Source: Alphaproteobacteria bacterium (GTDB lineage: Bacteria > Pseudomonadota > Alphaproteobacteria > Rhizobiales > Rhizobiaceae). From it: a DNA stretch of 64,000 nucleotides. The stretch lies in assembly GCA_024742485.1 (NCBI GenBank), contig JANSYK010000003.1, positions 434,001 to 498,000 on the forward strand, given 5' to 3'. This document shows, piece after piece, positions 1-64,000 of this stretch; position 1 is the first letter of the stretch, and every line of letters starts with the position of its first letter. The translations under genes were made by a program, and so were the position numbers. The notes under the pieces are model-generated. The model saw nothing but the letters and a program-made list of their open reading frames with translations, was not told the origin of the DNA and did not search any database.

Positions 1-333
1 TATATCTGACAAGACATATCCGGCCACAAGAGACGTGACGCCGAGGTGTAGTTTCCCTGACTCCTGCTTTTCAGGTTCCTGAAAGGCGTGTCGCGCATCG
101 GAAACATTTGCGAGGATCGTGGCGGCGTGGCGCAGGAACTGGTGACCCTTGTGGGTTACATTGAGGCCGCGTGAGTGTCGTTCGAACAAGGCAACGCCAA
201 GATCGGCCTCCAACTCCTTGATGGCCTCCGTGACCGATGACTGCGAGATCGACAAAGCCTGCCCGGCGCCGGAAACGGTGCCGCACTCCGCAACGGCAAC
301 GAAATACTGCAGTTGGCGGATTGTAAATGCCAC
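1..333 (-). CDS. LysR-family transcriptional regulator, C-terminus cut by window edge
   Basis: Only the first 111 codons are inside the window. Residues 4-62 show the LysR N-terminal winged helix-turn-helix (IRQLQYFVAVAE, SQSSVTEAIKELEADLG, LFERHSRG), followed by the linker helix and, from about residue 92 (KLHLGVTSL), the first strand of the effector-binding domain. I chose the GTG at 333-331 as start: there is no nearby upstream in-frame ATG, and AAGAGGT sits six bases before it. LysR proteins bind DNA as tetramers and usually act on a neighbouring gene; the likely target lies outside the window. The effector cannot be predicted. Confidence 0.85.
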   Translation of the reverse strand, partial: MAFTIRQLQYFVAVAECGTVSGAGQALSISQSSVTEAIKELEADLGVALFERHSRGLNVTHKGHQFLRHAATILANVSDARHAFQEPEKQESGKLHLGVTSLVAGYVLSDI

Positions 334-416
334 GGTTTTACCTCTTGCTTCGCATTGCCCGACAGGGCCGCAACTTACAAGACTGCGGGCTCAGGACTGT
401 CGTGTCCACCCTTGCT

Positions 417-1106
417 CTAGCCAGGTGGACGCCAGCTCGCCAGAGCCTCGACAACCGGCGGAAGATCGGTCAGCCGGTTGATCACCGTTTCTGCGCCGGC
501 TTCGGTCAGCCGGTCGGCATGCGACGGATAGGTGTGCGAGGCTCCGGTGAATCCGACAACCCGCATGCCTGCGGCCAGTGCGCCTTCGATTCCGTGAACG
601 GAATCTTCCAGAACGACGGTATTGGCCGGATCGGCGTTCATCGTCTTTGCCGCGTGTTGAAAAATGTCTGGTGCGGGTTTGGTCGGCATGTCCGCGATGT
701 CCTTCGCCGAGAAGATGTGCGGTGTGAAGAGCTCGTAGGTTCCGGCGCGTGTCAGCATGGATTTGATCCGCTTCAAGGATGAATTGGAGCAGATGCAGCG
801 TGGCAGGTCGATGCGGCCGACCGCCGACGCAACGCCGGCGATACCCTTGACGCTGCGGGCAAGTCGGTCGTCGAGCAGTTTTTCGGTGCCTTCGAGAAGG
901 CTCGCCTGAAGCGGTACCTGTGATTCCTTTTCAACCGTCAGAAGCATGTCCTTCCAACTCATCCCGGCGAAGCGTTCGGCGATGCCGGCCGCATCGATGG
1001 GGTATCCGGCTTCGGTGAGCAGTTTTGCTTCCACCTGGGCGGCAATGATTTCGGAATCGACGAGCACCCCGTCGCAATCGAAAATGATGAGGTCAAAGCC
1101 TGCCAT
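417..1106 (-). CDS. HAD-superfamily phosphatase, subfamily IA (beta-phosphoglucomutase-like)
   Basis: A 229-residue cytosolic hydrolase. HAD motif I is DCDGVLVDS near the N-terminus (aspartyl nucleophile plus general acid Asp), and the C-terminal half has the VVLEDSVHGIEGALAAG motif IV with its acidic metal ligands. The helical cap between them is typical of subfamily IA, which dephosphorylates small phospho-metabolites such as sugar phosphates or phosphoglycolate. The start at MAGFDLIIF is chosen because homologues begin here; the 17 upstream in-frame residues look non-coding. It is divergent from ccrM. The substrate is not predictable from sequence alone. Confidence 0.85.
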   Translation of the reverse strand: MAGFDLIIFDCDGVLVDSEIIAAQVEAKLLTEAGYPIDAAGIAERFAGMSWKDMLLTVEKESQVPLQASLLEGTEKLLDDRLARSVKGIAGVASAVGRIDLPRCICSNSSLKRIKSMLTRAGTYELFTPHIFSAKDIADMPTKPAPDIFQHAAKTMNADPANTVVLEDSVHGIEGALAAGMRVVGFTGASHTYPSHADRLTEAGAETVINRLTDLPPVVEALASWRPPG

Positions 1107-1257
1107 AAACGGTTCCCGCAATGTTTGGAATGAGCTGATGCGCGGCCAATACAACAATGCGGCAGCCGAGACAATGGCGCCGAAGCGGCATACATTCGTA
1201 CGGCGTTCTCAAATTCGTAACCATATTGGGTAACCATGACGCCAGTTTGTTGTGTAA

Positions 1258-2409
<1,152 letters not shown>

Positions 2410-2451
2410 TCCCAACCGCCCTCAATATTGAGGACCGTCGGTATGGACTGC

Positions 2452-4410
2452 TCAAGGATTGGCGCTGGCGAGCGACATCAGATTGCTTGTGAGCTGTGAA
2501 ATCATCGAACCTTCCGCACTCGTATAGGTCCCGTTGGTCATCGCAACGACCACAATATCATTGACGGGATCAATTCGAACATGAGCAAGCGCAGCCTGCT
2601 GGCGCCCCCTCTTCGTCACGGCCGTCAGCGTTCCGTCGGCTGCAAAAGTCAGGTTCCAGCCCGCGCCGTATCCCCCATTGGCTGATGAGCCGTTCCACAT
2701 CTGACTGCGAACGGATGCCGGGAAATACCGATTGCGCAAGAGGGCGTTGCCAAACCGGGCAAAGTCCACGGGTGATGACTCCAGGCCGCCGCCGGCCCAT
2801 TTCCAGCTGTCATTTTCGAATTCCGCTGCCGTTACCGGCCTGTAGCGGCTGTCATCGCTCTTTTCGTAGAGTTTGACCAACTCACCATCTGAATCCGGTC
2901 CGTTGCGTGTCTCCGCCCGCAGGGTGGGCAATGTCGTGCCTTTGACGCTGGTGATGTATCTGCGCAGGAGCATCGGGAAATCTTCCTTGCCCTTGATCTC
3001 AAGGGCTGCTGCCGCGATCGTATATCCGTGTGTGCTGTATTTGTTGTTGTTGCCGGGTGAGCACGGACTGTAGATGGCATCATTGGACGCCAGCACGCCG
3101 TTTTGTTTATCGGTCAGCACCGACTGCGCCGATGTGTACTGGGTCTGATCGCTGGCCTCGTCGCCCGGCACATCGCTGTAATTGCCGATGCATCCATTGT
3201 TTTGAAGCAGATCCAGCACCGTGTGGCGGTGATTGCTGCCAAGGTCTTCGATTATCGAGTCCGTTCGATCGTTCAGATTGATGACGCCCGCATTCTGCAT
3301 GGCGTAACCAAGCGCTCCCGTAACCGATTTTGCCAGAGAGGCAATGCGGTAGATTGAGCCACCATGCGCACGGATCTCCTTTTCCGCATCAGCAAATCCG
3401 CGACCGCCGCGAAAAATCACCTTACCGTTTGAAATGATGGCTGCGGATACGCCCGGTGCCCTCGCATTTCCGACAAATTCGAGCAATTGCCGCTCGGAAT
3501 CCTTCCGCCCCGGCCAGTCAAGCCGATCACCATTTTCCCGCCAGACCGCAGCATATCGCGTTCCACCGCCCTTTGCCGCGGGGCATTGTTCGATATCGAT
3601 CACCCGCATGCCCTGATCACTCAGTCTTCGCCATTTGTTGCGAAGATCGTTGGCGGTCATGCCGCGTGAAGCACCCCATCCGCGGCCCGGTGTGTTCTTC
3701 TCCCAGATCGCTGCATAGGTCAGTTTGCCCTTTCGGACATAGCAATCCAGATCCGCGACGCGATACCCCTTGTCTCGGTATGCCTTGAACTTCTCACCAT
3801 AGACCTTGGGTGTCATGTTGCGCAGTTCCGCCCAATCCTGGCGTGGTTTGTTTTCAACCCAGATCGCCGAATAGAGCATCTTTCCATTGGCTTCGACCGC
3901 ATCAATGTCGATTGGCTTGTGGGTACCTTTTTTGTCGTTGAAGACTTTGGTGAACTGGGCGTCCGACATGTTGCGGTTGGAGCTCCATTTCAGACCTTCC
4001 TTGTTTTCAACCATGATCAATGAATAGCGCAGCTTGCCGCCGACAATGTCCATGTCCTGATCGATGGGCCGATACCCTTTTGAACTATATGCCTTCCAGT
4101 GCTCGCCGAATTTCTTGCTGGTCAGGTTGCGAAAGCTGACCCATTTGCGACCATCGGCATTGCGCTGCCAGACCCCTGAATACCGTGGACTGTTTGCTTG
4201 CAACGTGTCGATATCAATCGGGATGTAACCGCGCTTCCTGTAGGCTTTCCAGGCACTGTTATAGGCCTTGTCGGTCAGGCCGTAACGAAATACCCACCCA
4301 ACCGATTGCGGATCGTGAATATCTGCGGCGGCGACTGTTCCCGCCATTACCAATTGAGCCACCGTGCCAACCATCGCAGCCACACCCAATATCCGTTTGA
4401 TCATCCTCAT
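2452..4410 (-). CDS. Secreted beta-lactamase-fold serine hydrolase with five N-terminal tandem repeats
   Basis: 652 residues with an N-terminal signal peptide (basic MIKR, hydrophobic stretch to about residue 28, cut near VAAAD). Residues about 38-296 hold five imperfect repeats of roughly 50 residues, each with a pattern like W-x-x-R-x-(M/L)-(S/T), a (K/R)G-(Y)-(R/K/I)-P-I-D turn and Y-(S/A)-(A/L/G)-(I/V)-W; this resembles bacterial tandem repeat domain 1 (BTRD1) found beside beta-lactamase domains. Residues about 305-640 are a class-C-type serine hydrolase: SLAK at 358-361 is the SxxK nucleophile motif and YSTH near 458 the second motif. Expected location is periplasmic or secreted. The substrate may be a peptide or ester; antibiotic resistance should not be assumed. 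The gene appears to be a single transcription unit. Confidence 0.8.
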   Translation of the reverse strand: MRMIKRILGVAAMVGTVAQLVMAGTVAAADIHDPQSVGWVFRYGLTDKAYNSAWKAYRKRGYIPIDIDTLQANSPRYSGVWQRNADGRKWVSFRNLTSKKFGEHWKAYSSKGYRPIDQDMDIVGGKLRYSLIMVENKEGLKWSSNRNMSDAQFTKVFNDKKGTHKPIDIDAVEANGKMLYSAIWVENKPRQDWAELRNMTPKVYGEKFKAYRDKGYRVADLDCYVRKGKLTYAAIWEKNTPGRGWGASRGMTANDLRNKWRRLSDQGMRVIDIEQCPAAKGGGTRYAAVWRENGDRLDWPGRKDSERQLLEFVGNARAPGVSAAIISNGKVIFRGGRGFADAEKEIRAHGGSIYRIASLAKSVTGALGYAMQNAGVINLNDRTDSIIEDLGSNHRHTVLDLLQNNGCIGNYSDVPGDEASDQTQYTSAQSVLTDKQNGVLASNDAIYSPCSPGNNNKYSTHGYTIAAAALEIKGKEDFPMLLRRYITSVKGTTLPTLRAETRNGPDSDGELVKLYEKSDDSRYRPVTAAEFENDSWKWAGGGLESSPVDFARFGNALLRNRYFPASVRSQMWNGSSANGGYGAGWNLTFAADGTLTAVTKRGRQQAALAHVRIDPVNDIVVVAMTNGTYTSAEGSMISQLTSNLMSLASANP

Positions 4411-4581
4411 TCATCCTTTGGTTTTGCTGCGCAACTCAGCGATCATGCACCATCAGGAATGATAGAAAATGTTCATCGCTGCCGCATGACGCAAATGCAC
4501 TAAGATGCTCGAACCTGATCCACACGGAGTTCGGTCGACAACGGCCAAGAGAGTGTGGTTGGCGCCGCCGTCCGCGATTGA

Positions 4582-5808
4582 TCAGCGATCCGATGAAACG
4601 ACACTCTTGAAGGGCGACATGCACAGGTTGATCTTTCTCACGAAATCGACCTGATCGCGGGACTCCATCTTTAACAAAAGCGCCCGCATCTGATTGCGAA
4701 CGGTATGACGGCTCAGGCTGTTTCGTTCGGCAAATTCGTAGAGTGATTGACCACCAACAACGGCACCAGCCAGCTTTGCTTCGGCTGGTGTGGCACCGCA
4801 CGACCGCGCGATGGTCTCGGCATCTGCATCGTCGGTCAATCCACCATACCCGGCGATGACAATTGCGCCGGAGACCGGATCCGCCCACACATTTTCCGGA
4901 AACGCGTGGAGTCCATTCTCAGGAAATATGTGAGCGTGTATCGTGCACTGACCCATGCGGCCGAATTCAAAATACGTTGGTGGCGGCAGGTCGCGAATGG
5001 ATCCGCCGCTGATCGCTGCGATGGCTTGCGTAAGGTGATGAGCGACGGCAGGGTCGGTTGATGCAAGTCCACCATTGGGCTGCATGTAAATCTGCGTCGA
5101 TATCTCAAAGAGATTGATCGCGGATTCATTGATGAATCCAGTGCGGCCACTGCGGTGGATCAGAACAATGGCGTGCCGGCTGGCATTGAGATGGCTGCTC
5201 GTGGTTCCATGGCCATTGGCGAGCGTCGCCGAAATGTCCACACAGTGCATCATGTGGGGCGATAAAGCCCTCATGATTTCAACCATTTCCGGCAAATGGG
5301 CATCAACCGTGCGCGCGTTGGCAGAAGCTGCGATCGATACGAACTGATGCGGCGAGCGATGGCAGATCATCGCCGGACCGGCGATCGCATTGTCCTGATG
5401 ACGCAGCCAGTCATTGTAGAATTCGGTCTTGACCAGTTCACGCCGCGACAGTGCTCCGTCAGACACACCGACAACTCCGGGTTTGAACAAGAGGTTCATC
5501 GACATCCACGGATTGATGGATCCATAGTGATCTTTATAGGACTGGAGATGAGCGGGATCGATATTCCCGCCTGTCAAACCAAGACTTTGATTGGAATTGC
5601 TGGCATGTCCAAAAAGGAGCACGGGGGCGTTTAGGGACCAGCTGAGGCGGTCGCAGAATGTCGACCATTCACCTCGTTTGGTGGCAGCTGAATACAAGCT
5701 CTCAAGCAGGTCATCCGATAGCAAGTTATCGTGTGTCATCATTCTCGCCTGCCCAAACATAAATGAGTGACCCAGTTTCAGCAATTCGGCATAGCGCATC
5801 TGCGTCAT
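4582..5808 (-). CDS. LuxR-type helix-turn-helix transcriptional regulator
   Basis: 408 residues. The last 70 residues form a GerE/LuxR-like DNA-binding domain: TPAEAKLAGAVVGG, then SLYEFAERNSLSRHTVRNQM, matching the scaffold and recognition helices, with MESRDQVDFVR following. The first 330 residues carry no recognisable autoinducer or receiver domain and probably a PAS-like sensor. The N-terminus is uncertain: in-frame ATGs occur at 5808, 5799, 5760 and 5742, and only the last has a purine-rich GGGCAGGCGAGA directly ahead. The gene is divergent from a small secreted protein, with three GANTC sites between them, so methylation-linked control is plausible. Confidence 0.8.
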   Translation of the reverse strand: MTQMRYAELLKLGHSFMFGQARMMTHDNLLSDDLLESLYSAATKRGEWSTFCDRLSWSLNAPVLLFGHASNSNQSLGLTGGNIDPAHLQSYKDHYGSINPWMSMNLLFKPGVVGVSDGALSRRELVKTEFYNDWLRHQDNAIAGPAMICHRSPHQFVSIAASANARTVDAHLPEMVEIMRALSPHMMHCVDISATLANGHGTTSSHLNASRHAIVLIHRSGRTGFINESAINLFEISTQIYMQPNGGLASTDPAVAHHLTQAIAAISGGSIRDLPPPTYFEFGRMGQCTIHAHIFPENGLHAFPENVWADPVSGAIVIAGYGGLTDDADAETIARSCGATPAEAKLAGAVVGGQSLYEFAERNSLSRHTVRNQMRALLLKMESRDQVDFVRKINLCMSPFKSVVSSDR

Positions 5809-5817
5809 GACGCAGGC

Positions 5818-5857
5818 GAATCCCTGAAGTACTCAGAAGAGGGGACTCCGGAGAATC
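5818..5857. promoter_or_regulatory. Cluster of three GANTC (CcrM) methylation sites in a divergent promoter
   Basis: GAATC at 5818-5822, GACTC at 5844-5848 and GAATC at 5853-5857 lie within 40 bases between the LuxR-type gene and the small secreted protein gene. A random occurrence is about one per 256 bases, so three here is unusual. In alphaproteobacteria GANTC in promoters is read by CcrM/GcrA, and ccrM itself lies 3 kb away. Confidence 0.55.
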
Positions 5858-5863
5858 AGACAC

Positions 5864-6319
5864 ATGTTCAAATTCAGATTCGCGCTTCCGATGGGGATTG
5901 CTCTTCTGGCAAATGGGTCTTTATTGGCTCACGCCGCATCGGATCTGGAATGCGCGCAATATGCCGAAACAACGGTCGAACAGCATGCCGAAAATCTGAA
6001 GCAGGGATGTGGATTTTCCGGGTTGCGCTGGCATGACAACAAGCTGGGCCATTTTGTTTTCTGCAAGGCCGCCGATACCAATACCATAAACGCTGAAATT
6101 CAGCTGCGGGCGTCCATGCTGGAGCAATGTTCACCCGCTGTGGAAGCGGAGCCCGAACCGCATGTTGTGGTGCAACCGGAGCAAGCACCCGATTTGGACG
6201 ATTCCCCGGTCGAGGAAGCCGAGGATGAGCCGATGGAGCTCGAACTGAATGATCTACCGGCCGATGACATGCCTGCTGACGACGTCCTCGACGATGAGGA
6301 ATTCATAGACGAAGGCTGA
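5864..6319 (+). CDS. Small secreted protein with acidic C-terminal tail, function unknown
   Basis: 151 residues. A signal peptide is clear (MFKFRFALPM, hydrophobic core, cut near AHAAS). The mature part has four cysteines (DLECAQYAE, QGCGF, VFCKAAD, LEQCSP) which could form two disulfides, then about 55 residues rich in Glu, Asp and Pro ending EEFIDEG. The first half may be a compact disulfide-bonded domain and the tail disordered. GGAG lies about ten bases before the ATG. The gene is divergent from the LuxR-type regulator. I do not recognise a family. Confidence 0.65.
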   Translation: MFKFRFALPMGIALLANGSLLAHAASDLECAQYAETTVEQHAENLKQGCGFSGLRWHDNKLGHFVFCKAADTNTINAEIQLRASMLEQCSPAVEAEPEPHVVVQPEQAPDLDDSPVEEAEDEPMELELNDLPADDMPADDVLDDEEFIDEG

Positions 6320-6398
6320 TGGCCAATTCGTTTGTCACATAGCTTGGAATTAGGGCCTGACGGAGTCCGGTTTGCAGCCAGCGCGTGACGGGATTTCG

Positions 6399-7013
6399 CT
6401 AAACCGAAAGCCCGAATGCAGCCAGATCCGTTCGCAATGTCTCGGGGTCAATGAAGCGGACCGCCTTCCAGCCTGCGGCCTTCGCGCCATCGACGTTTGC
6501 GGCATTGTCGTCGATGAACAGTGTCGCAGCCGGTGCAAGTCCGAAACTGGAAACATGGATGTCGTATATCGCGCGCTCAGGCTTGAGAAAGCCGACATCA
6601 GCCGACACGGTGACACCTCGTGGTTCGCCCAGAAACGAAAACCGTTGGCTTGCCTCATGCAACGTGTCTGCGGCGAAGTTGGTCAGCATTGTGATATCGC
6701 GCCCTTGTGCGATCAGCGTTCGCATGATGTGGACCGTATCCTCATAGGCGTGGGGAACCATTTCATGCCAGTGCGTCCGGAAGGCCCGGATTGAGGTCTC
6801 ATGGTCGGGATATTCTGCGATCAGAAGGTCTTCTGCCTCGCGCCAGCTCCGGCCTCTATCCTGTTCGATGTTCCATTCATGCGTACACACATGGTCGAAA
6901 AACCAGCGTCGCTCGGTTTCATCCGGCAGAAGTCGCCGATACGGGATTTCCGGCTCGTAATGTAGGAGAACGCTGCCGATATCAAAGACAATGTGTTCGA
7001 TCGGTTGTGGCAT
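6399..7013 (-). CDS. HAD-superfamily hydrolase, subfamily IA (haloacid dehalogenase-like)
   Basis: 204 residues. The first motif is VFDIGSVLLHY (Asp nucleophile; the second acid of DxD is replaced by Gly-Ser, as in the YihX/HAD-IA-v3 branch), motif II is MLTNF, motif III is the KPE segment in GFLKPERAIYD, and motif IV is LFIDDNAANVDGAKAAGW with paired Asp. This pattern fits phosphatases acting on sugar phosphates or small dehalogenase-like enzymes. It lies directly downstream of mutY on the same strand with a gap of about 20 bases, so the two may be co-transcribed. Confidence 0.85.
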   Translation of the reverse strand: MPQPIEHIVFDIGSVLLHYEPEIPYRRLLPDETERRWFFDHVCTHEWNIEQDRGRSWREAEDLLIAEYPDHETSIRAFRTHWHEMVPHAYEDTVHIMRTLIAQGRDITMLTNFAADTLHEASQRFSFLGEPRGVTVSADVGFLKPERAIYDIHVSSFGLAPAATLFIDDNAANVDGAKAAGWKAVRFIDPETLRTDLAAFGLSV

Positions 7014-7035
7014 GGGATGTCCTGATTGCTCGCAG

Positions 7036-8106
7036 CTAGCGCTGTTTGAAGGCGGAATCGACCGCTGCTGAAATGGCTTTTTTCATCACGGTTGGCAAGG
7101 CCTCGCCCGCAAGATCTCTCTGTTGGGTCCACCACCCATCGGTGACGGTGTCATCTGGCGCAACATCCGCACGATAGACATCAAGCCGCAGCTCGAAATG
7201 GGTGAACACATGGACGATCGTTCCGGCGCTGACCCATTCGGCCTCGAATGGAGCGTGTTGGGGGCCAAGTCCGCCATCCTGCCGAGCCGTCCAGTCGCTG
7301 TTCGGAACCTCGCTCATCCCGCCAAGCAATCCTTTTTCCGCACGCCTGCGCAACAACACCGCGCCATCGGGAGCAACCGCCACATACGCGGCGCCCCGCC
7401 GCATCGGCTTCTTCCTTTTGGGTGGTTTGACCGGGTAGAGATCCGGATCGCCATCGCGGAAGGCCTTGCATTGCGCATTGACCGGACAAAGGCTGCAGGC
7501 TGGTCGCTTCGGCGTGCAGATCGTTGCCCCGAGATCCATCATCGACTGGGCAAAATCACCCGGACGATTGGCCGGCGTGAGATCCGCCATCAGAGCCCGA
7601 ATTCGTGGTTTGACCGCACGGACCGGTTCCTCGATTTTCTCGAGCCGAGAAATGACCCGTTCGATATTGCCATCCACCACCGCAGCGTGACGGTCGAAGG
7701 CGATGGCGGCGATGGCTGCCGCTGTATAGTCGCCAATACCCGGCAGCGCCTTCAGTGCCGGCTCGGTTTCCGGAAACCGGCCACCATGCTCACTGGCAAT
7801 GATATCCGCGCATTTCTTCAGATTGCGGGCGCGTGAATAATATCCGAGCCCGGCCCAGGCCTTCATGATGTCATCCGCCGGCGCATCGGCAAGTGCGACG
7901 ACACTGGGCCACTGCCGCAGGAAAGACTGAAAATAGGGTTTCACGGCCTGGACCGTCGTTTGCTGCAGCATGATTTCAGACAGCCAGACATGATAGGGGT
8001 CGGCGCGTCTTCCCGCGGCCCGCTCGCGCGGGGAGGTTCGCCAGGGCAATTCCCGATGATGCCGGTCGTACCAGCGGAGGAGGGATTTGGCCACCACGTC
8101 GGTCAT
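7036..8106 (-). CDS. mutY: A/G-specific adenine DNA glycosylase
   Basis: 356 residues. Removes adenine mispaired with 8-oxoguanine in base-excision repair. Visible features: the catalytic-Glu helix SEIMLQQTTV near residue 43; helix-hairpin-helix LPGIGDYTAAAIAAIAF with the catalytic Asp in VVDGNIERVISRL; the iron-sulfur loop C-x6-C-x2-C-x5-C (CTPKRPACSLCPVNAQC); and a C-terminal NUDIX-like domain that reads 8-oxoG. Length is normal. It is divergent from the DUF721 gene, which is its usual neighbour in Rhizobiales. Confidence 0.96.
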   Translation of the reverse strand: MTDVVAKSLLRWYDRHHRELPWRTSPRERAAGRRADPYHVWLSEIMLQQTTVQAVKPYFQSFLRQWPSVVALADAPADDIMKAWAGLGYYSRARNLKKCADIIASEHGGRFPETEPALKALPGIGDYTAAAIAAIAFDRHAAVVDGNIERVISRLEKIEEPVRAVKPRIRALMADLTPANRPGDFAQSMMDLGATICTPKRPACSLCPVNAQCKAFRDGDPDLYPVKPPKRKKPMRRGAAYVAVAPDGAVLLRRRAEKGLLGGMSEVPNSDWTARQDGGLGPQHAPFEAEWVSAGTIVHVFTHFELRLDVYRADVAPDDTVTDGWWTQQRDLAGEALPTVMKKAISAAVDSAFKQR

Positions 8107-8210
8107 TGGGTTTGTTCAAGCCTGTGATGTTTGCGGGGTTCGTTATCCCCTTGTAAACTGTCGGTGCGCCGTGGCAACTCGCCGCTGCTATCAGGAAGGG
8201 CACTATCCGC

Positions 8211-8705
8211 ATGGCCGGTCGAAAAGGCGTGGTACAAATCAGCGAAATTGCCAATTCGGTTCTCGATCCGGTTCTGGCCCGGCGTGCGGGCATCAACACC
8301 ACGTTGCTCGGCATGTGGGATGATATTGTCGGCCCTGACTTTGCCGAATGCACGCGCCCCGAAAAGATAAAGTGGCCGCGCCGCGCCAGCCAGGATGATG
8401 GTTTTCAACCCGGGACCCTGACGATCGCCTGCGAAGGCGCCCGGGCCGTATTTCTGGCCCACACACAGGATCAATTGATTCAACGCTTGAACAGCATGTT
8501 CGGATTTCCGGCCATAGACCGTGTCACAATCATTCAAAAACCGGTTTCAGACCGCAATCGGCACGCAAAAAAGGCGCCTGAACTGCGGCCTGACGACAAA
8601 AAGCGTCTCGCAGACATGGTCTCGGATATCGATGATCCGAAGTTGCGGGAAGCGCTTACCCGCCTTGGATCGGGCGTGCTGGGCGGGACGAAAGGCCGCA
8701 GATAA
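8211..8705 (+). CDS. DUF721 (DciA-like) domain protein
   Basis: 164 residues. The DUF721 core spans about residues 10-100: a helical start with WDDIVGPDFAECTRP, then strands with GTLTIACEGARAVFLAHTQDQLIQRLN and GFPAIDRVTI (each part recognisable as the family's KH-like fold). DUF721 proteins include DciA, which interacts with the replicative helicase; whether the rhizobial version does so is inferred. The C-terminal 50 residues are charged and probably flexible. Divergent from mutY and followed by the dsbA-like gene. Confidence 0.8.
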   Translation: MAGRKGVVQISEIANSVLDPVLARRAGINTTLLGMWDDIVGPDFAECTRPEKIKWPRRASQDDGFQPGTLTIACEGARAVFLAHTQDQLIQRLNSMFGFPAIDRVTIIQKPVSDRNRHAKKAPELRPDDKKRLADMVSDIDDPKLREALTRLGSGVLGGTKGRR

Positions 8706-8743
8706 CGCGCTTGTGAAAATCCGGTACGTAAAACAGTTGTTCC

Positions 8744-8757
8744 GCCACATTTGTGGC
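8744..8757. promoter_or_regulatory. GCCACA-TT-TGTGGC palindrome with adjacent TATAAC box
   Basis: A perfect six-base inverted repeat with a two-base spacer lies between the DUF721 gene and the DsbA-like gene, directly ahead of TATAAC (8758-8763), a possible -10 box. It may be an operator or a short hairpin for the downstream gene. No regulator can be named. Confidence 0.35.
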
Positions 8758-8816
8758 TATAACACATTAGCTGAAAATTGATTGCAGCGAGCAGACTGCC
8801 AAGAAAGGGTTGTCAT

Positions 8817-9563
8817 ATGCCTTTGACCTCCAAATCCGTATTCCGCGCCGCACCAAAACTGGCTGCCGGCGTGGCGCTCGCCGTCCTTCTGGCGGCGTGC
8901 AGCGACAGCGGCAGCGATGCCACCAAATTGTCGGATGCCGAAAGCAACGGTTCGGCCAGCGAGGTACAGATCGATCCGGTGACCACCGCAGCCGTGGATG
9001 TTCCGACTGCGGATGGCAACGTCGATATGGACGAGGTGATGGAGGCTGGTCCGCTAAAGGAAATGTATCTGGGTGATGCCGATGCCCCGGTCAAGATCGT
9101 GGAGTACATGTCCATGACCTGTCCGCATTGCGCGGCTTTCCACAATGATACCTTCAAGCAGATCGTCACCGATTATGTGGATACCGGCAAGGTTCAGTTC
9201 ATCCTGCGTGAGTTTCCATTCGACCCGCGTGCCACCGCAGCCATCATGTTGGCGCGATGCGCGCCGGAGGACAAGTTTTTCCCGATGGTCGACGTGTTCA
9301 TGCAGCAGCAAAGCGTCTGGGCGCGGGCACAGGATGCCCGCCAGGCGCTGTTGGACATTTCGAAACTTGCGGGTTTTACACAGGAGACCTTTGAAGCCTG
9401 CTTGACGAACCAGAAGCTTGTAGACGATGTGAATGCTGTTAGAACGAAGGCGGCGGAACAATTTGGGGTGAATTCCACGCCCACCTTTCTGATTAACGGA
9501 AAGCGGTATTCGGGGAACATGTCTGTTGAACGGATGTCGGCACTTATCGATAGCATGCTTTGA
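8817..9563 (+). CDS. DsbA-family thiol-disulfide oxidoreductase, predicted lipoprotein
   Basis: 248 residues from the chosen ATG, which has GAAAGGG seven bases upstream; an in-frame ATG 39 bases earlier lacks this. A lipobox (LLAAC, Cys at residue 28) predicts a lipid-anchored periplasmic protein. After an acidic linker, the thioredoxin-fold domain with helical insert begins near residue 80 (APVKIVEYMSM) and carries the active-site CPHC at 102-105. The cis-Pro loop is VNSTPTFLING. The family introduces or shuffles disulfides, as in BdbD/DsbA (thioredoxin_4 type). It sits just upstream of smc, a common rhizobial order. Confidence 0.88.
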   Translation: MPLTSKSVFRAAPKLAAGVALAVLLAACSDSGSDATKLSDAESNGSASEVQIDPVTTAAVDVPTADGNVDMDEVMEAGPLKEMYLGDADAPVKIVEYMSMTCPHCAAFHNDTFKQIVTDYVDTGKVQFILREFPFDPRATAAIMLARCAPEDKFFPMVDVFMQQQSVWARAQDARQALLDISKLAGFTQETFEACLTNQKLVDDVNAVRTKAAEQFGVNSTPTFLINGKRYSGNMSVERMSALIDSML

Positions 9564-9565
9564 CA

Positions 9566-9597
9566 CCGGCCTGACGAAAACAGTGGCCGGGCGCTTT
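9566..9597 (+). terminator. Possible intrinsic terminator between dsbA-like gene and smc
   Basis: CCGGCC at 9566-9571 pairs with GGCCGG at 9585-9590, followed by GCGCTTTT. The loop is 13 bases and the T run is short, so termination may be partial. Confidence 0.4.
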
Positions 9598-9659
9598 TGC
9601 GTGTCCGGTCGAATCCCATTGCCATGGCGGCCCACCAGCACGGATTGGAGGCGGGCTCC

Positions 9660-12600
9660 ATGAGATTCTCAAAGCTGCGCCTTCTGGGCTTCAAGTCTTT
9701 TGTCGAACCCACGGAATTCTATATAGAAAAAGGCCTGACGGGCATCGTCGGGCCGAACGGTTGCGGCAAGTCCAACCTGGTGGAAGCCATGCGTTGGGTC
9801 ATGGGCGAGAACTCCTACAAGAACATGCGCGCGTCCGGCATGGACGACGTGATTTTTTCCGGTTCCGGAAACCGTCCCGCCCGCAATACGGCTGAAGTCG
9901 GTCTGTTCCTGGACAACAGTGATCGTACCGCTCCAGCGGCTTTCAACGATGATGATGAGGTGCAGATTTCGCGCCGAATCGAGCGCGAATCAGGATCCGT
10001 ATACCGAATCAATGGCAAGGAAGCGCGTGCCAAGGACGTGCAACTTCTGTTCGCGGATGCTTCAACCGGGGCCCGTTCGCCGTCAATGGTGGGGCAGGGC
10101 CGGATCGGTGAGCTCATCCAGGCAAAGCCTCAGGCGCGCCGCCAATTGCTTGAGGAAGCCGCCGGTATCTCGGGGCTGCATTCGCGCCGCCATGAGGCTG
10201 AGCTTCGTTTGCGGGCGGCAGAAACCAATCTGGAACGCCTTGATGATGTGATCTCCGAGTTGGAGGGACAGATCGACAGCCTGCGACGTCAGTCACGCCA
10301 GGCCAACCGTTTCAAGAAGATATCGGCCGAGATCAGACAGGCCGAGGCCACATTGCTACACATTCGCTGGAGCGAGGCGAAGGCCGCGGAGGCGGAGGCG
10401 GAATCAACGTTGTCCACCGCGACAAGCGATGTCGCAGAACGTGCACAATCACAAATGGACGCGGCCAAACAGCAGGCAATATCGGCGCACAAGCTGCCTG
10501 AGCTGCGGGAAAACGAAGCCAAGGCCGCTGCGGCGTTGCAGCGGTTGCAGATCGCCCGAGCCCAGATCGAGGAGGAAGCGGAGCGCATTGCCGGTCGCAA
10601 GTCCGAGCTGGAGCGCCGGTTGGCGCAACTCAGTGAGGATATTTCCCGCGAGCAACAGATGATTGCCGACAATGCCGGCATTCTGGAACGCCTGCAGCAG
10701 GAAGAAGAGGCTCTTCGGGATGAGCTGGCAAGCAGTGACGAGGGTGCTGCCCGGACACAATTGGACTTCACCCAGGCGGCCGACAAGCTGGCGGAAAGCG
10801 AAGCGGCTCTGGGCAAGGTGACGGAAGAACGCGCTGAAGCTGCGGCAGCACGGACGCAGCTTGAGCGTTCACTTCGTGATTTCGTGGATCGCAAAACCCG
10901 GCTTGATGGTCAGATCGCAGCCGCGAACCAGGAATTGTCGCAGGTTTCGGACAAGATATCGGCCCTGCCTGATCCGATGGAAAAAAAGGCGGCCATGGAT
11001 GTCGCCCAGGATGCCGTTGCAAGGTTGGAAGCGGCATTGAGCGAAACCGAGGAAAAAATTGAGACAGAGCGGCGCAATGAAGTCACGCTTCGTCAACCGG
11101 TACAGGACGCCCGATCGAATCTGAACAGGATCGAAACGGAAGCCCGCACGATTTCCAACATCCTCAATGCCGGCTCGAAGGGGGATCTGTTTCCGGCCGT
11201 TGTCGAGCAGATAAAGGTCGAGCGCGGATTCGAGGCCGCCCTTGGAGCCGCTCTGGGCGATGATCTCGATCAGCCCGATGATCCGGCCTCACCGGCGCAT
11301 TGGACGCTGGTCGAGGGGCATGGCGCCGATCCGCAGTTGCCAGACGGGCTGGATCGACTAGCGGACCATGTCAAAGCGCCGAGCGCCCTGGCGCGCCGCC
11401 TGGCACAGATCGGCGTTGTTGAATCGGCGCAGGAGGGCGCCCGCCGCCGTGGAGAGCTTGCTGTGGGTCAGCGGATTGTCAGCCTGGATGGCGGTCTCTG
11501 GCGTTGGGACGGATTTACGGCCGGTGCGGACGCGCCCACCGCCGCGGCGCAGCGACTTGCGCAAAAGAACCGGCTGGCGGAACTCGACACGGAGGCTGTC
11601 GAAGCAACCCGGCAATTGCGGGCCGCTGAAGACGTGTTGAAGAAAAACGAGGAACTGCTGGCTGTGCTGAGCGATCAGCACCGCGAGGCGAAGGACCTGA
11701 TGCGTGATGCGCAAAGGGGTCTCTCAGACGCCCGCGAGGCACATAGTGCGGCTGAGAAAGCCGCCGGTCAGTTCGCAAGCCGCCGGGCCGTGTTGACGGA
11801 GTCTCTCAGCCAATTGCAGATACAGTTGCAAGAGGCCAGCGATGGAGCGCGTGAGGCCGAGATTGGATTGCAGACAGCGCCCGCGCTTGCAGAACTCGAC
11901 CAGAAACTGGAACGATTGACCGCGGAAGTGGCCACGGATCGCGGCCTTTTGGCGGAGGCCCGGGCCAAGCACGAGGGCCTGCAACGCGAGAACCAGGCAA
12001 GACAGGGCAGGTTGGAAGCCATCGAGCGCGAACGCCAGAGCTGGACCCAGCGGGCAGCGAACGCCCAGACGCATATTTCAACCTTGCAGGAGCGTCATGG
12101 CGAGGCGAGTGGCGAAGCCGAGAAACTGGCCGACGCACCTGACGATATCGATGAACGTCGCCGCAAGCTGATGAACGAACTGACGCTGGCCGAAACCAAC
12201 CGCAAGGAAGCAGCGGATGTGCTGGTAGCCGCCGAAGAAGGACAGCGTGAAATGGACCGCGCCGCTAATGCGGCGGTCGAAGCCCTTTCTCAAAGCCGTG
12301 AAAAGCGCGGCCGGGCCGAGGAGCGCTTGAATGCGGCCAAGGAGCGCCGCTCGGCAGCGGAGGCGCGCATCCGCGAGGCACTCAATTGTGCACCGCATGA
12401 GGCCATGCAGCATACCGGACTGGAACCACAGCAGGCGTTGCCTGATCCAGAGCAGACCGATCGTCGCCTGGAGCGGCTCAAGATCGAACGCGAGCGGCTG
12501 GGCGCCGTCAACCTTCGGGCCGAAGAGGAACAGAAGGAGCTGTCTGAACGGCTCGAAACCATTCTGGTTGAACGCGAGGATGTGATCGAGGCCATCAGCA

Positions 12601-13124
12601 AACTGCGGCAGGCCATTCAGAATCTCAATCGCGAGGGGCGCGAACGCCTGCTTAATGCCTTCACTGTCGTCAACGAACAGTTTCAGCGTCTTTTCACTCA
12701 TTTGTTCGGTGGCGGCACAGCCGAATTGCAGTTGATCGAGTCGGACGATCCGTTGAATGCCGGCCTCGAGATCCTGGCCCGGCCGCCAGGCAAGAAGCCA
12801 CAGACCATGACCCTGCTGTCGGGCGGTGAACAGGCCCTGACTGCCATGGCGCTGATCTTTGCCGTGTTCCTGACCAACCCCGCGCCAATCTGTGTGCTGG
12901 ACGAGGTTGACGCCCCGCTTGACGACCACAATGTGGAACGGTTCTGCAACCTGATGGATGAGATGTCGGCGTCCACGGAAACGCGGTTTGTCATCATCAC
13001 CCACAATCCGATCACGATGGCGCGCATGAACCGCCTTTTCGGCGTGACCATGGCCGAGCGCGGTGTCTCGCAACTGGTCTCGGTCGACCTTGAAACCGCC
13101 GAAGAACTTCGCGACGCCGGATAA
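9660..13124 (+). CDS. smc: Chromosome segregation SMC ATPase
   Basis: 1154 residues. Forms the ring-shaped core of condensin with ScpA/ScpB and compacts and resolves sister chromosomes. The N-terminal head has Walker A GPNGCGKSNL near residue 32; two long heptad-rich coiled coils flank a central hinge (about residues 500-650, around the GSKGDLFPAVVEQI and ALGAALGDDL segments); the C-terminal head has the ABC signature LLSGGEQALTAMAL and Walker B ICVLDEVDAPLDD. The start MRFSKLRLLGFKSF is the family start and has GGAGG eight bases ahead; the 21 in-frame residues upstream are not conserved. Confidence 0.97.
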   Translation: MRFSKLRLLGFKSFVEPTEFYIEKGLTGIVGPNGCGKSNLVEAMRWVMGENSYKNMRASGMDDVIFSGSGNRPARNTAEVGLFLDNSDRTAPAAFNDDDEVQISRRIERESGSVYRINGKEARAKDVQLLFADASTGARSPSMVGQGRIGELIQAKPQARRQLLEEAAGISGLHSRRHEAELRLRAAETNLERLDDVISELEGQIDSLRRQSRQANRFKKISAEIRQAEATLLHIRWSEAKAAEAEAESTLSTATSDVAERAQSQMDAAKQQAISAHKLPELRENEAKAAAALQRLQIARAQIEEEAERIAGRKSELERRLAQLSEDISREQQMIADNAGILERLQQEEEALRDELASSDEGAARTQLDFTQAADKLAESEAALGKVTEERAEAAAARTQLERSLRDFVDRKTRLDGQIAAANQELSQVSDKISALPDPMEKKAAMDVAQDAVARLEAALSETEEKIETERRNEVTLRQPVQDARSNLNRIETEARTISNILNAGSKGDLFPAVVEQIKVERGFEAALGAALGDDLDQPDDPASPAHWTLVEGHGADPQLPDGLDRLADHVKAPSALARRLAQIGVVESAQEGARRRGELAVGQRIVSLDGGLWRWDGFTAGADAPTAAAQRLAQKNRLAELDTEAVEATRQLRAAEDVLKKNEELLAVLSDQHREAKDLMRDAQRGLSDAREAHSAAEKAAGQFASRRAVLTESLSQLQIQLQEASDGAREAEIGLQTAPALAELDQKLERLTAEVATDRGLLAEARAKHEGLQRENQARQGRLEAIERERQSWTQRAANAQTHISTLQERHGEASGEAEKLADAPDDIDERRRKLMNELTLAETNRKEAADVLVAAEEGQREMDRAANAAVEALSQSREKRGRAEERLNAAKERRSAAEARIREALNCAPHEAMQHTGLEPQQALPDPEQTDRRLERLKIERERLGAVNLRAEEEQKELSERLETILVEREDVIEAISKLRQAIQNLNREGRERLLNAFTVVNEQFQRLFTHLFGGGTAELQLIESDDPLNAGLEILARPPGKKPQTMTLLSGGEQALTAMALIFAVFLTNPAPICVLDEVDAPLDDHNVERFCNLMDEMSASTETRFVIITHNPITMARMNRLFGVTMAERGVSQLVSVDLETAEELRDAG

Positions 13125-13213
13125 TGGCGGGCCGTAATTGGCGCATTTTCAGAATCTCAACAATTTCAATCGATAATATCCGTTCCTGACCCTATTGTCC
13201 TATGGCCTTGGGC

Positions 13214-13249
13214 GGGTCGATTCAGCTATGGGAACGGCTGAACCGACCC
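13214..13249 (+). promoter_or_regulatory. 13-bp inverted repeat in the ppdK leader
   Basis: GGGTCGATTCAGC (13214-13226) and GCTGAACCGACCC (13237-13249) pair at 12 of 13 positions around a 10-base loop, ending 29 bases before the ppdK start codon. No T run follows, so this is more likely an operator or an mRNA leader hairpin than a terminator. A GATTC (GANTC) lies inside the left arm. Confidence 0.45.
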
Positions 13250-13278
13250 GGTTCGCCCGGATGCGTTTGGAGGGAACA

Positions 13279-15942
13279 ATGTCCCAATGGGTCTACACAT
13301 TTGGCGACGGAAAGGCTGAAGGCAGCGCGCGTGACCGTGATCTGCTGGGCGGCAAGGGTGCCAATCTTGCCGAGATGTGCAATCTCGGGCTTCCGGTGCC
13401 GCCGGGCATGACGATAACCACGGAAGTGTGCAACTGGCATTATGCCAATGGCCGAACCTATCCGGCCGAACTGGAAAACCAGATTGCCACCGCCTTGCGT
13501 CACATCGGTGATCTGACCGGCCGCAATTTCGGCGATGACGAAAGGCCGCTTCTGCTCTCCGTGCGCTCGGGGGCGAGGGCCTCCATGCCGGGCATGATGG
13601 ATACGGTGCTTAATCTGGGGCTCAATGACAAATCCGTTCTGGCGCTTGCGCAGGATGCCGGTGATCGCCGTTTTGCCTATGACAGCTACCGCCGCTTCAT
13701 CCAGATGTATGGCGATGTCGTGATGGGCCTCGATAACGAGGTTTTCGAGGAAATCCTCGAGGACGAAAAGGCCGCCTATGGCCACGAACTCGATACCCAG
13801 ATGTCCGCTGAGGAATGGACAACGGTTATTGATCGCTACAAGCAGATCCTCGAGGAGGAACTGGGTCAGCAATTTCCGCAGGATCCGAACGAGCAGCTCT
13901 GGGGCGCCATCAGCGCGGTGTTTTCCAGCTGGATGAATGCCCGCGCCATCACCTATCGCAGACTGCACGATATTCCCGCTGAATGGGGAACAGCCGTCAA
14001 TATCCAGGCCATGGTATTCGGAAATCTCGGTGATAGTTCAGCCACCGGCGTTGCCTTTACCCGCAATCCCTCGACCGGCGAAAACGCGCTTTATGGCGAG
14101 TTTCTTGTCAATGCGCAGGGTGAAGATGTGGTGGCCGGTATCCGGACACCGCAGAACATCACCGAAGATGCCCGCATCGAAGCCGGTTCCGACAGACCGT
14201 CGCTGGAGAAGCTGATGCCGGATGCATTTGGCGAGTTTCTCGGTATCTGCGAGCGTCTCGAGACCCACTATCATGACATGCAGGATCTGGAATTCACGAT
14301 CGAGCGCGGCAAGCTGTGGATGCTGCAGACACGCAGCGGCAAGCGTACTGCCAAAGCAGCCCTGAAAATTGCCGTCGACATGGCCGAGGCTGGCCTGATC
14401 AGCAGGGAGGATGCCGTTCGACGCATCGACCCGGCGTCGCTGGATCAACTGCTTCATCCGACGATTGATCCGCATGTCGCGCGCGATGTCATCGGTTCCG
14501 GATTGCCCGCATCACCGGGCGCTGCGACCGGACAGATCGTCTTTACCTCCGAAGATGCCGTCGAACTTAGCGAGGCCGGTCAAAATGCCATTTTGGTGCG
14601 CGTGGAAACCAGTCCGGAAGACATCCACGGCATGCACGCGGCCGAGGGCATTTTGACGACGCGCGGCGGCATGACCAGCCATGCGGCCGTGGTGGCGCGT
14701 GGCATGGGCACACCATGTGTGTCCGGTGCCGGTGGAATGCGGGTCGATATGCATTCGCAAACGCTGTTGTCCATGGCCGGTCCATTGACAAAAGGGGACG
14801 TCATCACCGTGGATGGTTCCACCGGTCAGGTGCTCAGGGGCGCGGTTGCCATGCTCCAGCCAGAACTTTCGGGTGATTTTGGCCGCATCATGGAATGGGC
14901 CGATGCTGCACGCCGCATGCGCGTGCGCACCAATGCCGAAACGCCGGCAGATGCGCGGGCCGCACGCAGCTTTGGCGCTGAAGGCATCGGCCTTTGCCGA
15001 ACCGAGCACATGTTCTTTGAAGGTGACCGCATCATTGCCATGCGCGAGATGATCCTTGCTGATAACGAAGAAGGCCGCAGGGCTGCGCTCACGCGTTTGT
15101 TGCCGATGCAGCGATCCGATTTCGTTGAACTGTTCGAAATCATGCAAGGCACACCGGTGACCATACGGCTGCTCGACCCGCCACTGCATGAGTTTTTGCC
15201 AAAGACCACCGAAGAAATCGCCGAAGTTGCGCAATCGTTGGGCGTTTCAGCCAACCAACTGCGCGAGCGCACGGAGGCGCTTCACGAATTCAACCCGATG
15301 CTGGGACACCGTGGCTGCCGTCTGGCCGTTTCCTATCCCGAGATTGCCGAGATGCAGGCCCGCGCCATATTCGAGGCCGCGATCGAGGCGGCGCAGACAA
15401 CCGGAGCACCGGTGGTGCCGGAGGTGATGATCCCGCTTGTCGGAATGATGGAAGAGTTGCGCTTTGTCAAAGCCCGGATCGATTCCATTGCCAAGGAGGT
15501 CATGGAAGAAGCCGGTCAGCAGATCGAATACCTTGTCGGCACCATGATCGAATTGCCGCGCGCCGCCATCAGGGCACACAGGATCGCCGAGGAAGCGGAG
15601 TTCTTTTCCTTCGGTACGAACGATCTGACGCAAACGACCTTCGGCATCTCGCGCGATGACGCGTCGGCATTCCTGACGACCTATCAGCAGAAGGGTATCA
15701 TTGAACGCGACCCATTCGTGTCTCTCGATATTGAAGGCGTCGGCGAGCTGGTGCGGTTGGCCACCGACAAGGGCCGCAGCACGCGCAGCGAAATCAAGCT
15801 GGGCATCTGCGGCGAACATGGCGGCGACCCGTTATCGATCCATTTCTGTGAAGAGGTTGGGCTGGACTATGTGTCCTGTTCACCCTTTCGGGTTCCGATA
15901 GCGCGGCTTGCCGCTGCTCAGGCAGCGCTTGGCCCGAAATAA
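13279..15942 (+). CDS. ppdK: Pyruvate, phosphate dikinase
   Basis: 887 residues. Interconverts pyruvate, ATP and phosphate with phosphoenolpyruvate, AMP and diphosphate. The N-terminal nucleotide-binding domain starts with LLGGKGANLAEMCNLGLPVP; the phosphohistidine swivel domain has GGMTSHAAVVARGMGTPC with the catalytic His; the C-terminal TIM barrel contains GLCRTEHMF, EVMIPLVGMM and SFGTNDLTQTTFG, and near the end ICGEHGGDP. The start ATG reading MSQWVYTFGDG matches family N-termini and follows GGAGGGAACA. An ATG 18 bases upstream is possible but less likely. Supports gluconeogenic growth on organic acids, which fits the many catabolic clusters here. Confidence 0.96.
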   Translation: MSQWVYTFGDGKAEGSARDRDLLGGKGANLAEMCNLGLPVPPGMTITTEVCNWHYANGRTYPAELENQIATALRHIGDLTGRNFGDDERPLLLSVRSGARASMPGMMDTVLNLGLNDKSVLALAQDAGDRRFAYDSYRRFIQMYGDVVMGLDNEVFEEILEDEKAAYGHELDTQMSAEEWTTVIDRYKQILEEELGQQFPQDPNEQLWGAISAVFSSWMNARAITYRRLHDIPAEWGTAVNIQAMVFGNLGDSSATGVAFTRNPSTGENALYGEFLVNAQGEDVVAGIRTPQNITEDARIEAGSDRPSLEKLMPDAFGEFLGICERLETHYHDMQDLEFTIERGKLWMLQTRSGKRTAKAALKIAVDMAEAGLISREDAVRRIDPASLDQLLHPTIDPHVARDVIGSGLPASPGAATGQIVFTSEDAVELSEAGQNAILVRVETSPEDIHGMHAAEGILTTRGGMTSHAAVVARGMGTPCVSGAGGMRVDMHSQTLLSMAGPLTKGDVITVDGSTGQVLRGAVAMLQPELSGDFGRIMEWADAARRMRVRTNAETPADARAARSFGAEGIGLCRTEHMFFEGDRIIAMREMILADNEEGRRAALTRLLPMQRSDFVELFEIMQGTPVTIRLLDPPLHEFLPKTTEEIAEVAQSLGVSANQLRERTEALHEFNPMLGHRGCRLAVSYPEIAEMQARAIFEAAIEAAQTTGAPVVPEVMIPLVGMMEELRFVKARIDSIAKEVMEEAGQQIEYLVGTMIELPRAAIRAHRIAEEAEFFSFGTNDLTQTTFGISRDDASAFLTTYQQKGIIERDPFVSLDIEGVGELVRLATDKGRSTRSEIKLGICGEHGGDPLSIHFCEEVGLDYVSCSPFRVPIARLAAAQAALGPK

Positions 15943-15979
15943 TACCAGCTGGGCTCTGTTTTAACGGCGGTCGGAGTGA

Positions 15980-16801
15980 TCACGAAGCATCCGGGGCGAG
16001 CCAGAGCGGGTCGGGCTCCGGCAGCGGAATAGCGTCGATCAGCGACCGGGTATAGGGCTGCTGCGGATTGTCGAACACCGCCTTTGTTGAGCCCTTTTCA
16101 ATGATCGTCCCGTTGTGCATGACGATCACCTGCTCGCACAGCCGGCGAACCACGGACAGGTCATGGCTGATGAAGGCGATGGTCAGGCCGAGTTCCCTGC
16201 AGAGCCGTTCAAGCAATGTGAGGATTTGCGCCTGCGTGGATACATCCAGACCCGAAACGATCTCATCAGCAAGCACAAAACTCGGCGACAGTGCCAACGC
16301 CCTGGCAATCCCGACGCGTTGACGCTGTCCGCCCGAAATCTCGTGCCGATAGCGCTTTGCAAAACTCTGCGGCAATCCCACCCGATCCAGCGCTTCCTTG
16401 ACCCGTCCGTCAATATTGTCGGTCAGTCCATACTGTCTCAGTGGCGCCGCTATGATGCTGGCGATCGTCCGCCTTGGATTGAGCGATGACATCGGGTCCT
16501 GAAAGATCATCTGGAGATTGCGCCGGTGCGGCCGCAGTTCGTTCTCGCCGAGATGAGTCAGGTCCAGTCCGTCGAAGACAATTGTTCCCTCGGTCGGCTC
16601 CAGCAGACGCACCATGGCCCGCCCAAGCGTTGACTTTCCAGACCCGGATTCCCCGACAATTCCCGTGACGGCGTTGCGTGGAACCTGAAAATCGATCCCC
16701 TTGAGTATCTCGATTTGCGGTGCTGCGCCGAAAACCGGCTTGCGTGTCATATCCGGAAGGGACAGTTTCAGGCCGGAGATGGTAAAAAGATTATCCGCCA
16801 T
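15980..16801 (-). CDS. Peptide-type ABC transporter ATP-binding protein (DppF/OppF-like)
   Basis: 273 residues from the ATG at 16801, where [15 protein letters not shown] matches family starts and overlaps the preceding gene's end by 11 bases. Walker A is [13 protein letters not shown], the signature [15 protein letters not shown] and Walker [13 protein letters not shown]; the C-terminal segment [19 protein letters not shown] is the OppD/F family hallmark. It powers uptake through the two permeases encoded upstream. It is the last gene of the operon running from 22927 down to 15980. Confidence 0.92.
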
Positions 16802-17672
16802 GGCTGGACATCCAGTCTCGGTCGGCGGTTTCGACCGCCTTCGCCAAATCCGATAGCACCGACTGATCGACCGGCAGAAGGCTTGCCTCAGGATCGGTAT
16901 ATCGTGGCGTTGCGGCAAGCAGTGCCCGCGTGTAGGGATGCTGTGGATTGGCGAAGAGCTGGTCGACGGCGCCTTCCTCCACCACCATCCCACCGTAGAG
17001 GATGGTCACGTTCTGGCTGATCTTGGCCACCACACCGAGGTCATGCGTCACAAAGAGGATGGCCGTTCCGTGCAGCCGCTGCATTTCGGCGATCAGGCGC
17101 AGGATCTGCTTTTGCACCGTGACATCGAGCGCCGTCGTAGGCTCGTCGGCGATGATCAGTTTGGGCTCCGCCGCAAAGGCGGCGGCGATCAGGACCCGTT
17201 GTCGCATGCCCCCGGACAGTTCGTGCGGATAGGCCCGCAAAACCCGTTCGCCGTCGCGTATGTGAACTTCATCGAGCAAGGTGCGGACCCGCTCATCGGC
17301 GCGCGTCTGGTCCCAGCCCAGGATCTTGACCAGCCGATCTGTCATCTGGGGTCCGATGCGGCGCGATGGATTGAGCGCGGTCAGGGGATCCTGCGGGATC
17401 AGGGCAATACTGGCCGCCACCGCCTGGCGGCGCTTTGCGGCGGTGAGGCGGCCGAGATCGTTGCCCTGAAGCCAGATATCACCTTCCACGATCTTGACGC
17501 TGACCGGCAAGACACCGAGCACTGCCTTGCTCAACATGCTCTTTCCGGCGCCGCTCTCACCAACGAGCGCCCGAACTTCGCCAGGCGCGACGTTCACATT
17601 GACCGAGCGAAGCAATCTCTGGCCGTCCGGCAAGGTTGCGCTGAGATTGGTGATGGCCAGACAGTCGGTCAT
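16791..17672 (-). CDS. Peptide-type ABC transporter ATP-binding protein (DppD/OppD-like)
   Basis: 293 residues. Walker A GESGAGKSMLSKA, signature ELSGGMRQRVLIAAA, Walker B LIIADEPTTALDVT, and the family tail PQHPYTRALLAATPR. The start ATG at 17672 overlaps the stop of the permease gene by four bases (ATGA type), indicating translational coupling. With the DppF-like protein it forms the ATPase pair of a dipeptide/oligopeptide/nickel-type importer. Confidence 0.92.
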   Translation of the reverse strand: MTDCLAITNLSATLPDGQRLLRSVNVNVAPGEVRALVGESGAGKSMLSKAVLGVLPVSVKIVEGDIWLQGNDLGRLTAAKRRQAVAASIALIPQDPLTALNPSRRIGPQMTDRLVKILGWDQTRADERVRTLLDEVHIRDGERVLRAYPHELSGGMRQRVLIAAAFAAEPKLIIADEPTTALDVTVQKQILRLIAEMQRLHGTAILFVTHDLGVVAKISQNVTILYGGMVVEEGAVDQLFANPQHPYTRALLAATPRYTDPEASLLPVDQSVLSDLAKAVETADRDWMSSHGG

Positions 17673-18517
17673 CGCAGCACCGGATCGAAGCGTTGTTTCA
17701 GACCCTCGCCAAGCTGGCTGAAGGACAAGACAGTCAGGAAGAGCGCAACCAGCGGGAAAACCAGCACCCACCAGGCCTGGTGGATCGACAGACGACCCTC
17801 GGCAATGATGCCGCCCCAGGTGGGGTCGTCGGTCGCGACCGACAGATTGACGAAGGACAGGATGGCCTCGACGATAATGGCGATCCCCATTTCGAGAGAC
17901 AGCAGCGCGATGATTGATGGAAGCACGTTGGGCAGTACCTCATCGATCATCGTCTTGACGCGCCCAAAGCCGGCAATATGCGCGCTTTCGACATAATCCA
18001 TTCTCGCCTGGACCATCGCTTCGGCACGGATAACCCGGCAGAACCGTGTCCAGTCGATGACCGCGATGGCAATGATGACGGAATGCAGCCCGGTACCCAG
18101 AACGGCGATCAACAGGATAGCGAAGAGCACCGGAGGAAAAGACATCCATATATCGACAATACGGGAAATGATGCGGTCGGCCCATCCACCGAAATAGCCG
18201 GCAACCAGACCCAACGTGGAACCGACAAGGCACGCTGCGATCGCCGCGGCGAAGGCGACCATGAACGCAATGCGCGCGCCGTGAATGAGTCGAGACAGGA
18301 GATCGCGGCCAAGGCTGTCCGTACCCAGCCAGAAGCCGGGTTCAGCGCCTTCGATCCAGAAAGGCGGCAGGCGACCGTAGAGAAGGTCCTGGGTCAATGG
18401 ATCATGGGGCGCAATCCATGGGGCAAGCAAGGCGGCGGCCAATGCCAGGGCGATCCAACCGCCCGCGAGCCACAGTCTCAGATTGGGTTTTTTGTACCGG
18501 CGTCTGATATCAGCCAT
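17669..18517 (-). CDS. Peptide-type ABC transporter permease (DppC-like)
   Basis: 282 residues with about six membrane helices. The N-terminus has one helix (LRLWLAGGWIALALAAALLA), a periplasmic segment ending WLGTDSLGRDLLSRLIHGAR, which is typical of DppC/OppC, and the cytoplasmic EAA loop around YVESAHIAGFGRVKTMIDEVLPN. It pairs with the DppB-like permease encoded upstream; the start overlaps that gene's end by eight bases. Confidence 0.9.
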   Translation of the reverse strand: MADIRRRYKKPNLRLWLAGGWIALALAAALLAPWIAPHDPLTQDLLYGRLPPFWIEGAEPGFWLGTDSLGRDLLSRLIHGARIAFMVAFAAAIAACLVGSTLGLVAGYFGGWADRIISRIVDIWMSFPPVLFAILLIAVLGTGLHSVIIAIAVIDWTRFCRVIRAEAMVQARMDYVESAHIAGFGRVKTMIDEVLPNVLPSIIALLSLEMGIAIIVEAILSFVNLSVATDDPTWGGIIAEGRLSIHQAWWVLVFPLVALFLTVLSFSQLGEGLKQRFDPVLR

Positions 18518-19514
18518 GGCGCAGTCTCGGATTGAGCAGCGCATAACTCAGATCGACCGCAAGATTGATCAGAACGAACAGCATGGCGAAGACCAGCACA
18601 ATACCCTGAATGAGCGGAAGGTCTCGATTGATAACGGCATCGATCGCCAGATTGCCCAGGCCCTCATAGGAAAACAGCCGCTCGATGATGACCGTGCCGC
18701 CGATCAGAAACGTGAATTGTACGCCGATCAGGGTCAGGGTCGGCAATGCCGCATTTTTCAGCGCTTCGCGCAAAATCACCTGGGTTTCGGAAAACCCCTT
18801 GACCCGGGCGAGCACTATATAGTCGAGTTCGAGGACTTCCTTGAGTGACTGTTTGAGCAATTGCGCAATAATCGCAGCCAAAGGCAGCGCCAGAGCCAGT
18901 GCCGGCATGAAGAGATGGGACAAGAGGTCTTTCGTCAAATCGAAGCGCAGTCTCAAAATACTCTCGAAAAGATAGAACTGGGTGTCGAAGGGCAGGTCTA
19001 ACCGCGGTGAGACCCGACCCGTGATCCCGAATATCGGTATCAGGACACCGAAGAAGAGAATGAGCACCAGGCCCCACAGAAAGTCGGGGATGGACAGAGC
19101 CGCGCCATTGATGACGTCTATGCCTGATTCGATCGCCGTACCACGCTCGCGCGCCCCGACGATGGCCAGAAAGCCGCCAAACAAAACTGCGATGAACAGG
19201 GCCAGAATCGAAAGTTCGAGAGTTGCGGGAAGACGCTCCAGAACCAGGCCGAGAACATCCTGACGCAGCGAAATGGACGTGCCGAAATCGCCTTGGAGAA
19301 TGCCCCAGAACCAGATGAAAAACTGCTCGAACAGACTTTTGTCCAACCCGTAGAGCGCGCGCAGCCGGTCAATGTCCGCGTCGGTCGCACCGGGCGGAAG
19401 CATCATCGCGATCGGGTCGCCCGGTGCGATCCGTATGACGATGAACACCACGACAGCGACGCCGAACAGCGTGACCAGCATGGTGAGCAGGCGGATGACA
19501 ATGCGCTGCATCAT
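18510..19514 (-). CDS. Peptide-type ABC transporter permease (DppB-like)
   Basis: 334 residues. N-terminal helix MLVTLFGVAVVVFIVIRIAP followed by GDPIAMMLPPGATDADIDRL, the family's periplasmic start, then five further hydrophobic segments with the EAA motif near YIVLARVKGFSETQVILREA. The gene lies 200 bases downstream of the substrate-binding protein gene, with a stem-loop between them. Either of two adjacent ATGs (19514 or 19511) could be used. Confidence 0.9.
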   Translation of the reverse strand: MMQRIVIRLLTMLVTLFGVAVVVFIVIRIAPGDPIAMMLPPGATDADIDRLRALYGLDKSLFEQFFIWFWGILQGDFGTSISLRQDVLGLVLERLPATLELSILALFIAVLFGGFLAIVGARERGTAIESGIDVINGAALSIPDFLWGLVLILFFGVLIPIFGITGRVSPRLDLPFDTQFYLFESILRLRFDLTKDLLSHLFMPALALALPLAAIIAQLLKQSLKEVLELDYIVLARVKGFSETQVILREALKNAALPTLTLIGVQFTFLIGGTVIIERLFSYEGLGNLAIDAVINRDLPLIQGIVLVFAMLFVLINLAVDLSYALLNPRLRHG

Positions 19515-19679
19515 GATGCGTCGCCGATCATTTCAGTGGAGGTGGAGCTTACCACTTTTGAAAGCGCCTGACTTTGGATCCTGTGGAATGACCGAGATTA
19601 TAGGCAAACCGGCTGTCACACGGACACCGCGTTGAAACTGTAAACCGACACATCATCGTGGTCCGAATGGGGAAGAAAC

Positions 19680-19704
19680 GGACCGCTCCCGAACGAAGCG
19701 GCCC
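19680..19704 (-). terminator. Stem-loop after the peptide-binding-protein gene
   Basis: On the minus strand GGGCCGCT pairs with AGCGGTCC (one G-U pair) around a nine-base loop and is followed by GTTTCTT. Placed between the binding-protein gene and its permease genes, it could lower downstream expression or protect the upstream mRNA. Confidence 0.45.
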
Positions 19705-19714
19705 GAAATGGGCA

Positions 19715-21244
19715 TTAGCTGGGTTTCATCAGTGCCGGCAGCAAGGCACCCGAAACATGCGGGACGACCGTAACCTTGTCTGAATGGACAATGGGCTGAA
19801 CGAACTGGATCAGCGGCAGCACATAGGCATTGTCTGCGATCAGCTTGCTGACGCCCTTCCAGCCGGCAATGCGCTTTTCTTCATCGGGTTCACCCCACAG
19901 AGGGTTGATGGCATTGATGACATCTTCACCATCCCACACCGAATGCGGGCTCGGCCCGTACATGGCAAAGCCGGTGGAGGTGGTTGGATCACCAATGGAA
20001 TTGCCCCAATTGTAGAAGGCGGCTGGAGCGAGCTGATCGGCGGCACGCAATTCAAAGTGCTTGGCGATTTCGTAGACTTCGATGGTCGCCTCGATTCCGA
20101 CTTTGCGCCACATGCCGACAATGGCCTGGATCATCTCGTAATCCTTGGGTTTGAAGCCGCGTGTCGTCTGGATGACGAATTTGACCGGATTATCTGTCGA
20201 GTATCCCGATTTCGCCAGAAGTTCCTTCGCCTTTTCCGGATTGTATTCCGTCTGGATCGATGGATCGAACGCCGCGTAATCCGGCGTTTCCAACGTGCTG
20301 ATCGGGATGCCGTAGCCACGCAGCAGGCGGTCCACCAGCAGTTTCTTGTCAACAGCCATTACCGCGGCGTGGCGGACATTCTCATCCTTCATGACATCTA
20401 TATCATTGAGGAAGATCATGCCGATATCGGAAATCGGCGTAGCCGAGCCCGACAGTCCGTCCTTGGCCACCAGGCGGTCATATTCCTCGTAGGGAATCTC
20501 GAGGGTGACGTCCGAACCGCCCGATTCAACCTCCGCCACGCGGCTGGCGGCATCCGTGACAAATTTGATCGTCACATTTTCAAAGGCCGGCTTTTCGCCC
20601 CAGTAGTTCGGGTTGGCCTTGAGGCGGATGAATGCATTTCGTTCGAACTTGTCGACCATATAGGGTCCGGTACCGATCGGCGCGGCTTCAAAACCTTCCG
20701 GTCCGACCTTCTCGTAATAGGCCTTTGGCAGGACATAGCCGGTCAGGAAGGACATCCATTTGAACAGGGTCGGTTCGAAGGACAGCACGTCGGCGGTGAT
20801 CATGTTGCCGTCAATACTGAAATTGCCAATCTTGGACCAGATGAACTGGATCGGATTGCCGGTTTCTTCCTTGGCGGCCCGCTCCAGCGACCAGACCACG
20901 TCTTCCGCGGTGAAGGGCGAGCCATCATGCCAGGTTACACCTTCGCGCACTTTCATCATGATTTTCGACTTGTCGTCATTCCAGCCCCATTCGGTGATGA
21001 GACCCGGTGCGAAGGACAGATCGGGCTTTTGCGCGATATATTGGTCGAACACCGATTGGTAGATGCCCTGAATGGTGGGGTTGACCGCTGAGGGTCCAAC
21101 CGTTGGATCCCAGGAGGGCAGGTTGACATGATAGGCAATGACCAGCTCATCGGTCTGCGCCAGTGACGCGGTCGGGAGACCCACGGCGGCAACGCCCAGC
21201 GTTGCCGCGCCATATCCCAGTATCTTTCGTCTCGTGTAAGGCAT
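19715..21244 (-). CDS. Peptide-type ABC transporter substrate-binding protein (SBP_bac_5 family)
   Basis: 509 residues. The N-terminus TRRKILGYGAATLGVA has a twin-arginine-like motif before a hydrophobic segment and cleavage near SLAQT, so export may be via Tat. The mature protein follows the family 5 pattern: SWDPTVGPSAVNPTIQGIY, then VREGVTWHDGSPFTAEDVVWSLE (split here as VREGVTWHDGS and PFTAEDVVWSLE), GTGPYMVDKF and later PEKAKELLAKSGY. It captures peptides, opines or similar ligands in the periplasm for the DppBCDF-like genes downstream. It follows an FAD oxidoreductase gene in the same direction. Confidence 0.9.
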   Translation of the reverse strand: MPYTRRKILGYGAATLGVAAVGLPTASLAQTDELVIAYHVNLPSWDPTVGPSAVNPTIQGIYQSVFDQYIAQKPDLSFAPGLITEWGWNDDKSKIMMKVREGVTWHDGSPFTAEDVVWSLERAAKEETGNPIQFIWSKIGNFSIDGNMITADVLSFEPTLFKWMSFLTGYVLPKAYYEKVGPEGFEAAPIGTGPYMVDKFERNAFIRLKANPNYWGEKPAFENVTIKFVTDAASRVAEVESGGSDVTLEIPYEEYDRLVAKDGLSGSATPISDIGMIFLNDIDVMKDENVRHAAVMAVDKKLLVDRLLRGYGIPISTLETPDYAAFDPSIQTEYNPEKAKELLAKSGYSTDNPVKFVIQTTRGFKPKDYEMIQAIVGMWRKVGIEATIEVYEIAKHFELRAADQLAPAAFYNWGNSIGDPTTSTGFAMYGPSPHSVWDGEDVINAINPLWGEPDEEKRIAGWKGVSKLIADNAYVLPLIQFVQPIVHSDKVTVVPHVSGALLPALMKPS

Positions 21245-21314
21245 GATATTTCCCCTATATGTTGGCTTTTGAACTTTTTGGGCGGCACCGGATTGAAACC
21301 TCTGCTCGGTTTCG

Positions 21315-21336
21315 AAGGCCCGGCCGCGTCGGCCTT
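21315..21336 (-). terminator. Weak stem-loop after the FAD oxidoreductase gene
   Basis: AAGGCC (21315-21320) and GGCCTT (21331-21336) pair around a GC-rich 10-base loop, between the oxidoreductase stop and the binding-protein start. No T run follows; it could be an attenuator or chance. Confidence 0.25.
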
Positions 21337-21352
21337 GTGAATTCCGTACGGG

Positions 21353-22927
21353 CTAACCTCCTGCCAATTGTTGGGCCAGCATGAACCCGGAGGCCGCGCC
21401 GACACCGGCTCCCGGCCACGTTGCGGCACCAACCATGTGCAGTTTGTCAATCGGCGTATTCCAGCGCGCGTAGCCGGGCACCGGTCGGAAAAAGAAGTTC
21501 TGTGACAGATGGTGGCTGCCGCAGATCTGGTCACCGCCGACGAGGTTCGGGTTTTCGCGCTCCATGTCGCTCGGCGAAAAGACCGACTTGCCGAGGATTT
21601 TTCCCCGCAGGCCCGGCGCATAGGATTCGATGATGTCCAGGACACGGTCCGCATAGCGATCCTTGAGGTCATCCCAGGAAGCGGGTTCCAGTTCACCTGA
21701 CGCATCTCCCGTTACGTTTGCCGGCAAGACTCGCACCTGAATCCAAAGCACGTGTTTCCCATCGGGCGCACGCGACGGATCGAGCACGGTTGGCTGACCC
21801 ACAACGACCACCGGCATATCCGGCAACTGTCCGGAGATGGCATGGGTATAGGCGCTGGCCATGGTATCCAATGTCGGGGCCAGGTGAACATAGGCGAAGG
21901 ACTTCAGTTCGTCGCCGGCTTTCCAGTCAGGCAGTGAATCCAGAGCGAGATGGATCATCATGGTACCAGGCGCATGGACGAATTTGCGCCCCGCAGAATC
22001 GAACTTCTGGCTTCCGGTACCCTGTGGCAGAAGCGTGCTGACAAGGGCGCCAGGAGTGACATTGGCGATGACGGCCTTGCTGGCGTGGATGTCTTCTCCA
22101 TTGGCCAGCCGCACGCCCTTGGCGGTGCCGCCTTCAGTCAGGATTTCAGACACTTCTGCACCAGTGACCAGCGTTCCGCCGGCGTTACTGTAGAATGCGG
22201 TCAACGCAGACGTCATGGAATCGGCGCCACCTTTTCCCAGAACCATGCCAAAATTCTGATTGGCCATGGATTCAAGGTAGGGAAACACTGCGCCGCCGGC
22301 GATATCGGGCGCGAAATCAAGATGCATGCCCCATGCGGCCATCATGGCCTTGACCTGTTCGGAGTCGAATGTCTCATTCAGCCAAGCTCGCGGGGAGGAG
22401 AGCAGCAGACGGAGAAGTTCCAGAGTGCCCGCCGTTCCCTTGGAGCGCCAAATCCTCCAGAAATTGCCGGCAATCGACCGCATGGACATCGGTGACCCGA
22501 GAATGCTGCCGATGGCCTCCACTTCCTGCGGAAATCCGGCGGCCAGTTCGCTCCAGATTTCAGCATCGCTCGCTGAGAATTGTTTGATTCGTCCCGCTGT
22601 TTTCTCGAGGTCGGTGCTGACGCCCAGCCAGCGACCATCCGGAAACACGCTGGAAAAACACTCCGTGGCCGGGACGAACTCCAGGCCAGCCGATTTCAAC
22701 TCATTTACATATTTCTTGTGAAATGCAGAACCCGCAAAAAGGTTCAGATTCATCGCGCCAAAATCATGGCGAAATCCCGGCTGCGTCAATTCCAGAGTTT
22801 TGGCAGCACCGCCAGGATGCTCATGTTTCTCATATATTGCGGTTCTCCAACCTCTTTTCTGGAGGTGTGAAGCGCAGGCCAGGCTATTGTGTCCGGCTCC
22901 TATGATGATGGCATCGAACGCGCTCAA
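21353..22927 (-). CDS. Phytoene-dehydrogenase-like FAD oxidoreductase (copy A)
   Basis: 524 residues if translation starts at TTG 22927-22925. The only in-frame ATG is 267 bases further upstream, beyond the divergent gene's start, and the Rossmann FAD motif (AFDAIIIGAGHNSLACASHL, then YEKHEHPGGAAKTL) begins only a few residues after this TTG, which has AGGGGA about ten bases ahead. The C-terminus has the family's second FAD motif, KLHMVGAATWPGAGVGAASG. It is a paralogue of the protein at 23851-25422. Such COG1233 enzymes desaturate or oxidise varied substrates; no carotenoid genes are present, so the name does not indicate the reaction. First gene of the operon with the peptide importer. Confidence 0.8.
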   Translation of the reverse strand: MSAFDAIIIGAGHNSLACASHLQKRGWRTAIYEKHEHPGGAAKTLELTQPGFRHDFGAMNLNLFAGSAFHKKYVNELKSAGLEFVPATECFSSVFPDGRWLGVSTDLEKTAGRIKQFSASDAEIWSELAAGFPQEVEAIGSILGSPMSMRSIAGNFWRIWRSKGTAGTLELLRLLLSSPRAWLNETFDSEQVKAMMAAWGMHLDFAPDIAGGAVFPYLESMANQNFGMVLGKGGADSMTSALTAFYSNAGGTLVTGAEVSEILTEGGTAKGVRLANGEDIHASKAVIANVTPGALVSTLLPQGTGSQKFDSAGRKFVHAPGTMMIHLALDSLPDWKAGDELKSFAYVHLAPTLDTMASAYTHAISGQLPDMPVVVVGQPTVLDPSRAPDGKHVLWIQVRVLPANVTGDASGELEPASWDDLKDRYADRVLDIIESYAPGLRGKILGKSVFSPSDMERENPNLVGGDQICGSHHLSQNFFFRPVPGYARWNTPIDKLHMVGAATWPGAGVGAASGFMLAQQLAGG

Positions 22928-22967
22928 TGCAGTCTGTTTCCCCTGATGCAGCAGGTGGAATTTATTG

Positions 22968-22979
22968 CATATGCATATG
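22968..22979. promoter_or_regulatory. CATATGCATATG palindrome between divergent operons
   Basis: A perfect 12-base palindrome in an AT-rich stretch, midway between the oxidoreductase A start (22927) and the cyclase start (23042). MarR-family regulators bind short palindromes like this, and a MarR gene is the third gene of the rightward operon, so this is its likely operator, controlling both directions. Confidence 0.45.
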
Positions 22980-23041
22980 TTTTCGTCTAGTAAAAGAATG
23001 AGTTTTGGTATTTGAAGCGCGCGAAGAAAAGGATCGAATTC

Positions 23042-23833
23042 ATGGAATCTGGTGAAACGCTTGCGGGTCTTGGAGAACTGCTTCTTTCCGGCAAAATCGA
23101 GGTTGTGGATTTGGCTGGCGTGCTGGGTCCCGATACACCCTTGTTGAAGCTGCCGCCGGAATTGGCCGTGGACACGCCAAAAATCGAAATTCACAAGATT
23201 TCAGCCTATGATGACAACGGACCGTGGTGGGCCTGGAACTGGCTGAAAGTCGGCGAGCATTCCGGTACCCATTTCGATGCGCCGATCCATTGGATTACAG
23301 GCAAGGACTACGCCGACGGTGCAACGGATACGATCCCGCCAAAGAATTTTGTTGCGCCGGTCAATGTGATCGACTGTTCGACGGAATCCGAGGCGGACCA
23401 TGATTTTCTTCTGACGGCGGACCGGGTCAAGGCCTGGGAGGCCGAGCACGGCGCCATTGCGCCGGGCGAATGGGTGGTCATGCGCACCGATTGGTACAAG
23501 CGAAGCGGGTCGGAAGATGAATTCCTGAATGCCAATGAGACCGGACCGCATACACCCGGGCCGACCGCCGAGGCGATAGAATACATCATCTCGACCGGTG
23601 CCATTGGCTGGGGAAGCGAAACGATCGGCACCGATGCCGGTCAGGCCGCGGGTATGGAGCCGCCATTCCCGGCCCACAATCTGATGCACAAGGCCAACCG
23701 CTACGGTCTGGCCAGCCTTGCCCATCTGGACCGGCTCCCGCCGAAGGGTGCCATCATGATTGCAGCGCCGCTGAAGATCAAACACGGAACCGGAAGCCCC
23801 TGTCGGGTTCTGGCGCTTGTCCCGAAAGGCTGA
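23042..23833 (+). CDS. Cyclase-family metal-dependent hydrolase (kynurenine formamidase/isatin hydrolase type)
   Basis: 263 residues. The family signature HSGTHFDAPIHW, supplying metal-binding His and Asp, is near residue 80. The start ATG has AAAGGA eight bases ahead. PF04199 enzymes hydrolyse amides, lactams or lactones, for example N-formylkynurenine or isatin. It is first in an operon with an FAD oxidoreductase and a MarR regulator, divergent from a second FAD oxidoreductase and a peptide importer, which suggests opening of a ring or amide made by those oxidoreductases. Substrate unknown. Confidence 0.85.
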   Translation: MESGETLAGLGELLLSGKIEVVDLAGVLGPDTPLLKLPPELAVDTPKIEIHKISAYDDNGPWWAWNWLKVGEHSGTHFDAPIHWITGKDYADGATDTIPPKNFVAPVNVIDCSTESEADHDFLLTADRVKAWEAEHGAIAPGEWVVMRTDWYKRSGSEDEFLNANETGPHTPGPTAEAIEYIISTGAIGWGSETIGTDAGQAAGMEPPFPAHNLMHKANRYGLASLAHLDRLPPKGAIMIAAPLKIKHGTGSPCRVLALVPKG

Positions 23834-23850
23834 CAAGGCCGGAGCAAGGC

Positions 23851-25422
23851 ATGAGTGACGTCGATCACATCATCGTCGGCAGCGGGATCAATGCGCTGGT
23901 GTGCGCTGCGGTCTTGTCCGGCAAGGGTGAAAAGGTCCTTGTGCTAGAGCGCAATGATCGCATCGGTGGCTGCATCCGGTCGGAGGAAATCACCGCTCCC
24001 GGATTTGTCCATGATGTCATGGCGACGACCTTCGTCCTGTTCATCACGTCACCGGCCTATGCCGCGCTTGGAGAGGACCTCGCGCGACATGGGCTCGAGT
24101 TTTGCAATTCCGCCCATCCCACGGGTGTTCTGCGCCCTGATGGCGGCCATGTCGTCTTGTCGACGGACCGCAGCGAGAACATCGCAGCGTTCAATGCCAT
24201 CAGTCCGGGAGCAGGCGACAGCCACGCACGGATCGTTGGCGGTATCGAACAAAATGCCGAGCTGCTGTTCGGGCTGCTTGGCGGCCGCATCCGATCCGTG
24301 GCAACGCTGAAGCTACTTGCGCGCCATGGCTGGTCGAAGGGGATAAGGGGTATCACGGCCTTCTTTGGAGAAGCGCTGACACCGGCGCGGGCCTCTCTGG
24401 AAGCCGATTACGAAAGTGAATTAATGCAGGCGCTTTGGGCACCCTGGTCACTGCATGCAGGATTGGATCCAGAAGAGGCGTTTTCCGGACAGATCAGCAA
24501 GGTCATTGCCTTTGCTCTGGAAGCGGCAGGAGCACCCATCGTAAAGGGTGGGGCCGGCAATCTGTTGAGCGCATTCCACGGCCTGATCGAAGAAAAAGGT
24601 GGAACAATCCGGACCGAATGCGATGTCGAAGCTGTTGACATTCACAATGGCCGGGCAACCGGAGTCCGACTGAGTTCAGGCGAAGCCATCAAGACTGCCA
24701 AATCGGTCATCTGCTCTGTTGCCCCCAAACAGCTCTATGGGCGCCTGTTGGGTCAGAATGCGCCCGAGGAGGAGCGCGAATCCGCCTCAAGATATCGGCA
24801 CGGCAAGGGCAATTTTCAGATTCACTTTGCGCTGAAAACAGCGCCCCGTTGGCCTGATCCCTCTCTTCAGGACGTTGCTTTGCTGCATCTGACGCCGGGC
24901 CTGGACGGTGTGTCCAAGGCCTGTAACGAGGCCGTTCGCGGGATGCTGCCCGAGGTGCCGACGATCTGCGTCGGGCAGCCACATGCCCTGGATCCGTCGA
25001 GATGCCCAGAAGGCAATGCCATCCTCTGGGTGCAATTGCCCGAAGCGCCGCGTTTCGTGAAGGGAGACGCGGCCGGTAAACTCGATATTCCCGAGGACGG
25101 TACATGGTCCGAGGCGTTGCGGGAGGCCTATGCTGATCGTGTGGAGGCCATATTGTCGGCACAGATCGAGGGGTTTTCCGAAACGGTCATTCAGCGGCGG
25201 GCCTATTCACCGGCGGATCTCGAAGCCATGAACGTCAACCTTGTGGGTGGAGACCCCTATGGCGGTGCCTCGTCTATTGATCAGTTCTTTGCGTGGCGAC
25301 CATTCAGGCACAGCATCAATCATGATACGCCGATCAAGGGTCTCCACCATATCGGTGCCTCGACCCACCCGGGCGCCGGGCTTGGCGGAGGCTCCGGATT
25401 TCTGCTTGGGACCAAACTGTAA
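23851..25422 (+). CDS. Phytoene-dehydrogenase-like FAD oxidoreductase (copy B)
   Basis: 523 residues. FAD-binding N-terminus VDHIIVGSGINALVCAAVLS and LVLERNDRIGGCIRSEE; C-terminal FAD motif GLHHIGASTHPGAGLGGGSG. It matches copy A along its length, including the NLVGGD segment before the C-terminal motif. Starts 18 bases after the cyclase gene and its TAA overlaps the ATG of marR by one base, so the three are one operon. The pair may form a heteromer or act on two steps of one pathway. Confidence 0.87.
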   Translation: MSDVDHIIVGSGINALVCAAVLSGKGEKVLVLERNDRIGGCIRSEEITAPGFVHDVMATTFVLFITSPAYAALGEDLARHGLEFCNSAHPTGVLRPDGGHVVLSTDRSENIAAFNAISPGAGDSHARIVGGIEQNAELLFGLLGGRIRSVATLKLLARHGWSKGIRGITAFFGEALTPARASLEADYESELMQALWAPWSLHAGLDPEEAFSGQISKVIAFALEAAGAPIVKGGAGNLLSAFHGLIEEKGGTIRTECDVEAVDIHNGRATGVRLSSGEAIKTAKSVICSVAPKQLYGRLLGQNAPEEERESASRYRHGKGNFQIHFALKTAPRWPDPSLQDVALLHLTPGLDGVSKACNEAVRGMLPEVPTICVGQPHALDPSRCPEGNAILWVQLPEAPRFVKGDAAGKLDIPEDGTWSEALREAYADRVEAILSAQIEGFSETVIQRRAYSPADLEAMNVNLVGGDPYGGASSIDQFFAWRPFRHSINHDTPIKGLHHIGASTHPGAGLGGGSGFLLGTKL

Positions 25423-25901
25423 TGGACCAGAGCGCTCCACAGGAACCCAACGACTCGACCCTCGGCGAAATCGGGTTACAGCAATTCGCGCCCTATCTGA
25501 TGAACCGCATCATGGGCCGCTACAATGATACGCTGCGCGAGGATTTGCGTCGGCAGGGCCTGAGCGTGCCGCAGGCGAGGGCGCTTGCCGTCCTGTCGGT
25601 CATCGATCGCGTGACAGTCAATGATCTGTCCGTCTATACCGTGATTGAACAATCAACGCTCAGTCGAACGCTTGACGCACTGGAGGCGCAGGGTCTGGTG
25701 CGCCGCGAGACGTCACGGAAAGACAGCAGGATCAAGCACGTGATCATGACCGATGACGGGCGCGCGCAATTCGCACTGGCCTGGCCGCCGATGAAACAGG
25801 CGTTCGACGCGATGTTCGACAATATCGACGAGGCGGAATATGCCGACTTCGTGGCGACCCTGCAGAAAGTACTGACCAATATCCGCAAGCATCAGATTTG
25901 A
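25422..25901 (+). CDS. MarR-family transcriptional regulator
   Basis: 159 residues with a winged helix at about 35-110: RQGLSVPQARALAVLS, then TVNDLSVYTVIEQSTLSRTL as helix-turn-helix and RRETSRKDSRIKHVIMT as wing. MarR proteins are dimeric repressors released by small aromatic or phenolic ligands. Its position at the end of the cyclase operon and the palindrome at 22968 suggest it controls the two divergent operons. Convergent with the aminotransferase gene, only four bases apart. Confidence 0.9.
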   Translation: MDQSAPQEPNDSTLGEIGLQQFAPYLMNRIMGRYNDTLREDLRRQGLSVPQARALAVLSVIDRVTVNDLSVYTVIEQSTLSRTLDALEAQGLVRRETSRKDSRIKHVIMTDDGRAQFALAWPPMKQAFDAMFDNIDEAEYADFVATLQKVLTNIRKHQI

Positions 25902-25904
25902 CGA

Positions 25905-27308
25905 TCAGCTGTTCCTCAGACCTTCGCGAGTGACCAAGGCTTCGGTTTCATCGAGCGCCCGTTCAAGACGATCGAAAAGGGCGTCAAGCTCATCCGGCTG
26001 AATGATCATTGGCGGGCACAGTGCAATACTGTCGCCCAGGGCCCGGAGGACCGCGCCCTGCTTTTCGAGGAATGCCACGGTTTTCGGGCCAACACCTTGT
26101 GCGGCATGAAACGAGCGTTTCGTGGTCTTGTCGGCCACCAGTTCAACGGCGCCGAGCAGACCGGAAAACCGCGTCTCGCCGACCAATGGATGCTCGCCAA
26201 GCGCTGTCATTCGCCTTTCAAACAGCGGCATCAGACTGCGGACATGTCCCAATATGTCACGCTCCTGATAAATCTCGATAGCCTTGACGCCAAGTGCACA
26301 GCCCAGCGGGTGACCGCCATAGGTGAAGCCATGCCCGAATGTGCCCAGCGCGGAACTCTGGTCGACACAGGCCTGATAGATATCGTCGGGGACCATGACC
26401 GCCCCAAGAGGCGCATAGGCGGAGGTCATCTGCTTGGCTGCCGAGATCGTGGTGGGAACCATATTGTGGGTCTGGCTTCCCCACCAGTTTCCCGTTCGGC
26501 CGAAACCGTTGATGACCTCGTCGTCGATCAGCATGATATCGTGTTCGTCCAGGATTGGTTGTATGGCCTCGAAATAGCCGACCGGTGGCACGATCACCCC
26601 GCCGGCTCCCATCACCGGTTCGGCGATCATTGCAGCAATGGTGTCCGGACCCTCACTTTCGATCAGCGTGCGCAGCGATAGCGCCAACCGGTCGGTAAAC
26701 TCCTGTTCGCTTTCACCCTCATGCGCGAAGCGGTAATGATGGGGACAATCGGCATGCAGGACCCTGTCGACCGGCAGATCAAAACCATTGTGGTTGCCCG
26801 GCAATCCGGTAAGCGAGCCCGACATGACGGTGACACCGTGATAGGCCTTGATCCGCGAGATGATCTTCTTCTTGTGGGGTTTGCCCCGGGCATTGTTGTA
26901 ATACCAGGCCAGCTTGACCTGTGTGTCGTTGGCTTCCGAACCCGACGATGTGAACAGGACCTTTGATATGGGAACCGGCGCGATTTCCTTGAGCTTCTCC
27001 GCCAGTTCGATGGCCGGCTCGGTCCCTTTCGCGCCGAACAGATGATAGTAGGGCAGCGTGCGCATTTGCTCCGTCGCTGCGTCGATCATCTCTTCGTCGC
27101 CGAAACCAAGCCCGGCGCACCAGAGGCCGGACATGCCCTCGATATATTCATTTCCCTGGGTGTCATAGACAAAGACGCCCTTGCCGCTTTCCATCACAAT
27201 GGTGCCGGTTTCGGGCAGCCTGTGCAGCGGTGTATAGGGATGCAAGACCGCATCGATATCGCGTTTTTGAACATTGCTCAGGGGGCTTTGGGAAGGCCGG
27301 CTGGTCAT
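25905..27308 (-). CDS. Class III pyridoxal-phosphate aminotransferase (omega-amino acid:pyruvate type)
   Basis: 467 residues. Fold-type I features: the PLP-phosphate region TSSGSEANDTQVKLAWYY, the YHGVTVMSGSLTG loop, LIDDEVINGFGRTG with the Asp that contacts the pyridine nitrogen, and the Schiff-base Lys in SAAKQMTSAYAPLGAV. Family members transfer amino groups from omega-amino acids, diamines or amines to pyruvate. An AGGA box precedes the ATG. It is convergent with marR and may process the product of the adjacent oxidoreductases, but that is inferred from position. Confidence 0.9.
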   Translation of the reverse strand: MTSRPSQSPLSNVQKRDIDAVLHPYTPLHRLPETGTIVMESGKGVFVYDTQGNEYIEGMSGLWCAGLGFGDEEMIDAATEQMRTLPYYHLFGAKGTEPAIELAEKLKEIAPVPISKVLFTSSGSEANDTQVKLAWYYNNARGKPHKKKIISRIKAYHGVTVMSGSLTGLPGNHNGFDLPVDRVLHADCPHHYRFAHEGESEQEFTDRLALSLRTLIESEGPDTIAAMIAEPVMGAGGVIVPPVGYFEAIQPILDEHDIMLIDDEVINGFGRTGNWWGSQTHNMVPTTISAAKQMTSAYAPLGAVMVPDDIYQACVDQSSALGTFGHGFTYGGHPLGCALGVKAIEIYQERDILGHVRSLMPLFERRMTALGEHPLVGETRFSGLLGAVELVADKTTKRSFHAAQGVGPKTVAFLEKQGAVLRALGDSIALCPPMIIQPDELDALFDRLERALDETEALVTREGLRNS

Positions 27309-27324
27309 TCTTCAAATCCTGTCA

Positions 27325-27344
27325 GGTGGGCATTGCCGCCCACC
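27325..27344. promoter_or_regulatory. Seven-bp perfect hairpin upstream of the aminotransferase gene
   Basis: GGTGGGC (27325-27331) and GCCCACC (27338-27344) are separated by six bases. It lies 17 bases upstream of the aminotransferase start codon, in the divergent gap with the DUF1499 gene. Could be an operator or a leader hairpin. Confidence 0.35.
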
Positions 27345-27510
27345 GTATCGCCGGGTGTCTCTCCAGGCAATTTCAAAGCGAGCGGTTCGGATAGATCGTC
27401 AATGAAAATCCATGGATTCGTTCTTGGATCACGTCAGCGGTTTCACTGATGGAAAACATACGCTAAAGCGGGACGGGACAAGGCCCAGAGTTAGACGGAA
27501 GCCGCACGGC

Positions 27511-28485
27511 ATGAAGATTCGCTACGAACGCCCCGTATCCCACGCTGCAACCTGGGCCTGGCGCTTCGGCCTGTTTGCGCTGACACTTTTGGTGGTTGCC
27601 GCGGTGATGCATCGTTTTGGCCTGCTCAAATCTGACATTTTCGCAACGGTCTTTGTTTTGAGCGGCGCATTGGCTGCTTTGGCCTTTCTCCTGGCCATCG
27701 TCGGATTGATCCGGTTGTGGATGGTCGGCGCAAAGGGTGGCCGGGCGTCGGCAAAGGGAATGTTCTATTCCGTCCTGGTTCTCATTCCCGTCAGCATCGC
27801 TGGCTATCGCGGCTACACACTGCCGCAGCTCCATGATGTTTCGACAGACACGGTGGACGTGCCGGGATTTCTTGAACCGGTCGATCACCGGTGGGTCTGG
27901 CTGCCTCTGATCGGCCGCGGCGACCCGAATTATGCCGGTCAGGCGGAAGCCTATCCGCAGGTTACCGGCCGGCGTTACGAGGGGGCAGTGGACCGGGTGC
28001 TGGAAGCTGTCTATCTGGTCGCGGAAAACAACGGCATTCGTATCACGGACGCCAAACTTCCGGAAGAAACCGCGACCAACGGCGAAGCTGAGGCGCCGGG
28101 CGACGAGGCCAGTCCATCGGAAGCCGAAATCGCATCCGAGGCGACCGAAGTGGCCGAGGAGCCGGATGAGACGATTGTCCCGGACCCATCCGAATTATCG
28201 GATGAAGAAAGCGCGCTTGGATCGCTCCCGCTGGAAGACGAAGGACCGATTGAACCCGTCGTGATTGTCCCTGTGCAGATCCTTTTGCAGGGCGAAACCC
28301 GCACATTGCTGTTCGGTTTCGAATCCGACATCAGCATAAGACTTAGCGAAGAAGCGGAAACGACATTTGTCGACATGCGATCCGTCTCCCGTTTCGGACC
28401 GCATGATTTCGGCGCCAATGCGGGGATCATTGCAACATTTCTTGCGGCGCTCGATGCTGAGCTATTGGGAATTTCCGTTAGGTAA
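27511..28485 (+). CDS. DUF1499 membrane protein with acidic insertion
   Basis: 324 residues from ATG 27511; the 33 in-frame residues upstream look untranslated. Three hydrophobic segments lie within the first 105 residues (around FGLFALTLLVVAAVMHRFG, FVLSGALAALAFLLAIVGLI and MFYSVLVLIPVSIAGYRGY). The soluble part begins VDVPGFLEPVDHRWVWLPL and matches DUF1499. An insertion of about 65 residues, almost all Glu, Asp, Ala, Pro and Ser, separates ITDAKLPEE from PVVIVPVQILLQGE, after which the domain resumes with VDMRSVSRFGPHDFGANA. Function unknown. Convergent with the MBL gene, nine bases apart. Confidence 0.75.
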   Translation: MKIRYERPVSHAATWAWRFGLFALTLLVVAAVMHRFGLLKSDIFATVFVLSGALAALAFLLAIVGLIRLWMVGAKGGRASAKGMFYSVLVLIPVSIAGYRGYTLPQLHDVSTDTVDVPGFLEPVDHRWVWLPLIGRGDPNYAGQAEAYPQVTGRRYEGAVDRVLEAVYLVAENNGIRITDAKLPEETATNGEAEAPGDEASPSEAEIASEATEVAEEPDETIVPDPSELSDEESALGSLPLEDEGPIEPVVIVPVQILLQGETRTLLFGFESDISIRLSEEAETTFVDMRSVSRFGPHDFGANAGIIATFLAALDAELLGISVR

Positions 28486-28494
28486 ATAATGCGA

Positions 28495-29406
28495 TTACGG
28501 TGTCAGGTTAAACGCGCTGTTGATCGACGGCGCTCCATCCGTCTCGACAAGTCCGCGACCTAGAAGATCTTCCATATGCGCGAGCAGTGACAGAGCTGCG
28601 GCGCGATGCAGGCGGGAATCCGTGTCGCGGTAGATGACCTTGACCATATCGGCGATATGGCGGTCACCTTTTCGCAGTCGGTCGAGTATGGCGGCTTCGC
28701 GCATTTTGCGGTGGGTTTTCAGGGCACGCACGAACTGCGGCGGCTCTTTTACGGGTCCGCCATGGCCCGGCAGGTAAATCCGGTCGTCCCGCAGCAGCAG
28801 CTTTTCCAGTGATGCCATATAATCCGACATGGCGCCGTCGGGTGGCGCAACAATCGATGTCGCCCAGGCCATCACGTGATCCGCCGAGAACAAAATGGCT
28901 TCTTTCTCCAGTGCGAAGGCCGCATGGTTGGCCGTATGGCCCGGTGTGTGAATCACGCGGAGTGCCCAGCCTTCGCCCTCGATGACAGCGCCATCTTCGG
29001 CTTCTATGTCCGGTCGGAAATCCATGTCGGAACTCTCGGCAAGCGGGTTCACTTCGCCGACATACAGATCGCGTGCGGCCCGATGCGGCCCTTCAGCCAC
29101 CGTGACCGCGCCGGTCTCTCTTGCCAGCCGCGTGGCAAGCGGGGAATGATCGATATGGGTATGGCTCACCAGAACATGAGTGACTTCGCGGCCCCGCAAA
29201 GCCTTTTTCAGAGCCAGATAGTGGCTTTCGATTGCCGGGCCTGGGTCAATGATGGCAACGGAGTTTTCGCCGACAATATAGGTGTTGGTGCCGTGAAAGG
29301 TCAGCGGCCCGTCATTCGTCGCCGTCAGGCGCTGAACACCGGCGGCAACATCGATTGCCTGGCCGTGATGCGGCTGAAAGTCTGTCTCGAAGCGGGGAGA
29401 AGTCAA
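28495..29406 (-). CDS. MBL-fold metallo-hydrolase
   Basis: 303 residues. The metal-binding motif is SHTHIDHSPL (HxHxDH), with further ligands in HTPGHTANHAAF, ILFSADHVMAW and LPGHGGPV. The C-terminal 70 residues have the winged-helix-like end found in LACTB2/GloB-type hydrolases. Reactions in this group range from thioester and phosphodiester hydrolysis to RNA cleavage; none can be chosen. Lies three bases downstream of kpsF on the same strand, so probably co-transcribed. Confidence 0.88.
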   Translation of the reverse strand: MTSPRFETDFQPHHGQAIDVAAGVQRLTATNDGPLTFHGTNTYIVGENSVAIIDPGPAIESHYLALKKALRGREVTHVLVSHTHIDHSPLATRLARETGAVTVAEGPHRAARDLYVGEVNPLAESSDMDFRPDIEAEDGAVIEGEGWALRVIHTPGHTANHAAFALEKEAILFSADHVMAWATSIVAPPDGAMSDYMASLEKLLLRDDRIYLPGHGGPVKEPPQFVRALKTHRKMREAAILDRLRKGDRHIADMVKVIYRDTDSRLHRAAALSLLAHMEDLLGRGLVETDGAPSINSAFNLTP

Positions 29407-29409
29407 TTC

Positions 29410-30384
29410 CTACGCCGCTCCGATACGCAACAGGTCGAGGACGTGAATAACCCCGACTGGGCGCCCGTCCTCCTCGACAACCAACGCACCGATCTTGTTG
29501 TCTTGAATAGTTTTCAAGGCCGAAGCCAGCAACATGTCCGGGCCGATCGTCTGTCCACCCACCGTCATGATATCGTCGACAATTGCCTTGTTGGTGTCGA
29601 TATGGGCATGGCGGCGCAAGTCACCATCGGAAACGACACCGCATATCTGCCCGTCTTCTTCAGTGATGATGGCCAAGCTGAAGGTTTTCTCGGACATTAC
29701 CTGAATGGCATCCATCAATGCCGAACCGCGCCGCACAAGGGGAAGCTCATCGCCGACATGCATGGCGTCACGAACAAGGGTCAGACTTGCTCCCAAGGTG
29801 CCGCCGGGATGAAAATGGCGAAAATCCCGTTCGGAAAACCCGCGTCGGACCAGCAATCCGATGGCAATGGTGTCGCAGACCATCAGTTGCATCAGGGAAG
29901 ATGTGGTCGGCGCAAGTCCGAGCGGACAGGCTTCGTCTGCCTGTTGCAATGCGACCACGTTGGTCGCCGAGCGCCCCAAGGTGCTCTCACGCTGTGATGT
30001 CAGGGCAATGAGCGGAATGTCCATGCGCCGTGCATGGTAGACGACGTCGGACAATTCCCTGGTCTCTCCGGACCAGGACAATGCCAGCACGCAGTCATCC
30101 GGCGTGATCATGCCAAGATCGCCATGGCTGGCTTCGGTGGCGTGTATGAACAGGGCAGGTGTTCCGGTGGAAGCAAAGGTTGCCGCGGCCTTGGCGCCGA
30201 TATGGGCACTTTTGCCGACGCCGGACAGGATGACGCGCCCGCGCTGGCCGGCGATGACCTCGATGGCTTCGAGCACGGCGTCACCGAGCGGGCCTTCCAG
30301 GTTGGACACGACGCTGTCAATTCCGTCCCGCGAGACTTTGGCGGCTTTGAGGATTTCAGCGCGAAGATTGACTTCCGGAGACAT
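29410..30384 (-). CDS. kpsF: Arabinose-5-phosphate isomerase (KpsF/KdsD)
   Basis: 324 residues. The N-terminal SIS domain (about 30-180) has GRVILSGVGKSAHIG and LALSWSGETRELSDV; two CBS domains follow (about 205-320), including VRRGSALMDAIQVMSEKTF and ICGVVSDGDLRRH. The enzyme converts ribulose-5-phosphate to arabinose-5-phosphate, the first step to Kdo for lipopolysaccharide. It follows kdsA, the next enzyme of that pathway, on the same strand. A small inverted-repeat element is inserted nine bases ahead of its ATG; AGGAAG, formed partly by the element's CTAG edge, now serves as ribosome-binding site. Confidence 0.93.
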   Translation of the reverse strand: MSPEVNLRAEILKAAKVSRDGIDSVVSNLEGPLGDAVLEAIEVIAGQRGRVILSGVGKSAHIGAKAAATFASTGTPALFIHATEASHGDLGMITPDDCVLALSWSGETRELSDVVYHARRMDIPLIALTSQRESTLGRSATNVVALQQADEACPLGLAPTTSSLMQLMVCDTIAIGLLVRRGFSERDFRHFHPGGTLGASLTLVRDAMHVGDELPLVRRGSALMDAIQVMSEKTFSLAIITEEDGQICGVVSDGDLRRHAHIDTNKAIVDDIMTVGGQTIGPDMLLASALKTIQDNKIGALVVEEDGRPVGVIHVLDLLRIGAA

Positions 30385-30393
30385 CTGGACTTC

Positions 30394-30427
30394 CTAGGCT
30401 GTAGTGACGATTTAACCTATGCGCCGG
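30394..30427 (+). repeat. Left terminal inverted repeat of the MITE-like element
   Basis: 34 bases starting CTAGGCTGTAGTGACG. The inverted copy is at 30632-30665; the sole difference is at position 29 (C here, T in the other copy). Confidence 0.85.
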
Positions 30428-30523
30428 CGTGGCACACGTCGTTCCTGGCAAGGCGCGAAATGCGCCGTCGTGTCGGCCACGTCAAGCATTTTGCAACGAT
30501 GTCCAGGGGCGACGTGTGCCACG
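30428..30523. repeat. Internal 14-bp inverted repeat inside the MITE-like element
   Basis: CGTGGCACACGTCG at 30428-30441 is perfectly inverted as CGACGTGTGCCACG at 30510-30523, with 68 bases between. The left copy starts right after the terminal repeat, so RNA from the element could fold into a long hairpin. Confidence 0.7.
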
Positions 30524-30631
30524 TCCAGAAGGGATTTGCCCGGATTGGACCAGGATCGGCCCCTTCGTCGTCGAATATGCACCAGCATGTCCTTCCTCCT
30601 CATAAACCGATCCTGAACAAATCCGAACAAA

Positions 30632-30665
30632 CCGGCACATAGGTTAAATCGTCACTACAGCCTAG
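30632..30665 (-). repeat. Right terminal inverted repeat of the MITE-like element
   Basis: Inverted copy of 30394-30427, 33 of 34 bases identical, ending in CTAG next to the kdsA stop region. Confidence 0.85.
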
Positions 30666-30671
30666 AGCATT

Positions 30672-31499
30672 TCAAGGTTTGGCAAGTGTATCAAAAGCCT
30701 TGAGACGTGCGAGCAAAGGCTTCATTTCGCCAAGCGGGATCATATTTGGCCCGTCGGACGGAGCGGCCTCCGGATTTTCGTGTGTCTCAATGAAAACAGA
30801 TGCGCAACCCACGGCGAGGGCGGCCCGCGCCAGCACCGGTGCGAATTCTCTCTGGCCGCCGGAGGATGCACCTCTGCCGCCCGGTTGTTGCACCGAGTGG
30901 GTTGCATCGAACACAATCGGATAACCGGTCTGTGCCATTTGCGGCAGGCCGCGGAAATCGGTGACAAGAGTATTGTAGCCGAAGGATGTGCCGCGCTCGC
31001 AAAGCAGGATGTTTCGATTTCCCGTGGAGGCGATCTTGTCGGCGACATGTGCCATGTCCCAGGGCGCCAGAAACTGACCCTTTTTTACATTGATCGCCCT
31101 GCCGGTTTCACCAGCCGCCAGCAGCAGGTCCGTCTGCCGGCACAGATAGGCAGGAATTTGCAGGATATCCACAGCTTTGGCGGCAATGTCCGCCTGTTGC
31201 CGTTCATGGATATCCGTGATGACCGGGCATCCAAACTTTTCGCGAATATCCGCCAGAATCTGCAGACCGTCATCAATGCCGATCCCGCGCTTGCCGCTGA
31301 CCGACGACCGGTTGGCCTTGTCAAAGGATGATTTGTAGACCAGCGCGATGTCGAGATCGCCGCATAGGGAAACGAGCTCTCCGGCGACACTCATGGCGTG
31401 ATCGCGGCTCTCCATTGCGCAGGGACCGGCGATCAGCACAAAGGGCAGATCGTTGGAAAATGCGACCGGGCCGACATTGACTGATACGTTTGGTGTCAT
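30672..31499 (-). CDS. kdsA: 3-deoxy-8-phosphooctulonate synthase
   Basis: 275 residues. Condenses arabinose-5-phosphate with phosphoenolpyruvate to Kdo-8-phosphate for lipopolysaccharide. Recognisable segments: FVLIAGPCAMESRDHA, YKSSFDKANRSS, VKKGQFLAPWDM, CERGTSFGYNTLVTDFRGL and DATHSVQQPGG. The ATG at 31499 (MTPNVSVNVGPV) follows GGAG by eight bases; an earlier in-frame ATG 33 bases upstream is less likely. Upstream of kpsF, its partner enzyme; the two are now separated by an inserted element. Confidence 0.95.
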   Translation of the reverse strand: MTPNVSVNVGPVAFSNDLPFVLIAGPCAMESRDHAMSVAGELVSLCGDLDIALVYKSSFDKANRSSVSGKRGIGIDDGLQILADIREKFGCPVITDIHERQQADIAAKAVDILQIPAYLCRQTDLLLAAGETGRAINVKKGQFLAPWDMAHVADKIASTGNRNILLCERGTSFGYNTLVTDFRGLPQMAQTGYPIVFDATHSVQQPGGRGASSGGQREFAPVLARAALAVGCASVFIETHENPEAAPSDGPNMIPLGEMKPLLARLKAFDTLAKP

Positions 31500-31618
31500 A
31501 CCGATGCTCCATCCCTTTGCCCGAACCCGCACGAACCTTTGCGGACCCTGCAGTGCCGTATTGCATTATCGTCACGAGTTCAACCGCCGGGCGACAAGCC
31601 GGGCAGACCCTGTGCGCG

Positions 31619-32740
31619 TCAGTCTTCAACCATCGTGATGTGTTTGCCAATCTGTTCGCCAATGACGAGCGAAGCCGTCAGGCCCGGCGATTCGATTCCG
31701 AATAGCTGATATAGCCCGGCAATACCGTGATCGGCGGGTGACTGAAGGACGAAATCTCCCGGAGGCGCTCCCGAACCCACCAGCTTTGGCCGAATCCCGC
31801 TATAGGTCGGTGTCAGTGCATTGTCCGGCATGCCGGGCCAGTACGAACGGATGGCCACTTCAAATTCCTGCACCCTGTCGGTCGATACGCTGTAGTCCAG
31901 GGTTTCGCCATCCAGCCATTCGACATCCGGGCCAAATCGTGCCTGTCCGGCCAGATCCCGTGTGAAATGGATTCCCAGGCCGCTTTCACTCGGCATGGGA
32001 TAGACAAGTCGCTTAAAGGGTGTCGGACAGCCGCTCAGTGAGTAGTAGTTGCCCTTGGCAAGGCGATGCGGCGGAATAGCCTCGGACGGTATGCCGACAA
32101 CCGACCGGGCAATGTTCCAGGCGCCATGCCCCGCAGCATTGACCAGCACGGAACAGGAGATCTCAAGCTGCTCGGAGCCGTCGATCGTCAGAATGAGATG
32201 ATCCTGCTCGGGGCGTACGGAACGCAGCCGGCTGGCGAAGGCGATCATTGCGCCATGGTCTTCAGCCTCGCCCTGATATGAGAGCATCAGGCTGTGACTG
32301 TCGACAATTCCGGTCGATGGCGACCGCAATGCGCCGACGCAGTGGAGCTGTGGCTCAAGTGCCATGGCATCAGCGGCAGTGAGCACTTCAATATCGGTCA
32401 CGCCGTTGGCCTCGGCCTGAGCGCGAAGCGCGGCCAGACGGGGCATGTCTGCGTCCCTCGTGGCGACGATCAGTTTCCCGGTTCGTTCATGGGCGATATT
32501 GCGCTCCGCGCAATAGGCGTAGAGAGCGTTACGGCCCTCAACACACCATTGGGCCTTGAGCGAGTGGGTCGGATAATAGATGCCGGCGTGGATGACTTCG
32601 GAGTTTCTGGAGCTGGTATGCGACCCGATGATCTCTTCAGCTTCGAGCACCACAACATCGCGCCCGGCATGTGCAAGTGATCGTGCCGCGGCCAGCCCTA
32701 TAATGCCAGCGCCGGCGACGACGCAATCGACATGATCCAT
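31619..32740 (-). CDS. FAD-dependent oxidoreductase, L-2-hydroxyglutarate oxidase (LhgO)-like
   Basis: 373 residues from ATG 32740. DAO-type FAD fold: VDCVVAGAGIIGLAAARSL, then VVVLEAEEIIGSHTSSRNSE and IHAGIYYPTHSLKAQWCVEG, which match LhgO-type enzymes; C-terminal NLFGIESPG-like segment (LFGIESPGLTASLVIGEQIG). Such enzymes oxidise 2-hydroxy acids or N-methyl amino acids. It lies 206 bases downstream of a DmdA-like gene on the same strand, which invites a link to C1 metabolism, but this is positional only. Confidence 0.85.
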   Translation of the reverse strand: MDHVDCVVAGAGIIGLAAARSLAHAGRDVVVLEAEEIIGSHTSSRNSEVIHAGIYYPTHSLKAQWCVEGRNALYAYCAERNIAHERTGKLIVATRDADMPRLAALRAQAEANGVTDIEVLTAADAMALEPQLHCVGALRSPSTGIVDSHSLMLSYQGEAEDHGAMIAFASRLRSVRPEQDHLILTIDGSEQLEISCSVLVNAAGHGAWNIARSVVGIPSEAIPPHRLAKGNYYSLSGCPTPFKRLVYPMPSESGLGIHFTRDLAGQARFGPDVEWLDGETLDYSVSTDRVQEFEVAIRSYWPGMPDNALTPTYSGIRPKLVGSGAPPGDFVLQSPADHGIAGLYQLFGIESPGLTASLVIGEQIGKHITMVED

Positions 32741-32946
32741 TGTTTTGAAGGCCTCACTGTTGTTTGCAGGCGTGCCAAATGACCCGGCGCAAACCTTGTA
32801 TCTCACCCGGCCGAATGGACCAACCGTTCAGCGGGACAAGAAAGGGTCAAGGTTCCCGGGAATGTGAATCCAAATATCAGCCTGATCCGGCAGCGTGTTG
32901 AAATGACTCTCGATTTCCCCCTCGCCACAGCTCCGGCAATGGGACC

Positions 32947-34050
32947 TTAGACAAAAGGCAGCCTGGTCAATCTGCCGCTGACGGAAGTGCCGGCCATGTC
33001 AACCGTGACCGTGTCGCCGGGCTTCGCGTCCACCGAGATCAGCGCAAATCCGATATTGGCTTTCAGGCGATACGACCAGATGCAATTGGTCATATGGCCC
33101 GATCTTGTCCCATCCTGCCAAATGCTCATCCAGTCTGAGTCCGGCTGATGCGGGACGTCTCCGTCCAGAATCACGCCCAGCTGGTGCCGCTTGATACCTT
33201 TCGAAACGATGCTTCTCAGCGCCTGTATCCCCACCACTTCATCGGGTGCGTCCAGGTCGACATATTTTTCCATGCGGATTTCAAACGGGTTTGTTTCGTC
33301 ATCCGTGTCGCCGCCAAAGGACAGCAATCCGCTTTCAACCCGCTCACAGGCATTGGGGTTGCCGGGGCCGATGCCATGGGGCTGGCCGGCTTCTCGGATG
33401 ATATTCCACAAATCCGTGCCGCGTGTACCATCCATCAGATAGATTTCGAAACCGCCCTGTTTGGACCAGCCGGATCGGGCGACAGCGACCGGAATGCCGT
33501 CGACTTCGCTTGGCTGAAACCAGAAATATTTCAGGTCACGAACCCAGTCTCCGAATACCGAGGCAACAACATCATCGCTTTTTGGACCCTGCACCGCCAG
33601 AGGGGACACGTCCGGTTCGCTGATCTGTACATCGAGCCCGCGCTCGGCCGCAATCGCCCGCGCCCAAAGGAGAACGTCCGAATCGGCGATCGACAACCAG
33701 TATTGCTGATCCGACAGTTTGAGCAGGATTGGGTCATTGATGATGGTTCCGGCATGGTTGCACAGCGCGATGTATTTGCCTTGCCCGATGGCGCAATTCG
33801 ACAGATCGCGCGGGCACAGGATTTGAACCAGGTCAGCCGCGTCACGGCCCTTCAGTTCAACCTGCCGCTCGATCGCGACGTCCCAAAGGGAAACCGCCTC
33901 GATCAAACGCCAGTATTCCTTCTCCGGATCGCCATAGCCAGTCGGCATCAGCATGCGATTATAGGGTGTGAAGCTGGTAACACCCTCCGCAAGGGTTGCG
34001 CGATAAAAGGGAGATTTGCGAATGCGGGCGGTGGGAGTGAATGAGTGCAT
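32947..34050 (-). CDS. GcvT-family tetrahydrofolate-dependent protein, dimethylsulfoniopropionate demethylase (DmdA)-like
   Basis: 367 residues. By recall of DmdA sequences from marine bacteria, similarity runs the full length: SPFYRATLAEGV at the start, LWDVAIERQVELKGRDAADL, NDPILLKLSDQQYWLSIADS, LAVQGPKSDDVVASVFGDW, VARSGWSKQGGFEIYL and ERVESGLLSFGGD. DmdA transfers a methyl group from DMSP to tetrahydrofolate, giving methylmercaptopropionate. GcvT-like paralogues with other N- or S-methyl substrates exist, so the substrate is unproven; no dmdBCD genes are in the window. Divergent from a GcvA-type LysR gene with an inverted repeat between. Confidence 0.72.
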   Translation of the reverse strand: MHSFTPTARIRKSPFYRATLAEGVTSFTPYNRMLMPTGYGDPEKEYWRLIEAVSLWDVAIERQVELKGRDAADLVQILCPRDLSNCAIGQGKYIALCNHAGTIINDPILLKLSDQQYWLSIADSDVLLWARAIAAERGLDVQISEPDVSPLAVQGPKSDDVVASVFGDWVRDLKYFWFQPSEVDGIPVAVARSGWSKQGGFEIYLMDGTRGTDLWNIIREAGQPHGIGPGNPNACERVESGLLSFGGDTDDETNPFEIRMEKYVDLDAPDEVVGIQALRSIVSKGIKRHQLGVILDGDVPHQPDSDWMSIWQDGTRSGHMTNCIWSYRLKANIGFALISVDAKPGDTVTVDMAGTSVSGRLTRLPFV

Positions 34051-34114
34051 GGCGTATCCCGAACGTCACATGGCAGCGTGCAGACGCGAAGAGTGTCGGA
34101 TATCTGTTGGTTGG

Positions 34115-34128
34115 ACGTCAAATGACGT
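34115..34128. promoter_or_regulatory. ACGTCA-AA-TGACGT inverted repeat, likely LysR operator
   Basis: Perfect six-base inverted repeat with a two-base spacer, midway between the DmdA-like gene (34050, leftward) and the LysR gene (34170, rightward). Placement and symmetry fit a site for the adjacent LysR regulator. Confidence 0.5.
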
Positions 34129-34169
34129 ATGATGCGTACATGACCAAATAAAAGTTATGAGTGAATGCC

Positions 34170-35072
34170 ATGAGGCGAAACCTGCCGCCCCTGAACTGGC
34201 TGCGAACATTCGAGGCATCGGCGCGACATTTGAGCTTTACGCGCGCCGCGTCCGAACTGAATCTGACACAGGCGGCTGTTTCAAAACAGATCAAACTGCT
34301 GGAGCAGCAGCTTGGCGAGCCCTTGTTCCAGCGCAAGGCGCGCAGTCTTGTTCTGACCCGGGTAGGAACGGCTTACCTGCCAAAGGTCAAAGATGCGATC
34401 GAGATGCTCGCGGAGGGGACTTACGAGGTATTTGGCGACCGCCGCTCCGATGTCCTGACGGTCCGTGTGACAATCGGCTTTTCGGTGAGCTGGCTTGCGC
34501 CGCGATTGGCCGATTACTATCGGAAGAATCCGAACCGTCCGCTTCGTATCGTCAGCAGCGTCTGGAACGACTCATTCAACCGGGAGCGCTTCGATCTCGA
34601 TATCCGCTACGGCAATGGCGACTGGCCCGGCTTTCGGGCGGATCGTTTGACATGGGACACGTTGACACCCTTGTGCAGCCGGGAGGTGCTGCACGGGGAC
34701 GCGCCGCTTCGCACGCCCGAAGATTTGCGGCATCATGATCTTCTGCATGTCATGGGTTTCGATGATGGATGGTCTGTTTGGCTCAAGGCAGCCGGTATTC
34801 CGGACTTCCACGTCGGTCCGGGCCTGCAATTCGATTCGTCTCTTATCGCCTTTGAAGTGGCGGCAAAGGGGCTTGGTGTTGCGCTTGGACGTTCATCGAC
34901 CAGTGAATCGGAGCGCATGTCGGGGCGTCTCGTCGCTCCCTTCGATCTGGAAGTCCCGATCGATGAAGCTTTTTATCTGATCTCACCCGCCGATGTGGTG
35001 CCGCATCCGCATGCTGATCATTTTCGCGAATGGCTGCTCGAGGAGGTCATGATTGGACATCATTCGCCCTGA
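34170..35072 (+). CDS. LysR-family regulator, GcvA type
   Basis: 300 residues. Begins RRNLPPLNWLRTFEASARHL, the GcvA-type start, with helix-turn-helix ELNLTQAAVSKQIKLLEQQL and LFQRKARSLVLT; effector domain from about residue 93. An in-frame GTG nine bases upstream (34161) is an alternative start; neither has a strong ribosome-binding site. GcvA controls glycine cleavage (one-carbon) genes in E. coli, and its divergent neighbour here is a GcvT-family protein, so local control is likely. The ligand is unknown. Confidence 0.9.
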   Translation: MRRNLPPLNWLRTFEASARHLSFTRAASELNLTQAAVSKQIKLLEQQLGEPLFQRKARSLVLTRVGTAYLPKVKDAIEMLAEGTYEVFGDRRSDVLTVRVTIGFSVSWLAPRLADYYRKNPNRPLRIVSSVWNDSFNRERFDLDIRYGNGDWPGFRADRLTWDTLTPLCSREVLHGDAPLRTPEDLRHHDLLHVMGFDDGWSVWLKAAGIPDFHVGPGLQFDSSLIAFEVAAKGLGVALGRSSTSESERMSGRLVAPFDLEVPIDEAFYLISPADVVPHPHADHFREWLLEEVMIGHHSP

Positions 35073-35105
35073 TAAGCAAATTGAAGTACCAGTCAGAACA
35101 CGAAG

Positions 35106-35148
35106 AGGCCCGCAGGCAACCCGACTGTATCGGGCCGCGTGCGGGCCT
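35106..35148. terminator. Nested hairpin between convergent genes
   Basis: AGGCCCGCA (35106-35114) pairs with TGCGGGCCT (35140-35148), and within the loop CCCGA pairs with TCGGG. It lies between the convergent LysR and peptide-binding-protein genes, so may terminate both. T runs are poor. Confidence 0.4.
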
Positions 35149-35197
35149 TGTAGATCCCCGGCTTACCTGCAAGAGGCGAGCCGGTTACGGGCTGTAA

Positions 35198-36772
35198 TCA
35201 GCCAAACCACCAGCGCTCGGGTGCACGGAAACCGTCAAGGGTCCAGTTCGCACCGACGACATCCGGCGTTTTGACCTTGTCAGAATGCGCCATCACATAG
35301 CTGGCGAACATCGGAATGATGACACCGCCTTCTGTGCGCACGATGTCCTGCATCTCGCGATACATTTCACGGCGTTTGTCGCTATCGAGTTCAGACCGCG
35401 CTTCAAGAAGCAGCTTGTTGAACCGCTCATGCTCCCAGAAGGAATCATTCCAGGCTGCGCCTGAAGCATAGGCAGTTGTAAACATCCAGTCCTCGGTCGG
35501 GCGGCCGCCCCAGTAGACGGCGGAGAACGGCTTTTTCATCCAGACATCGGACCAGTATCCGTCATTTGGCTCACGCACGACCTTGAGATTGACACCACCA
35601 GCGGCTGCTTTCTCGGAAAACAGCAGAGCTGCATCGACAGCGCCGCCAAAGGCAGCATCGGCGGCCGAAAGCGAAACATCGACACTGTCGAGGCCAGCCT
35701 GTTTGAGGAAGTATTTGGACTTGTCGGGATCGTAGCTGTTTTGCTCCAGATCCGCATGATACTGGTTTGAACGGCCTATCGGATGGTCGTTACCAATTTC
35801 GCCGTAACCAAACAGAATCTTGTCGACCATCTCCTGCCGGTCGATACCATGCTTCAGCGCCATCCTGACATTGTTGTCGTTGAACGGTGCCGCCCGTGTA
35901 TCCATGGCGAAAGTGTAGTGCTGCGTACCGGAAGGTGCCAATACCTTGACACCTGGAAGCCGGTCAAAAAGGTGCACCGTCTTGAGGTCGACCTGGTCGA
36001 TCACATCGACGTCACCGGTTCTCAGGGCACTCTGACGGGCAGCCGGGTCGAGAATTGTCAGCAGGTCAATGCCGTCAAAGTGTGCCCGACCGCTCTTCCA
36101 GTAATTCGGATTGCGGGTCATGGATGCCTGGACACCTGGCTCATAGGCCGAGACCTTGTAGGCGCCGGCGCCGTCTTCGCTCGTCGGATCGATTTTTCCG
36201 TCCTTCGAAGGCATGATCGGGATGTGATAGTCCGAGGCGATGAACGGGAAGTCCGCATTGCCGTCCGCCAGCGAGATCACGACATAATCACCGTCGACCT
36301 TGATATCCTGAATCGGTTCGACAAACGGCTTGACCGCCGACTTGCTGTCTTCGCCGCGGTGATAGTTGAACGAGGCGACAACGTCTTCGCCTGTCAGGGT
36401 CTTGCCGCTGTGAAACTCGACACCGGGTCTGATTTTGAATGTCCAAACCTTGGCGTCCGGTGAAGCTTCCCAGCTTTCCGCAATTTCGCCAACCAGCGAA
36501 CCGTCAGCGGCAACTTCAGTCAGATTGCCATGACGTGCCGTTGCAAATGTCTGTACGAAAGCGTGTGTCCAAAGTGCCGGATCGTAATTGTCGGAGGTGT
36601 TGCCGTGGGCCATGCCGACGCGCAGCGTTCCGCCCTTTTTGGGTTCTGCTGCCGCACCGCTCGCACCGAGCGGGCTGACCAGGGCCGCCGTGCCGAGTGC
36701 AGTGGCGCCCTGCAAAAGTCCACGCCGTGTTACCGGTGGTGTTTTGGTTTTCTTCGGTTCTGATGTTCTCAT
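35198..36772 (-). CDS. Peptide-type ABC transporter substrate-binding protein (SBP_bac_5), no transporter genes adjacent
   Basis: 524 residues. A twin-arginine motif (TRRGLLQGATALGTAAL) precedes a cleavage region near GAAAEPK, predicting Tat export. Family 5 features: GGTLRVGMAHGNTSDNYDP, IRPGVEFHSGKTLTGEDVV, GAYKVSAYEPG and the C-terminal NWTLDGFRAPERWW. No permease or ATPase genes are next to it, so it may use another importer such as that at 16-18.5 kb. Its upstream neighbour is the TRAP receptor gene, divergently transcribed. Confidence 0.88.
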   Translation of the reverse strand: MRTSEPKKTKTPPVTRRGLLQGATALGTAALVSPLGASGAAAEPKKGGTLRVGMAHGNTSDNYDPALWTHAFVQTFATARHGNLTEVAADGSLVGEIAESWEASPDAKVWTFKIRPGVEFHSGKTLTGEDVVASFNYHRGEDSKSAVKPFVEPIQDIKVDGDYVVISLADGNADFPFIASDYHIPIMPSKDGKIDPTSEDGAGAYKVSAYEPGVQASMTRNPNYWKSGRAHFDGIDLLTILDPAARQSALRTGDVDVIDQVDLKTVHLFDRLPGVKVLAPSGTQHYTFAMDTRAAPFNDNNVRMALKHGIDRQEMVDKILFGYGEIGNDHPIGRSNQYHADLEQNSYDPDKSKYFLKQAGLDSVDVSLSAADAAFGGAVDAALLFSEKAAAGGVNLKVVREPNDGYWSDVWMKKPFSAVYWGGRPTEDWMFTTAYASGAAWNDSFWEHERFNKLLLEARSELDSDKRREMYREMQDIVRTEGGVIIPMFASYVMAHSDKVKTPDVVGANWTLDGFRAPERWWFG

Positions 36773-36937
36773 CGATGATCTCCCTGTATAAATCGATTTC
36801 TTGCTATTGAATCTGTTTCAACATTGCAGAGTTGGTCTCAACGTCCTCGATGCGGCATGTCACATATGTGGCGCAGCTCTGACTGCAAACGCACCAAATC
36901 CAGGCGCATTAAAGTGCAAAGCAGACGCCAAAACAAA

Positions 36938-36947
36938 CACGATCGTG
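36938..36947. promoter_or_regulatory. CACGATCGTG palindrome
   Basis: Perfect 10-base palindrome flanked by AAAC-rich and GTTTT-rich arms that extend the symmetry imperfectly (11 of 15 per half). Lies about 170 bases upstream of the leftward peptide-binding-protein gene. Regulator unknown. Confidence 0.3.
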
Positions 36948-37069
36948 CGTTTTGTCGGGGTCGCGTGACCGAAACTCCTCCATTCCCGGATTAGAGAATT
37001 GTGACGTGTGGCGGTCAAACAACGTATTTTGGCTCTATGACCCCATTATTGTTATGGATGGTGGATCGT

Positions 37070-37111
37070 GACCGGTCCAATTGTCCCGTCGACCGGTGCG
37101 ATTGTCCCGTC
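37070..37111 (+). repeat. Two tandem 21-base repeats
   Basis: 37070-37090 and 37091-37111 are direct copies identical at 19 of 21 positions, both ending ATTGTCCCGTC. The 21-base period equals two helical turns, as in tandem protein-binding sites. They could be operators or a leftover IS21-type insertion-sequence end. Confidence 0.65.
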
Positions 37112-37337
37112 CAATGAGTGCACCGCACCGAAATGGGAACCGGTATTCGTCTCCCATGCGGTGTTTCGAAGAAGGTCGGGCTTGAATCAGTTTCCGAGGG
37201 ATCGGTCATAACGAATTGAAAAGTAAAAGCTGGCAGCGGCAATTGACAGGAGTCTCTGCCGCACAGCGTCGAAATCTCCTTGATCCGATAGGGCCAATCT
37301 GTCGGTTCGGGCAGTTGACAAAGTGCCCAAAGAAATG

Positions 37338-37371
37338 TTTTGCATATTAAACAATATTTTGTATACTGAAC
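37338..37371 (+). promoter_or_regulatory. TRAP operon promoter with predicted IclR operator (site A)
   Basis: TTTGCA (37339-37344), a 17-base spacer and TATACT (37362-37367) form a good sigma-70-type promoter. The whole 34-base stretch matches 47122-47155 on the other strand at 27 of 34 positions, and its core TTTTGTATAC recurs upstream of iclR. The shared sequence over the -10 region suggests a common operator for the IclR regulator. Confidence 0.65.
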
Positions 37372-37442
37372 TTGCTGACATGATTTGCCGGCGCCCTTGC
37401 CGGTGTCAAGAAACGAACCAGGATCAATCCGGGAGGAAAAGT

Positions 37443-38429
37443 ATGAAATACACACATTTGCTAGGTGCGGTTGCAGGCGCGTTGATGCTGCTCGCTACCC
37501 CATCCATGGCGCAGGACAAGAACCACGCTGCGGCGACATTCATATCCGGCGGCCCGACGGGAACCTGGTTCCCCACCGCAACAGCCATCTCGGAAATGGT
37601 CAACGAGAACTATGAAGGCCAGCCGGTCAGCACGATCCCCGGAAAGGGCGCGATCGGAAACCCGCTTTCTGTGGGCAGCGGCAAGGCCGATTTCGGACTG
37701 TCCTACGGACCGTTCCTGTTGGCCATCTACAATGGCAACAACGCCGTCTTCGACAAGGCCGGTATGAGCAATCTGCGGGCAATCGCCAATGTGGTTCCCA
37801 ACACGGTTCAAATCGTCATGGCGGGCGACCAGCCGCCGGATACGTTCTCGAAAGTGACCGATGGCGAAAAGCTCCGTATTGGTGTGGGCGCCAAAGGCTC
37901 GTCAAACCTTTTTGGGATTGAAAGGGTCATGGAGGAATACGGAACCGATTTCGATGGTATCGAAAAGGCCGGGGGCACGGTTATGGAAGGCCAGCAGCAG
38001 GGGCTTCTGGACGCCTTTCTCAATCGCCAGATTGATGTCTACACCAACACGGTCGGCGTCAGGTCGAGCGACTTGCAGCAGGCCATGGCGGCTCGTGACG
38101 CCTATCTGTTCAGCATGCCGGACGATATTCGCGACAAGATGGTCAAGAATTGGGGTTACGTGAAATACGACATTCCGCCCGGAACCTATGCGAGCCAGAA
38201 GGAGATGGTCCAGTCGCTGAATCTCTCCACGATCATCTTCACCACCGCGGAAATGGATGATGAGATCGTCTACAACATGGTCAAGGAGATGGCAGAAAAT
38301 CGCGACCGTCTGATCTCCGCCTATGGAGGTTTTGAAAACTGGCAGCCGGATCTGATGCCGGTGGGTCATCCGATCCCGACCCATCCAGGCGCGACGCGTT
38401 ACTTCAAAGAGGCTGGTTGGGTCCAGTAA
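37443..38429 (+). CDS. TAXI-family TRAP transporter solute receptor
   Basis: 328 residues from the ATG at 37443, which follows GGGAGG. Signal peptide (LLGAVAGALMLLATPSMAQ). The mature protein starts ATFISGGPTGTWFPTATAIS, the TAXI-family hallmark, then VSTIPGKGAIGNPLSVGSGKADFGLSYG (shown here as VSTIPGKGAIGN and KADFGLSYGP). It binds a solute, often a dicarboxylate or amino acid, in the periplasm and hands it to the fused permease downstream. Probably provides the substrate for the 40.5-49.4 kb catabolic genes, with which it shares a promoter sequence. Confidence 0.93.
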   Translation: MKYTHLLGAVAGALMLLATPSMAQDKNHAAATFISGGPTGTWFPTATAISEMVNENYEGQPVSTIPGKGAIGNPLSVGSGKADFGLSYGPFLLAIYNGNNAVFDKAGMSNLRAIANVVPNTVQIVMAGDQPPDTFSKVTDGEKLRIGVGAKGSSNLFGIERVMEEYGTDFDGIEKAGGTVMEGQQQGLLDAFLNRQIDVYTNTVGVRSSDLQQAMAARDAYLFSMPDDIRDKMVKNWGYVKYDIPPGTYASQKEMVQSLNLSTIIFTTAEMDDEIVYNMVKEMAENRDRLISAYGGFENWQPDLMPVGHPIPTHPGATRYFKEAGWVQ

Positions 38430-38446
38430 TTCAAGCGCTCCCAAAC

Positions 38447-38476
38447 AACGCCAGGCAGTGTAAACTGCCTGGCGTT
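38447..38476 (+). terminator. Intrinsic terminator/attenuator between TRAP receptor and permease genes
   Basis: AACGCCAGGCAGT and ACTGCCTGGCGTT form a perfect 13-bp stem around GTAA, directly followed by the rest of a TTTT run. It lies between the receptor stop and the permease start and would give more receptor than permease. Confidence 0.8.
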
Positions 38477-38510
38477 TTGCTATCAGCGGCATAGTTTCCT
38501 GGAGATCAAA

Positions 38511-40493
38511 ATGGCGAAAGCGGATAACGAATCTGCGCTTGGCACCACGCTGGACGTCGCTTCGATCTCGATTGATACTTTTGAAAAACGCCTCTTTCCG
38601 ACCGAACAACGCAAGCTGTCCGGCCCGTTACGCGTCTTTGTCACGCTCGCTTGCGCGACGTTGACACTGGTAACACTCTATTTCGCATTCACAGCGACCA
38701 TCGGCGAAGTCAAAACCCGAAGTTTTCACCTGTTCTTTACGGTCAGTCTGACATTCCTGCTTTATCCGGCCCTGTCCGGCAGTGTCCGCGGGCGACCCAG
38801 CATCGTTGATTGCATCCTCGCAGCCACAGCCACGGTCTGCTTCGCCTGGGCATTCTGGTCGCAGGACCGGTTTCTCGAGCGCTATGTCGGATTTGACGAC
38901 GTGCCGACCCTCGACATCATCCTGGGCACGCTGGCGATCATCGTGATTTTCGAGGCGACACGCCGCACCGTCGGCGTGATCATTGTATGTCTGAACATGT
39001 TCTTCATTGCCTATGCAGTGACGGGTCCCTATTGGCCGGGGCTGTTCGAACATCGTGGGGTTCCATACAGCGAACTGATCGAAACCCTTTATATGGACAC
39101 CACCGGGATATTTAATTTCGTCACCGGAATTATGGCGACTTTCCTGTTTGTCTTTCTGTTGTTTGGCACCCTGTTGCGCGCAACCGGCGGTGATGCGGTA
39201 TTTACCAATCTTGCCTTGGCAATCGCCGGGCACAAGCGCGGCGGCCCGGCCAAAGTCGCCGTCATTTCATCCGCGCTGATGGGCATGCTGTCGGGCTCGT
39301 CCATATCGAATGTCGCAACGACCGGCACCATGACGATCCCACTGATGAAACGTACCGGCTACAAGCCCCATGAGGCTGCGGCCATTGAAGTCGTCGCCTC
39401 TGTCGGCGGAGGGCTGACACCGCCGCTGATGGGGGCGGGCGCCTTTATCATGGCAAGTCTGACCGGCGAGCCGCTGGTCAAGATCTTGATGTATTCGCTG
39501 GCACCGGCAATCCTGTACTACTTTTCAATTTACGTTTTCACCGATGTCAAAGCAGCTCAACGGGGACTGGAGGGTCTGCCTAAATCCGAACTGCCGCGGA
39601 TAGGCCAGGTCATCATCCAGGGATGGCACATCCTCATTGCCATATCGCTACTGATTGGTCTGATGCTGATGGATTTTACACCCTTTTTTGCGGCGGGTGC
39701 GTGCGTCGTCGGCACCTATGTCATGGCGCTGACACGTCGCACCACCCGGATTGGATTTCGCAAGACCTTTGCCACTCTCGAGGCCGGTGCGCGTGTTGCC
39801 ATGAGCATTTCCGCGCTGCTCGCCAGTGCCGCCATCATTTACGGCGTGGTGGTGCAGACCGGTCTGCTGATCAAGATCACGTCGATCCTGCTGGATTTCT
39901 CGGGTGGGTCGATGTTCATCGCCATCGTATTGATCGGCCTGATCAGCTATGTGGTCGGCATGGGCATGCCGGTCACCGCATCCTACGTGATCATTGCAGC
40001 GCTCGGCGCTCCTTTTTTGCAGGATCTGGGCATGTCGGTGCTCGCTGCCCATCTGATCATCTTCTGGTTTGCGCAGGATTCGACCATCACGCCTCCGGTC
40101 TGCATGACCGCCTTTGTCGGCGCCCGCATCGCGGCCGCCGATCCGATGCGAACCGGGTGGGAGTGCGTCAAACTCGGGAAGGCTCTCTATATCATTCCGT
40201 TCGTCTTTGCGTTTGGCAGTCTGCTGGCTCCGAGCATCCTGGAAATCTCGTTTGATGTTGCCTGCCTGCTCCTCGGGTTCTGGGCATTGCAAATCGCGCT
40301 CACCGGTTATTGGCGAAAGACGCTCGGGATCACCGCGCGGCTGTATCTCACGGCCATCGCCATTGCCGGTATCTATGCGACCGTCGGCACAGTTTTCGAC
40401 GGGGTTCCGGTCCTGGTCGGAGCGATGATCGCCACCGTCGTGTTTGTTTTTTTCACAAAGCCTGACAGATCAGATGCGGTTGAATCTGCGTGA
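38511..40493 (+). CDS. TRAP transporter fused permease (DctQM type)
   Basis: 660 residues, a membrane protein with roughly 16 hydrophobic segments. The N-terminal third corresponds to the small DctQ subunit; the rest is the large DctM subunit with VISSALMGMLSGSSISNVAT, ASVGGGLTPPLMGAGAFIMA and the repeat half FWFAQDSTITPPVCMTAFVG. Fused permeases of this kind belong with TAXI receptors. Sodium- or proton-driven uptake across the inner membrane. Separated from the receptor gene by a terminator-like hairpin. Confidence 0.93.
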   Translation: MAKADNESALGTTLDVASISIDTFEKRLFPTEQRKLSGPLRVFVTLACATLTLVTLYFAFTATIGEVKTRSFHLFFTVSLTFLLYPALSGSVRGRPSIVDCILAATATVCFAWAFWSQDRFLERYVGFDDVPTLDIILGTLAIIVIFEATRRTVGVIIVCLNMFFIAYAVTGPYWPGLFEHRGVPYSELIETLYMDTTGIFNFVTGIMATFLFVFLLFGTLLRATGGDAVFTNLALAIAGHKRGGPAKVAVISSALMGMLSGSSISNVATTGTMTIPLMKRTGYKPHEAAAIEVVASVGGGLTPPLMGAGAFIMASLTGEPLVKILMYSLAPAILYYFSIYVFTDVKAAQRGLEGLPKSELPRIGQVIIQGWHILIAISLLIGLMLMDFTPFFAAGACVVGTYVMALTRRTTRIGFRKTFATLEAGARVAMSISALLASAAIIYGVVVQTGLLIKITSILLDFSGGSMFIAIVLIGLISYVVGMGMPVTASYVIIAALGAPFLQDLGMSVLAAHLIIFWFAQDSTITPPVCMTAFVGARIAAADPMRTGWECVKLGKALYIIPFVFAFGSLLAPSILEISFDVACLLLGFWALQIALTGYWRKTLGITARLYLTAIAIAGIYATVGTVFDGVPVLVGAMIATVVFVFFTKPDRSDAVESA

Positions 40494-40520
40494 CAGACGC
40501 AGCACCGCATGCACCCGCTC

Positions 40521-41306
40521 TCAAAACCGACCGCAGTCAACTTTCATCTTGTCGCCGGTGATGGCGGATGAAAGATCCGATGCATAGAAAAGCGCTGCCC
40601 GGGCGACTTCATCGGGCGCTACCCAACGTTTAAGTGCGGCCACTTCCGTGTAGTTTTCCCGTTCGATTTCTTCGGCGGTCCGGCCTTCCGCAGCGGCGCG
40701 GCGCGCCAGGATCCGATCCATATTCTCGCCTGACACTGCTCCGGGCATCAGGGCATTGACCCGCACACCTTTCGGTCCCAGCTCGCGTGCCATGGTCTCG
40801 GTAATGCCGATCAGCGCGAATTTGCTGGCCACATAGGCTGAGCGACCCGGATAACCCTGAATCCCCATCAGCGACGACATATTGATGATCGAACCGGATT
40901 CTTGCGCCGACATCACCCGCGCTGCCTCCTGCAGGCAATACATGGCGCCCACAAGGTTGATATTCATGCAGGCGATCCATTCCGACATATCCACATCGCT
41001 AACCGGTGCGATCGGTCCGGGCCCCCCGGCATTGTTGACCAGCACGTCGATCCTGCCTGTCACCTGCAACGCCTCGGAAAACAGGGCCCTGACTTGGGCC
41101 TGGTCGGAAACGTCACACGGTATGGCATGTCCGCCGACCGCCTGGGCGACCTCCTCAAGCGGCGGCTGACGGCGTCCCGTGACAATCACGGTTGCACCCG
41201 CCGCGGCAAAAATCCTCGCGGTTACCGCGCCGATGCCCGTACCGCCGCCGGTGATCAGCGCCAATTTGCCGTCAAGCCGGCTCGGATCGGACGATGACTG
41301 GTTCAT
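40521..41306 (-). CDS. Short-chain dehydrogenase/reductase
   Basis: 261 residues. Cofactor motif ALITGGGTGIGAVTARIF, NNAGG, catalytic Ser in INMSSLMG and YVASK for the Tyr/Lys pair. The TGRRQ segment after the second strand suggests NADP or NAD use cannot be settled by eye. Last gene of the seven-gene operon starting at 47081; its ATG overlaps the stop of the upstream FAD enzyme (ATGA). Probably oxidises a hydroxyl group on a pathway intermediate. Confidence 0.9.
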   Translation of the reverse strand: MNQSSSDPSRLDGKLALITGGGTGIGAVTARIFAAAGATVIVTGRRQPPLEEVAQAVGGHAIPCDVSDQAQVRALFSEALQVTGRIDVLVNNAGGPGPIAPVSDVDMSEWIACMNINLVGAMYCLQEAARVMSAQESGSIINMSSLMGIQGYPGRSAYVASKFALIGITETMARELGPKGVRVNALMPGAVSGENMDRILARRAAAEGRTAEEIERENYTEVAALKRWVAPDEVARAALFYASDLSSAITGDKMKVDCGRF

Positions 41307-42403
41307 TGCAGTTCCTCATTGAAATCCCGACCTGGATCGAACAGGGACAGCTCGGTCTCCCTGCCGAGTATGAAGTCTCCCATCAGCCTGCCAATATAGG
41401 GACCGATCGTAAAGCCGCCCCGCACACAGCCCAGGACGAAAGCGTTCGCAACGCCTGGCAACTGGCCGGCAAGTGGATAAAAATCGGGCACATTTGCTTC
41501 AAAACCGGTCCAGCAGCGCGTCACACGCGCCGAACCCAGTGCCGGCAGGGCGAACTGGGCCAGCGCAAGATTGGGAATAACCGTTTCCATGGTAACCGTT
41601 CCTCTTCCGGACTGCGGTGTTCCGCGCCCCTGCCAGCCGCCGCCGATCAGCACGGTGCCATCGGTTTTCTGTTTCATCGTCAGCAGCCCGGTCGCATGGC
41701 CGATGACCGCGGAAAAGAGCGGTTTCATGCGTTCGGTGACCGAGGCGGTGTTGACCCGCACATTGATCGGCAGGTCGACACCCAACTGGCCAGCAAGCGG
41801 CTTAATCCAGCCACCCGCTGCAATCAGCAGGCGAACGCATTTCACCGGTGCTTGCGGCGTTTCTATGCGAAATCCGCCGGACGTTTGTGAGATCTTGGTT
41901 GCCGGGCAGCGTTCCCGAACATCGATGTCCGCTGCGCGCATCCGAAGGCGATAGTAGCGTCCCGTCAGCGACGAGTTGGCATATCCGTCTTCCGGGCAAT
42001 AGCTGGCGGCAACGATTCCAGGGGCAAGGTTCGGCTCTGCTTTTCGTAGTTCATCGATCGACACAAACCGAATGGGTGCGCCGGCTTGCGCCTTCAGGGA
42101 CTGGCGTTCCTGCAGCAATGCTGCTTCCCGGGCCGTAAAGGCCAGCGTATAGCCGCCGGGCTTCTTGAAACCGACGGCGACGCCCATGGCTTCCCATTCG
42201 CGGTGCCCGGCCAGCGCATAGGGCATCAGTTTGACCCGCTTGATCTGAAGGGAAAGCGTTCCCGCATTGACCCCGGACGCACCGAGCCCAAGATCACCCT
42301 GATCCAGCACGATGGTCCGCATTCCGACTTCCGCCAGCCGCAGCGCGGTTGCGCAGCCCATGATGCCACCGCCGATGATCGCGATGTCATGAGTCGTGCT
42401 CAT
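41303..42403 (-). CDS. DadA/HcnC-like FAD oxidoreductase, catalytic beta subunit
   Basis: 366 residues from ATG 42403, which overlaps the upstream gene's TGA; the long in-frame extension upstream lies over that gene and is not real. FAD motif THDIAIIGGGIMGCATALRL, then DQGDLGLGASGVNAGTLS; C-terminal LGCVRGGFTIGPYIGRLMGD closes the DAO fold. With the next two genes it forms a three-subunit dehydrogenase like HcnABC, opine oxidase or D-hydroxyproline dehydrogenase, which oxidise a C-N bond of an amino or imino acid. Confidence 0.88.
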   Translation of the reverse strand: MSTTHDIAIIGGGIMGCATALRLAEVGMRTIVLDQGDLGLGASGVNAGTLSLQIKRVKLMPYALAGHREWEAMGVAVGFKKPGGYTLAFTAREAALLQERQSLKAQAGAPIRFVSIDELRKAEPNLAPGIVAASYCPEDGYANSSLTGRYYRLRMRAADIDVRERCPATKISQTSGGFRIETPQAPVKCVRLLIAAGGWIKPLAGQLGVDLPINVRVNTASVTERMKPLFSAVIGHATGLLTMKQKTDGTVLIGGGWQGRGTPQSGRGTVTMETVIPNLALAQFALPALGSARVTRCWTGFEANVPDFYPLAGQLPGVANAFVLGCVRGGFTIGPYIGRLMGDFILGRETELSLFDPGRDFNEELQ

Positions 42404-43824
42404 AGCGGCGCCGGTTTGGATATCGGCAGGTCGTCGTAGTTGAAGTCGTCGGCCATCGCCGACAGGGGAACCGGGCGCAACGGTGGCCGGGGCGTCGGCG
42501 GTGCAACGCTGCCTTCCGGCAGGTTCGCGGTGTGCTCGATCAAACGTGACACGGCTGTCTGGCAATAGCGGCCGCCACAGGGGCCCATGCCCGCACGCAG
42601 CCCCGCCTTGACCGCATTTGTACTGGTCGCACCAGTCCGGATTTCGTCGCGAATGTCGGCAAGTGTCAGGCTTTCGCAACGGCATATTATGGTGTTTGGT
42701 GTTGCCACCCGGTTCAGGCCGGGCCGTGGAAGGGCAAGGGCCGTCGCCGCGCGTCCGAACCGTGCGGCGCGGGCATGTTGCGACAAAAGCTGCTGATAGA
42801 GATTTTCCGACCGCTGTGCGCCGAAACCGGTCGCAGCTGCCAATCCGGCCAGCCGACCCTGAACAACCGCTGCAGCAGCCCCCAAAATGCCAGCGCCGTC
42901 GCCGCACACAAATAGGTTTTTCACCTCGGTGATGCCATCGGGCGCGACACGGGCAACCCATCCACCCAACTCTGCCCGATAGGTGAGTTCAAGCCCGGCC
43001 AGTTGGGCTGCCTGAGTGTCCGGTATGAGACCGTGACCGAGGCAAAGGCTGTCGGCGTTCAAGGTCCGCACCTTATCCACCGGGCTCCAATCCGGGCTGA
43101 CCCTTTGAAAGTGCACCGCGTCGACCTGCGAGGTTCCTGACACGGCGGTAACGGCGTGCCGCCAATGGATCGGAATGCCACTGGTCATGAGGTCTGCCAC
43201 CCATGTGGCACCGCGTGCAAGCAGGTCCGGGCGTGCGGACATGGCGGGAATTGCTCGCAGCCACTCCGACCGGGAATTGGGTGTGATCACGGCAGCGATT
43301 TGTCCACCGAGACGCCTGATTTCACTGGCGACGAAGAAGGCAAGAGGACCAGCCCCTGCGACCACCGTGTTTTTGCCCGGCAAAATCAGCGCGTCCTTGA
43401 AGAGCGCGGTGGCGCCGGCCAGTCCGTGAACGCCGGGCGTCGTCCATCCGGGGATCGGATGGACGAATTCACGCGCCCCGGTGGCAAGGATCAGCGCGCG
43501 CGCCGTCATCTTTTCAGTCTGGTTGCCCTGAAGCAGATACAGGCGCCACACATCGTCGACACGTTCGATCTGCCAGACCCGTGTGCTGCCGTGATGGGTG
43601 ATGTCCGACTGGTTGACCGCCCGGCGCAAAGCGTCTCCGGCTTTCGATTCCGAATTTGCGGGTGCGCTCAAAATGGAGGTGCTCTTTGCGCGCCAGACTT
43701 GACCGCCCGGCTGCGCGGCCTCATCCAGCAGGACTACGGAACAACCGCCGGTCGCCGCCTGAATGGCCGCATTCGCACCCGCCGGACCGGCGCCAAGCAC
43801 GGCAATGTCGCAATCGGCGGTCAT
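42400..43824 (-). CDS. HcnB/OoxA-like FAD-NAD(P) oxidoreductase with BFD-type [2Fe-2S] domain, alpha subunit
   Basis: 474 residues. Pyridine nucleotide-disulfide oxidoreductase fold: DIAVLGAGPAGANAAIQAAT, ARALILATGAREFVHPIPG, VFVCGDGAG-type motif LFVCGDGAGILGAAAAVVQG. The C-terminal 100 residues are a bacterioferritin-associated-ferredoxin-like domain with CRCESLTLADI and GLRAGMGPCGGRYCQ giving the four Cys of a 2Fe-2S cluster. Relays electrons between the FAD of the beta subunit and the small ferredoxin subunit. Both junctions are 4-base overlaps. Confidence 0.9.
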   Translation of the reverse strand: MTADCDIAVLGAGPAGANAAIQAATGGCSVVLLDEAAQPGGQVWRAKSTSILSAPANSESKAGDALRRAVNQSDITHHGSTRVWQIERVDDVWRLYLLQGNQTEKMTARALILATGAREFVHPIPGWTTPGVHGLAGATALFKDALILPGKNTVVAGAGPLAFFVASEIRRLGGQIAAVITPNSRSEWLRAIPAMSARPDLLARGATWVADLMTSGIPIHWRHAVTAVSGTSQVDAVHFQRVSPDWSPVDKVRTLNADSLCLGHGLIPDTQAAQLAGLELTYRAELGGWVARVAPDGITEVKNLFVCGDGAGILGAAAAVVQGRLAGLAAATGFGAQRSENLYQQLLSQHARAARFGRAATALALPRPGLNRVATPNTIICRCESLTLADIRDEIRTGATSTNAVKAGLRAGMGPCGGRYCQTAVSRLIEHTANLPEGSVAPPTPRPPLRPVPLSAMADDFNYDDLPISKPAPL

Positions 43825-44117
43825 GGTGCGCCATTGGTCGGCTCCACGACCAATCCATCAGTCACAATTCGCCGGCACGCTTCCGTTACCCGGCCGTCAA
43901 TGACGACCACGCACTCCTGGCAAAGACCCATGCAGCAGAACAGGCCGCGTGGGGCCTGATCGTTGGGGGCGGTGCGCGTGGTCAGTTGTCCGGCCCGCAA
44001 CAGCGCAACGGCAACCGTTTCACCCTCATGGGCTTGCACGGGCTGACCGTCAAAGTGGAATGTCAGCAACCGCGTACGTTTGATGTCGGTGCTGCGGTCT
44101 CGGATCAGCCGGATCAT
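43821..44117 (-). CDS. HcnA-like (2Fe-2S)-binding small subunit
   Basis: 98 residues. Fer2_4-type domain: LTFHFDGQPVQAHEGETVA, VALLRAG and the cluster-binding loop FCCMGLCQECVVVIDG, with a further Cys in VTEACRRIV. In HcnABC, opine oxidases and D-hydroxyproline dehydrogenases this gamma subunit carries a [2Fe-2S] cluster. Start and stop overlap its neighbours by four bases. Confidence 0.88.
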   Translation of the reverse strand: MIRLIRDRSTDIKRTRLLTFHFDGQPVQAHEGETVAVALLRAGQLTTRTAPNDQAPRGLFCCMGLCQECVVVIDGRVTEACRRIVTDGLVVEPTNGAP

Positions 44118-45013
44118 TGATATGCAATGCCCAGAGTGTCGAAGGTCGCCTTGATCCTGTCCATGTCGGCCTCAGTGGCCGCCAGCACCGGATCTCGAGG
44201 CACGCCGGCCGGCAGACCGATCAGATTGAGCGCCGCCTTGAAGGCCGCCGGCCATGTCGCCGTTCCCATCAGCAGTTCGTAGATGGTGGTGAGTTGAAAA
44301 TGCGCGCGGCGATACGCGTCGCCCGGGGGATCGCCGGCGATGGACGCCAGATCCGAAGGACGGTCTTCGATGAACTCCGGGCCGGTCGCGATGAAGCCCT
44401 TCGCCCCCAATCCGAAGGCGGGCATGATATAGTGACAGGGACCTGTCATGACGGAAAACCGGTCGGCGAGCTGTTCGAGAAGATGGGTGTGGTGGAAGAA
44501 ATCGCGGTGCGATTCCTTGATTCCAATGACATCGTAGCTGTCCTGGATGCGGCCGATCTGCTCGACCGTCAGGCTAAAACCCATCCGCCTCGGCGAATTG
44601 TAAAGAATAATCGGAAGCTCCGCCCTGCGATGGATCTGATCGAAGCGATTCATCAACTCGGCGTCGGTCGCCTTGAGAACATAGGTCTGCGGCATCGACA
44701 GGAGGGCGTCAGCACCGTTTTCCCTGGCCGCTTCGACATAGGCGAGGCTCGCCGAAATCGTTGGGGCGGAAATCCCCATGATGATCCGCACCCGGCCTTT
44801 TGACAGATCCTTGGCAAGCCGCACGAGACGGCCCCGCTCCTGCGGGGAAAGGGCCCAGCTTTCGCCATTGTCACCAGCGATGCAGATAGCCGTTGCGCCG
44901 CGTTCGACAAGATAGGCAAAAAGATCGGCAAAGGCGTCCTCCATGATGTCGCCCGCTTCATTGAACGGGGTCGCTATAGCCGGCACAAATCCATGCAGGT
45001 CCTGGCGTTTCAT
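44114..45013 (-). CDS. Dihydrodipicolinate synthase (DapA)-family lyase/hydratase
   Basis: 299 residues from ATG 45013. TIM-barrel class I aldolase family: GFVPAIATPFNEAGDI at the start, GDNGESWALSPQERGRL in place of the usual GTTGE loop, LYNSPRRMGFSL with the catalytic Tyr and DVIGIKESHRD with the Schiff-base Lys. The family includes aldolases, dehydratases and deaminases such as the pyrroline-hydroxycarboxylate deaminase of hydroxyproline breakdown. The neighbouring three-subunit dehydrogenase recalls that pathway, but epimerase and semialdehyde dehydrogenase genes are missing. True lysine biosynthesis is unlikely in this operon. Confidence 0.88.
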   Translation of the reverse strand: MKRQDLHGFVPAIATPFNEAGDIMEDAFADLFAYLVERGATAICIAGDNGESWALSPQERGRLVRLAKDLSKGRVRIIMGISAPTISASLAYVEAARENGADALLSMPQTYVLKATDAELMNRFDQIHRRAELPIILYNSPRRMGFSLTVEQIGRIQDSYDVIGIKESHRDFFHHTHLLEQLADRFSVMTGPCHYIMPAFGLGAKGFIATGPEFIEDRPSDLASIAGDPPGDAYRRAHFQLTTIYELLMGTATWPAAFKAALNLIGLPAGVPRDPVLAATEADMDRIKATFDTLGIAYQ

Positions 45014-45912
45014 GTCGGTGTCCTTTGATCTGGAATATCGGCTGTAAACACCGCCCCATATTGCGCATCGACAATATAGAGCCTTTCGGGACGGACCGGG
45101 TGGAACGCCACGCAGGTCGTCCACAGCCCTCTTGGCAGTCTTACTTCGGCAATGGCGTCGCCAAGCGCCGTGAACACATAGGCGCGGCCCGCCTGCGCCT
45201 GGGCAACCGCCAGCCAACCGTACTCGTTGGATGCCAGCCCGTCGGGGCCGAGACCGCCGGAAAGCTGCAAAAACGTGCCGACCATCGGCGTTCCGTTTTC
45301 CGGCAGGTCAGCAGCGAAACGCCAGATCTGATTGGCCCGTGTCGCCGCAACATAGATCTGGGTACCATCCGGTGTAGGAGCAATGCCGTTGGGATAGGGA
45401 ACGCAGTCGAGCAGGAGGTGCAATGTTCCGTCCGGTTTCAAACAGTAGACCCGTCCGGATCGGTCGCTCAGACTGGTGCGACCGGAATCGGTAAGCCAAA
45501 GTGTTCCATCGGCCGTATAGGCCATGTCCGAAAGTCCGAGAAAAGGCTGTTCGGGCAATCCACGATGCAGAGAAGCAATGCTGTTATCGTCACCAATGGC
45601 AACAAGGCCGCCGCTGTAATCGGCAATGATGTGACGCCCGTCCGGCGCGATGCGCATGGCGTGTGGTTCGCCGTCATAGTGATGCATAACCTGCCATTGT
45701 CCGGTCGGTGTGACCCGAAACACCCGGCCATAGGGCACATCGGACACCCACAGGTGATCCTCCGAATCGAAAAAACTGCCATCCAGAAAGCTGTGCATCG
45801 AATGCCCCGGGCGTGTCATCCGGGCCCAACGCGACGGCTCGCCCCGGTGGCGCAGCGCTACCGGCAAGGTGGTAAACGGTTCGGCCATCACAACAGGCGC
45901 CGACCGTATCAT
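45010..45912 (-). CDS. SMP-30/gluconolactonase-family protein (cluster 1)
   Basis: 300 residues, a six-bladed beta-propeller predicted from repeated strands such as HLWVSDVPYGRVFRVTPTG, MRIAPDGRHIIADYSGGLV, MAYTADGTLWLTDSGRT and GLASNEYGWLAVAQAQAG. Residues able to bind the single metal are in PNGIAPTPDGTQIYVA. Such enzymes hydrolyse lactones of sugar acids. Starts by a 4-base overlap with the CoA-transferase gene and ends by one with the DapA-like gene. Confidence 0.85.
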   Translation of the reverse strand: MIRSAPVVMAEPFTTLPVALRHRGEPSRWARMTRPGHSMHSFLDGSFFDSEDHLWVSDVPYGRVFRVTPTGQWQVMHHYDGEPHAMRIAPDGRHIIADYSGGLVAIGDDNSIASLHRGLPEQPFLGLSDMAYTADGTLWLTDSGRTSLSDRSGRVYCLKPDGTLHLLLDCVPYPNGIAPTPDGTQIYVAATRANQIWRFAADLPENGTPMVGTFLQLSGGLGPDGLASNEYGWLAVAQAQAGRAYVFTALGDAIAEVRLPRGLWTTCVAFHPVRPERLYIVDAQYGAVFTADIPDQRTPT

Positions 45913-47081
45913 GCGATAACTCCGGCATTGCGAAGCCGAGCAATGGCATCGGTCGAATAGCCCAGTTCTTTAAGAATCTCCGAACTGTGTTGGCCGACCG
46001 TTGGTGGCGAACGGGTTATTTTCGGTCCCCCTTGCAACAGGGAAAAGGCCGCAAGGGGTAGCATGACATCCGGATTGTCGGGTGAGGCGGAAAAATAGCC
46101 GCGTGCGTCAAGCTGCGGTTCTTCGACCGCTTCCGACAGCTTCTTGATGCGCTCTGCCGGCAGGTCGGCTGCGTGCAGCAATTCAACCCACTCGTCCGCC
46201 GCGCGCGTCAGAAACACGGACGCCAGTTGCGGACGCAATGTCCCGGCATTGGCCCAGACATCCGGCCAATCCCTGATCGACGATAATCCGTCAACCGTGT
46301 ATCCGAGTTTGCTGAGGCAATCATTCAACTTGCCGTACTGTGCTGGACGAAAGGCGCCCGGCATCAATTGGCCGTCCAGGGTTTCATAGGTGATAATTCC
46401 GGCCTCGGACGGGCGCTTGATCGGGTCGCTATGCTGCGCCGCAGCCACTTCCGGCGCCATGAGCGACATTGCGACCTCGAGCATCGATGCGCTGATCAGG
46501 GTGCCTCGTCCGCTATGCTGCCGCTGGTAGAGCGCCGCCATGATGGCAAAAGCCGCCGAATAGCCCGCGGCATAGTCGACAAATGAAACGCCGGGTTTGT
46601 GGCCCGCGCTTTGTGCGATGATGCCGCTGATCGCCTGAATGACATTGTCATAGGCGCCGGTGGCGGCCTTGGGGCCGGTGTTGCCGAACCCGGTCATCGA
46701 ACAATAGATCAAGCCGGTATTTTGTGCGGCAAGCTCCTCATAGCCCAGTCCCAGCCGTTCCATGGCACCGGTGGTATAGTTTTCGATGAAAACATCCGCG
46801 TCACGGGCCAGCGCCAGGAGAATGTCACGCCCTTCGGTGGTCGTCATATCCAAAGCGAGCGCACGCTTGTTTGCGCCCTGAACCTGATAAGTCAGTCCCA
46901 ATCCGTGTGCATTGAGCTCATCATCTGGTCCGCGCCCGCGGGCGCAGTCAGGAGCCGTCGGAGGCTCGATCTTGATGACATCAGCGCCGAGCAGGGCCAA
47001 CTGATAGCCGCAAAACGGCCCAGCCAGTACATGCGTCGCGTCCAGGACTCTCAGATTTTTCAGTGCCCCAGTCATTTCCAC
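45909..47081 (-). CDS. CaiB/BaiF-family (class III) CoA-transferase (cluster 1)
   Basis: 390 residues. N-terminal LRVLDATHVLAGPFCGYQLA and LLGADVIKIEPPTAPDCARG, followed by NKRALALDMTTTEGRDIL, DVFIENYTTGAMERLGLG (supplying the catalytic Asp region) and GLIYCSMTGFGNTGP. These enzymes move CoA from a donor thioester to a carboxylic acid. First gene of the seven-gene operon (47081 to 40521); its promoter region is shared with the divergent aminotransferase gene and holds operator site B. Confidence 0.9.
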   Translation of the reverse strand: MEMTGALKNLRVLDATHVLAGPFCGYQLALLGADVIKIEPPTAPDCARGRGPDDELNAHGLGLTYQVQGANKRALALDMTTTEGRDILLALARDADVFIENYTTGAMERLGLGYEELAAQNTGLIYCSMTGFGNTGPKAATGAYDNVIQAISGIIAQSAGHKPGVSFVDYAAGYSAAFAIMAALYQRQHSGRGTLISASMLEVAMSLMAPEVAAAQHSDPIKRPSEAGIITYETLDGQLMPGAFRPAQYGKLNDCLSKLGYTVDGLSSIRDWPDVWANAGTLRPQLASVFLTRAADEWVELLHAADLPAERIKKLSEAVEEPQLDARGYFSASPDNPDVMLPLAAFSLLQGGPKITRSPPTVGQHSSEILKELGYSTDAIARLRNAGVIA

Positions 47082-47121
47082 CGCATTTCATTTCGCGAAA
47101 GCTCTTGTTTCCGACAGTTCT

Positions 47122-47155
47122 GTCTAATATACAAAACAATGTTTACTATGCAAGA
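47122..47155 (-). promoter_or_regulatory. Promoter/operator between divergent catabolic operons (site B)
   Basis: On the minus strand TTGCAT, a 17-base spacer and ATATTA form a promoter for the CoA-transferase operon. The 34 bases match the TRAP promoter (site A) at 27 positions in the same orientation relative to transcription. On the plus strand the site ends eight bases before the aminotransferase start, so a bound regulator would affect both directions. Confidence 0.65.
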
Positions 47156-47162
47156 CGGGATC

Positions 47163-48515
47163 ATGATGAGCCATATCCTCCAGCGAATTCTTGACAGGGA
47201 GCTTCCTACCGTCGTTGGGGGTGAGGGTAACATTCTGATCGACAGCGACGGTAGGCATTATTTGGACGCCTGCGGCGGTGCCGCCGTATCATGCCTTGGT
47301 CATGATAACGCCCGTGTACGCGCCGCCATTTGTGACCAGGTCAACACGATCGCTTTCGGCCATTCGGGCTTCTTCACCAACCGGCCCGCCGAGGATCTGG
47401 CCGATAGTTTGATCTCTGGTGCGCCCAAGGGAACGGGTGACGGACGCGTCATGTTTGTGGGAAGTGGCTCCGAGGCCATGGAAGCGGCACTGAAGCTGGC
47501 GCGTCAGATCCATGTGGAGCGGGGCGAACCCACGCGTACACGTTTTATCGCCCGCGGCTCAAGTTACCACGGCAACACGCTGGGTGCGCTGGCAACCGGT
47601 GGACATGCCCAGCGCCGGGCACCTTTTGATCCGCTGCTGATGACGGTTGATCACATTGATCCCTGCTACGAATATCGATATCGGCGAGAAGGGGAGGCGG
47701 AAGAAGCATTTGGCTTGCGCATGGCCGATCAGCTTGAAGATCGGATTTTGCACCTTGGCGCCGAAAATGTCGCTGCTTTTGTTGCCGAGCCGGTTGTCGG
47801 CGCGACGCTCGGCACGCAACCGGCCACCCCAGGATATTTCAAGCGCATTCGACAGATATGTGATCGCCACGGAGTGCTGTTCATTGCCGATGAAGTGATG
47901 TGCGGGATCGGGCGGACCGGCAGTTTCTTTGCACTGGAACAGGAGGGTGTACACGCTGACATCACGACGATTGCCAAGGGTTTGGGCGCAGGCTATCAGC
48001 CGATTGCGGCTGTTGTCGCCAGCGAACGGGCCATCCGTGCCATCGAAGAAGGCAGCGGCCGGCTCTGGAACGGCCACACCTACATGTCCCATGCCGTGGC
48101 TGCTGCAGGTGCGCTGGCGGTCCTGAACGTGATCCGCGACGACAATCTGCTGGACAATGTCCGGAAAATGGGCGGGTTGCTGGAACAGCGACTGCGCACC
48201 GCCTTCGGCCAGCACCCCCATATCGGTGACATTCGTGGCCGTGGTCTCTTCTGGTCGGTCGAACTTGTGCGCGAGAGAGAGCGAAAAACACCCTTCGCGG
48301 CAGACGAGGCGCTCGCCTGGCATATACAGGACGCGGCGCTGGAAGAAGGACTGATGTGTTATCCCGCCCAAGGCTGCGCCGACGGCATCAATGGCGATCA
48401 TGTGCTGCTGGCGCCATCCTATACATCGACACCGCTTGAAATCGAGACGATCGTTGACACGCTTGCACTGGCGATCGACCGTTCGCTGAAATCCGAAAAC
48501 ATCGCCCATGCCTGA
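47163..48515 (+). CDS. Class III pyridoxal-phosphate aminotransferase (cluster 1)
   Basis: 450 residues if started at ATG 47163 (an ATG follows at 47166, and another lies at 47148 inside the operator). Features: MFVGSGSEAMEAALKLAR, ARGSSYHGNTLGALATGG, LFIADEVMCGIGRTG and ITTIAKGLGAGYQPIAAV with the PLP Lys. Likely acts on an omega-amino acid or a 3-amino acid and gives a 3-oxo acid or semialdehyde, which the downstream BKACE enzyme could cleave. Its stop overlaps the BKACE start by eight bases. Confidence 0.9.
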   Translation: MMSHILQRILDRELPTVVGGEGNILIDSDGRHYLDACGGAAVSCLGHDNARVRAAICDQVNTIAFGHSGFFTNRPAEDLADSLISGAPKGTGDGRVMFVGSGSEAMEAALKLARQIHVERGEPTRTRFIARGSSYHGNTLGALATGGHAQRRAPFDPLLMTVDHIDPCYEYRYRREGEAEEAFGLRMADQLEDRILHLGAENVAAFVAEPVVGATLGTQPATPGYFKRIRQICDRHGVLFIADEVMCGIGRTGSFFALEQEGVHADITTIAKGLGAGYQPIAAVVASERAIRAIEEGSGRLWNGHTYMSHAVAAAGALAVLNVIRDDNLLDNVRKMGGLLEQRLRTAFGQHPHIGDIRGRGLFWSVELVRERERKTPFAADEALAWHIQDAALEEGLMCYPAQGCADGINGDHVLLAPSYTSTPLEIETIVDTLALAIDRSLKSENIAHA

Positions 48516-49398
48516 CCGTGCGACAATCCTGACGGCCGCCGTTACGGGCAATTTGACGCGTCCGGATCAAAACCCCAATCTGCCGGTCACGCCTGCGCAG
48601 ATTGCGACGGCCGCACTTGAGGCTGCAAGCGCCGGGGCGGCGATTGTGCACCTGCATGTCCGCGATCCTGAAACGGCCAGGGGATCCATGCGCATTGATC
48701 TCTATCGGGACGTGGTTGACCGCATCAGGGCGCGCAATACGGATGTAATTTTGAATCTGACCACCGGGGAGGGCGGTCGATTTGTCCCCACGGACGATGA
48801 TCCGCAAAAAGCGGCGCCGGGTTCAACCCTGTGTGTGCCGGAAAAACGCGTTGCCCATATCGAGGCACTGCGGCCGGAAATCTGCACCCTGGATTTCAAC
48901 ACCATGTGGTCCGGACAGGCGAGCGTGATCAACGCACCGCGCAATCTCGAGATCATGGCAAGGCGAATCTATGCCAGTGGCGTCAGACCTGAGATCGAGA
49001 TATTTGATTCCGGCGATCTGCACCTTGTCAAATATTTCCTGAAAAAGGACATTCTGGTCGAACCTCTGCTGGTCCAGATCGTACTCGGCGTACGCTTCGG
49101 TGCCGTCGCTGATCCGCAAACCATGGCCTATCTGGTCGGCCAGTTGCCACCCGGATCACAATGGGCGGCGTTTGGCATCGGCCGCATGGCCTTTCCCATG
49201 TTGGCCCAGGCCTTTCTTCTTGGCGGTCATGTGCGCATCGGCATGGAGGATACGGTGCAGATCGCGCCGGGGGAACTGTGCCGGGACAATGCACAACTGG
49301 TGGAAAAGGCGGTCTCGATCGTTGAAAGCCTTGGCGGCAAGATTGCGACCCCGCTGGAGGCGCGCAAAATTCTCGGGGCTACAGACGGTCCGCGATGA
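48508..49398 (+). CDS. Beta-keto acid cleavage enzyme (BKACE, DUF849)
   Basis: 296 residues, TIM barrel. Metal-binding VHLHVRDPETARGSM (the HxH pair) near residue 50, LNLTTGEGG, DFNTMWSG, PEIEIFDSGDL and AAFGIGRMAFPM, ending with VRIGMEDTVQIAPGELCRDN (typical GLEDN-like end). BKACE enzymes react a beta-keto acid with acetyl-CoA to give acetoacetate and a new CoA ester. Forms a two-gene operon with the aminotransferase; together these suggest amino group removal followed by C-C cleavage. Confidence 0.9.
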   Translation: MPDRATILTAAVTGNLTRPDQNPNLPVTPAQIATAALEAASAGAAIVHLHVRDPETARGSMRIDLYRDVVDRIRARNTDVILNLTTGEGGRFVPTDDDPQKAAPGSTLCVPEKRVAHIEALRPEICTLDFNTMWSGQASVINAPRNLEIMARRIYASGVRPEIEIFDSGDLHLVKYFLKKDILVEPLLVQIVLGVRFGAVADPQTMAYLVGQLPPGSQWAAFGIGRMAFPMLAQAFLLGGHVRIGMEDTVQIAPGELCRDNAQLVEKAVSIVESLGGKIATPLEARKILGATDGPR

Positions 49399-49403
49399 CT
49401 GTC

Positions 49404-50189
49404 CTAACCCGCATAACCCAGTTCACGGGAAATGCTTAGCGCCGCTTCCTTCACAGCGGGAATATAGAAGCTCTCGATCCGGTCGAAATCAAATCCGCTG
49501 TCGGGGCCGGAGATGTTCACGCAGGCCGTAATGCGCCCGCTATTGTCCCGCACAGGCACGGACACACTGGACCCGCCGGCTTCCAGATAGCCGCGTGAGA
49601 ACACATACCCGTCGTCCCGCGCCTGGTGAACCCGTGCCCTGAGCGCCTCGAAATCGGTCGGCGTGTGCTCTGTCAGGGCGGGCATCTCCTGCTCCCGGCA
49701 AAAGGCCTCCAATTCCTCGTCGTTCATGGCAGCGAGGAGACACCAGCCGATCCCTGACCCGTAGGCCGGCGTTCGTGTGCCGGTCGTCAGATTGCTGACA
49801 AAGCCCGACCGCGCCTGATGGCTGCTCAGATACAGAACATCATGGCCTTCAAGGGCGCTTAAGTGGGCGCTGACGCCGACATCGTCGCGTAATTTCGAAA
49901 GATGCCTGCGGGCAATGGAGGTAATCGGCTGTTGATTGAGATAGGCAAAACCGAGATTGAGAACGCGCGCACCCAGCGTGTAGGTGTGTTTCTGATCGCC
50001 TTCTTTCAGAAAGGCCATCTGATGCAGCGTGTAAACAAGCCGAAAGGCCGAGGACCGGCTGACGCCGAGTTCCTTTGCGATCTCGGTGAGGGTCATGGGC
50101 TGATTGGCATCTCCGAGGATTGTCAGCACACGCAATCCGCGACTGAGGCCCGGGACAAAATAGACGGAATGGTTCGACGATTCGCTCAT
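49404..50189 (-). CDS. IclR-family transcriptional regulator
   Basis: 261 residues from ATG 50189; GGAGG lies about 15 bases upstream. Winged helix: VPGLSRGLRVLTILGDANQP, TLTEIAKELGVSRSSAFRLV and YTLHQMAFL; the C-terminal effector domain has LSALEGHDVLYLSSHQARSG, RTPAYGSGIGWCLLAAMND and VCVNISGPD-like ACVNISGPDSGFD. IclR proteins respond to small organic acids. The TTTTGTATAT sequence upstream of its own gene matches the core of the promoters at 37338 and 47122, so it is the probable regulator of the whole 37.4-49.4 kb cluster and of itself. Confidence 0.92.
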   Translation of the reverse strand: MSESSNHSVYFVPGLSRGLRVLTILGDANQPMTLTEIAKELGVSRSSAFRLVYTLHQMAFLKEGDQKHTYTLGARVLNLGFAYLNQQPITSIARRHLSKLRDDVGVSAHLSALEGHDVLYLSSHQARSGFVSNLTTGTRTPAYGSGIGWCLLAAMNDEELEAFCREQEMPALTEHTPTDFEALRARVHQARDDGYVFSRGYLEAGGSSVSVPVRDNSGRITACVNISGPDSGFDFDRIESFYIPAVKEAALSISRELGYAG

Positions 50190-50229
50190 TGTCGGGTTGC
50201 AGGTCCTCCAGCCGTACTTCAGTGGTTTT

Positions 50230-50239
50230 ATATACAAAA
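50230..50239 (-). promoter_or_regulatory. IclR operator core upstream of iclR (site C)
   Basis: TTTTGTATAT on the minus strand, 40 bases upstream of the iclR start, identical in nine of ten positions to site A and in all ten to site B. Suggests autoregulation. Confidence 0.5.
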
Positions 50240-50373
50240 CACACGACGCGCAATGGCCGGCGGCCATGGGCATGCCGAACACCGATCCCGATAAGTTGCA
50301 TTGCTTTGAGAGGGGATTGACGGCCGAAACGCCGCTTTCATCGTGCAGCGCGTCGCTGCGGTCGGAGGCCGCT

Positions 50374-50952
50374 CTAAAACCCGGTATTGATCAGCTGGAC
50401 CCGGCGATTGACGGCAGCGTCCGGATTGGCCGGATCGCGCAAATCCTCTTCACCGAGGCCGACTGCCTGAACACTTTCGGGCGGCACACGGAACGTGGTC
50501 ACAAGTGCTTCGCGGACCGCATCGGCCCGTCTTTGGGACAGGTCGAGATTGTACTCGCGGGTGCCCCTTGCGTCTGTATGGCCCACGATCAGGAATTTCT
50601 GGTGCAGCAGATAGGGTGTGTGAAGGGCATCCGCGATTGCGCCCATCGCCACATAGGAATCCGTCTTGATGCGGTCGGAATCGAAGTCAAAATTGATTTC
50701 CACATTGAACTGGCGAAGGTTCTCCATGAGGTTGACCATGGGAACACCCTTCGGAGCATTTTCACCGGGGTTCCGTTTGATGTTCTGCAGCGCGGCATCT
50801 CGTAACTGTTCCGGATTGAGGGTTGCTTCCCGCTCCACGCCACGCAGGGATTCAACGATCTGTTCTGTCGACAGCATGTTCTGCGCACCGGCAAATGGTG
50901 CAGGCAATGAAAGGGCAAAGGCAAAGAGGGATACGAACAAACGGTTCGACAT
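50374..50952 (-). CDS. OmpA-family peptidoglycan-binding outer-membrane protein
   Basis: 192 residues. Signal peptide (LFVSLFAFALSLPAPFAGAQ). The C-terminal OmpA domain starts at VEINFDFDSDRI, with LIVGHTDARGTREYNLDLSQ and RRADAVREAL, and ends with VNRRVQL. The domain binds diaminopimelate of peptidoglycan. No beta-barrel is present, so the protein is periplasmic. Downstream of the cysteine-rich gene on the same strand with 30 bases between. Confidence 0.9.
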   Translation of the reverse strand: MSNRLFVSLFAFALSLPAPFAGAQNMLSTEQIVESLRGVEREATLNPEQLRDAALQNIKRNPGENAPKGVPMVNLMENLRQFNVEINFDFDSDRIKTDSYVAMGAIADALHTPYLLHQKFLIVGHTDARGTREYNLDLSQRRADAVREALVTTFRVPPESVQAVGLGEEDLRDPANPDAAVNRRVQLINTGF

Positions 50953-50982
50953 GGGACGTCCTTTCCAAGATAGCTTGGGGCT

Positions 50983-51420
50983 CTATTCGCGGTATCCCGC
51001 GTCGGTAATGACCTGTGAGCAGGCTCTGCTCAGGTTCCGCTTGTTCAACAGGCATTGAAGCACATAGCCTTTGCCCCTTGTGACGCCCGGACACAGCCGT
51101 TTCGCATCGCCCGCGCAGATTTTGCCAGCCGATTCCTGTGCCGCAAACCGTTCCTGAAGCAGGACATAGGCCCGCGCATAATCGGCCTTGCACATTGCCG
51201 ATACCTTATCGGCATTGGCGGCAAGGCAGTTCTGTATGCGATTGTCGCCCAGCCGGACATCCTTGCAATATTGCTCGATGTCCTTGCCGCAGCTCTTCAC
51301 GAGGATGCCCATGGCGTCGGCGTAACCGATCGTCTTTGCCGATGCCGGCAGCACACCGACGATCAGGGCGCAGGCGATCAGGGCGCAGGCGATCAGGGTT
51401 GCGGAAACTAAATTGTTCAT
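50983..51420 (-). CDS. Secreted cysteine-rich repeat protein
   Basis: 145 residues. A signal peptide with a repeated hydrophobic core (IACALIACALIVGVLP) is cut near ASAKT. The mature part has eight cysteines spaced like the cysteine-rich (GLG1/FGFR1-like) repeat: KSCGKDIEQYCKDVRLGDN, IQNCLAANADKVSAMCKADY, GKICAGDAKRLCPGV, VLQCLLNKRNLSRACSQVI. The role of this family in bacteria is unknown; disulfide-bonded periplasmic proteins are expected. The signal-peptide repeat is encoded by a 15-base tandem duplication. Confidence 0.75.
   Translation of the reverse strand: MNNLVSATLIACALIACALIVGVLPASAKTIGYADAMGILVKSCGKDIEQYCKDVRLGDNRIQNCLAANADKVSAMCKADYARAYVLLQERFAAQESAGKICAGDAKRLCPGVTRGKGYVLQCLLNKRNLSRACSQVITDAGYRE
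51361..51398. repeat. 15-base tandem repeat in a signal-peptide coding region
   Basis: GATCAGGGCGCAGGC occurs at 51361-51375 and 51376-51390, with the first eight bases again at 51391-51398. It is in frame and encodes the repeated IACAL of the signal peptide; copy-number change would lengthen or shorten the hydrophobic core by five residues. Confidence 0.85.
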
Positions 51421-51578
51421 TCTGCATGTGCTCCTTTTGCAGCACTATCCCTCACACTGGATCGTTTTTCAACGCAAACGTGTGCCTGGCCAGCAAGGTG
51501 CTTAATAGTTGGTATTTCCTGGCAGGTGGCACCAAAATTGATCGATTTTGATCATTTCATTGCGAATTTGCCCGTTCC

Positions 51579-51605
51579 GATCACATTGAAGTTGATAATG
51601 TGATC
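51579..51605. promoter_or_regulatory. GATCACATT-N9-AATGTGATC operator
   Basis: Perfect nine-base inverted repeat with a nine-base spacer, 35 bases upstream of the DeoR-type regulator gene. A further ATCACAT half-site is at about 51614-51620 and TTGATC/TGATCA lie upstream. The symmetry and position suggest autoregulation of the sugar operon by its first gene product. Confidence 0.6.
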
Positions 51606-51639
51606 AAAACGTTCATCACATGGAGCATCGGGAGGCGAT

Positions 51640-53433
51640 ATGATCAAGGCACAGCGCCAACAAAGAGTACTGGAAGTTCTCAGGGCCGAAGGCGCTGTGG
51701 ATGTGGCCTCCCTCGCGCGGATCATGCCCGAAGTCAGCCAGGTCACACTCCGCCGCGACGTTGCGGAACTTGCCGAGGCCGGCTCGCTTCGGCGCACCCA
51801 TGGTGGTGCTGTGTTGCCCGACGCCGTATTGGTCAGGCATCCGGCCACCCAGTCCCAACAGTCAGGTTCGTCCGGCGATATCAGTGACTTCGATGCTGTC
51901 ATTTTGCCGCCCATTCCGGGAAGGGGCGGTGATGCCCTTCGCCGGCACATCACAGATCGCGGCATTCCGTTTCTGGCAGAAAGCGCACCCCAGGACGGAG
52001 GCAACTATCTCGGTCCTGATAATGCCAGCGCCGGTCGCGATCTCGGGCGCATGGCCGGTGCCGAATTGCAACAATTTGCGCATCCGCGCGTGCTCGTCAT
52101 TGGTCATCCGGAGCTGTCCAACACGCGAGAACGGGTTGACGGTTTTCTTGAAGGGCTTCGCGATGGGCTTGGTCGCGACTGCGACGTTGTCTCCGTGAAC
52201 GGGCAAGGATCCTACAAGACCGCATTGAGGGTCGCGCTTGACGCCATGGCATCATCCGGGCCCTTTCAGGCGGCATTCGGAGTCAATGATCATTCGGCCA
52301 TCGCAATTGCCGAAGCGGCTGCGCGCGGCGAACAGGAAATCGCAATCTATGCGACGGGAGGCGAGAGCGCCGAATTCGTGGGCCGGCTGGCCAACCGCAA
52401 CCGCATCCGCGCCATTGCCGCCTTCTTTCCCGAGCGCGTCGGGGAGCAGGCGATTGATGTCCTTGCAAACACCCTTTCAGGCCAGCCACTTCCCGAAACC
52501 GTAACCACACCCTATGCGATACTCGACGCTGACACCCTTGGCGACTATTTCGAACAAAAAGACGGAGCATGGCAGCTCAAGGTGGCGCGCCGCACACCAC
52601 TGAAGCCGCTGAAACGCCGTTTCGGGAGCCGCCGACCCAAGGTTGGTTTCATACCGCACTTCCCGGCCCATGACTGGTATCGCCAGATGATCCAGTCCAT
52701 GCAGGTCAGGGCAGGGCAACACGGGCTCGAACTCGTTGTGATCGCTCCTCACAAGGGTATTTCAGCCGAGGTAACCCGACTGCGCCGGGAGATCGCCCGC
52801 GCGGCATGTTCCGGACTTGCACCGGGTGAAACCATCCTGATTGGTGATGGCGAAGCCGCATTGCTGTTTGCTGAAGAGATCCGCCGGACGGCCTATCAGG
52901 AACCTGAACGGGTCGAGGGATTGACGATCATCACCAATGCGCTTGACGTCCTGTTCCAGCTTGAAAACGTTCCCGGGGTCAAGGCACTGATCACAAGTGG
53001 TGAGTACCAGTCCGTCGACAGGTGCCTGGTTGGTCCAAGTGTCGGGGCGATATTCGAGCGCGTGAGGGCCGACCGGGCCTATATTGCGCCGGCGGGATTG
53101 TCCCGCAAGTTCGGTCTTTCCTCGATGGATGAACGCCTGGCACTAGCCGGTTCCCGCCTGGTCGACGCAGCGCGTCGTACCTTTGTTCTGGCGGATCACA
53201 CCGTTGTTGGTGCCGACGCCAATCACCGCGTCGCCCGCATTGAGGATGTCGACGAGGTGATTACGGATGACGGGGCGCTGCCCGCCGATCGCCAGTCACT
53301 CCGCTCGGCGGGAATTCTTGTTCGCGTTGCCGGAGACGACGGCAACGAACACCACCAGTCAGGCAATCCGCATGATCGGGACCTGGCGTCCGAACCTCAG
53401 CTTCGAAATGTAACCCATGGGAGGAACCAATGA
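51640..53433 (+). CDS. DeoR-type regulator with internal periplasmic-binding-protein-like sensor
   Basis: 597 residues in three parts. Residues 1-57 are a DeoR winged helix (QRQQRVLEVLRAEGAVDVAS, then VSQVTLRRDVAELAEAGSLR and RTHGGAV). Residues about 82-308 look like most of a LacI/ribose-binding fold (AVILPPIPG, GRDLGRMAGAELQQ, VLVIGHPE, RVDGFLEGLRDGLG, AAFGVNDHSAIAIAEAA, IRAIAAFFPERVGEQAIDVL). The segment that normally begins that fold, KVGFIPHFPAHDWYRQMIQS and HGLELVVIAP, comes afterwards at 334-370. Residues 383-545 are the DeoR C-terminal sugar-phosphate sensor (TILIGDGEAALLFAEEI, IITNALDVL, RTFVLADHTVVGADANH). Normal DeoR proteins are about 260 residues. Overlaps the binding-protein gene by four bases. 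Confidence 0.82.
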   Translation: MIKAQRQQRVLEVLRAEGAVDVASLARIMPEVSQVTLRRDVAELAEAGSLRRTHGGAVLPDAVLVRHPATQSQQSGSSGDISDFDAVILPPIPGRGGDALRRHITDRGIPFLAESAPQDGGNYLGPDNASAGRDLGRMAGAELQQFAHPRVLVIGHPELSNTRERVDGFLEGLRDGLGRDCDVVSVNGQGSYKTALRVALDAMASSGPFQAAFGVNDHSAIAIAEAAARGEQEIAIYATGGESAEFVGRLANRNRIRAIAAFFPERVGEQAIDVLANTLSGQPLPETVTTPYAILDADTLGDYFEQKDGAWQLKVARRTPLKPLKRRFGSRRPKVGFIPHFPAHDWYRQMIQSMQVRAGQHGLELVVIAPHKGISAEVTRLRREIARAACSGLAPGETILIGDGEAALLFAEEIRRTAYQEPERVEGLTIITNALDVLFQLENVPGVKALITSGEYQSVDRCLVGPSVGAIFERVRADRAYIAPAGLSRKFGLSSMDERLALAGSRLVDAARRTFVLADHTVVGADANHRVARIEDVDEVITDDGALPADRQSLRSAGILVRVAGDDGNEHHQSGNPHDRDLASEPQLRNVTHGRNQ

Positions 53434-54638
53434 AGACCCTACTGACCTCTGTTGCCGTCGCAGCGATGCTTACCACAAGCGCGCTCGCGGAGGACGTAAC
53501 GCTGCAATTCTGGGATAACCAGCAGACCGAGAGTGGACTGTCGAAATTCCAGCAGGCGGCGATTGATCGCTTCATGGAAGAAAATCCGGGGATCAAGGTC
53601 GAAGTGACCACGGTGCCCTATCCGGAGTATCAGCAGCGGCTTTTGACGGCTGTTCAGGGCGGAAACGCACCGGATATTTCAACGCTTGACCAGATCTGGA
53701 TCGGTGCTTTCGCTGAAGCCGGCGCCATTACCGATCTGTCCGAACAGGCTGCCGCCAGCGGTGTCGAGAAGGACAAGTTCTTTCCCGGTGCTTGGGATTC
53801 AGCCAATTTCAATGGCGGCCTGTACGGCATACCCTTTAATGTGGATGTCTGGCAGTTCAGTTTCTACAACAAGGATCTGCTGGATGCAGCTGGCGTTTCA
53901 CCGGACGACCTGAAGACATTCGATGGTCTGCGCTCGGCTGCCGAAAAACTAACCAAGAACGGCAAATTCGGTGTTGGTCTCTTCGGCCATCGCGGTGAGG
54001 ATACCGTCGTTGTTGTGAACTCCTTCATCTTCTCCAATGGCGGCGAGGTGCTGGATTCAAGCGGCGCTTGCGCATTGGATCAGGCACCGGCCGTTGAGGC
54101 GCTTGAATACCTCCAGGGCCTGGCGGAATACGCGCCCAAGGGCATCCTGAACGCATCTTCTGGCAGCATGCGGGAGCTCTTTCTTAATGGATCTCTGGCG
54201 ATTGAATTCTGGCCGGCACTGGAGCAGCCCACACTGCAGTCCTCCGATATCAACTGGGATTTTGTCAACGGCACCGCGGGTGCGTCCGGCAAGGCCATCG
54301 GGACCTATGGCGGGTGGAACCTTGCGGTTTATGAAAGCTCTGAAAACAAGGAAGCGGCCTGGAAGTTCATCGAATTCATGGTCCGCGAGGATGTGAATGG
54401 CGATGTTGTGGACCTGCTTCCCGCCAACATTGCCGCCGCCAAGGCATTCGTGGACAAGAACCGCAAGGGTCCCGACCGGATCCTTGAACACCTGAACAAT
54501 GCCAAGCCGCGTCCTCTTTCCGCGCGGTACCTGGAAGTCGCCGACATCCAGATGACGCTTTATCAGGATGTGTTCTCGGGCGCCAATGTGGCCGAAGCCG
54601 CGATGAAAGCCTGCGAAGAAATCGACGCTTTGAACTAG
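53430..54638 (+). CDS. Sugar ABC transporter substrate-binding protein (SBP_bac_1)
   Basis: 402 residues. Signal peptide (LLTSVAVAAMLTTSALAED). The mature protein starts VTLQFWDNQQTESGLSKFQQ, with FMEENPGIKVEVTTVPYPEY, GNAPDISTLDQIWIGAFAEA, YGIPFNVDVWQFSFYNKDLL and AIGTYGGWNLAVYESSENKE, all typical of carbohydrate-binding family 1. It supplies the MalFG-like permeases and UgpC-like ATPase encoded in the same operon. Starts inside the end of the regulator gene (ATGA overlap). Confidence 0.93.
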   Translation: MKTLLTSVAVAAMLTTSALAEDVTLQFWDNQQTESGLSKFQQAAIDRFMEENPGIKVEVTTVPYPEYQQRLLTAVQGGNAPDISTLDQIWIGAFAEAGAITDLSEQAAASGVEKDKFFPGAWDSANFNGGLYGIPFNVDVWQFSFYNKDLLDAAGVSPDDLKTFDGLRSAAEKLTKNGKFGVGLFGHRGEDTVVVVNSFIFSNGGEVLDSSGACALDQAPAVEALEYLQGLAEYAPKGILNASSGSMRELFLNGSLAIEFWPALEQPTLQSSDINWDFVNGTAGASGKAIGTYGGWNLAVYESSENKEAAWKFIEFMVREDVNGDVVDLLPANIAAAKAFVDKNRKGPDRILEHLNNAKPRPLSARYLEVADIQMTLYQDVFSGANVAEAAMKACEEIDALN

Positions 54639-54649
54639 TGTTCTCAATG

Positions 54650-54677
54650 GGTGGCGCGGGTTTTGGCCCGCGTCACC
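54650..54677 (+). terminator. Stem-loop after the sugar-binding-protein gene
   Basis: GGTGGCGCGGG pairs with CCCGCGTCACC (11 bp including one G-U) around TTTTGG, twelve bases after the stop codon. No T run follows, so it more likely stabilises the upstream mRNA or attenuates than fully terminates. The remaining 220 bases to the permease gene show no gene. Confidence 0.5.
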
Positions 54678-54896
54678 TGTTCCAATGCACAGGAACCTGC
54701 CATCTTGGAATGGGAGCGGCTTGATCGGGCAGCTTTTCGTTTCGGGGAAGCGGCATTTGCACCGAGACCCGCCGTTTTTGACCCGGCGCCAGCCAGCCGG
54801 CTCAGATCGCCATTGCGGATACGCAAAATGGATGAAATTGATGAGTCCTGACCATGGCCGGAAGGTTCCATTCTTGAACAGGATCACAGGCTCGCA

Positions 54897-55784
54897 ATGA
54901 CCGTTAAAGATCGTTGGCTTCTCTGGGTCTTTCTAGCTCCCACGCTCCTGCTGATGGGACTGATGCTGTTTTACCCGATGGTCGGAACGGTCATTGACAG
55001 TTTCCACGACACCTCATTCATCAATCCCCAGCCACGGTTCGTCGGTTGGGCGGTGTATGAAAAGATCTGGACCTCGAGGCAGTTTCCCGAAGTGGTCTGG
55101 AACTCGGTCGTCTGGACCCTTGGTGTCGTGTTGTTGCAGAATATCCTCGGCTTCTTCGCGGCCATGCTGCTGAACCAGAAACTGCCCATGCAGGGCGTCA
55201 CGCGGGCACTGGTGCTCCTGCCATTCGTTTTGCCGGGTGTGGTGACGGCGATCCTGTGGCGCTTCATGTATGACCCGCAGCTTGGCCTCATCAATTCGCT
55301 GTTGATCTCGGCCGGTATTCTTGACGAAAGTGCGGCTTGGCTCGCCTCGTCAAACACGGCGATGGCCGCCGTCATCTTCGTCGCGGTCTGGAAGGGCTTT
55401 CCCTTTTCCATGCTGATCTACCTGGCGGCCCTTCAAAATGTGGACAAGTCGCAGCTCGAGGCTGCGACAATCGATGGCGCCGGCGCCTGGCGGCGACTGA
55501 TCGACGTGACGCTTCCGTCCATACGCGAGGTCATTCTTGTCAATATCGTGCTGACCCTGATCCTGACCTTCAACTATTTCGACATCGTCTGGGTGTTGAC
55601 GCGGGGCGGGCCGCAGAATGCAACGCATATCTTTCCCACAAAGATTTTCGAGACCGGATTCGGCCAGTTTCGCTTCGGTGAGGCCGCGGTCTATGGCGTT
55701 TTCTCGATCCTGATCCTCGCCATGCTGGTGGCACTCTATGTCATCGTCCAGCAGGGCGCCAGGAACCGGAGGCCAACGGCATGA
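54897..55784 (+). CDS. Sugar ABC transporter permease (MalF/UgpA-like)
   Basis: 295 residues with six membrane segments: FLAPTLLLMGLMLFYPMVG, VVWNSVVWTLGVVLLQNILG, ALVLLPFVLPGVVTAILWRF and further segments; the EAA loop is EAATIDGAGAWRRLIDVTLP. The C-terminal extension is short. Overlaps the next permease gene by four bases. Confidence 0.93.
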   Translation: MTVKDRWLLWVFLAPTLLLMGLMLFYPMVGTVIDSFHDTSFINPQPRFVGWAVYEKIWTSRQFPEVVWNSVVWTLGVVLLQNILGFFAAMLLNQKLPMQGVTRALVLLPFVLPGVVTAILWRFMYDPQLGLINSLLISAGILDESAAWLASSNTAMAAVIFVAVWKGFPFSMLIYLAALQNVDKSQLEAATIDGAGAWRRLIDVTLPSIREVILVNIVLTLILTFNYFDIVWVLTRGGPQNATHIFPTKIFETGFGQFRFGEAAVYGVFSILILAMLVALYVIVQQGARNRRPTA

Positions 55785-56608
55785 AACAGGCCGCATCCAC
55801 GCGTATTGTGCTCGTCGCCCTGCAAATCCTGCTCGCCATCTTCGTGCTGATTCCGCTCTTCTGGATGCTGTCGGTCAGTTTGAAGCCGCCGACGGAGCCC
55901 TTTTCAATCCCTGCGCGCCTCTGGCCACAGGAACCGACAATGTCGAATTACGTGACCGCCTTCCGACCCGAATTTCGTACCTATTTTCTCAACTCGATAA
56001 TCGTCAGCGGCAGTTCTGTCGTGATCACCGTCAGCCTCGCGCTGCTGGCAGCCTACAGCTTTGCACGCGGCACATTGTTGGTTCTGACGGGATTGATGAG
56101 CCTCGTAGTGCTGGCGCAGATGTTTCCGCATTCGGCCATCATCATACCGATCTACAAACTGATGCGGGATGCCGACCTGCTGAATACGCATCTGTCATTG
56201 ATCATCGCCTATGTGTCGGTGACGCTTCCGGTGGCCATCTGGATGCTGCGCGGGTTTCTTCTGAAACTGCCGGTCTCACTTGAAGAGGCAGCGGCCATCG
56301 ATGGGGCCGGACCCGTTCGCGTGTTCTTCGATATCGTCGTTCCGCTGGCGCGGCCGGGAGTGATCGCGACGGCAGTCTATGTTCTGATCGTGACCTGGCA
56401 GGAGTTTCTCTTCGCGCTCTCCTTCACATCGACCAAGGAGATGCGCACGCTGCCGGTCGGCCTGAATGACTTTATCGGCCAATACGGCATTCGCTACGGC
56501 GAACTCATGGCATCGTCGGTCATGGTTTCTCTTCCGGTGATTGCCGTTTTCTTCTTCTTGCAACGTTATTTCGTCGCTGGTCTGACGGCCGGCGCCGTGA
56601 AGGGATGA
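55781..56608 (+). CDS. Sugar ABC transporter permease (MalG/UgpE-like)
   Basis: 275 residues with six membrane segments, starting VLVALQILLAIFVLIPLFWM. Family marks: LKPPTEPFSIPARLWP, FLNSIIVSGSSVVITVSLAL, and the EAA loop EAAAIDGAGPVRVFFDIVVP; C-terminal FLQRYFVAGLTAGAVKG is the usual end. Starts by a 4-base overlap with the MalF-like gene. Confidence 0.93.
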   Translation: MKQAASTRIVLVALQILLAIFVLIPLFWMLSVSLKPPTEPFSIPARLWPQEPTMSNYVTAFRPEFRTYFLNSIIVSGSSVVITVSLALLAAYSFARGTLLVLTGLMSLVVLAQMFPHSAIIIPIYKLMRDADLLNTHLSLIIAYVSVTLPVAIWMLRGFLLKLPVSLEEAAAIDGAGPVRVFFDIVVPLARPGVIATAVYVLIVTWQEFLFALSFTSTKEMRTLPVGLNDFIGQYGIRYGELMASSVMVSLPVIAVFFFLQRYFVAGLTAGAVKG

Positions 56609-56612
56609 GGCC

Positions 56613-57386
56613 ATGTCGTTGATCATGATCACTGAACCATATCCCGGTGTACGGCAATTGACATTCAATCGCCCGGACAAGCTGAATGCGCTCTCCAGCC
56701 CGCTCATGGAGGCATTTGATGCGGCGCTGGACGACGCATCGGCTGATCTGTCCGTTCGTGTGATTGTATTGCGTGGCGCGGGTGGCAAGGCATTCGTGGC
56801 CGGTGCGGATATCGCCGAGTATCAGGGCGACAAACGGGCCGAATTCATTGCTTACCAGATGAATTCGCGCCGGGTTTTCGACAAGCTGGAGCAGCTCCCC
56901 AAGCCCGTCATCTGCGCCATTGATGGAATTGCGCTGGGTGGCGGATTCGAGATCGCACTGTGCTGCGACATGCTGATTGTGACGGAGGCCGCGCAACTGG
57001 GACTTCCCGAGGGGCGGCTGGGCCTTTCGCCGGGCGGAGGCGGAACGCAGCGACTTGTGCGCGCCATCGGCAAACACGCCGCATCGGACCTGATGCTTGC
57101 CGGATGGCGAATGAGCGGAGCACGTGCCTTTCAGCTCGGACTGGCGGCCGACCTGGTGGAGGATCTCGACGCGGCCGTCTTGCAACGCGCCCGCGCCTGC
57201 ATCAAGGTCGCGCCGTTGGCGCAGGCCGAGATGAAACGTCTGATGCGCGAGGGCTTCGACGCGCCGGTTGAAACGGCCAAAAGCTACGAGCAGGAAGTTC
57301 TTTTCCGGCTCTATTCCACCTGCGACGGGCAGGAAGGCATCGATGCATTTCTCGAGAAACGCGAACCGGTTTTCAAGGGACAATAA
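56613..57386 (+). CDS. Enoyl-CoA hydratase/isomerase (crotonase) family protein
   Basis: 257 residues. Oxyanion-hole segments KAFVAGADIAEYQG and IDGIALGGGFEIALCCD are present, with both acidic residues of hydratases (Glu in GGFEIALCCD and in LPEGRLGLSPGGGGTQRLVR), so hydratase activity is plausible. Unusual within a sugar ABC operon: it lies four bases after the permease gene and two bases before an SDR gene. Suggests that a CoA ester is an intermediate, in line with the CoA-transferase at the end of the operon. Confidence 0.9.
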   Translation: MSLIMITEPYPGVRQLTFNRPDKLNALSSPLMEAFDAALDDASADLSVRVIVLRGAGGKAFVAGADIAEYQGDKRAEFIAYQMNSRRVFDKLEQLPKPVICAIDGIALGGGFEIALCCDMLIVTEAAQLGLPEGRLGLSPGGGGTQRLVRAIGKHAASDLMLAGWRMSGARAFQLGLAADLVEDLDAAVLQRARACIKVAPLAQAEMKRLMREGFDAPVETAKSYEQEVLFRLYSTCDGQEGIDAFLEKREPVFKGQ

Positions 57387-57388
57387 TC

Positions 57389-58150
57389 ATGGATTTGAGC
57401 GGTAAGGTCGCCATCGTCACAGGCAGTGCAACAGGCATTGGAAAATCCTGCGCAAAAGAGCTGGTTGCGGCCGGTGCGTCGGTCGTGGTGGCGGATGTCA
57501 ACGCCGAACTGGGCGAGGCGACCGCTGCGGAGCTTGGTCCGAAAGCCGTGTTCATTCGCACCGATGTGCAGCAGATGGCGGATATGCAGGCTATGGCCGA
57601 TTTCGCGGTCGAACAGTTCGGCGGCGTCGACATCCTCGTGAACAATGCCGCCCGCGCCATTGGCGGGGTCGTGGACGAGATCGACGAAGAAACGTGGATG
57701 ACGGTCATCGACACCAATCTGACCGGCTATTGGCGGGCCATGCGGGTTACCGTGCCGCTCATGCGTCAGCGCGGCGGTGGGTCGGTGGTGAACATCTCGT
57801 CCGTTCAGGGATTGCGCGGCTTCAATGGCTGGCCGGCCTATGCGGCGGCCAAGGGCGCGGTCAATGCCCTGACGGTACAAACAGCTGTTGACCTTGCGCC
57901 GGCGAATATCCGCGTGAACGCGGTGGCGCCCGGCACCATCATGACACCCATGAATGAAAAGATCTTTGCCGATCTGCCCGATGGCGGTGAGGCGCTGCGC
58001 GAGAGCTGGAACAGGGCCCACCCGCTGGGGCGCTTCGGCCAACCCGATGAAGTTGCCAAGGCGGTGCTCTTTCTTGCCTCCGACAACGCAAGCTTCACCA
58101 CCGGCGAAATCCTGCGTGTCGATGGCGGTTTGGCGGTGAAGGGAGAATAG
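57389..58150 (+). CDS. Short-chain dehydrogenase/reductase (sugar/acyl type)
   Basis: 253 residues. Cofactor motif AIVTGSATGIGKSCAKELV, with an Asp after the second strand (VVVADVNAE) suggesting NAD(H); NNAARA in place of NNAG; catalytic Ser in NISSVQG and Tyr/Lys in YAAAKGAVNAL. The C-terminus TTGEILRVDGGLAVKGE is typical. Tightly spaced with its neighbours. Confidence 0.92.
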   Translation: MDLSGKVAIVTGSATGIGKSCAKELVAAGASVVVADVNAELGEATAAELGPKAVFIRTDVQQMADMQAMADFAVEQFGGVDILVNNAARAIGGVVDEIDEETWMTVIDTNLTGYWRAMRVTVPLMRQRGGGSVVNISSVQGLRGFNGWPAYAAAKGAVNALTVQTAVDLAPANIRVNAVAPGTIMTPMNEKIFADLPDGGEALRESWNRAHPLGRFGQPDEVAKAVLFLASDNASFTTGEILRVDGGLAVKGE

Positions 58151-58152
58151 GC

Positions 58153-59223
58153 GTGAGTTGGGTGACGGCAACAACGTCGGTCGGCAAGGTCGCGCTTGAT
58201 CCCGCGATCGGAAACATCCGGCAATTGGAGTTTCTGACCGATGGGCGAAAACTGTCACCCCTGCATACCGCACCCTGGGCGGTCGCATCCGGGCCCGTCG
58301 ACCCAACCCTGTCCCCGCTCGAGGCGCGCCTTGCCGGAGATTTCCTTTGCGCGCCATTCGGTGCGGCCGATCTCGAGGATGAGCCCGCGCATGGCTGGAG
58401 CGCCAACAGCGCCTGGTTGCCTGACACACGCTCACCTTCACGCCTGAGCTTCGTGCTCGAGCGCTGTATTCGCGGCGCACGGTTCAGCAAGACGCTCGCA
58501 CTCGACGAAACAGAACCCCTTCTTTACCAGACCCATCTGATCGAAGGTGGAGAAGGCACATTGACCGTTGCCCATCACCCGATGATCAGGCTTGCAGGGC
58601 GAGGGACCCTTACACTGTCGCCCAAACGCGCGGTGCTCACCCCAGCGACACCCCTCGAACCCGGCCGCAACCGGCTGGCACTCGGAAACCGCATTGTCGA
58701 CCTTTCAAATTGTCCGACGCAGGGCGGCGGGACCATTTCCTTGCATGATCTTCCGATTGGTGATGCGCATGAGGATTTCCTCACTTGTGTCGAGGAGCCG
58801 GGCGCGGCCCTGGGCTGGACCGCCGTCGTCCGCGATGTCGAGGACGACATCGTGTTCGTTCTGAAGGACCCGGCTGTCCTCCCGGTGACAATGCTCTGGC
58901 ACTCAAACGGGGGGCGCGACTATGCGCCCTGGAACGGATCGCATACCGGTGTGCTCGGGATAGAGGACGGTTGTACCGCCGGCGCCTTGCTGCACAGCGA
59001 GGCGGTCAAGCCAAATCCCGTCAGCGCCGAGGGCGTGCCCACCGTCATGACGCTCGGCAAGCCGATCCGTATTGCCCACGTGATCGGTGCTGTGCCGCGA
59101 CCTGCCGGCTGGAAGAGGATCGCGTCCATCTCTGCCGCTGGTGGCGAACTGACCCTGGCGGAGGCCAATGGCGAAACGCTTTCCATGGCGTTCGATACTG
59201 ACTTTTTCAAACAGGAGCCGTGA
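58153..59223 (+). CDS. Aldose-epimerase-fold (mutarotase-like) protein, function uncertain
   Basis: 356 residues starting at GTG two bases after the SDR stop codon. Many beta-strands with a pattern like galactose mutarotase-like proteins: LSPLHTAPWAVA, LAGDFLCAPFGAADLEDEP with an HGW segment (AHGWSANSAW), LLYQTHLIEGG, VAHHPMIRLAG, and LWHSNGGRDYAPWNG. Similar proteins are annotated only as hypothetical or aldose epimerase-related. May convert anomers of the imported sugar or act on a sugar acid. Weakly supported. Confidence 0.6.
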   Translation: MSWVTATTSVGKVALDPAIGNIRQLEFLTDGRKLSPLHTAPWAVASGPVDPTLSPLEARLAGDFLCAPFGAADLEDEPAHGWSANSAWLPDTRSPSRLSFVLERCIRGARFSKTLALDETEPLLYQTHLIEGGEGTLTVAHHPMIRLAGRGTLTLSPKRAVLTPATPLEPGRNRLALGNRIVDLSNCPTQGGGTISLHDLPIGDAHEDFLTCVEEPGAALGWTAVVRDVEDDIVFVLKDPAVLPVTMLWHSNGGRDYAPWNGSHTGVLGIEDGCTAGALLHSEAVKPNPVSAEGVPTVMTLGKPIRIAHVIGAVPRPAGWKRIASISAAGGELTLAEANGETLSMAFDTDFFKQEP

Positions 59224-59224
59224 C

Positions 59225-60274
59225 ATGGCGACCGTGGAACTTTCCAATCTTCGCAAGACCTTTGGCACATTCACGGCGCTCGAATCCTTGAATCTGCATG
59301 TCGATGACGGCGAGTTTCTTGTCCTTCTTGGCCCGTCCGGCTGTGGAAAATCGACGACCATGCGTCTTATTGCCGGGCTGGAGGAGCCGACGTCAGGTGA
59401 AATTCTGATCGGAGGCAGGGAGGTGACCAACACGCCGGCCCGTGACCGGAACCTTGCGATGGTGTTTCAGAATTACGCGCTCTACCCGCACATGACCGTG
59501 GGGGAGAATATCGGTTATCCGCTCAAGATCGCCAGAGTGTCGCGGACGGAACGCGAAGCACAGGTCCGCACCGCTGCAGCGAAAGTAGAAATGGACAATT
59601 TATTGACGCGGCGACCGAGCGAACTGTCCGGCGGGCAGCGTCAACGGGTTGCGCTCGCCCGGGCAATCGTGCGCACGCCCCAGCTTTTCCTCATGGACGA
59701 GCCGCTATCTAACCTCGATGCCAAACTCCGGACCGTCATGCGTGCGGAATTGAAGCATCTCCAGAAGGAGCTTGCCACGACGACGATCTATGTCACCCAT
59801 GATCAGGTTGAGGCAATGACATTGGCCGACCGGATCGTCATCCTCAACGATGCCAGGATCCAGCAGGTCGGAACACCGTCGGAGATTTACGCCAACCCCG
59901 CCAACACATTCGTTGCCAGTTTCATCGGCTCTCCTCCAATGAACCTGATCAAGGGCGAAATCCGGGCGGGTGTCTTCAAACATGCCGGGGGCGAAATTTC
60001 CCTGGCCAGACAACCAGAGGGCAAGGCGACCCTGGGCATCCGGCCCGAGGATATAAGCGTTGCCGATGGGCAGGCGGACCTGGCCGGCCAGGTCTATTCC
60101 TCGGAGCTTCTGGGCGATTCGACGCTGCTCAATATAAGATCGGGCGAGGAGCTGATCGCGGTGAAAGCCGGCCCGGAGGAGGGACGTGGAATGAATGAAC
60201 CCATCAATCTTGTCTTTGATCCTGCCAAGATCGCAATTTTCGAAGACGGCTCGGGAGAAAGGCGGTCAAAATGA
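59225..60274 (+). CDS. Sugar ABC transporter ATP-binding protein (UgpC/MalK-like)
   Basis: 349 residues. Starts one base after the previous stop. VELSNLRKTFGTFTALESL, Walker A GPSGCGKSTTMRLIAG, Q-loop FQNYALYPHMTVGENI, signature [15 protein letters not shown] and Walker B LFLMDEPLSNLDAKLR, followed by a C-terminal TOBE/OB regulatory domain (LGIRPEDISV, AVKAGPEEGRGMNEPINLVF). Energises the MalFG-like permeases encoded in this operon. Confidence 0.95.
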   Translation: MATVELSNLRKTFGTFTALESLNLHVDDGEFLVLLGPSGCGKSTTMRLIAGLEEPTSGEILIGGREVTNTPARDRNLAMVFQNYALYPHMTVGENIGYPLKIARVSRTEREAQVRTAAAKVEMDNLLTRRPSELSGGQRQRVALARAIVRTPQLFLMDEPLSNLDAKLRTVMRAELKHLQKELATTTIYVTHDQVEAMTLADRIVILNDARIQQVGTPSEIYANPANTFVASFIGSPPMNLIKGEIRAGVFKHAGGEISLARQPEGKATLGIRPEDISVADGQADLAGQVYSSELLGDSTLLNIRSGEELIAVKAGPEEGRGMNEPINLVFDPAKIAIFEDGSGERRSK

Positions 60275-61152
60275 CAAACGATGCGGCCTCCGGCGCGCAA
60301 CCCATCCTGACGGCGGATCGTGCCTCGGTTTTTTTTGATGGCATCTTCTCCGAACCGAAGCTGAGCCATCCGGAGGGTGTTGCCATTGGCCCCGATGGCT
60401 GGGTCTGGACCGGCAACCAGGACGGAGACATTCTGCGGATATCACCCGATGGCGAACGGATGGAGCGCGTTGCCTCGACCGATGGATTTGCGCTTGGTCT
60501 TGCATTTGACGGCGATCGGGCACTCTTCCTGTGCGACCTGCGCCATGCCGCCATATTCCGCTACGACCTTGCCAAGGGCACGCTTGAAAGATTTACCGCC
60601 CCGGGTATTCGCATTCCGAATTACCCGCTCGTGGACCGGGCGCATGGGCGGCTTCTTGTTTCCGACAGCCACGCATCAGGCGTTCCGGGCCCCGGAATCT
60701 GGAGCTACGACCTCTTAACCGGGGAAGGGGAACTGTGGTTTTCGCAGGATCTGAATTTTGCCAACGGCATGGCGATGCGGGCCGATGACAGGGCCGTCTA
60801 TGTCTGCGAGACCTTTTCCAAGGCGATCACCCGCATCCCGGTCCTGGAAAATGGCGAAGCAGGCGGGCCGGAGCCTTTCGCCGCGGATCTGCCCGGCCTG
60901 CCGGACGGCATCGCATTCGACGCCGATGGCAATCTGGTGGTCGGTTGCTACGAGCCCTCACGACTTCTCAGGATCAGACCGGACGGCGCCCGCACAGACA
61001 TCCTGATCGAGGATTTGACCGCGCACACATTTTGCCATCCTACCAACGTCGCCTTTGACGGGACCAATCTTTATACGGCCAATCTCGGCCGCTGGCACAT
61101 TGCCCGTGTCGCCATGGATATTGGCGCGCCGCCCCTGTGGAGCACGCTATGA
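60271..61152 (+). CDS. SMP-30/gluconolactonase-family protein (cluster 2)
   Basis: 293 residues, beta-propeller. Family marks: SHPEGVAIGPDGWVWTGNQD, LGLAFDGDRALFLCDLRHA, NYPLVDRAHGRLLVSDSHAS, ANGMAMRADDRAVYVCETFS and LPDGIAFDADGNLVVGCYEP; the Glu and Asp-Asn-Asp style ligands are plausible. Likely hydrolyses a sugar lactone. Overlaps the ATPase gene by four bases. A different branch from the SMP-30 protein at 45 kb, but performs what may be the equivalent role in this cluster. Confidence 0.87.
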   Translation: MTNDAASGAQPILTADRASVFFDGIFSEPKLSHPEGVAIGPDGWVWTGNQDGDILRISPDGERMERVASTDGFALGLAFDGDRALFLCDLRHAAIFRYDLAKGTLERFTAPGIRIPNYPLVDRAHGRLLVSDSHASGVPGPGIWSYDLLTGEGELWFSQDLNFANGMAMRADDRAVYVCETFSKAITRIPVLENGEAGGPEPFAADLPGLPDGIAFDADGNLVVGCYEPSRLLRIRPDGARTDILIEDLTAHTFCHPTNVAFDGTNLYTANLGRWHIARVAMDIGAPPLWSTL

Positions 61153-61245
61153 TCGTTTTCGGCTTCGCGGATCCTCATGATCCAGGCAGGGGTGTGATGG
61201 TTGAACCGGCAACCCTCGGCAAATCTGATGACCACAGGACACGCT

Positions 61246-62445
61246 ATGACTGACAAGGCCCTCTCCGACATCACGATCCTTGATTTTTCGCACCTGCTTC
61301 AGGGACCGTTCGCGACCCAGTTGCTGGCCGATATGGGAGCCAATGTCATCAAGATCGAGCGCCCGGGTTCAGGTGACCTGTTCCGCTCGATGACTTTCCA
61401 GAACAAATGGGTCGGTGGCAGCGAAAGCCCGAATTTCCTGGCATGGAACCGCAACAAGAGGTCGCTGGCGCTCAATCTGAAAGCGCCGGAGGTTCGCGAC
61501 ATCGTCATGAAGCTCGCAGAGACCGCCGATGTCGTGGTGCAGAATTTCCGTCCTGGTGTCCTTGCACGCCTTGGCTATGGATATGAGGACTTTCACACCG
61601 TCAATCCGCGCATCATCTATTGTTCGGGCTCGGGTTACGGCGAGGACGGACCCTATGTTTCCCGTCCTGGCCAGGACATGCTGATACAGGGACTGACGGG
61701 CATCATGGCGGCCACCGGCCAGGCCGACAATCCGCCCACGCCGGTAGGAGCCGGATTTTCGGATCAGGTCGGAGCCATGAACATGGTCTACGGCATCCTG
61801 TCGGCACTCTACTGGCGCGAACGGTCCGGCGAGGGGCAGGAGGTCAGCGTCAATCTGATGGCAGGCATGCTGGCGCACCAGAACCAGGAAATGGTCATGG
61901 CCATGAATTTCGGCGAGGACATGGAGCGGCCGAATTCCGGCATCGGCCATCCCGGCATGGATGCGCCCTTCGGCACCTATCCGACGCGGGATGGCTGGAT
62001 CACCATTGCCATGAGCCCCTTTTCCACACTGGTCGAGGTGCTCGGCAATGACGCGCTGCTCAAATACGATGATCCGCAGACCCTATTCGATCAGCGTGAC
62101 GAGGTCTGGAGGTCCCTGGCACGCGAAACCGGGCGTTTCGCAACGGCGGATCTTATCGAGAAGCTCCTGGCGGCCGATATCTGGTGCGGCGAGGTCAAGT
62201 CGCATCTGGAAGCCTCGAAAGACCCTCAGGTCGAGCACCTCGGCCTGGTGACGAGCTATGATCATCCAAAGGCCGGAACCGTCCGCGTCGTTGGCCCTGC
62301 TGTCAAAATGGACCGCACGCCGCCCACCATCGAGCGCCCCGCACCGCTGGTCGGTGAACACACACGGGAAATCCTTGGCGGGCTGGGGTATCAGGACGAT
62401 GAGATCGATGCCCTGGCGGCGAAAGGTGCGATTGGGGAGAGTTGA
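61246..62445 (+). CDS. CaiB/BaiF-family (class III) CoA-transferase (cluster 2)
   Basis: 399 residues from ATG 61246, preceded by AGGAC. Family segments: ITILDFSHLLQGPFATQLLA, MGANVIKIERPGSGDLFRSM, NKRSLALNLKAPEVRDIVMK, VVVQNFRPGVLARLGYGYED with the catalytic Asp region nearby, and IYCSGSGYGEDGPYVSRPGQ. Transfers CoA to a carboxylate. It lies 94 bases after the SMP-30 gene on the same strand and completes the operon. Confidence 0.9.
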   Translation: MTDKALSDITILDFSHLLQGPFATQLLADMGANVIKIERPGSGDLFRSMTFQNKWVGGSESPNFLAWNRNKRSLALNLKAPEVRDIVMKLAETADVVVQNFRPGVLARLGYGYEDFHTVNPRIIYCSGSGYGEDGPYVSRPGQDMLIQGLTGIMAATGQADNPPTPVGAGFSDQVGAMNMVYGILSALYWRERSGEGQEVSVNLMAGMLAHQNQEMVMAMNFGEDMERPNSGIGHPGMDAPFGTYPTRDGWITIAMSPFSTLVEVLGNDALLKYDDPQTLFDQRDEVWRSLARETGRFATADLIEKLLAADIWCGEVKSHLEASKDPQVEHLGLVTSYDHPKAGTVRVVGPAVKMDRTPPTIERPAPLVGEHTREILGGLGYQDDEIDALAAKGAIGES

Positions 62446-62565
62446 CAAGCGGGTGGGTTAGCGCCGGTTGAGGTGCTTTCTATGGAACACCGACGCCCCA
62501 ACATTGTGACAGGGCAGCCACCTGAATCAAATTCAAAAAAATCGGGCTTAAGTCATTGAAAATAT

Positions 62566-62642
62566 TGGTCGGAGTGAGAGGATTTGAACCTCCGACCCCC
62601 TCGTCCCGAACGAGGTGCGCTACCAGGCTGCGCTACACTCCG
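62566..62642 (-). tRNA. tRNA-Pro (anticodon CGG)
   Basis: 77 bases on the minus strand, from CGGAGTG at the 5' end to its complement CACTCCG, discriminator A and encoded CCA. The anticodon arm CCTCG-TTCGGGA-CGAGG gives CGG in the loop; the T arm contains GGTTCAAATCC and the D arm AGCGCAGCCTGGTAGCGC. Reads the CCG codon. No integrase or direct repeat was seen at its 3' end. Confidence 0.96.
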
Positions 62643-62764
62643 ACATGGAGCCATTAGAGAATTGCTCCAACCCCGGCCATGCCTGTCGGCCGCGGGCGCA
62701 TCGTCACTAATCAGGATTGTGCCGGGCGTCAAGGGGAAGTTTGACCCGAAGACGGCCGGCCGGC

Positions 62765-63517
62765 TCACAACTCGATGTTCAGCCGCTGGGCGGCGGCGCC
62801 GATGTGGTCGCGCATGGCGTTGCGTGCCGCATCCGGGTCACCGGCCGTCAAGGCCTCGAAAATCCTTTGATGCTCGGCAATGGTGAGTTCGACGACGGTT
62901 TCCAGCCCATGGGTTTCGCGCACGGTCAGAATTGTCTCGCGCATCTGGTGTCCCAGATAGGTCAGGAAAGTGACCAGATATTCATTGCCTGCTGCTTCCG
63001 CAACAGCGCGGTGGAAATCGAGATCGGCATCGATGCCCGCATCCAGCATCTTTTCCGCGCCGGTCATCTTGCTGAGTGCCTGCTCGATGCGGGCAAGCTG
63101 TGGCTTTGTCCGCCGTTTGGCTGCCAGACCGGCTGCCTCGATTTCCAGTGCCGACCGCAGTTCGAAAAGGCTGCGCAGATTGCCGCTCTGCTGCAACTCC
63201 TCGGCATCAATGCGGATCGCCTGTCTGAGCTCCGGCTGGACGACAAAGGCGCCAAGACCCTGGCGGGATATCACAACGCCGTCCGATCGCAGACAGGCAA
63301 TCGCCTCCCGCACCACGTTACGGCTCACTTCAAAGATCTGCGCGAGCTCATGCTCGCTCGGCAGCTTGTCACCGGGCAGGAACTGGCCGTTGACGATCTC
63401 CTTGGAAATCAGCGTGGCCACTTTCTTGTGCAAGGGCTGATCCCGCCCCAATTGCCCAAAGCGTGGCTTGCCGGGTTTTGCGGCTCCGGACTTCGAGGTC
63501 CCGGTCTTCGCGGTCAA
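62765..63517 (-). CDS. GntR-family (FadR/FCD) transcriptional regulator
   Basis: 250 residues. Winged helix at about 30-95: LHKKVATLISKEIVNGQFLP, GDKLPSEHELAQIFEVSRNV and VREAIACLRSDGVVISRQGL. The C-terminal FCD domain starts about residue 110, with LFELRSALEIEAAGLAAKR, metal-ligand candidates in DADLDFHRAVAEAAGNEYL and EHQRIFEALTAGDPDAARNA. FCD regulators respond to sugar acids or organic acids. Divergent from the fumarylacetoacetate-hydrolase-family gene, with a palindrome between, so it likely controls that operon. Confidence 0.92.
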   Translation of the reverse strand: MTAKTGTSKSGAAKPGKPRFGQLGRDQPLHKKVATLISKEIVNGQFLPGDKLPSEHELAQIFEVSRNVVREAIACLRSDGVVISRQGLGAFVVQPELRQAIRIDAEELQQSGNLRSLFELRSALEIEAAGLAAKRRTKPQLARIEQALSKMTGAEKMLDAGIDADLDFHRAVAEAAGNEYLVTFLTYLGHQMRETILTVRETHGLETVVELTIAEHQRIFEALTAGDPDAARNAMRDHIGAAAQRLNIEL

Positions 63518-63684
63518 TATGCGCTCCCGTCATCGGTCGGATTGCGTGCAGTCATAAAGGCAATTGGGCGGCGCGGCCACCCGTCATGCTGTCGGCAAAC
63601 ACAATCCCGGGCATCCATCCAGCCTTGAATCCTTGAGCAACTTGCCAAAAGGGTACCTATCCCAAAATAATTTCACTTATAGGG

Positions 63685-63703
63685 TTATCCTACAACCGGA
63701 TAA
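63685..63703. promoter_or_regulatory. TTATCC-N7-GGATAA inverted repeat, likely GntR operator
   Basis: Perfect six-base inverted repeat with a seven-base spacer in the 294-base gap between the GntR gene and the divergent FAH-family gene, in an AT-rich promoter-like stretch. No other gene was seen in this gap. Confidence 0.5.
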
Positions 63704-63811
63704 TATGCCATACACTGCCTGTCTTTAGGGTCAAGCAGATGACGGCGGCAAATGAATTGGCCGCCATGATGTGGAGCTTGATTGGCAACAGACAGGAGTG
63801 AGGTCTGCCTG

Positions 63812-64000
63812 ATGAGCGAATGGGATAACCCGGCACAACTTCCACGGGATGGCATCTTTGTCGGCCGCGTCTGGCAGCCGGAGAAAAACGGGCCATCACT
63901 GGTCGTCCTGCGCGACGGGGATGTCTTTGACCTGACATCGAAATCAACCGCGACAATGGCCGATCTGCTTGAGCTGGACGATCCTGCCGCCCATGCGGGG
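63812..64000 (+). CDS. Fumarylacetoacetate hydrolase-family protein, N-terminus only
   Basis: 63 codons are inside the window; the gene continues past the edge. The ATG is preceded by AGGAG and GAGG. Residues 12-60 (RDGIFVGRVWQPEKNGPSLV, VLRDGDVFDLTSKSTATMAD) match the N-terminal domain of FAH-family proteins that in Rhizobiales act on 2-keto-3-deoxy sugar acids. The catalytic domain is not visible here. Divergent from a GntR/FCD regulator, which fits sugar acid control. Confidence 0.7.
   Translation, partial: MSEWDNPAQLPRDGIFVGRVWQPEKNGPSLVVLRDGDVFDLTSKSTATMADLLELDDPAAHAG

Follow-up and report, generated by a model that had tools for sequence, protein, structure and literature searches.

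A local catabolic regulon under an IclR-family regulator is a known kind of system, and the locus analyzed here is a probable further example. Some IclR proteins activate, and the PobR/PcaU-type relatives of the family are activators. Operator sites of the TTGTATACAA type are typical of GntR/FCD regulators, and the three-component FAD/2Fe-2S amine dehydrogenases include D-hydroxyproline dehydrogenase, HcnABC and the opine oxidases. TAXI transporters with known substrates are few according to one study (PMC11574862), which gives Tyr45 and Gln93 as the key glutamate residues of the transporter VcGluP.

Genes of the cluster and their described relatives

The window, by which we mean the whole 64,000-nucleotide stretch of Rhizobiaceae DNA that was analyzed, contains an importer, a seven-gene operon, an aminotransferase gene followed by a DUF849 gene, and a gene for an IclR-family regulator:

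37443..38429, plus strand: TAXI solute-binding protein (TIGR02122, 179.8 bits, cut-off 84.35)
38447..38476, plus strand: strong hairpin between the binding-protein and permease genes (from the sequence; -25.5 kcal/mol for 38439-38484)
38511..40493, plus strand: fused TRAP permease (TIGR02123, 562.5 bits, cut-off 320.65)
40521..41306, minus strand: SDR oxidoreductase, last in the seven-gene operon (PF13561/PF00106)
41303..42403, minus strand: DAO-type FAD oxidoreductase, putative subunit of a three-component amine dehydrogenase (PF01266)
42400..43824, minus strand: FAD/NAD(P) oxidoreductase with BFD [2Fe-2S] domain (PF07992, PF04324)
43821..44117, minus strand: small 2Fe-2S protein (PF13510)
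44114..45013, minus strand: DapA-family lyase or aldolase (PF00701)
45010..45912, minus strand: SMP-30/gluconolactonase family protein (PF08450)
45909..47081, minus strand: family III CoA-transferase, first in the seven-gene operon (PF02515)
47163..48515, plus strand: class III aminotransferase (NF005685, 654.6 bits, cut-off 485)
48508..49398, plus strand: DUF849/BKACE-family enzyme, overlapping the aminotransferase gene (PF05853, 309.7 bits; Phe166 and Arg91 equivalents)
49404..50189, minus strand: IclR-family regulator, iclR (PF01614 and PF09339; cluster-linked in other genomes)

The importer has the arrangement of a TAXI-TRAP transporter, with a TAXI binding protein adjoining a fused TRAP permease, and by sequence it belongs to the same TAXI family as the glutamate transporters VcGluP and TtGluBP (111.5 bits to 8S4J). 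The glutamate-specific pair is nevertheless absent, as the positions of Tyr45 and Gln93, taken from PMC11574862, align with Trp and Tyr in all six cluster TAXI proteins. The DAO-type, FAD+BFD and small 2Fe-2S subunits lie in a row as in the three-component amine dehydrogenases, and the FAD+BFD subunit had no relative with a solved structure at E 1e-15.

With 309.7 bits the DUF849 protein is a member of the PF05853 family of BKACE/Kce beta-keto acid cleavage enzymes. The proposed catalytic tyrosine of these enzymes (Tyr145 of CcaKce, Tyr173 of PdKce) is replaced by Phe in every one of the 11 cluster proteins examined, as it is in 3C6C, so that the “beta-keto acid cleavage” annotation is unsettled for the cluster proteins. 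Both the Phe-for-Tyr exchange and a loop Arg are as in BsfD of flavophos synthesis (PMC12871164). The gene was not found at two related loci, L016 and L019, which rules it out as a universal member of the cluster.

The IclR protein passes the curated cut-offs of both of its domains (HTH_IclR 54.4 bits, cut-off 22; IclR_C 125.1 bits, cut-off 24). It resembles the PcaR/PcaU/PobR-type regulators of aromatic catabolism in its top NCBIfam model (TIGR02431), in its predicted local catabolic regulon and in the divergent control there, but its 181.1 bits are below the cut-off of 284.75 and place it outside that subfamily, and its predicted operator is GTTTTGYATNTAAAAC.

The putative operators in the window

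The preliminary description of this DNA was built on a 34-base match between 37338-37371 on the plus strand and the reverse complement of 47122-47155, and the identity of 27 of 34 positions is confirmed. Comparing the window exhaustively with its reverse complement gave five distinct pairs with at least 27 of 34 identities, including this TAXI/CoA-transferase pair; local inverted repeats make up two pairs with higher scores (30387-30673, and the hairpin in the vicinity of 38447), and two unrelated pairs (17195/59615 and 16300/59630) also score 27. The identity alone is therefore unexceptional, and its significance rests on other evidence. At each long site the match resolves into two 16-bp near-palindromes GTTTTGYATNTAAAAC, 19 bp apart, and the core TTTTGTATAT recurs upstream of iclR, as had been proposed, at 50230-50239 on the minus strand. 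The predicted elements are:

37337..37352, plus strand: operator copy 1 of the TAXI-TRAP promoter, GTTTTGCATATTAAAC (sole 1-mismatch genome match to GTTTTGYATNTAAAAC; rank 2 with the outside-only matrix)
37339..37367, plus strand: sigma-70-like promoter TTTGCA-17-TATACT, inside the TAXI tandem operator (consensus scan, 9/12)
37356..37371, plus strand: operator copy 2 of the TAXI-TRAP promoter, ATTTTGTATACTGAAC, 19 bp downstream from the first copy (rank 5 with the outside-only matrix, 17.5 bits; fits the tandem pattern without mismatch)
47141..47156, minus strand: operator copy 1 of the divergent CoA-transferase/aminotransferase promoter, GTCTTGCATAGTAAAC (tandem pattern, outside-only matrix)
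47122..47137, minus strand: operator copy 2 of the divergent CoA-transferase/aminotransferase promoter, GTTTTGTATATTAGAC (genome scan, tandem pattern, matrix; counterpart in 12 of 13 outside loci)
50225..50240, minus strand: single operator upstream of iclR, GTTTTGTATATAAAAC (sole exact genome match; equivalent in 9 of 9 testable loci)

The copy ahead of iclR is perfect and lies 35 nt from the start codon. The aminotransferase start, which was chosen among in-frame ATGs, lies 6 nt past the operator. A -35/-10 pair with 17-base spacing had been claimed for both long sites, and this holds for the TAXI promoter; at 47122-47155 the equivalent pair reads CTTGCA-17-TATATT or TTGCAT-16-TATATT and is absent from the list of the same consensus scan, and the GTCTTGCATAGTAAAC copy includes TTGCAT as a possible -35 element. 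What remains of the proposed “shared promoter/operator” is the operator, as a tandem pair over promoter-like sequence; the shared promoter as such does not stand.

A matrix derived from outside loci only, with training sites picked after the window had already been read, placed the five window copies at ranks 1 to 5 in 64 kb (28.5, 27.3, 24.7, 20.5 and 17.5 bits), followed by the next independent place at 12.2 bits. The weakest copy, at 37356, is barely above the simulated maximum, since 60 simulated sequences of 64 kb gave 17.24 bits at best with this matrix; with more than three mismatches to the 16-mer, this copy was also missed by the single-site scan.

Rarity across genomes

In the genome motif scan that had been suggested as a check, the 16-mer was matched exactly at a single place in the 6.87-Mb genome (iclR) and with one mismatch at another single place (TAXI). 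At two mismatches the scan gave the CoA-transferase copy, the iclR site read in reverse and three places elsewhere. When a 13-base version of the motif was used, a fourth genome match (L007:10001) was taken as chance, its flanking genes being unlike those of the cluster. With up to three mismatches allowed, the tandem pattern has two occurrences in the own genome and a single one in each of 9 of the 10 further genomes scanned, which were all selected for carrying some form of the cluster, and the reversed-pattern control gave no hit in these eleven. Genome G300 had no tandem match at up to three mismatches and carries degenerate copies only. In an order-wide sample of 199 genomes, searched with up to two mismatches, the own genome alone was matched, and the control was hit once in each of two genomes. 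The small genomes G588 and G590 contain seven single sites with one mismatch that are not near the cluster.

Conservation and rearrangement in relatives

The cluster occurs in several alphaproteobacterial genera; Stappia, Nitratireductor indicus and Sulfitobacter sp. SK012 are cultured carriers. The tandem operator is present between the CoA-transferase and aminotransferase genes in 12 of the 13 outside cluster loci (L013-L019, L126, L135, L167, L170 and L171), with the upstream copy in five of the twelve (L014, L016-L019) placed by the 19-bp register after the single-site scan at up to three mismatches had missed it; in L127 a lone weak copy is seen at this place. The upstream CoA-transferase copies are poor palindromes, with 1 to 5 of 8 pairs. 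Where iclR heads its own unit its site is kept in all nine loci, and in L017, L018 and L127 a site stands ahead of TAXI. In L013/L169 and L168 a TctCBA importer replaces TRAP, and there the tandem pair is found ahead of MarR-tctCBA. No additional site with up to three mismatches was seen in L125 and L126, where TAXI-TRAP-iclR follow aminotransferase-BKACE on the same strand.

Two importers of relatives are without the site: that of R. leguminosarum, of the ABC type (up to three mismatches), and the TctCBA importer of a Sulfitobacter plasmid (up to three mismatches over 10 kb, up to four in front of tctC). These rule out an operator at every importer adjoining such clusters; with these two exceptions the same palindromic site stands at the regulator gene and at each adjoining transcription unit, and is conserved in relatives.

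The regulator was found in 12 of 13 outside loci, the contig of L015 ending before the iclR position. Its DNA-binding domain retains RSSxFRLVYTL in L125/L126 despite effector domains only 43-44% identical to that of the window protein. Judged by sequence, the recognition helix of unlinked IclR proteins does not appear sharply different from that of cluster-linked ones (10/17 residues shared with the window protein in the unlinked L129, 11-13/17 in cluster-linked proteins); the whole DNA-binding region separates them better (26/68 against 37/59 to 52/69). At E 1e-30 the window genome gave no match to the intradiol dioxygenase that adjoins iclR in relatives, which excludes the dioxygenase pair from the cluster core.

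Discussion

Computation shows where the sites lie, how rare they are in the genome, that they are conserved and that they move with the genes; we infer IclR as the binder, repression, an inducer and a single common substrate. The view of the preliminary description that one IclR regulon spans the importer, the seven-gene operon, the aminotransferase-DUF849 pair and iclR is supported by the conservation and rarity of the site, by the replaced importer that keeps its sites and by the operon rearrangements. We consider it highly likely that the sites are operators of the IclR protein encoded at 49404-50189 and form one local uptake-and-breakdown regulon, of 12 locally encoded genes in four transcription units. 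An IclR dimer would bind each 16-bp near-palindrome GTTTTGYATNTAAAAC. The tandem copies at the TAXI-TRAP promoter and the divergent CoA-transferase/aminotransferase promoter, with their 19 bp slightly short of two helical turns, overlap promoter-like -35/-10 sequences, and therefore two dimers, or one tetramer, would cover the promoter. Bound IclR would repress until a pathway metabolite binds its C-terminal domain, and the single copy upstream of iclR would mediate autoregulation.

The operators could be correctly assigned and IclR could still act as an activator, or repress itself and activate the other units in the manner of PobR/PcaU. The top NCBIfam model, though scoring below its cut-off, and the weak -35-like hexamer, which fits activated promoters, speak for this; the operators, however, sit over the -35 and -10 elements and not upstream of them, and protein bound 6 nt from the aminotransferase start should block that promoter, so we regard activation as rather unlikely.

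It is improbable that the conserved operator is the binding site of a different regulator, such as one of the GntR or MarR type. A MarR gene adjoins the tct genes in L013, L168 and L184 (in L168 by likeness only), and the sites are of the TTGTATACAA-like type. Against this, the perfect copy directly precedes iclR, and iclR accompanies the sites in nearly all outside loci. No MarR or GntR protein was found among the window neighbors scanned, and nothing in L013-L019 matches the LysR protein of the window above 80 bits.

A conserved sigma-70 promoter core that is no operator would account for TTTGCA-17-TATACT within the TAXI copy and for the recurrence of TTGCAT or TTGTAT in the CoA-transferase promoters. 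Such a core should recur genome-wide and the sequence does not, the iclR site is single-copy, and the TAXI sites of L017 and L018 are without TTGCAT yet have one good palindrome. We reject the pure promoter-core reading, which is very improbable, because conservation extends to the flanking GTTTT/AAAAC arms and because the genome has so few copies of the sequence. Chance likeness of AT-rich promoter regions, for which the two unrelated window pairs of equal identity could be cited, has a negligible probability, being contradicted by the tandem-pattern scan and the outside-only matrix, by the sites kept in 12 of 13 outside loci and by how seldom the motif occurs genome-wide.

In the open-licence literature, the matches listed for the operator sequence held no mention of IclR, and those listed for the cluster held nothing on it, which leaves room for an earlier publication of the regulon; homarine catabolism offered no clue to the substrate. 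As a joint and tentative proposal, less probable than not, the genes may encode an undescribed catabolic pathway for a carboxylated amine in several alphaproteobacterial families, partly on plasmids and fed in some relatives by sulfatases and an intradiol dioxygenase pair and in one by a P450, in which the DUF849 protein would perform BsfD-like acetyl transfer instead of beta-keto acid cleavage and the TAXI importer would have a new specificity.

Because the conserved 16-base palindromic site precedes them, the importer, the nine-gene catabolic set and the regulator gene very probably switch on together. For a catabolic cluster of several alphaproteobacterial genera, the analysis predicts the operator, the regulon and the regulator, and it also contributes a group of DUF849 proteins in which Phe replaces the proposed catalytic Tyr. 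The question of the TAXI cargo becomes a direct test, namely which compound would release IclR from GTTTTGYATNTAAAAC.

Gene cluster and repeated sites in the window

Between 37.4 and 50.2 kb the window carries four transcription units, whose boundaries were inferred from strand and gene order:

TAXI binding protein and fused TRAP permease, one unit, plus strand
Seven-gene operon, read leftwards: CoA-transferase, SMP-30, DapA-like, small 2Fe-2S protein, FAD+BFD protein, DAO-type FAD protein, SDR
Class III aminotransferase and DUF849/BKACE, overlapping pair, plus strand
IclR regulator, own unit, minus strand

The gap between the TAXI gene and the permease gene contains a strong hairpin (38447-38476, -25.5 kcal/mol), which may set the ratio of binding protein to permease. 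Elsewhere in the window, a GcvT-like protein (32950-34050) reaches 369.6 bits with the DMSP demethylase model, whose cut-off is 410. A regulator at 51640-53433, which adjoins a sugar ABC binding protein, unites three domains in a single chain: a DeoR-type HTH, a LacI-like periplasmic-binding domain and a C-terminal DeoR sensor domain.

The preliminary description had proposed that a shared promoter/operator joins the four units into one IclR regulon. The inverted match of 27 of 34 positions between the TAXI promoter and 47122-47155 was reproduced exactly, and the core TTTTGTATAT was found at 50230-50239 on the minus strand, while the 17-base spacing of -35 and -10 elements, claimed for both long sites, was confirmed on the plus strand at the TAXI site only and not at the CoA-transferase site. 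The match alone is not rare, as comparing the window exhaustively against its own reverse complement gave five distinct pairs with at least 27/34: two local inverted repeats with higher matches, two unrelated pairs at 27, and the TAXI/CoA-transferase pair. The gene at 29410-30384 has inverted repeats immediately upstream (30387-30673; best 33/34, about 190 bp apart), which may represent a small terminal-repeat element. Both long sites resolve into two near-palindromes of 16 bp with a 19-bp spacing, and at iclR there is a single perfect copy of GTTTTGYATNTAAAAC:

37337-37352 and 37356-37371, tandem copies at TAXI
47122-47137 and 47141-47156, tandem copies at the CoA-transferase gene
50225-50240, single copy at iclR

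Conservation and rarity of the sites

A CoA-transferase scan of genome contigs gave 80 loci, seven of which (L013-L019, 54-61% identity) have at least four cluster genes in the fetched DNA, as none of the other 73 does. Further clusters were found in three genomes of the same family (G205, G263 and G540, the last with its cluster divided between two contigs), in the same-genus genome G300, and on a Sulfitobacter sp. SK012 plasmid and a Rhizobium leguminosarum plasmid. Counting each locus once, there are 13 outside loci, and a tandem operator with 19-bp spacing lies between the CoA-transferase and aminotransferase genes in 12 of them; the upstream copy in five pairs (L014, L016-L019) was missed by a 3-mismatch single-site scan and placed by register. 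The exception, G300 (locus L127), has one weak copy at this position and a good one before TAXI. A site precedes iclR in all nine loci where iclR heads its own unit (no mismatch in seven, one in L170 and L171), the count leaving aside L015, which ends before iclR, and L125 (re-fetched as L135), L126 and L127, where iclR follows TRAP. The L015 contig is labelled Halieaceae; its CoA-transferase promoter closely resembles those of the marine Rhodobacteraceae loci L016 and L019, which reflects either misbinning or transfer.

A matrix was trained on 29 distinct outside sites (41, minus two uncertain L127 copies, with identical ones collapsed within class). It gave the five window copies 28.5, 27.3, 24.7, 20.5 and 17.5 bits, against 12.2 bits for the next independent place in the 64 kb and 17.24 for the best score among 60 first-order Markov sequences, a ranking that is not a blind test since the training sites were chosen after the window was seen.

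The genome motif scan suggested in the preliminary description covered 6.87 Mb, where the sole exact match to GTTTTGYATNTAAAAC lies before iclR and the sole 1-mismatch match at TAXI. Allowing two mismatches added the CoA-transferase copy, the iclR site read in reverse and three further places, and with up to three mismatches the matches did not outnumber those of the reversed-pattern control (52+58 vs 90+87). A 13-base form of the motif occurs at four places in this genome, three of them within the cluster. In ten genomes all nine exact 16-mer matches were at the cluster; seven 1-mismatch matches in G588 and G590 were away from it. With at most three mismatches in 11 genomes, the tandem pattern matched twice in the window genome, once in each of nine others and not in G300, and the control gave no match. 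At two mismatches or fewer, the window genome alone matched among 199 genomes of the order, the control matching once in each of two.

The predicted sites follow transcription units. L017 and L018, where TAXI-TRAP forms a separate unit, have a site there, like L127; in L125 and L126, where TAXI-TRAP-iclR follows aminotransferase-BKACE in one direction, no site up to 3 mismatches was found beyond the divergent pair. A TctCBA-type importer replaces TAXI-TRAP at two loci, L013 of a Pelagimonas MAG (L169 on re-reading) and L168 of the L014 genome, and in both the MarR-tctCBA genes are preceded by a tandem pair 19 bp apart (TctC and MarR are Pfam-confirmed in L013 and named by likeness in L168). 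The L168 pair also faces two genes resembling a pair that is annotated on the Sulfitobacter plasmid as universal-stress protein and sulfatase. Counting against this pattern, no site was found before tctC in Sulfitobacter (up to 4 mismatches) or at the R. leguminosarum ABC importer (up to 3).

IclR as the predicted regulator

Circumstantial evidence makes the cluster IclR the predicted binder. It is encoded in 12 of the 13 outside loci, the contig of the thirteenth, L015, ending too early. The stretch RSSxFRLVYTL of the DNA-binding domain is retained, with at most conservative changes, in 11 aligned cluster-linked proteins including that of the window. The L125/L126 proteins are 48% identical overall, with 62-64% in the DNA-binding region versus 43-44% in the effector domain. 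Unlinked IclR proteins (36% identity) stand clearly apart over the whole DNA-binding region, with 26/68 and 22/67 versus 37/59 to 52/69 for cluster-linked proteins; for the unlinked L129 the helix contrast is small (10/17 versus 11-13/17). No motif up to 3 mismatches was found within 18 kb at L129.

TTGCAT and TATATT/TATACT lie within the tandem operators, and 6 nt separate the operator edge from the aminotransferase start used, so a protein bound there should block the two divergent promoters. Repression is therefore favoured; IclR would repress the units until relieved by a pathway metabolite, and would regulate its own gene via the single site. Activation from the sites is possible, because PcaU/PobR-type IclR relatives are activators. 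The observation behind the preliminary description is confirmed and its one-regulon interpretation supported.

Enzymes and substrate

Importer types and enzyme set suggest a carboxylated compound with an amine as substrate. The DUF849 protein (48508-49398) has Phe166 and a loop Arg91 in common with BsfD of flavophos biosynthesis, for which these features were used to help explain non-BKACE chemistry and phosphonate preference (PMC12871164). In 11/11 cluster DUF849 proteins examined, including the window's, Phe replaces the proposed catalytic Tyr and an Arg91-like residue is present; the count leaves out the partial copy of L015, and L016 and L019, where no DUF849 protein was found at the locus. 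3C6C also has Phe at that position. Either the cluster enzyme, too, has a chemistry other than beta-keto acid cleavage or Phe/Arg are less diagnostic than proposed, and its annotation as a beta-keto acid cleavage enzyme is uncertain.

An intradiol-dioxygenase-like gene adjoins iclR in the genomes of L013, L014, L016, L019 and G540 and on both plasmids, as a pair wherever seen except L019, where one subunit alone was searched. Pairs divergent from iclR, in a common operator region, are:

L013, 4331-5686
L016, 6375-7764
L167, 1308-2610
L168, 398-1858
L170, 7583-8854
L171, 9519-10811

The L013 pair scores under the PcaG/PcaH model cut-offs, and the window genome has no dioxygenase match at E 1e-30. 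Sulfatase-like genes lie nearby in L016, L168 (by likeness) and L170 (by annotation), and L013 has a P450. This is no more than a hint that the precursor in some relatives may be aromatic or sulfated.

We regard the cluster as a locally encoded catabolic IclR regulon, a known kind of system, with IclR binding predicted. Its interest lies in its substrate and the atypical DUF849 enzyme more than in its regulatory logic.
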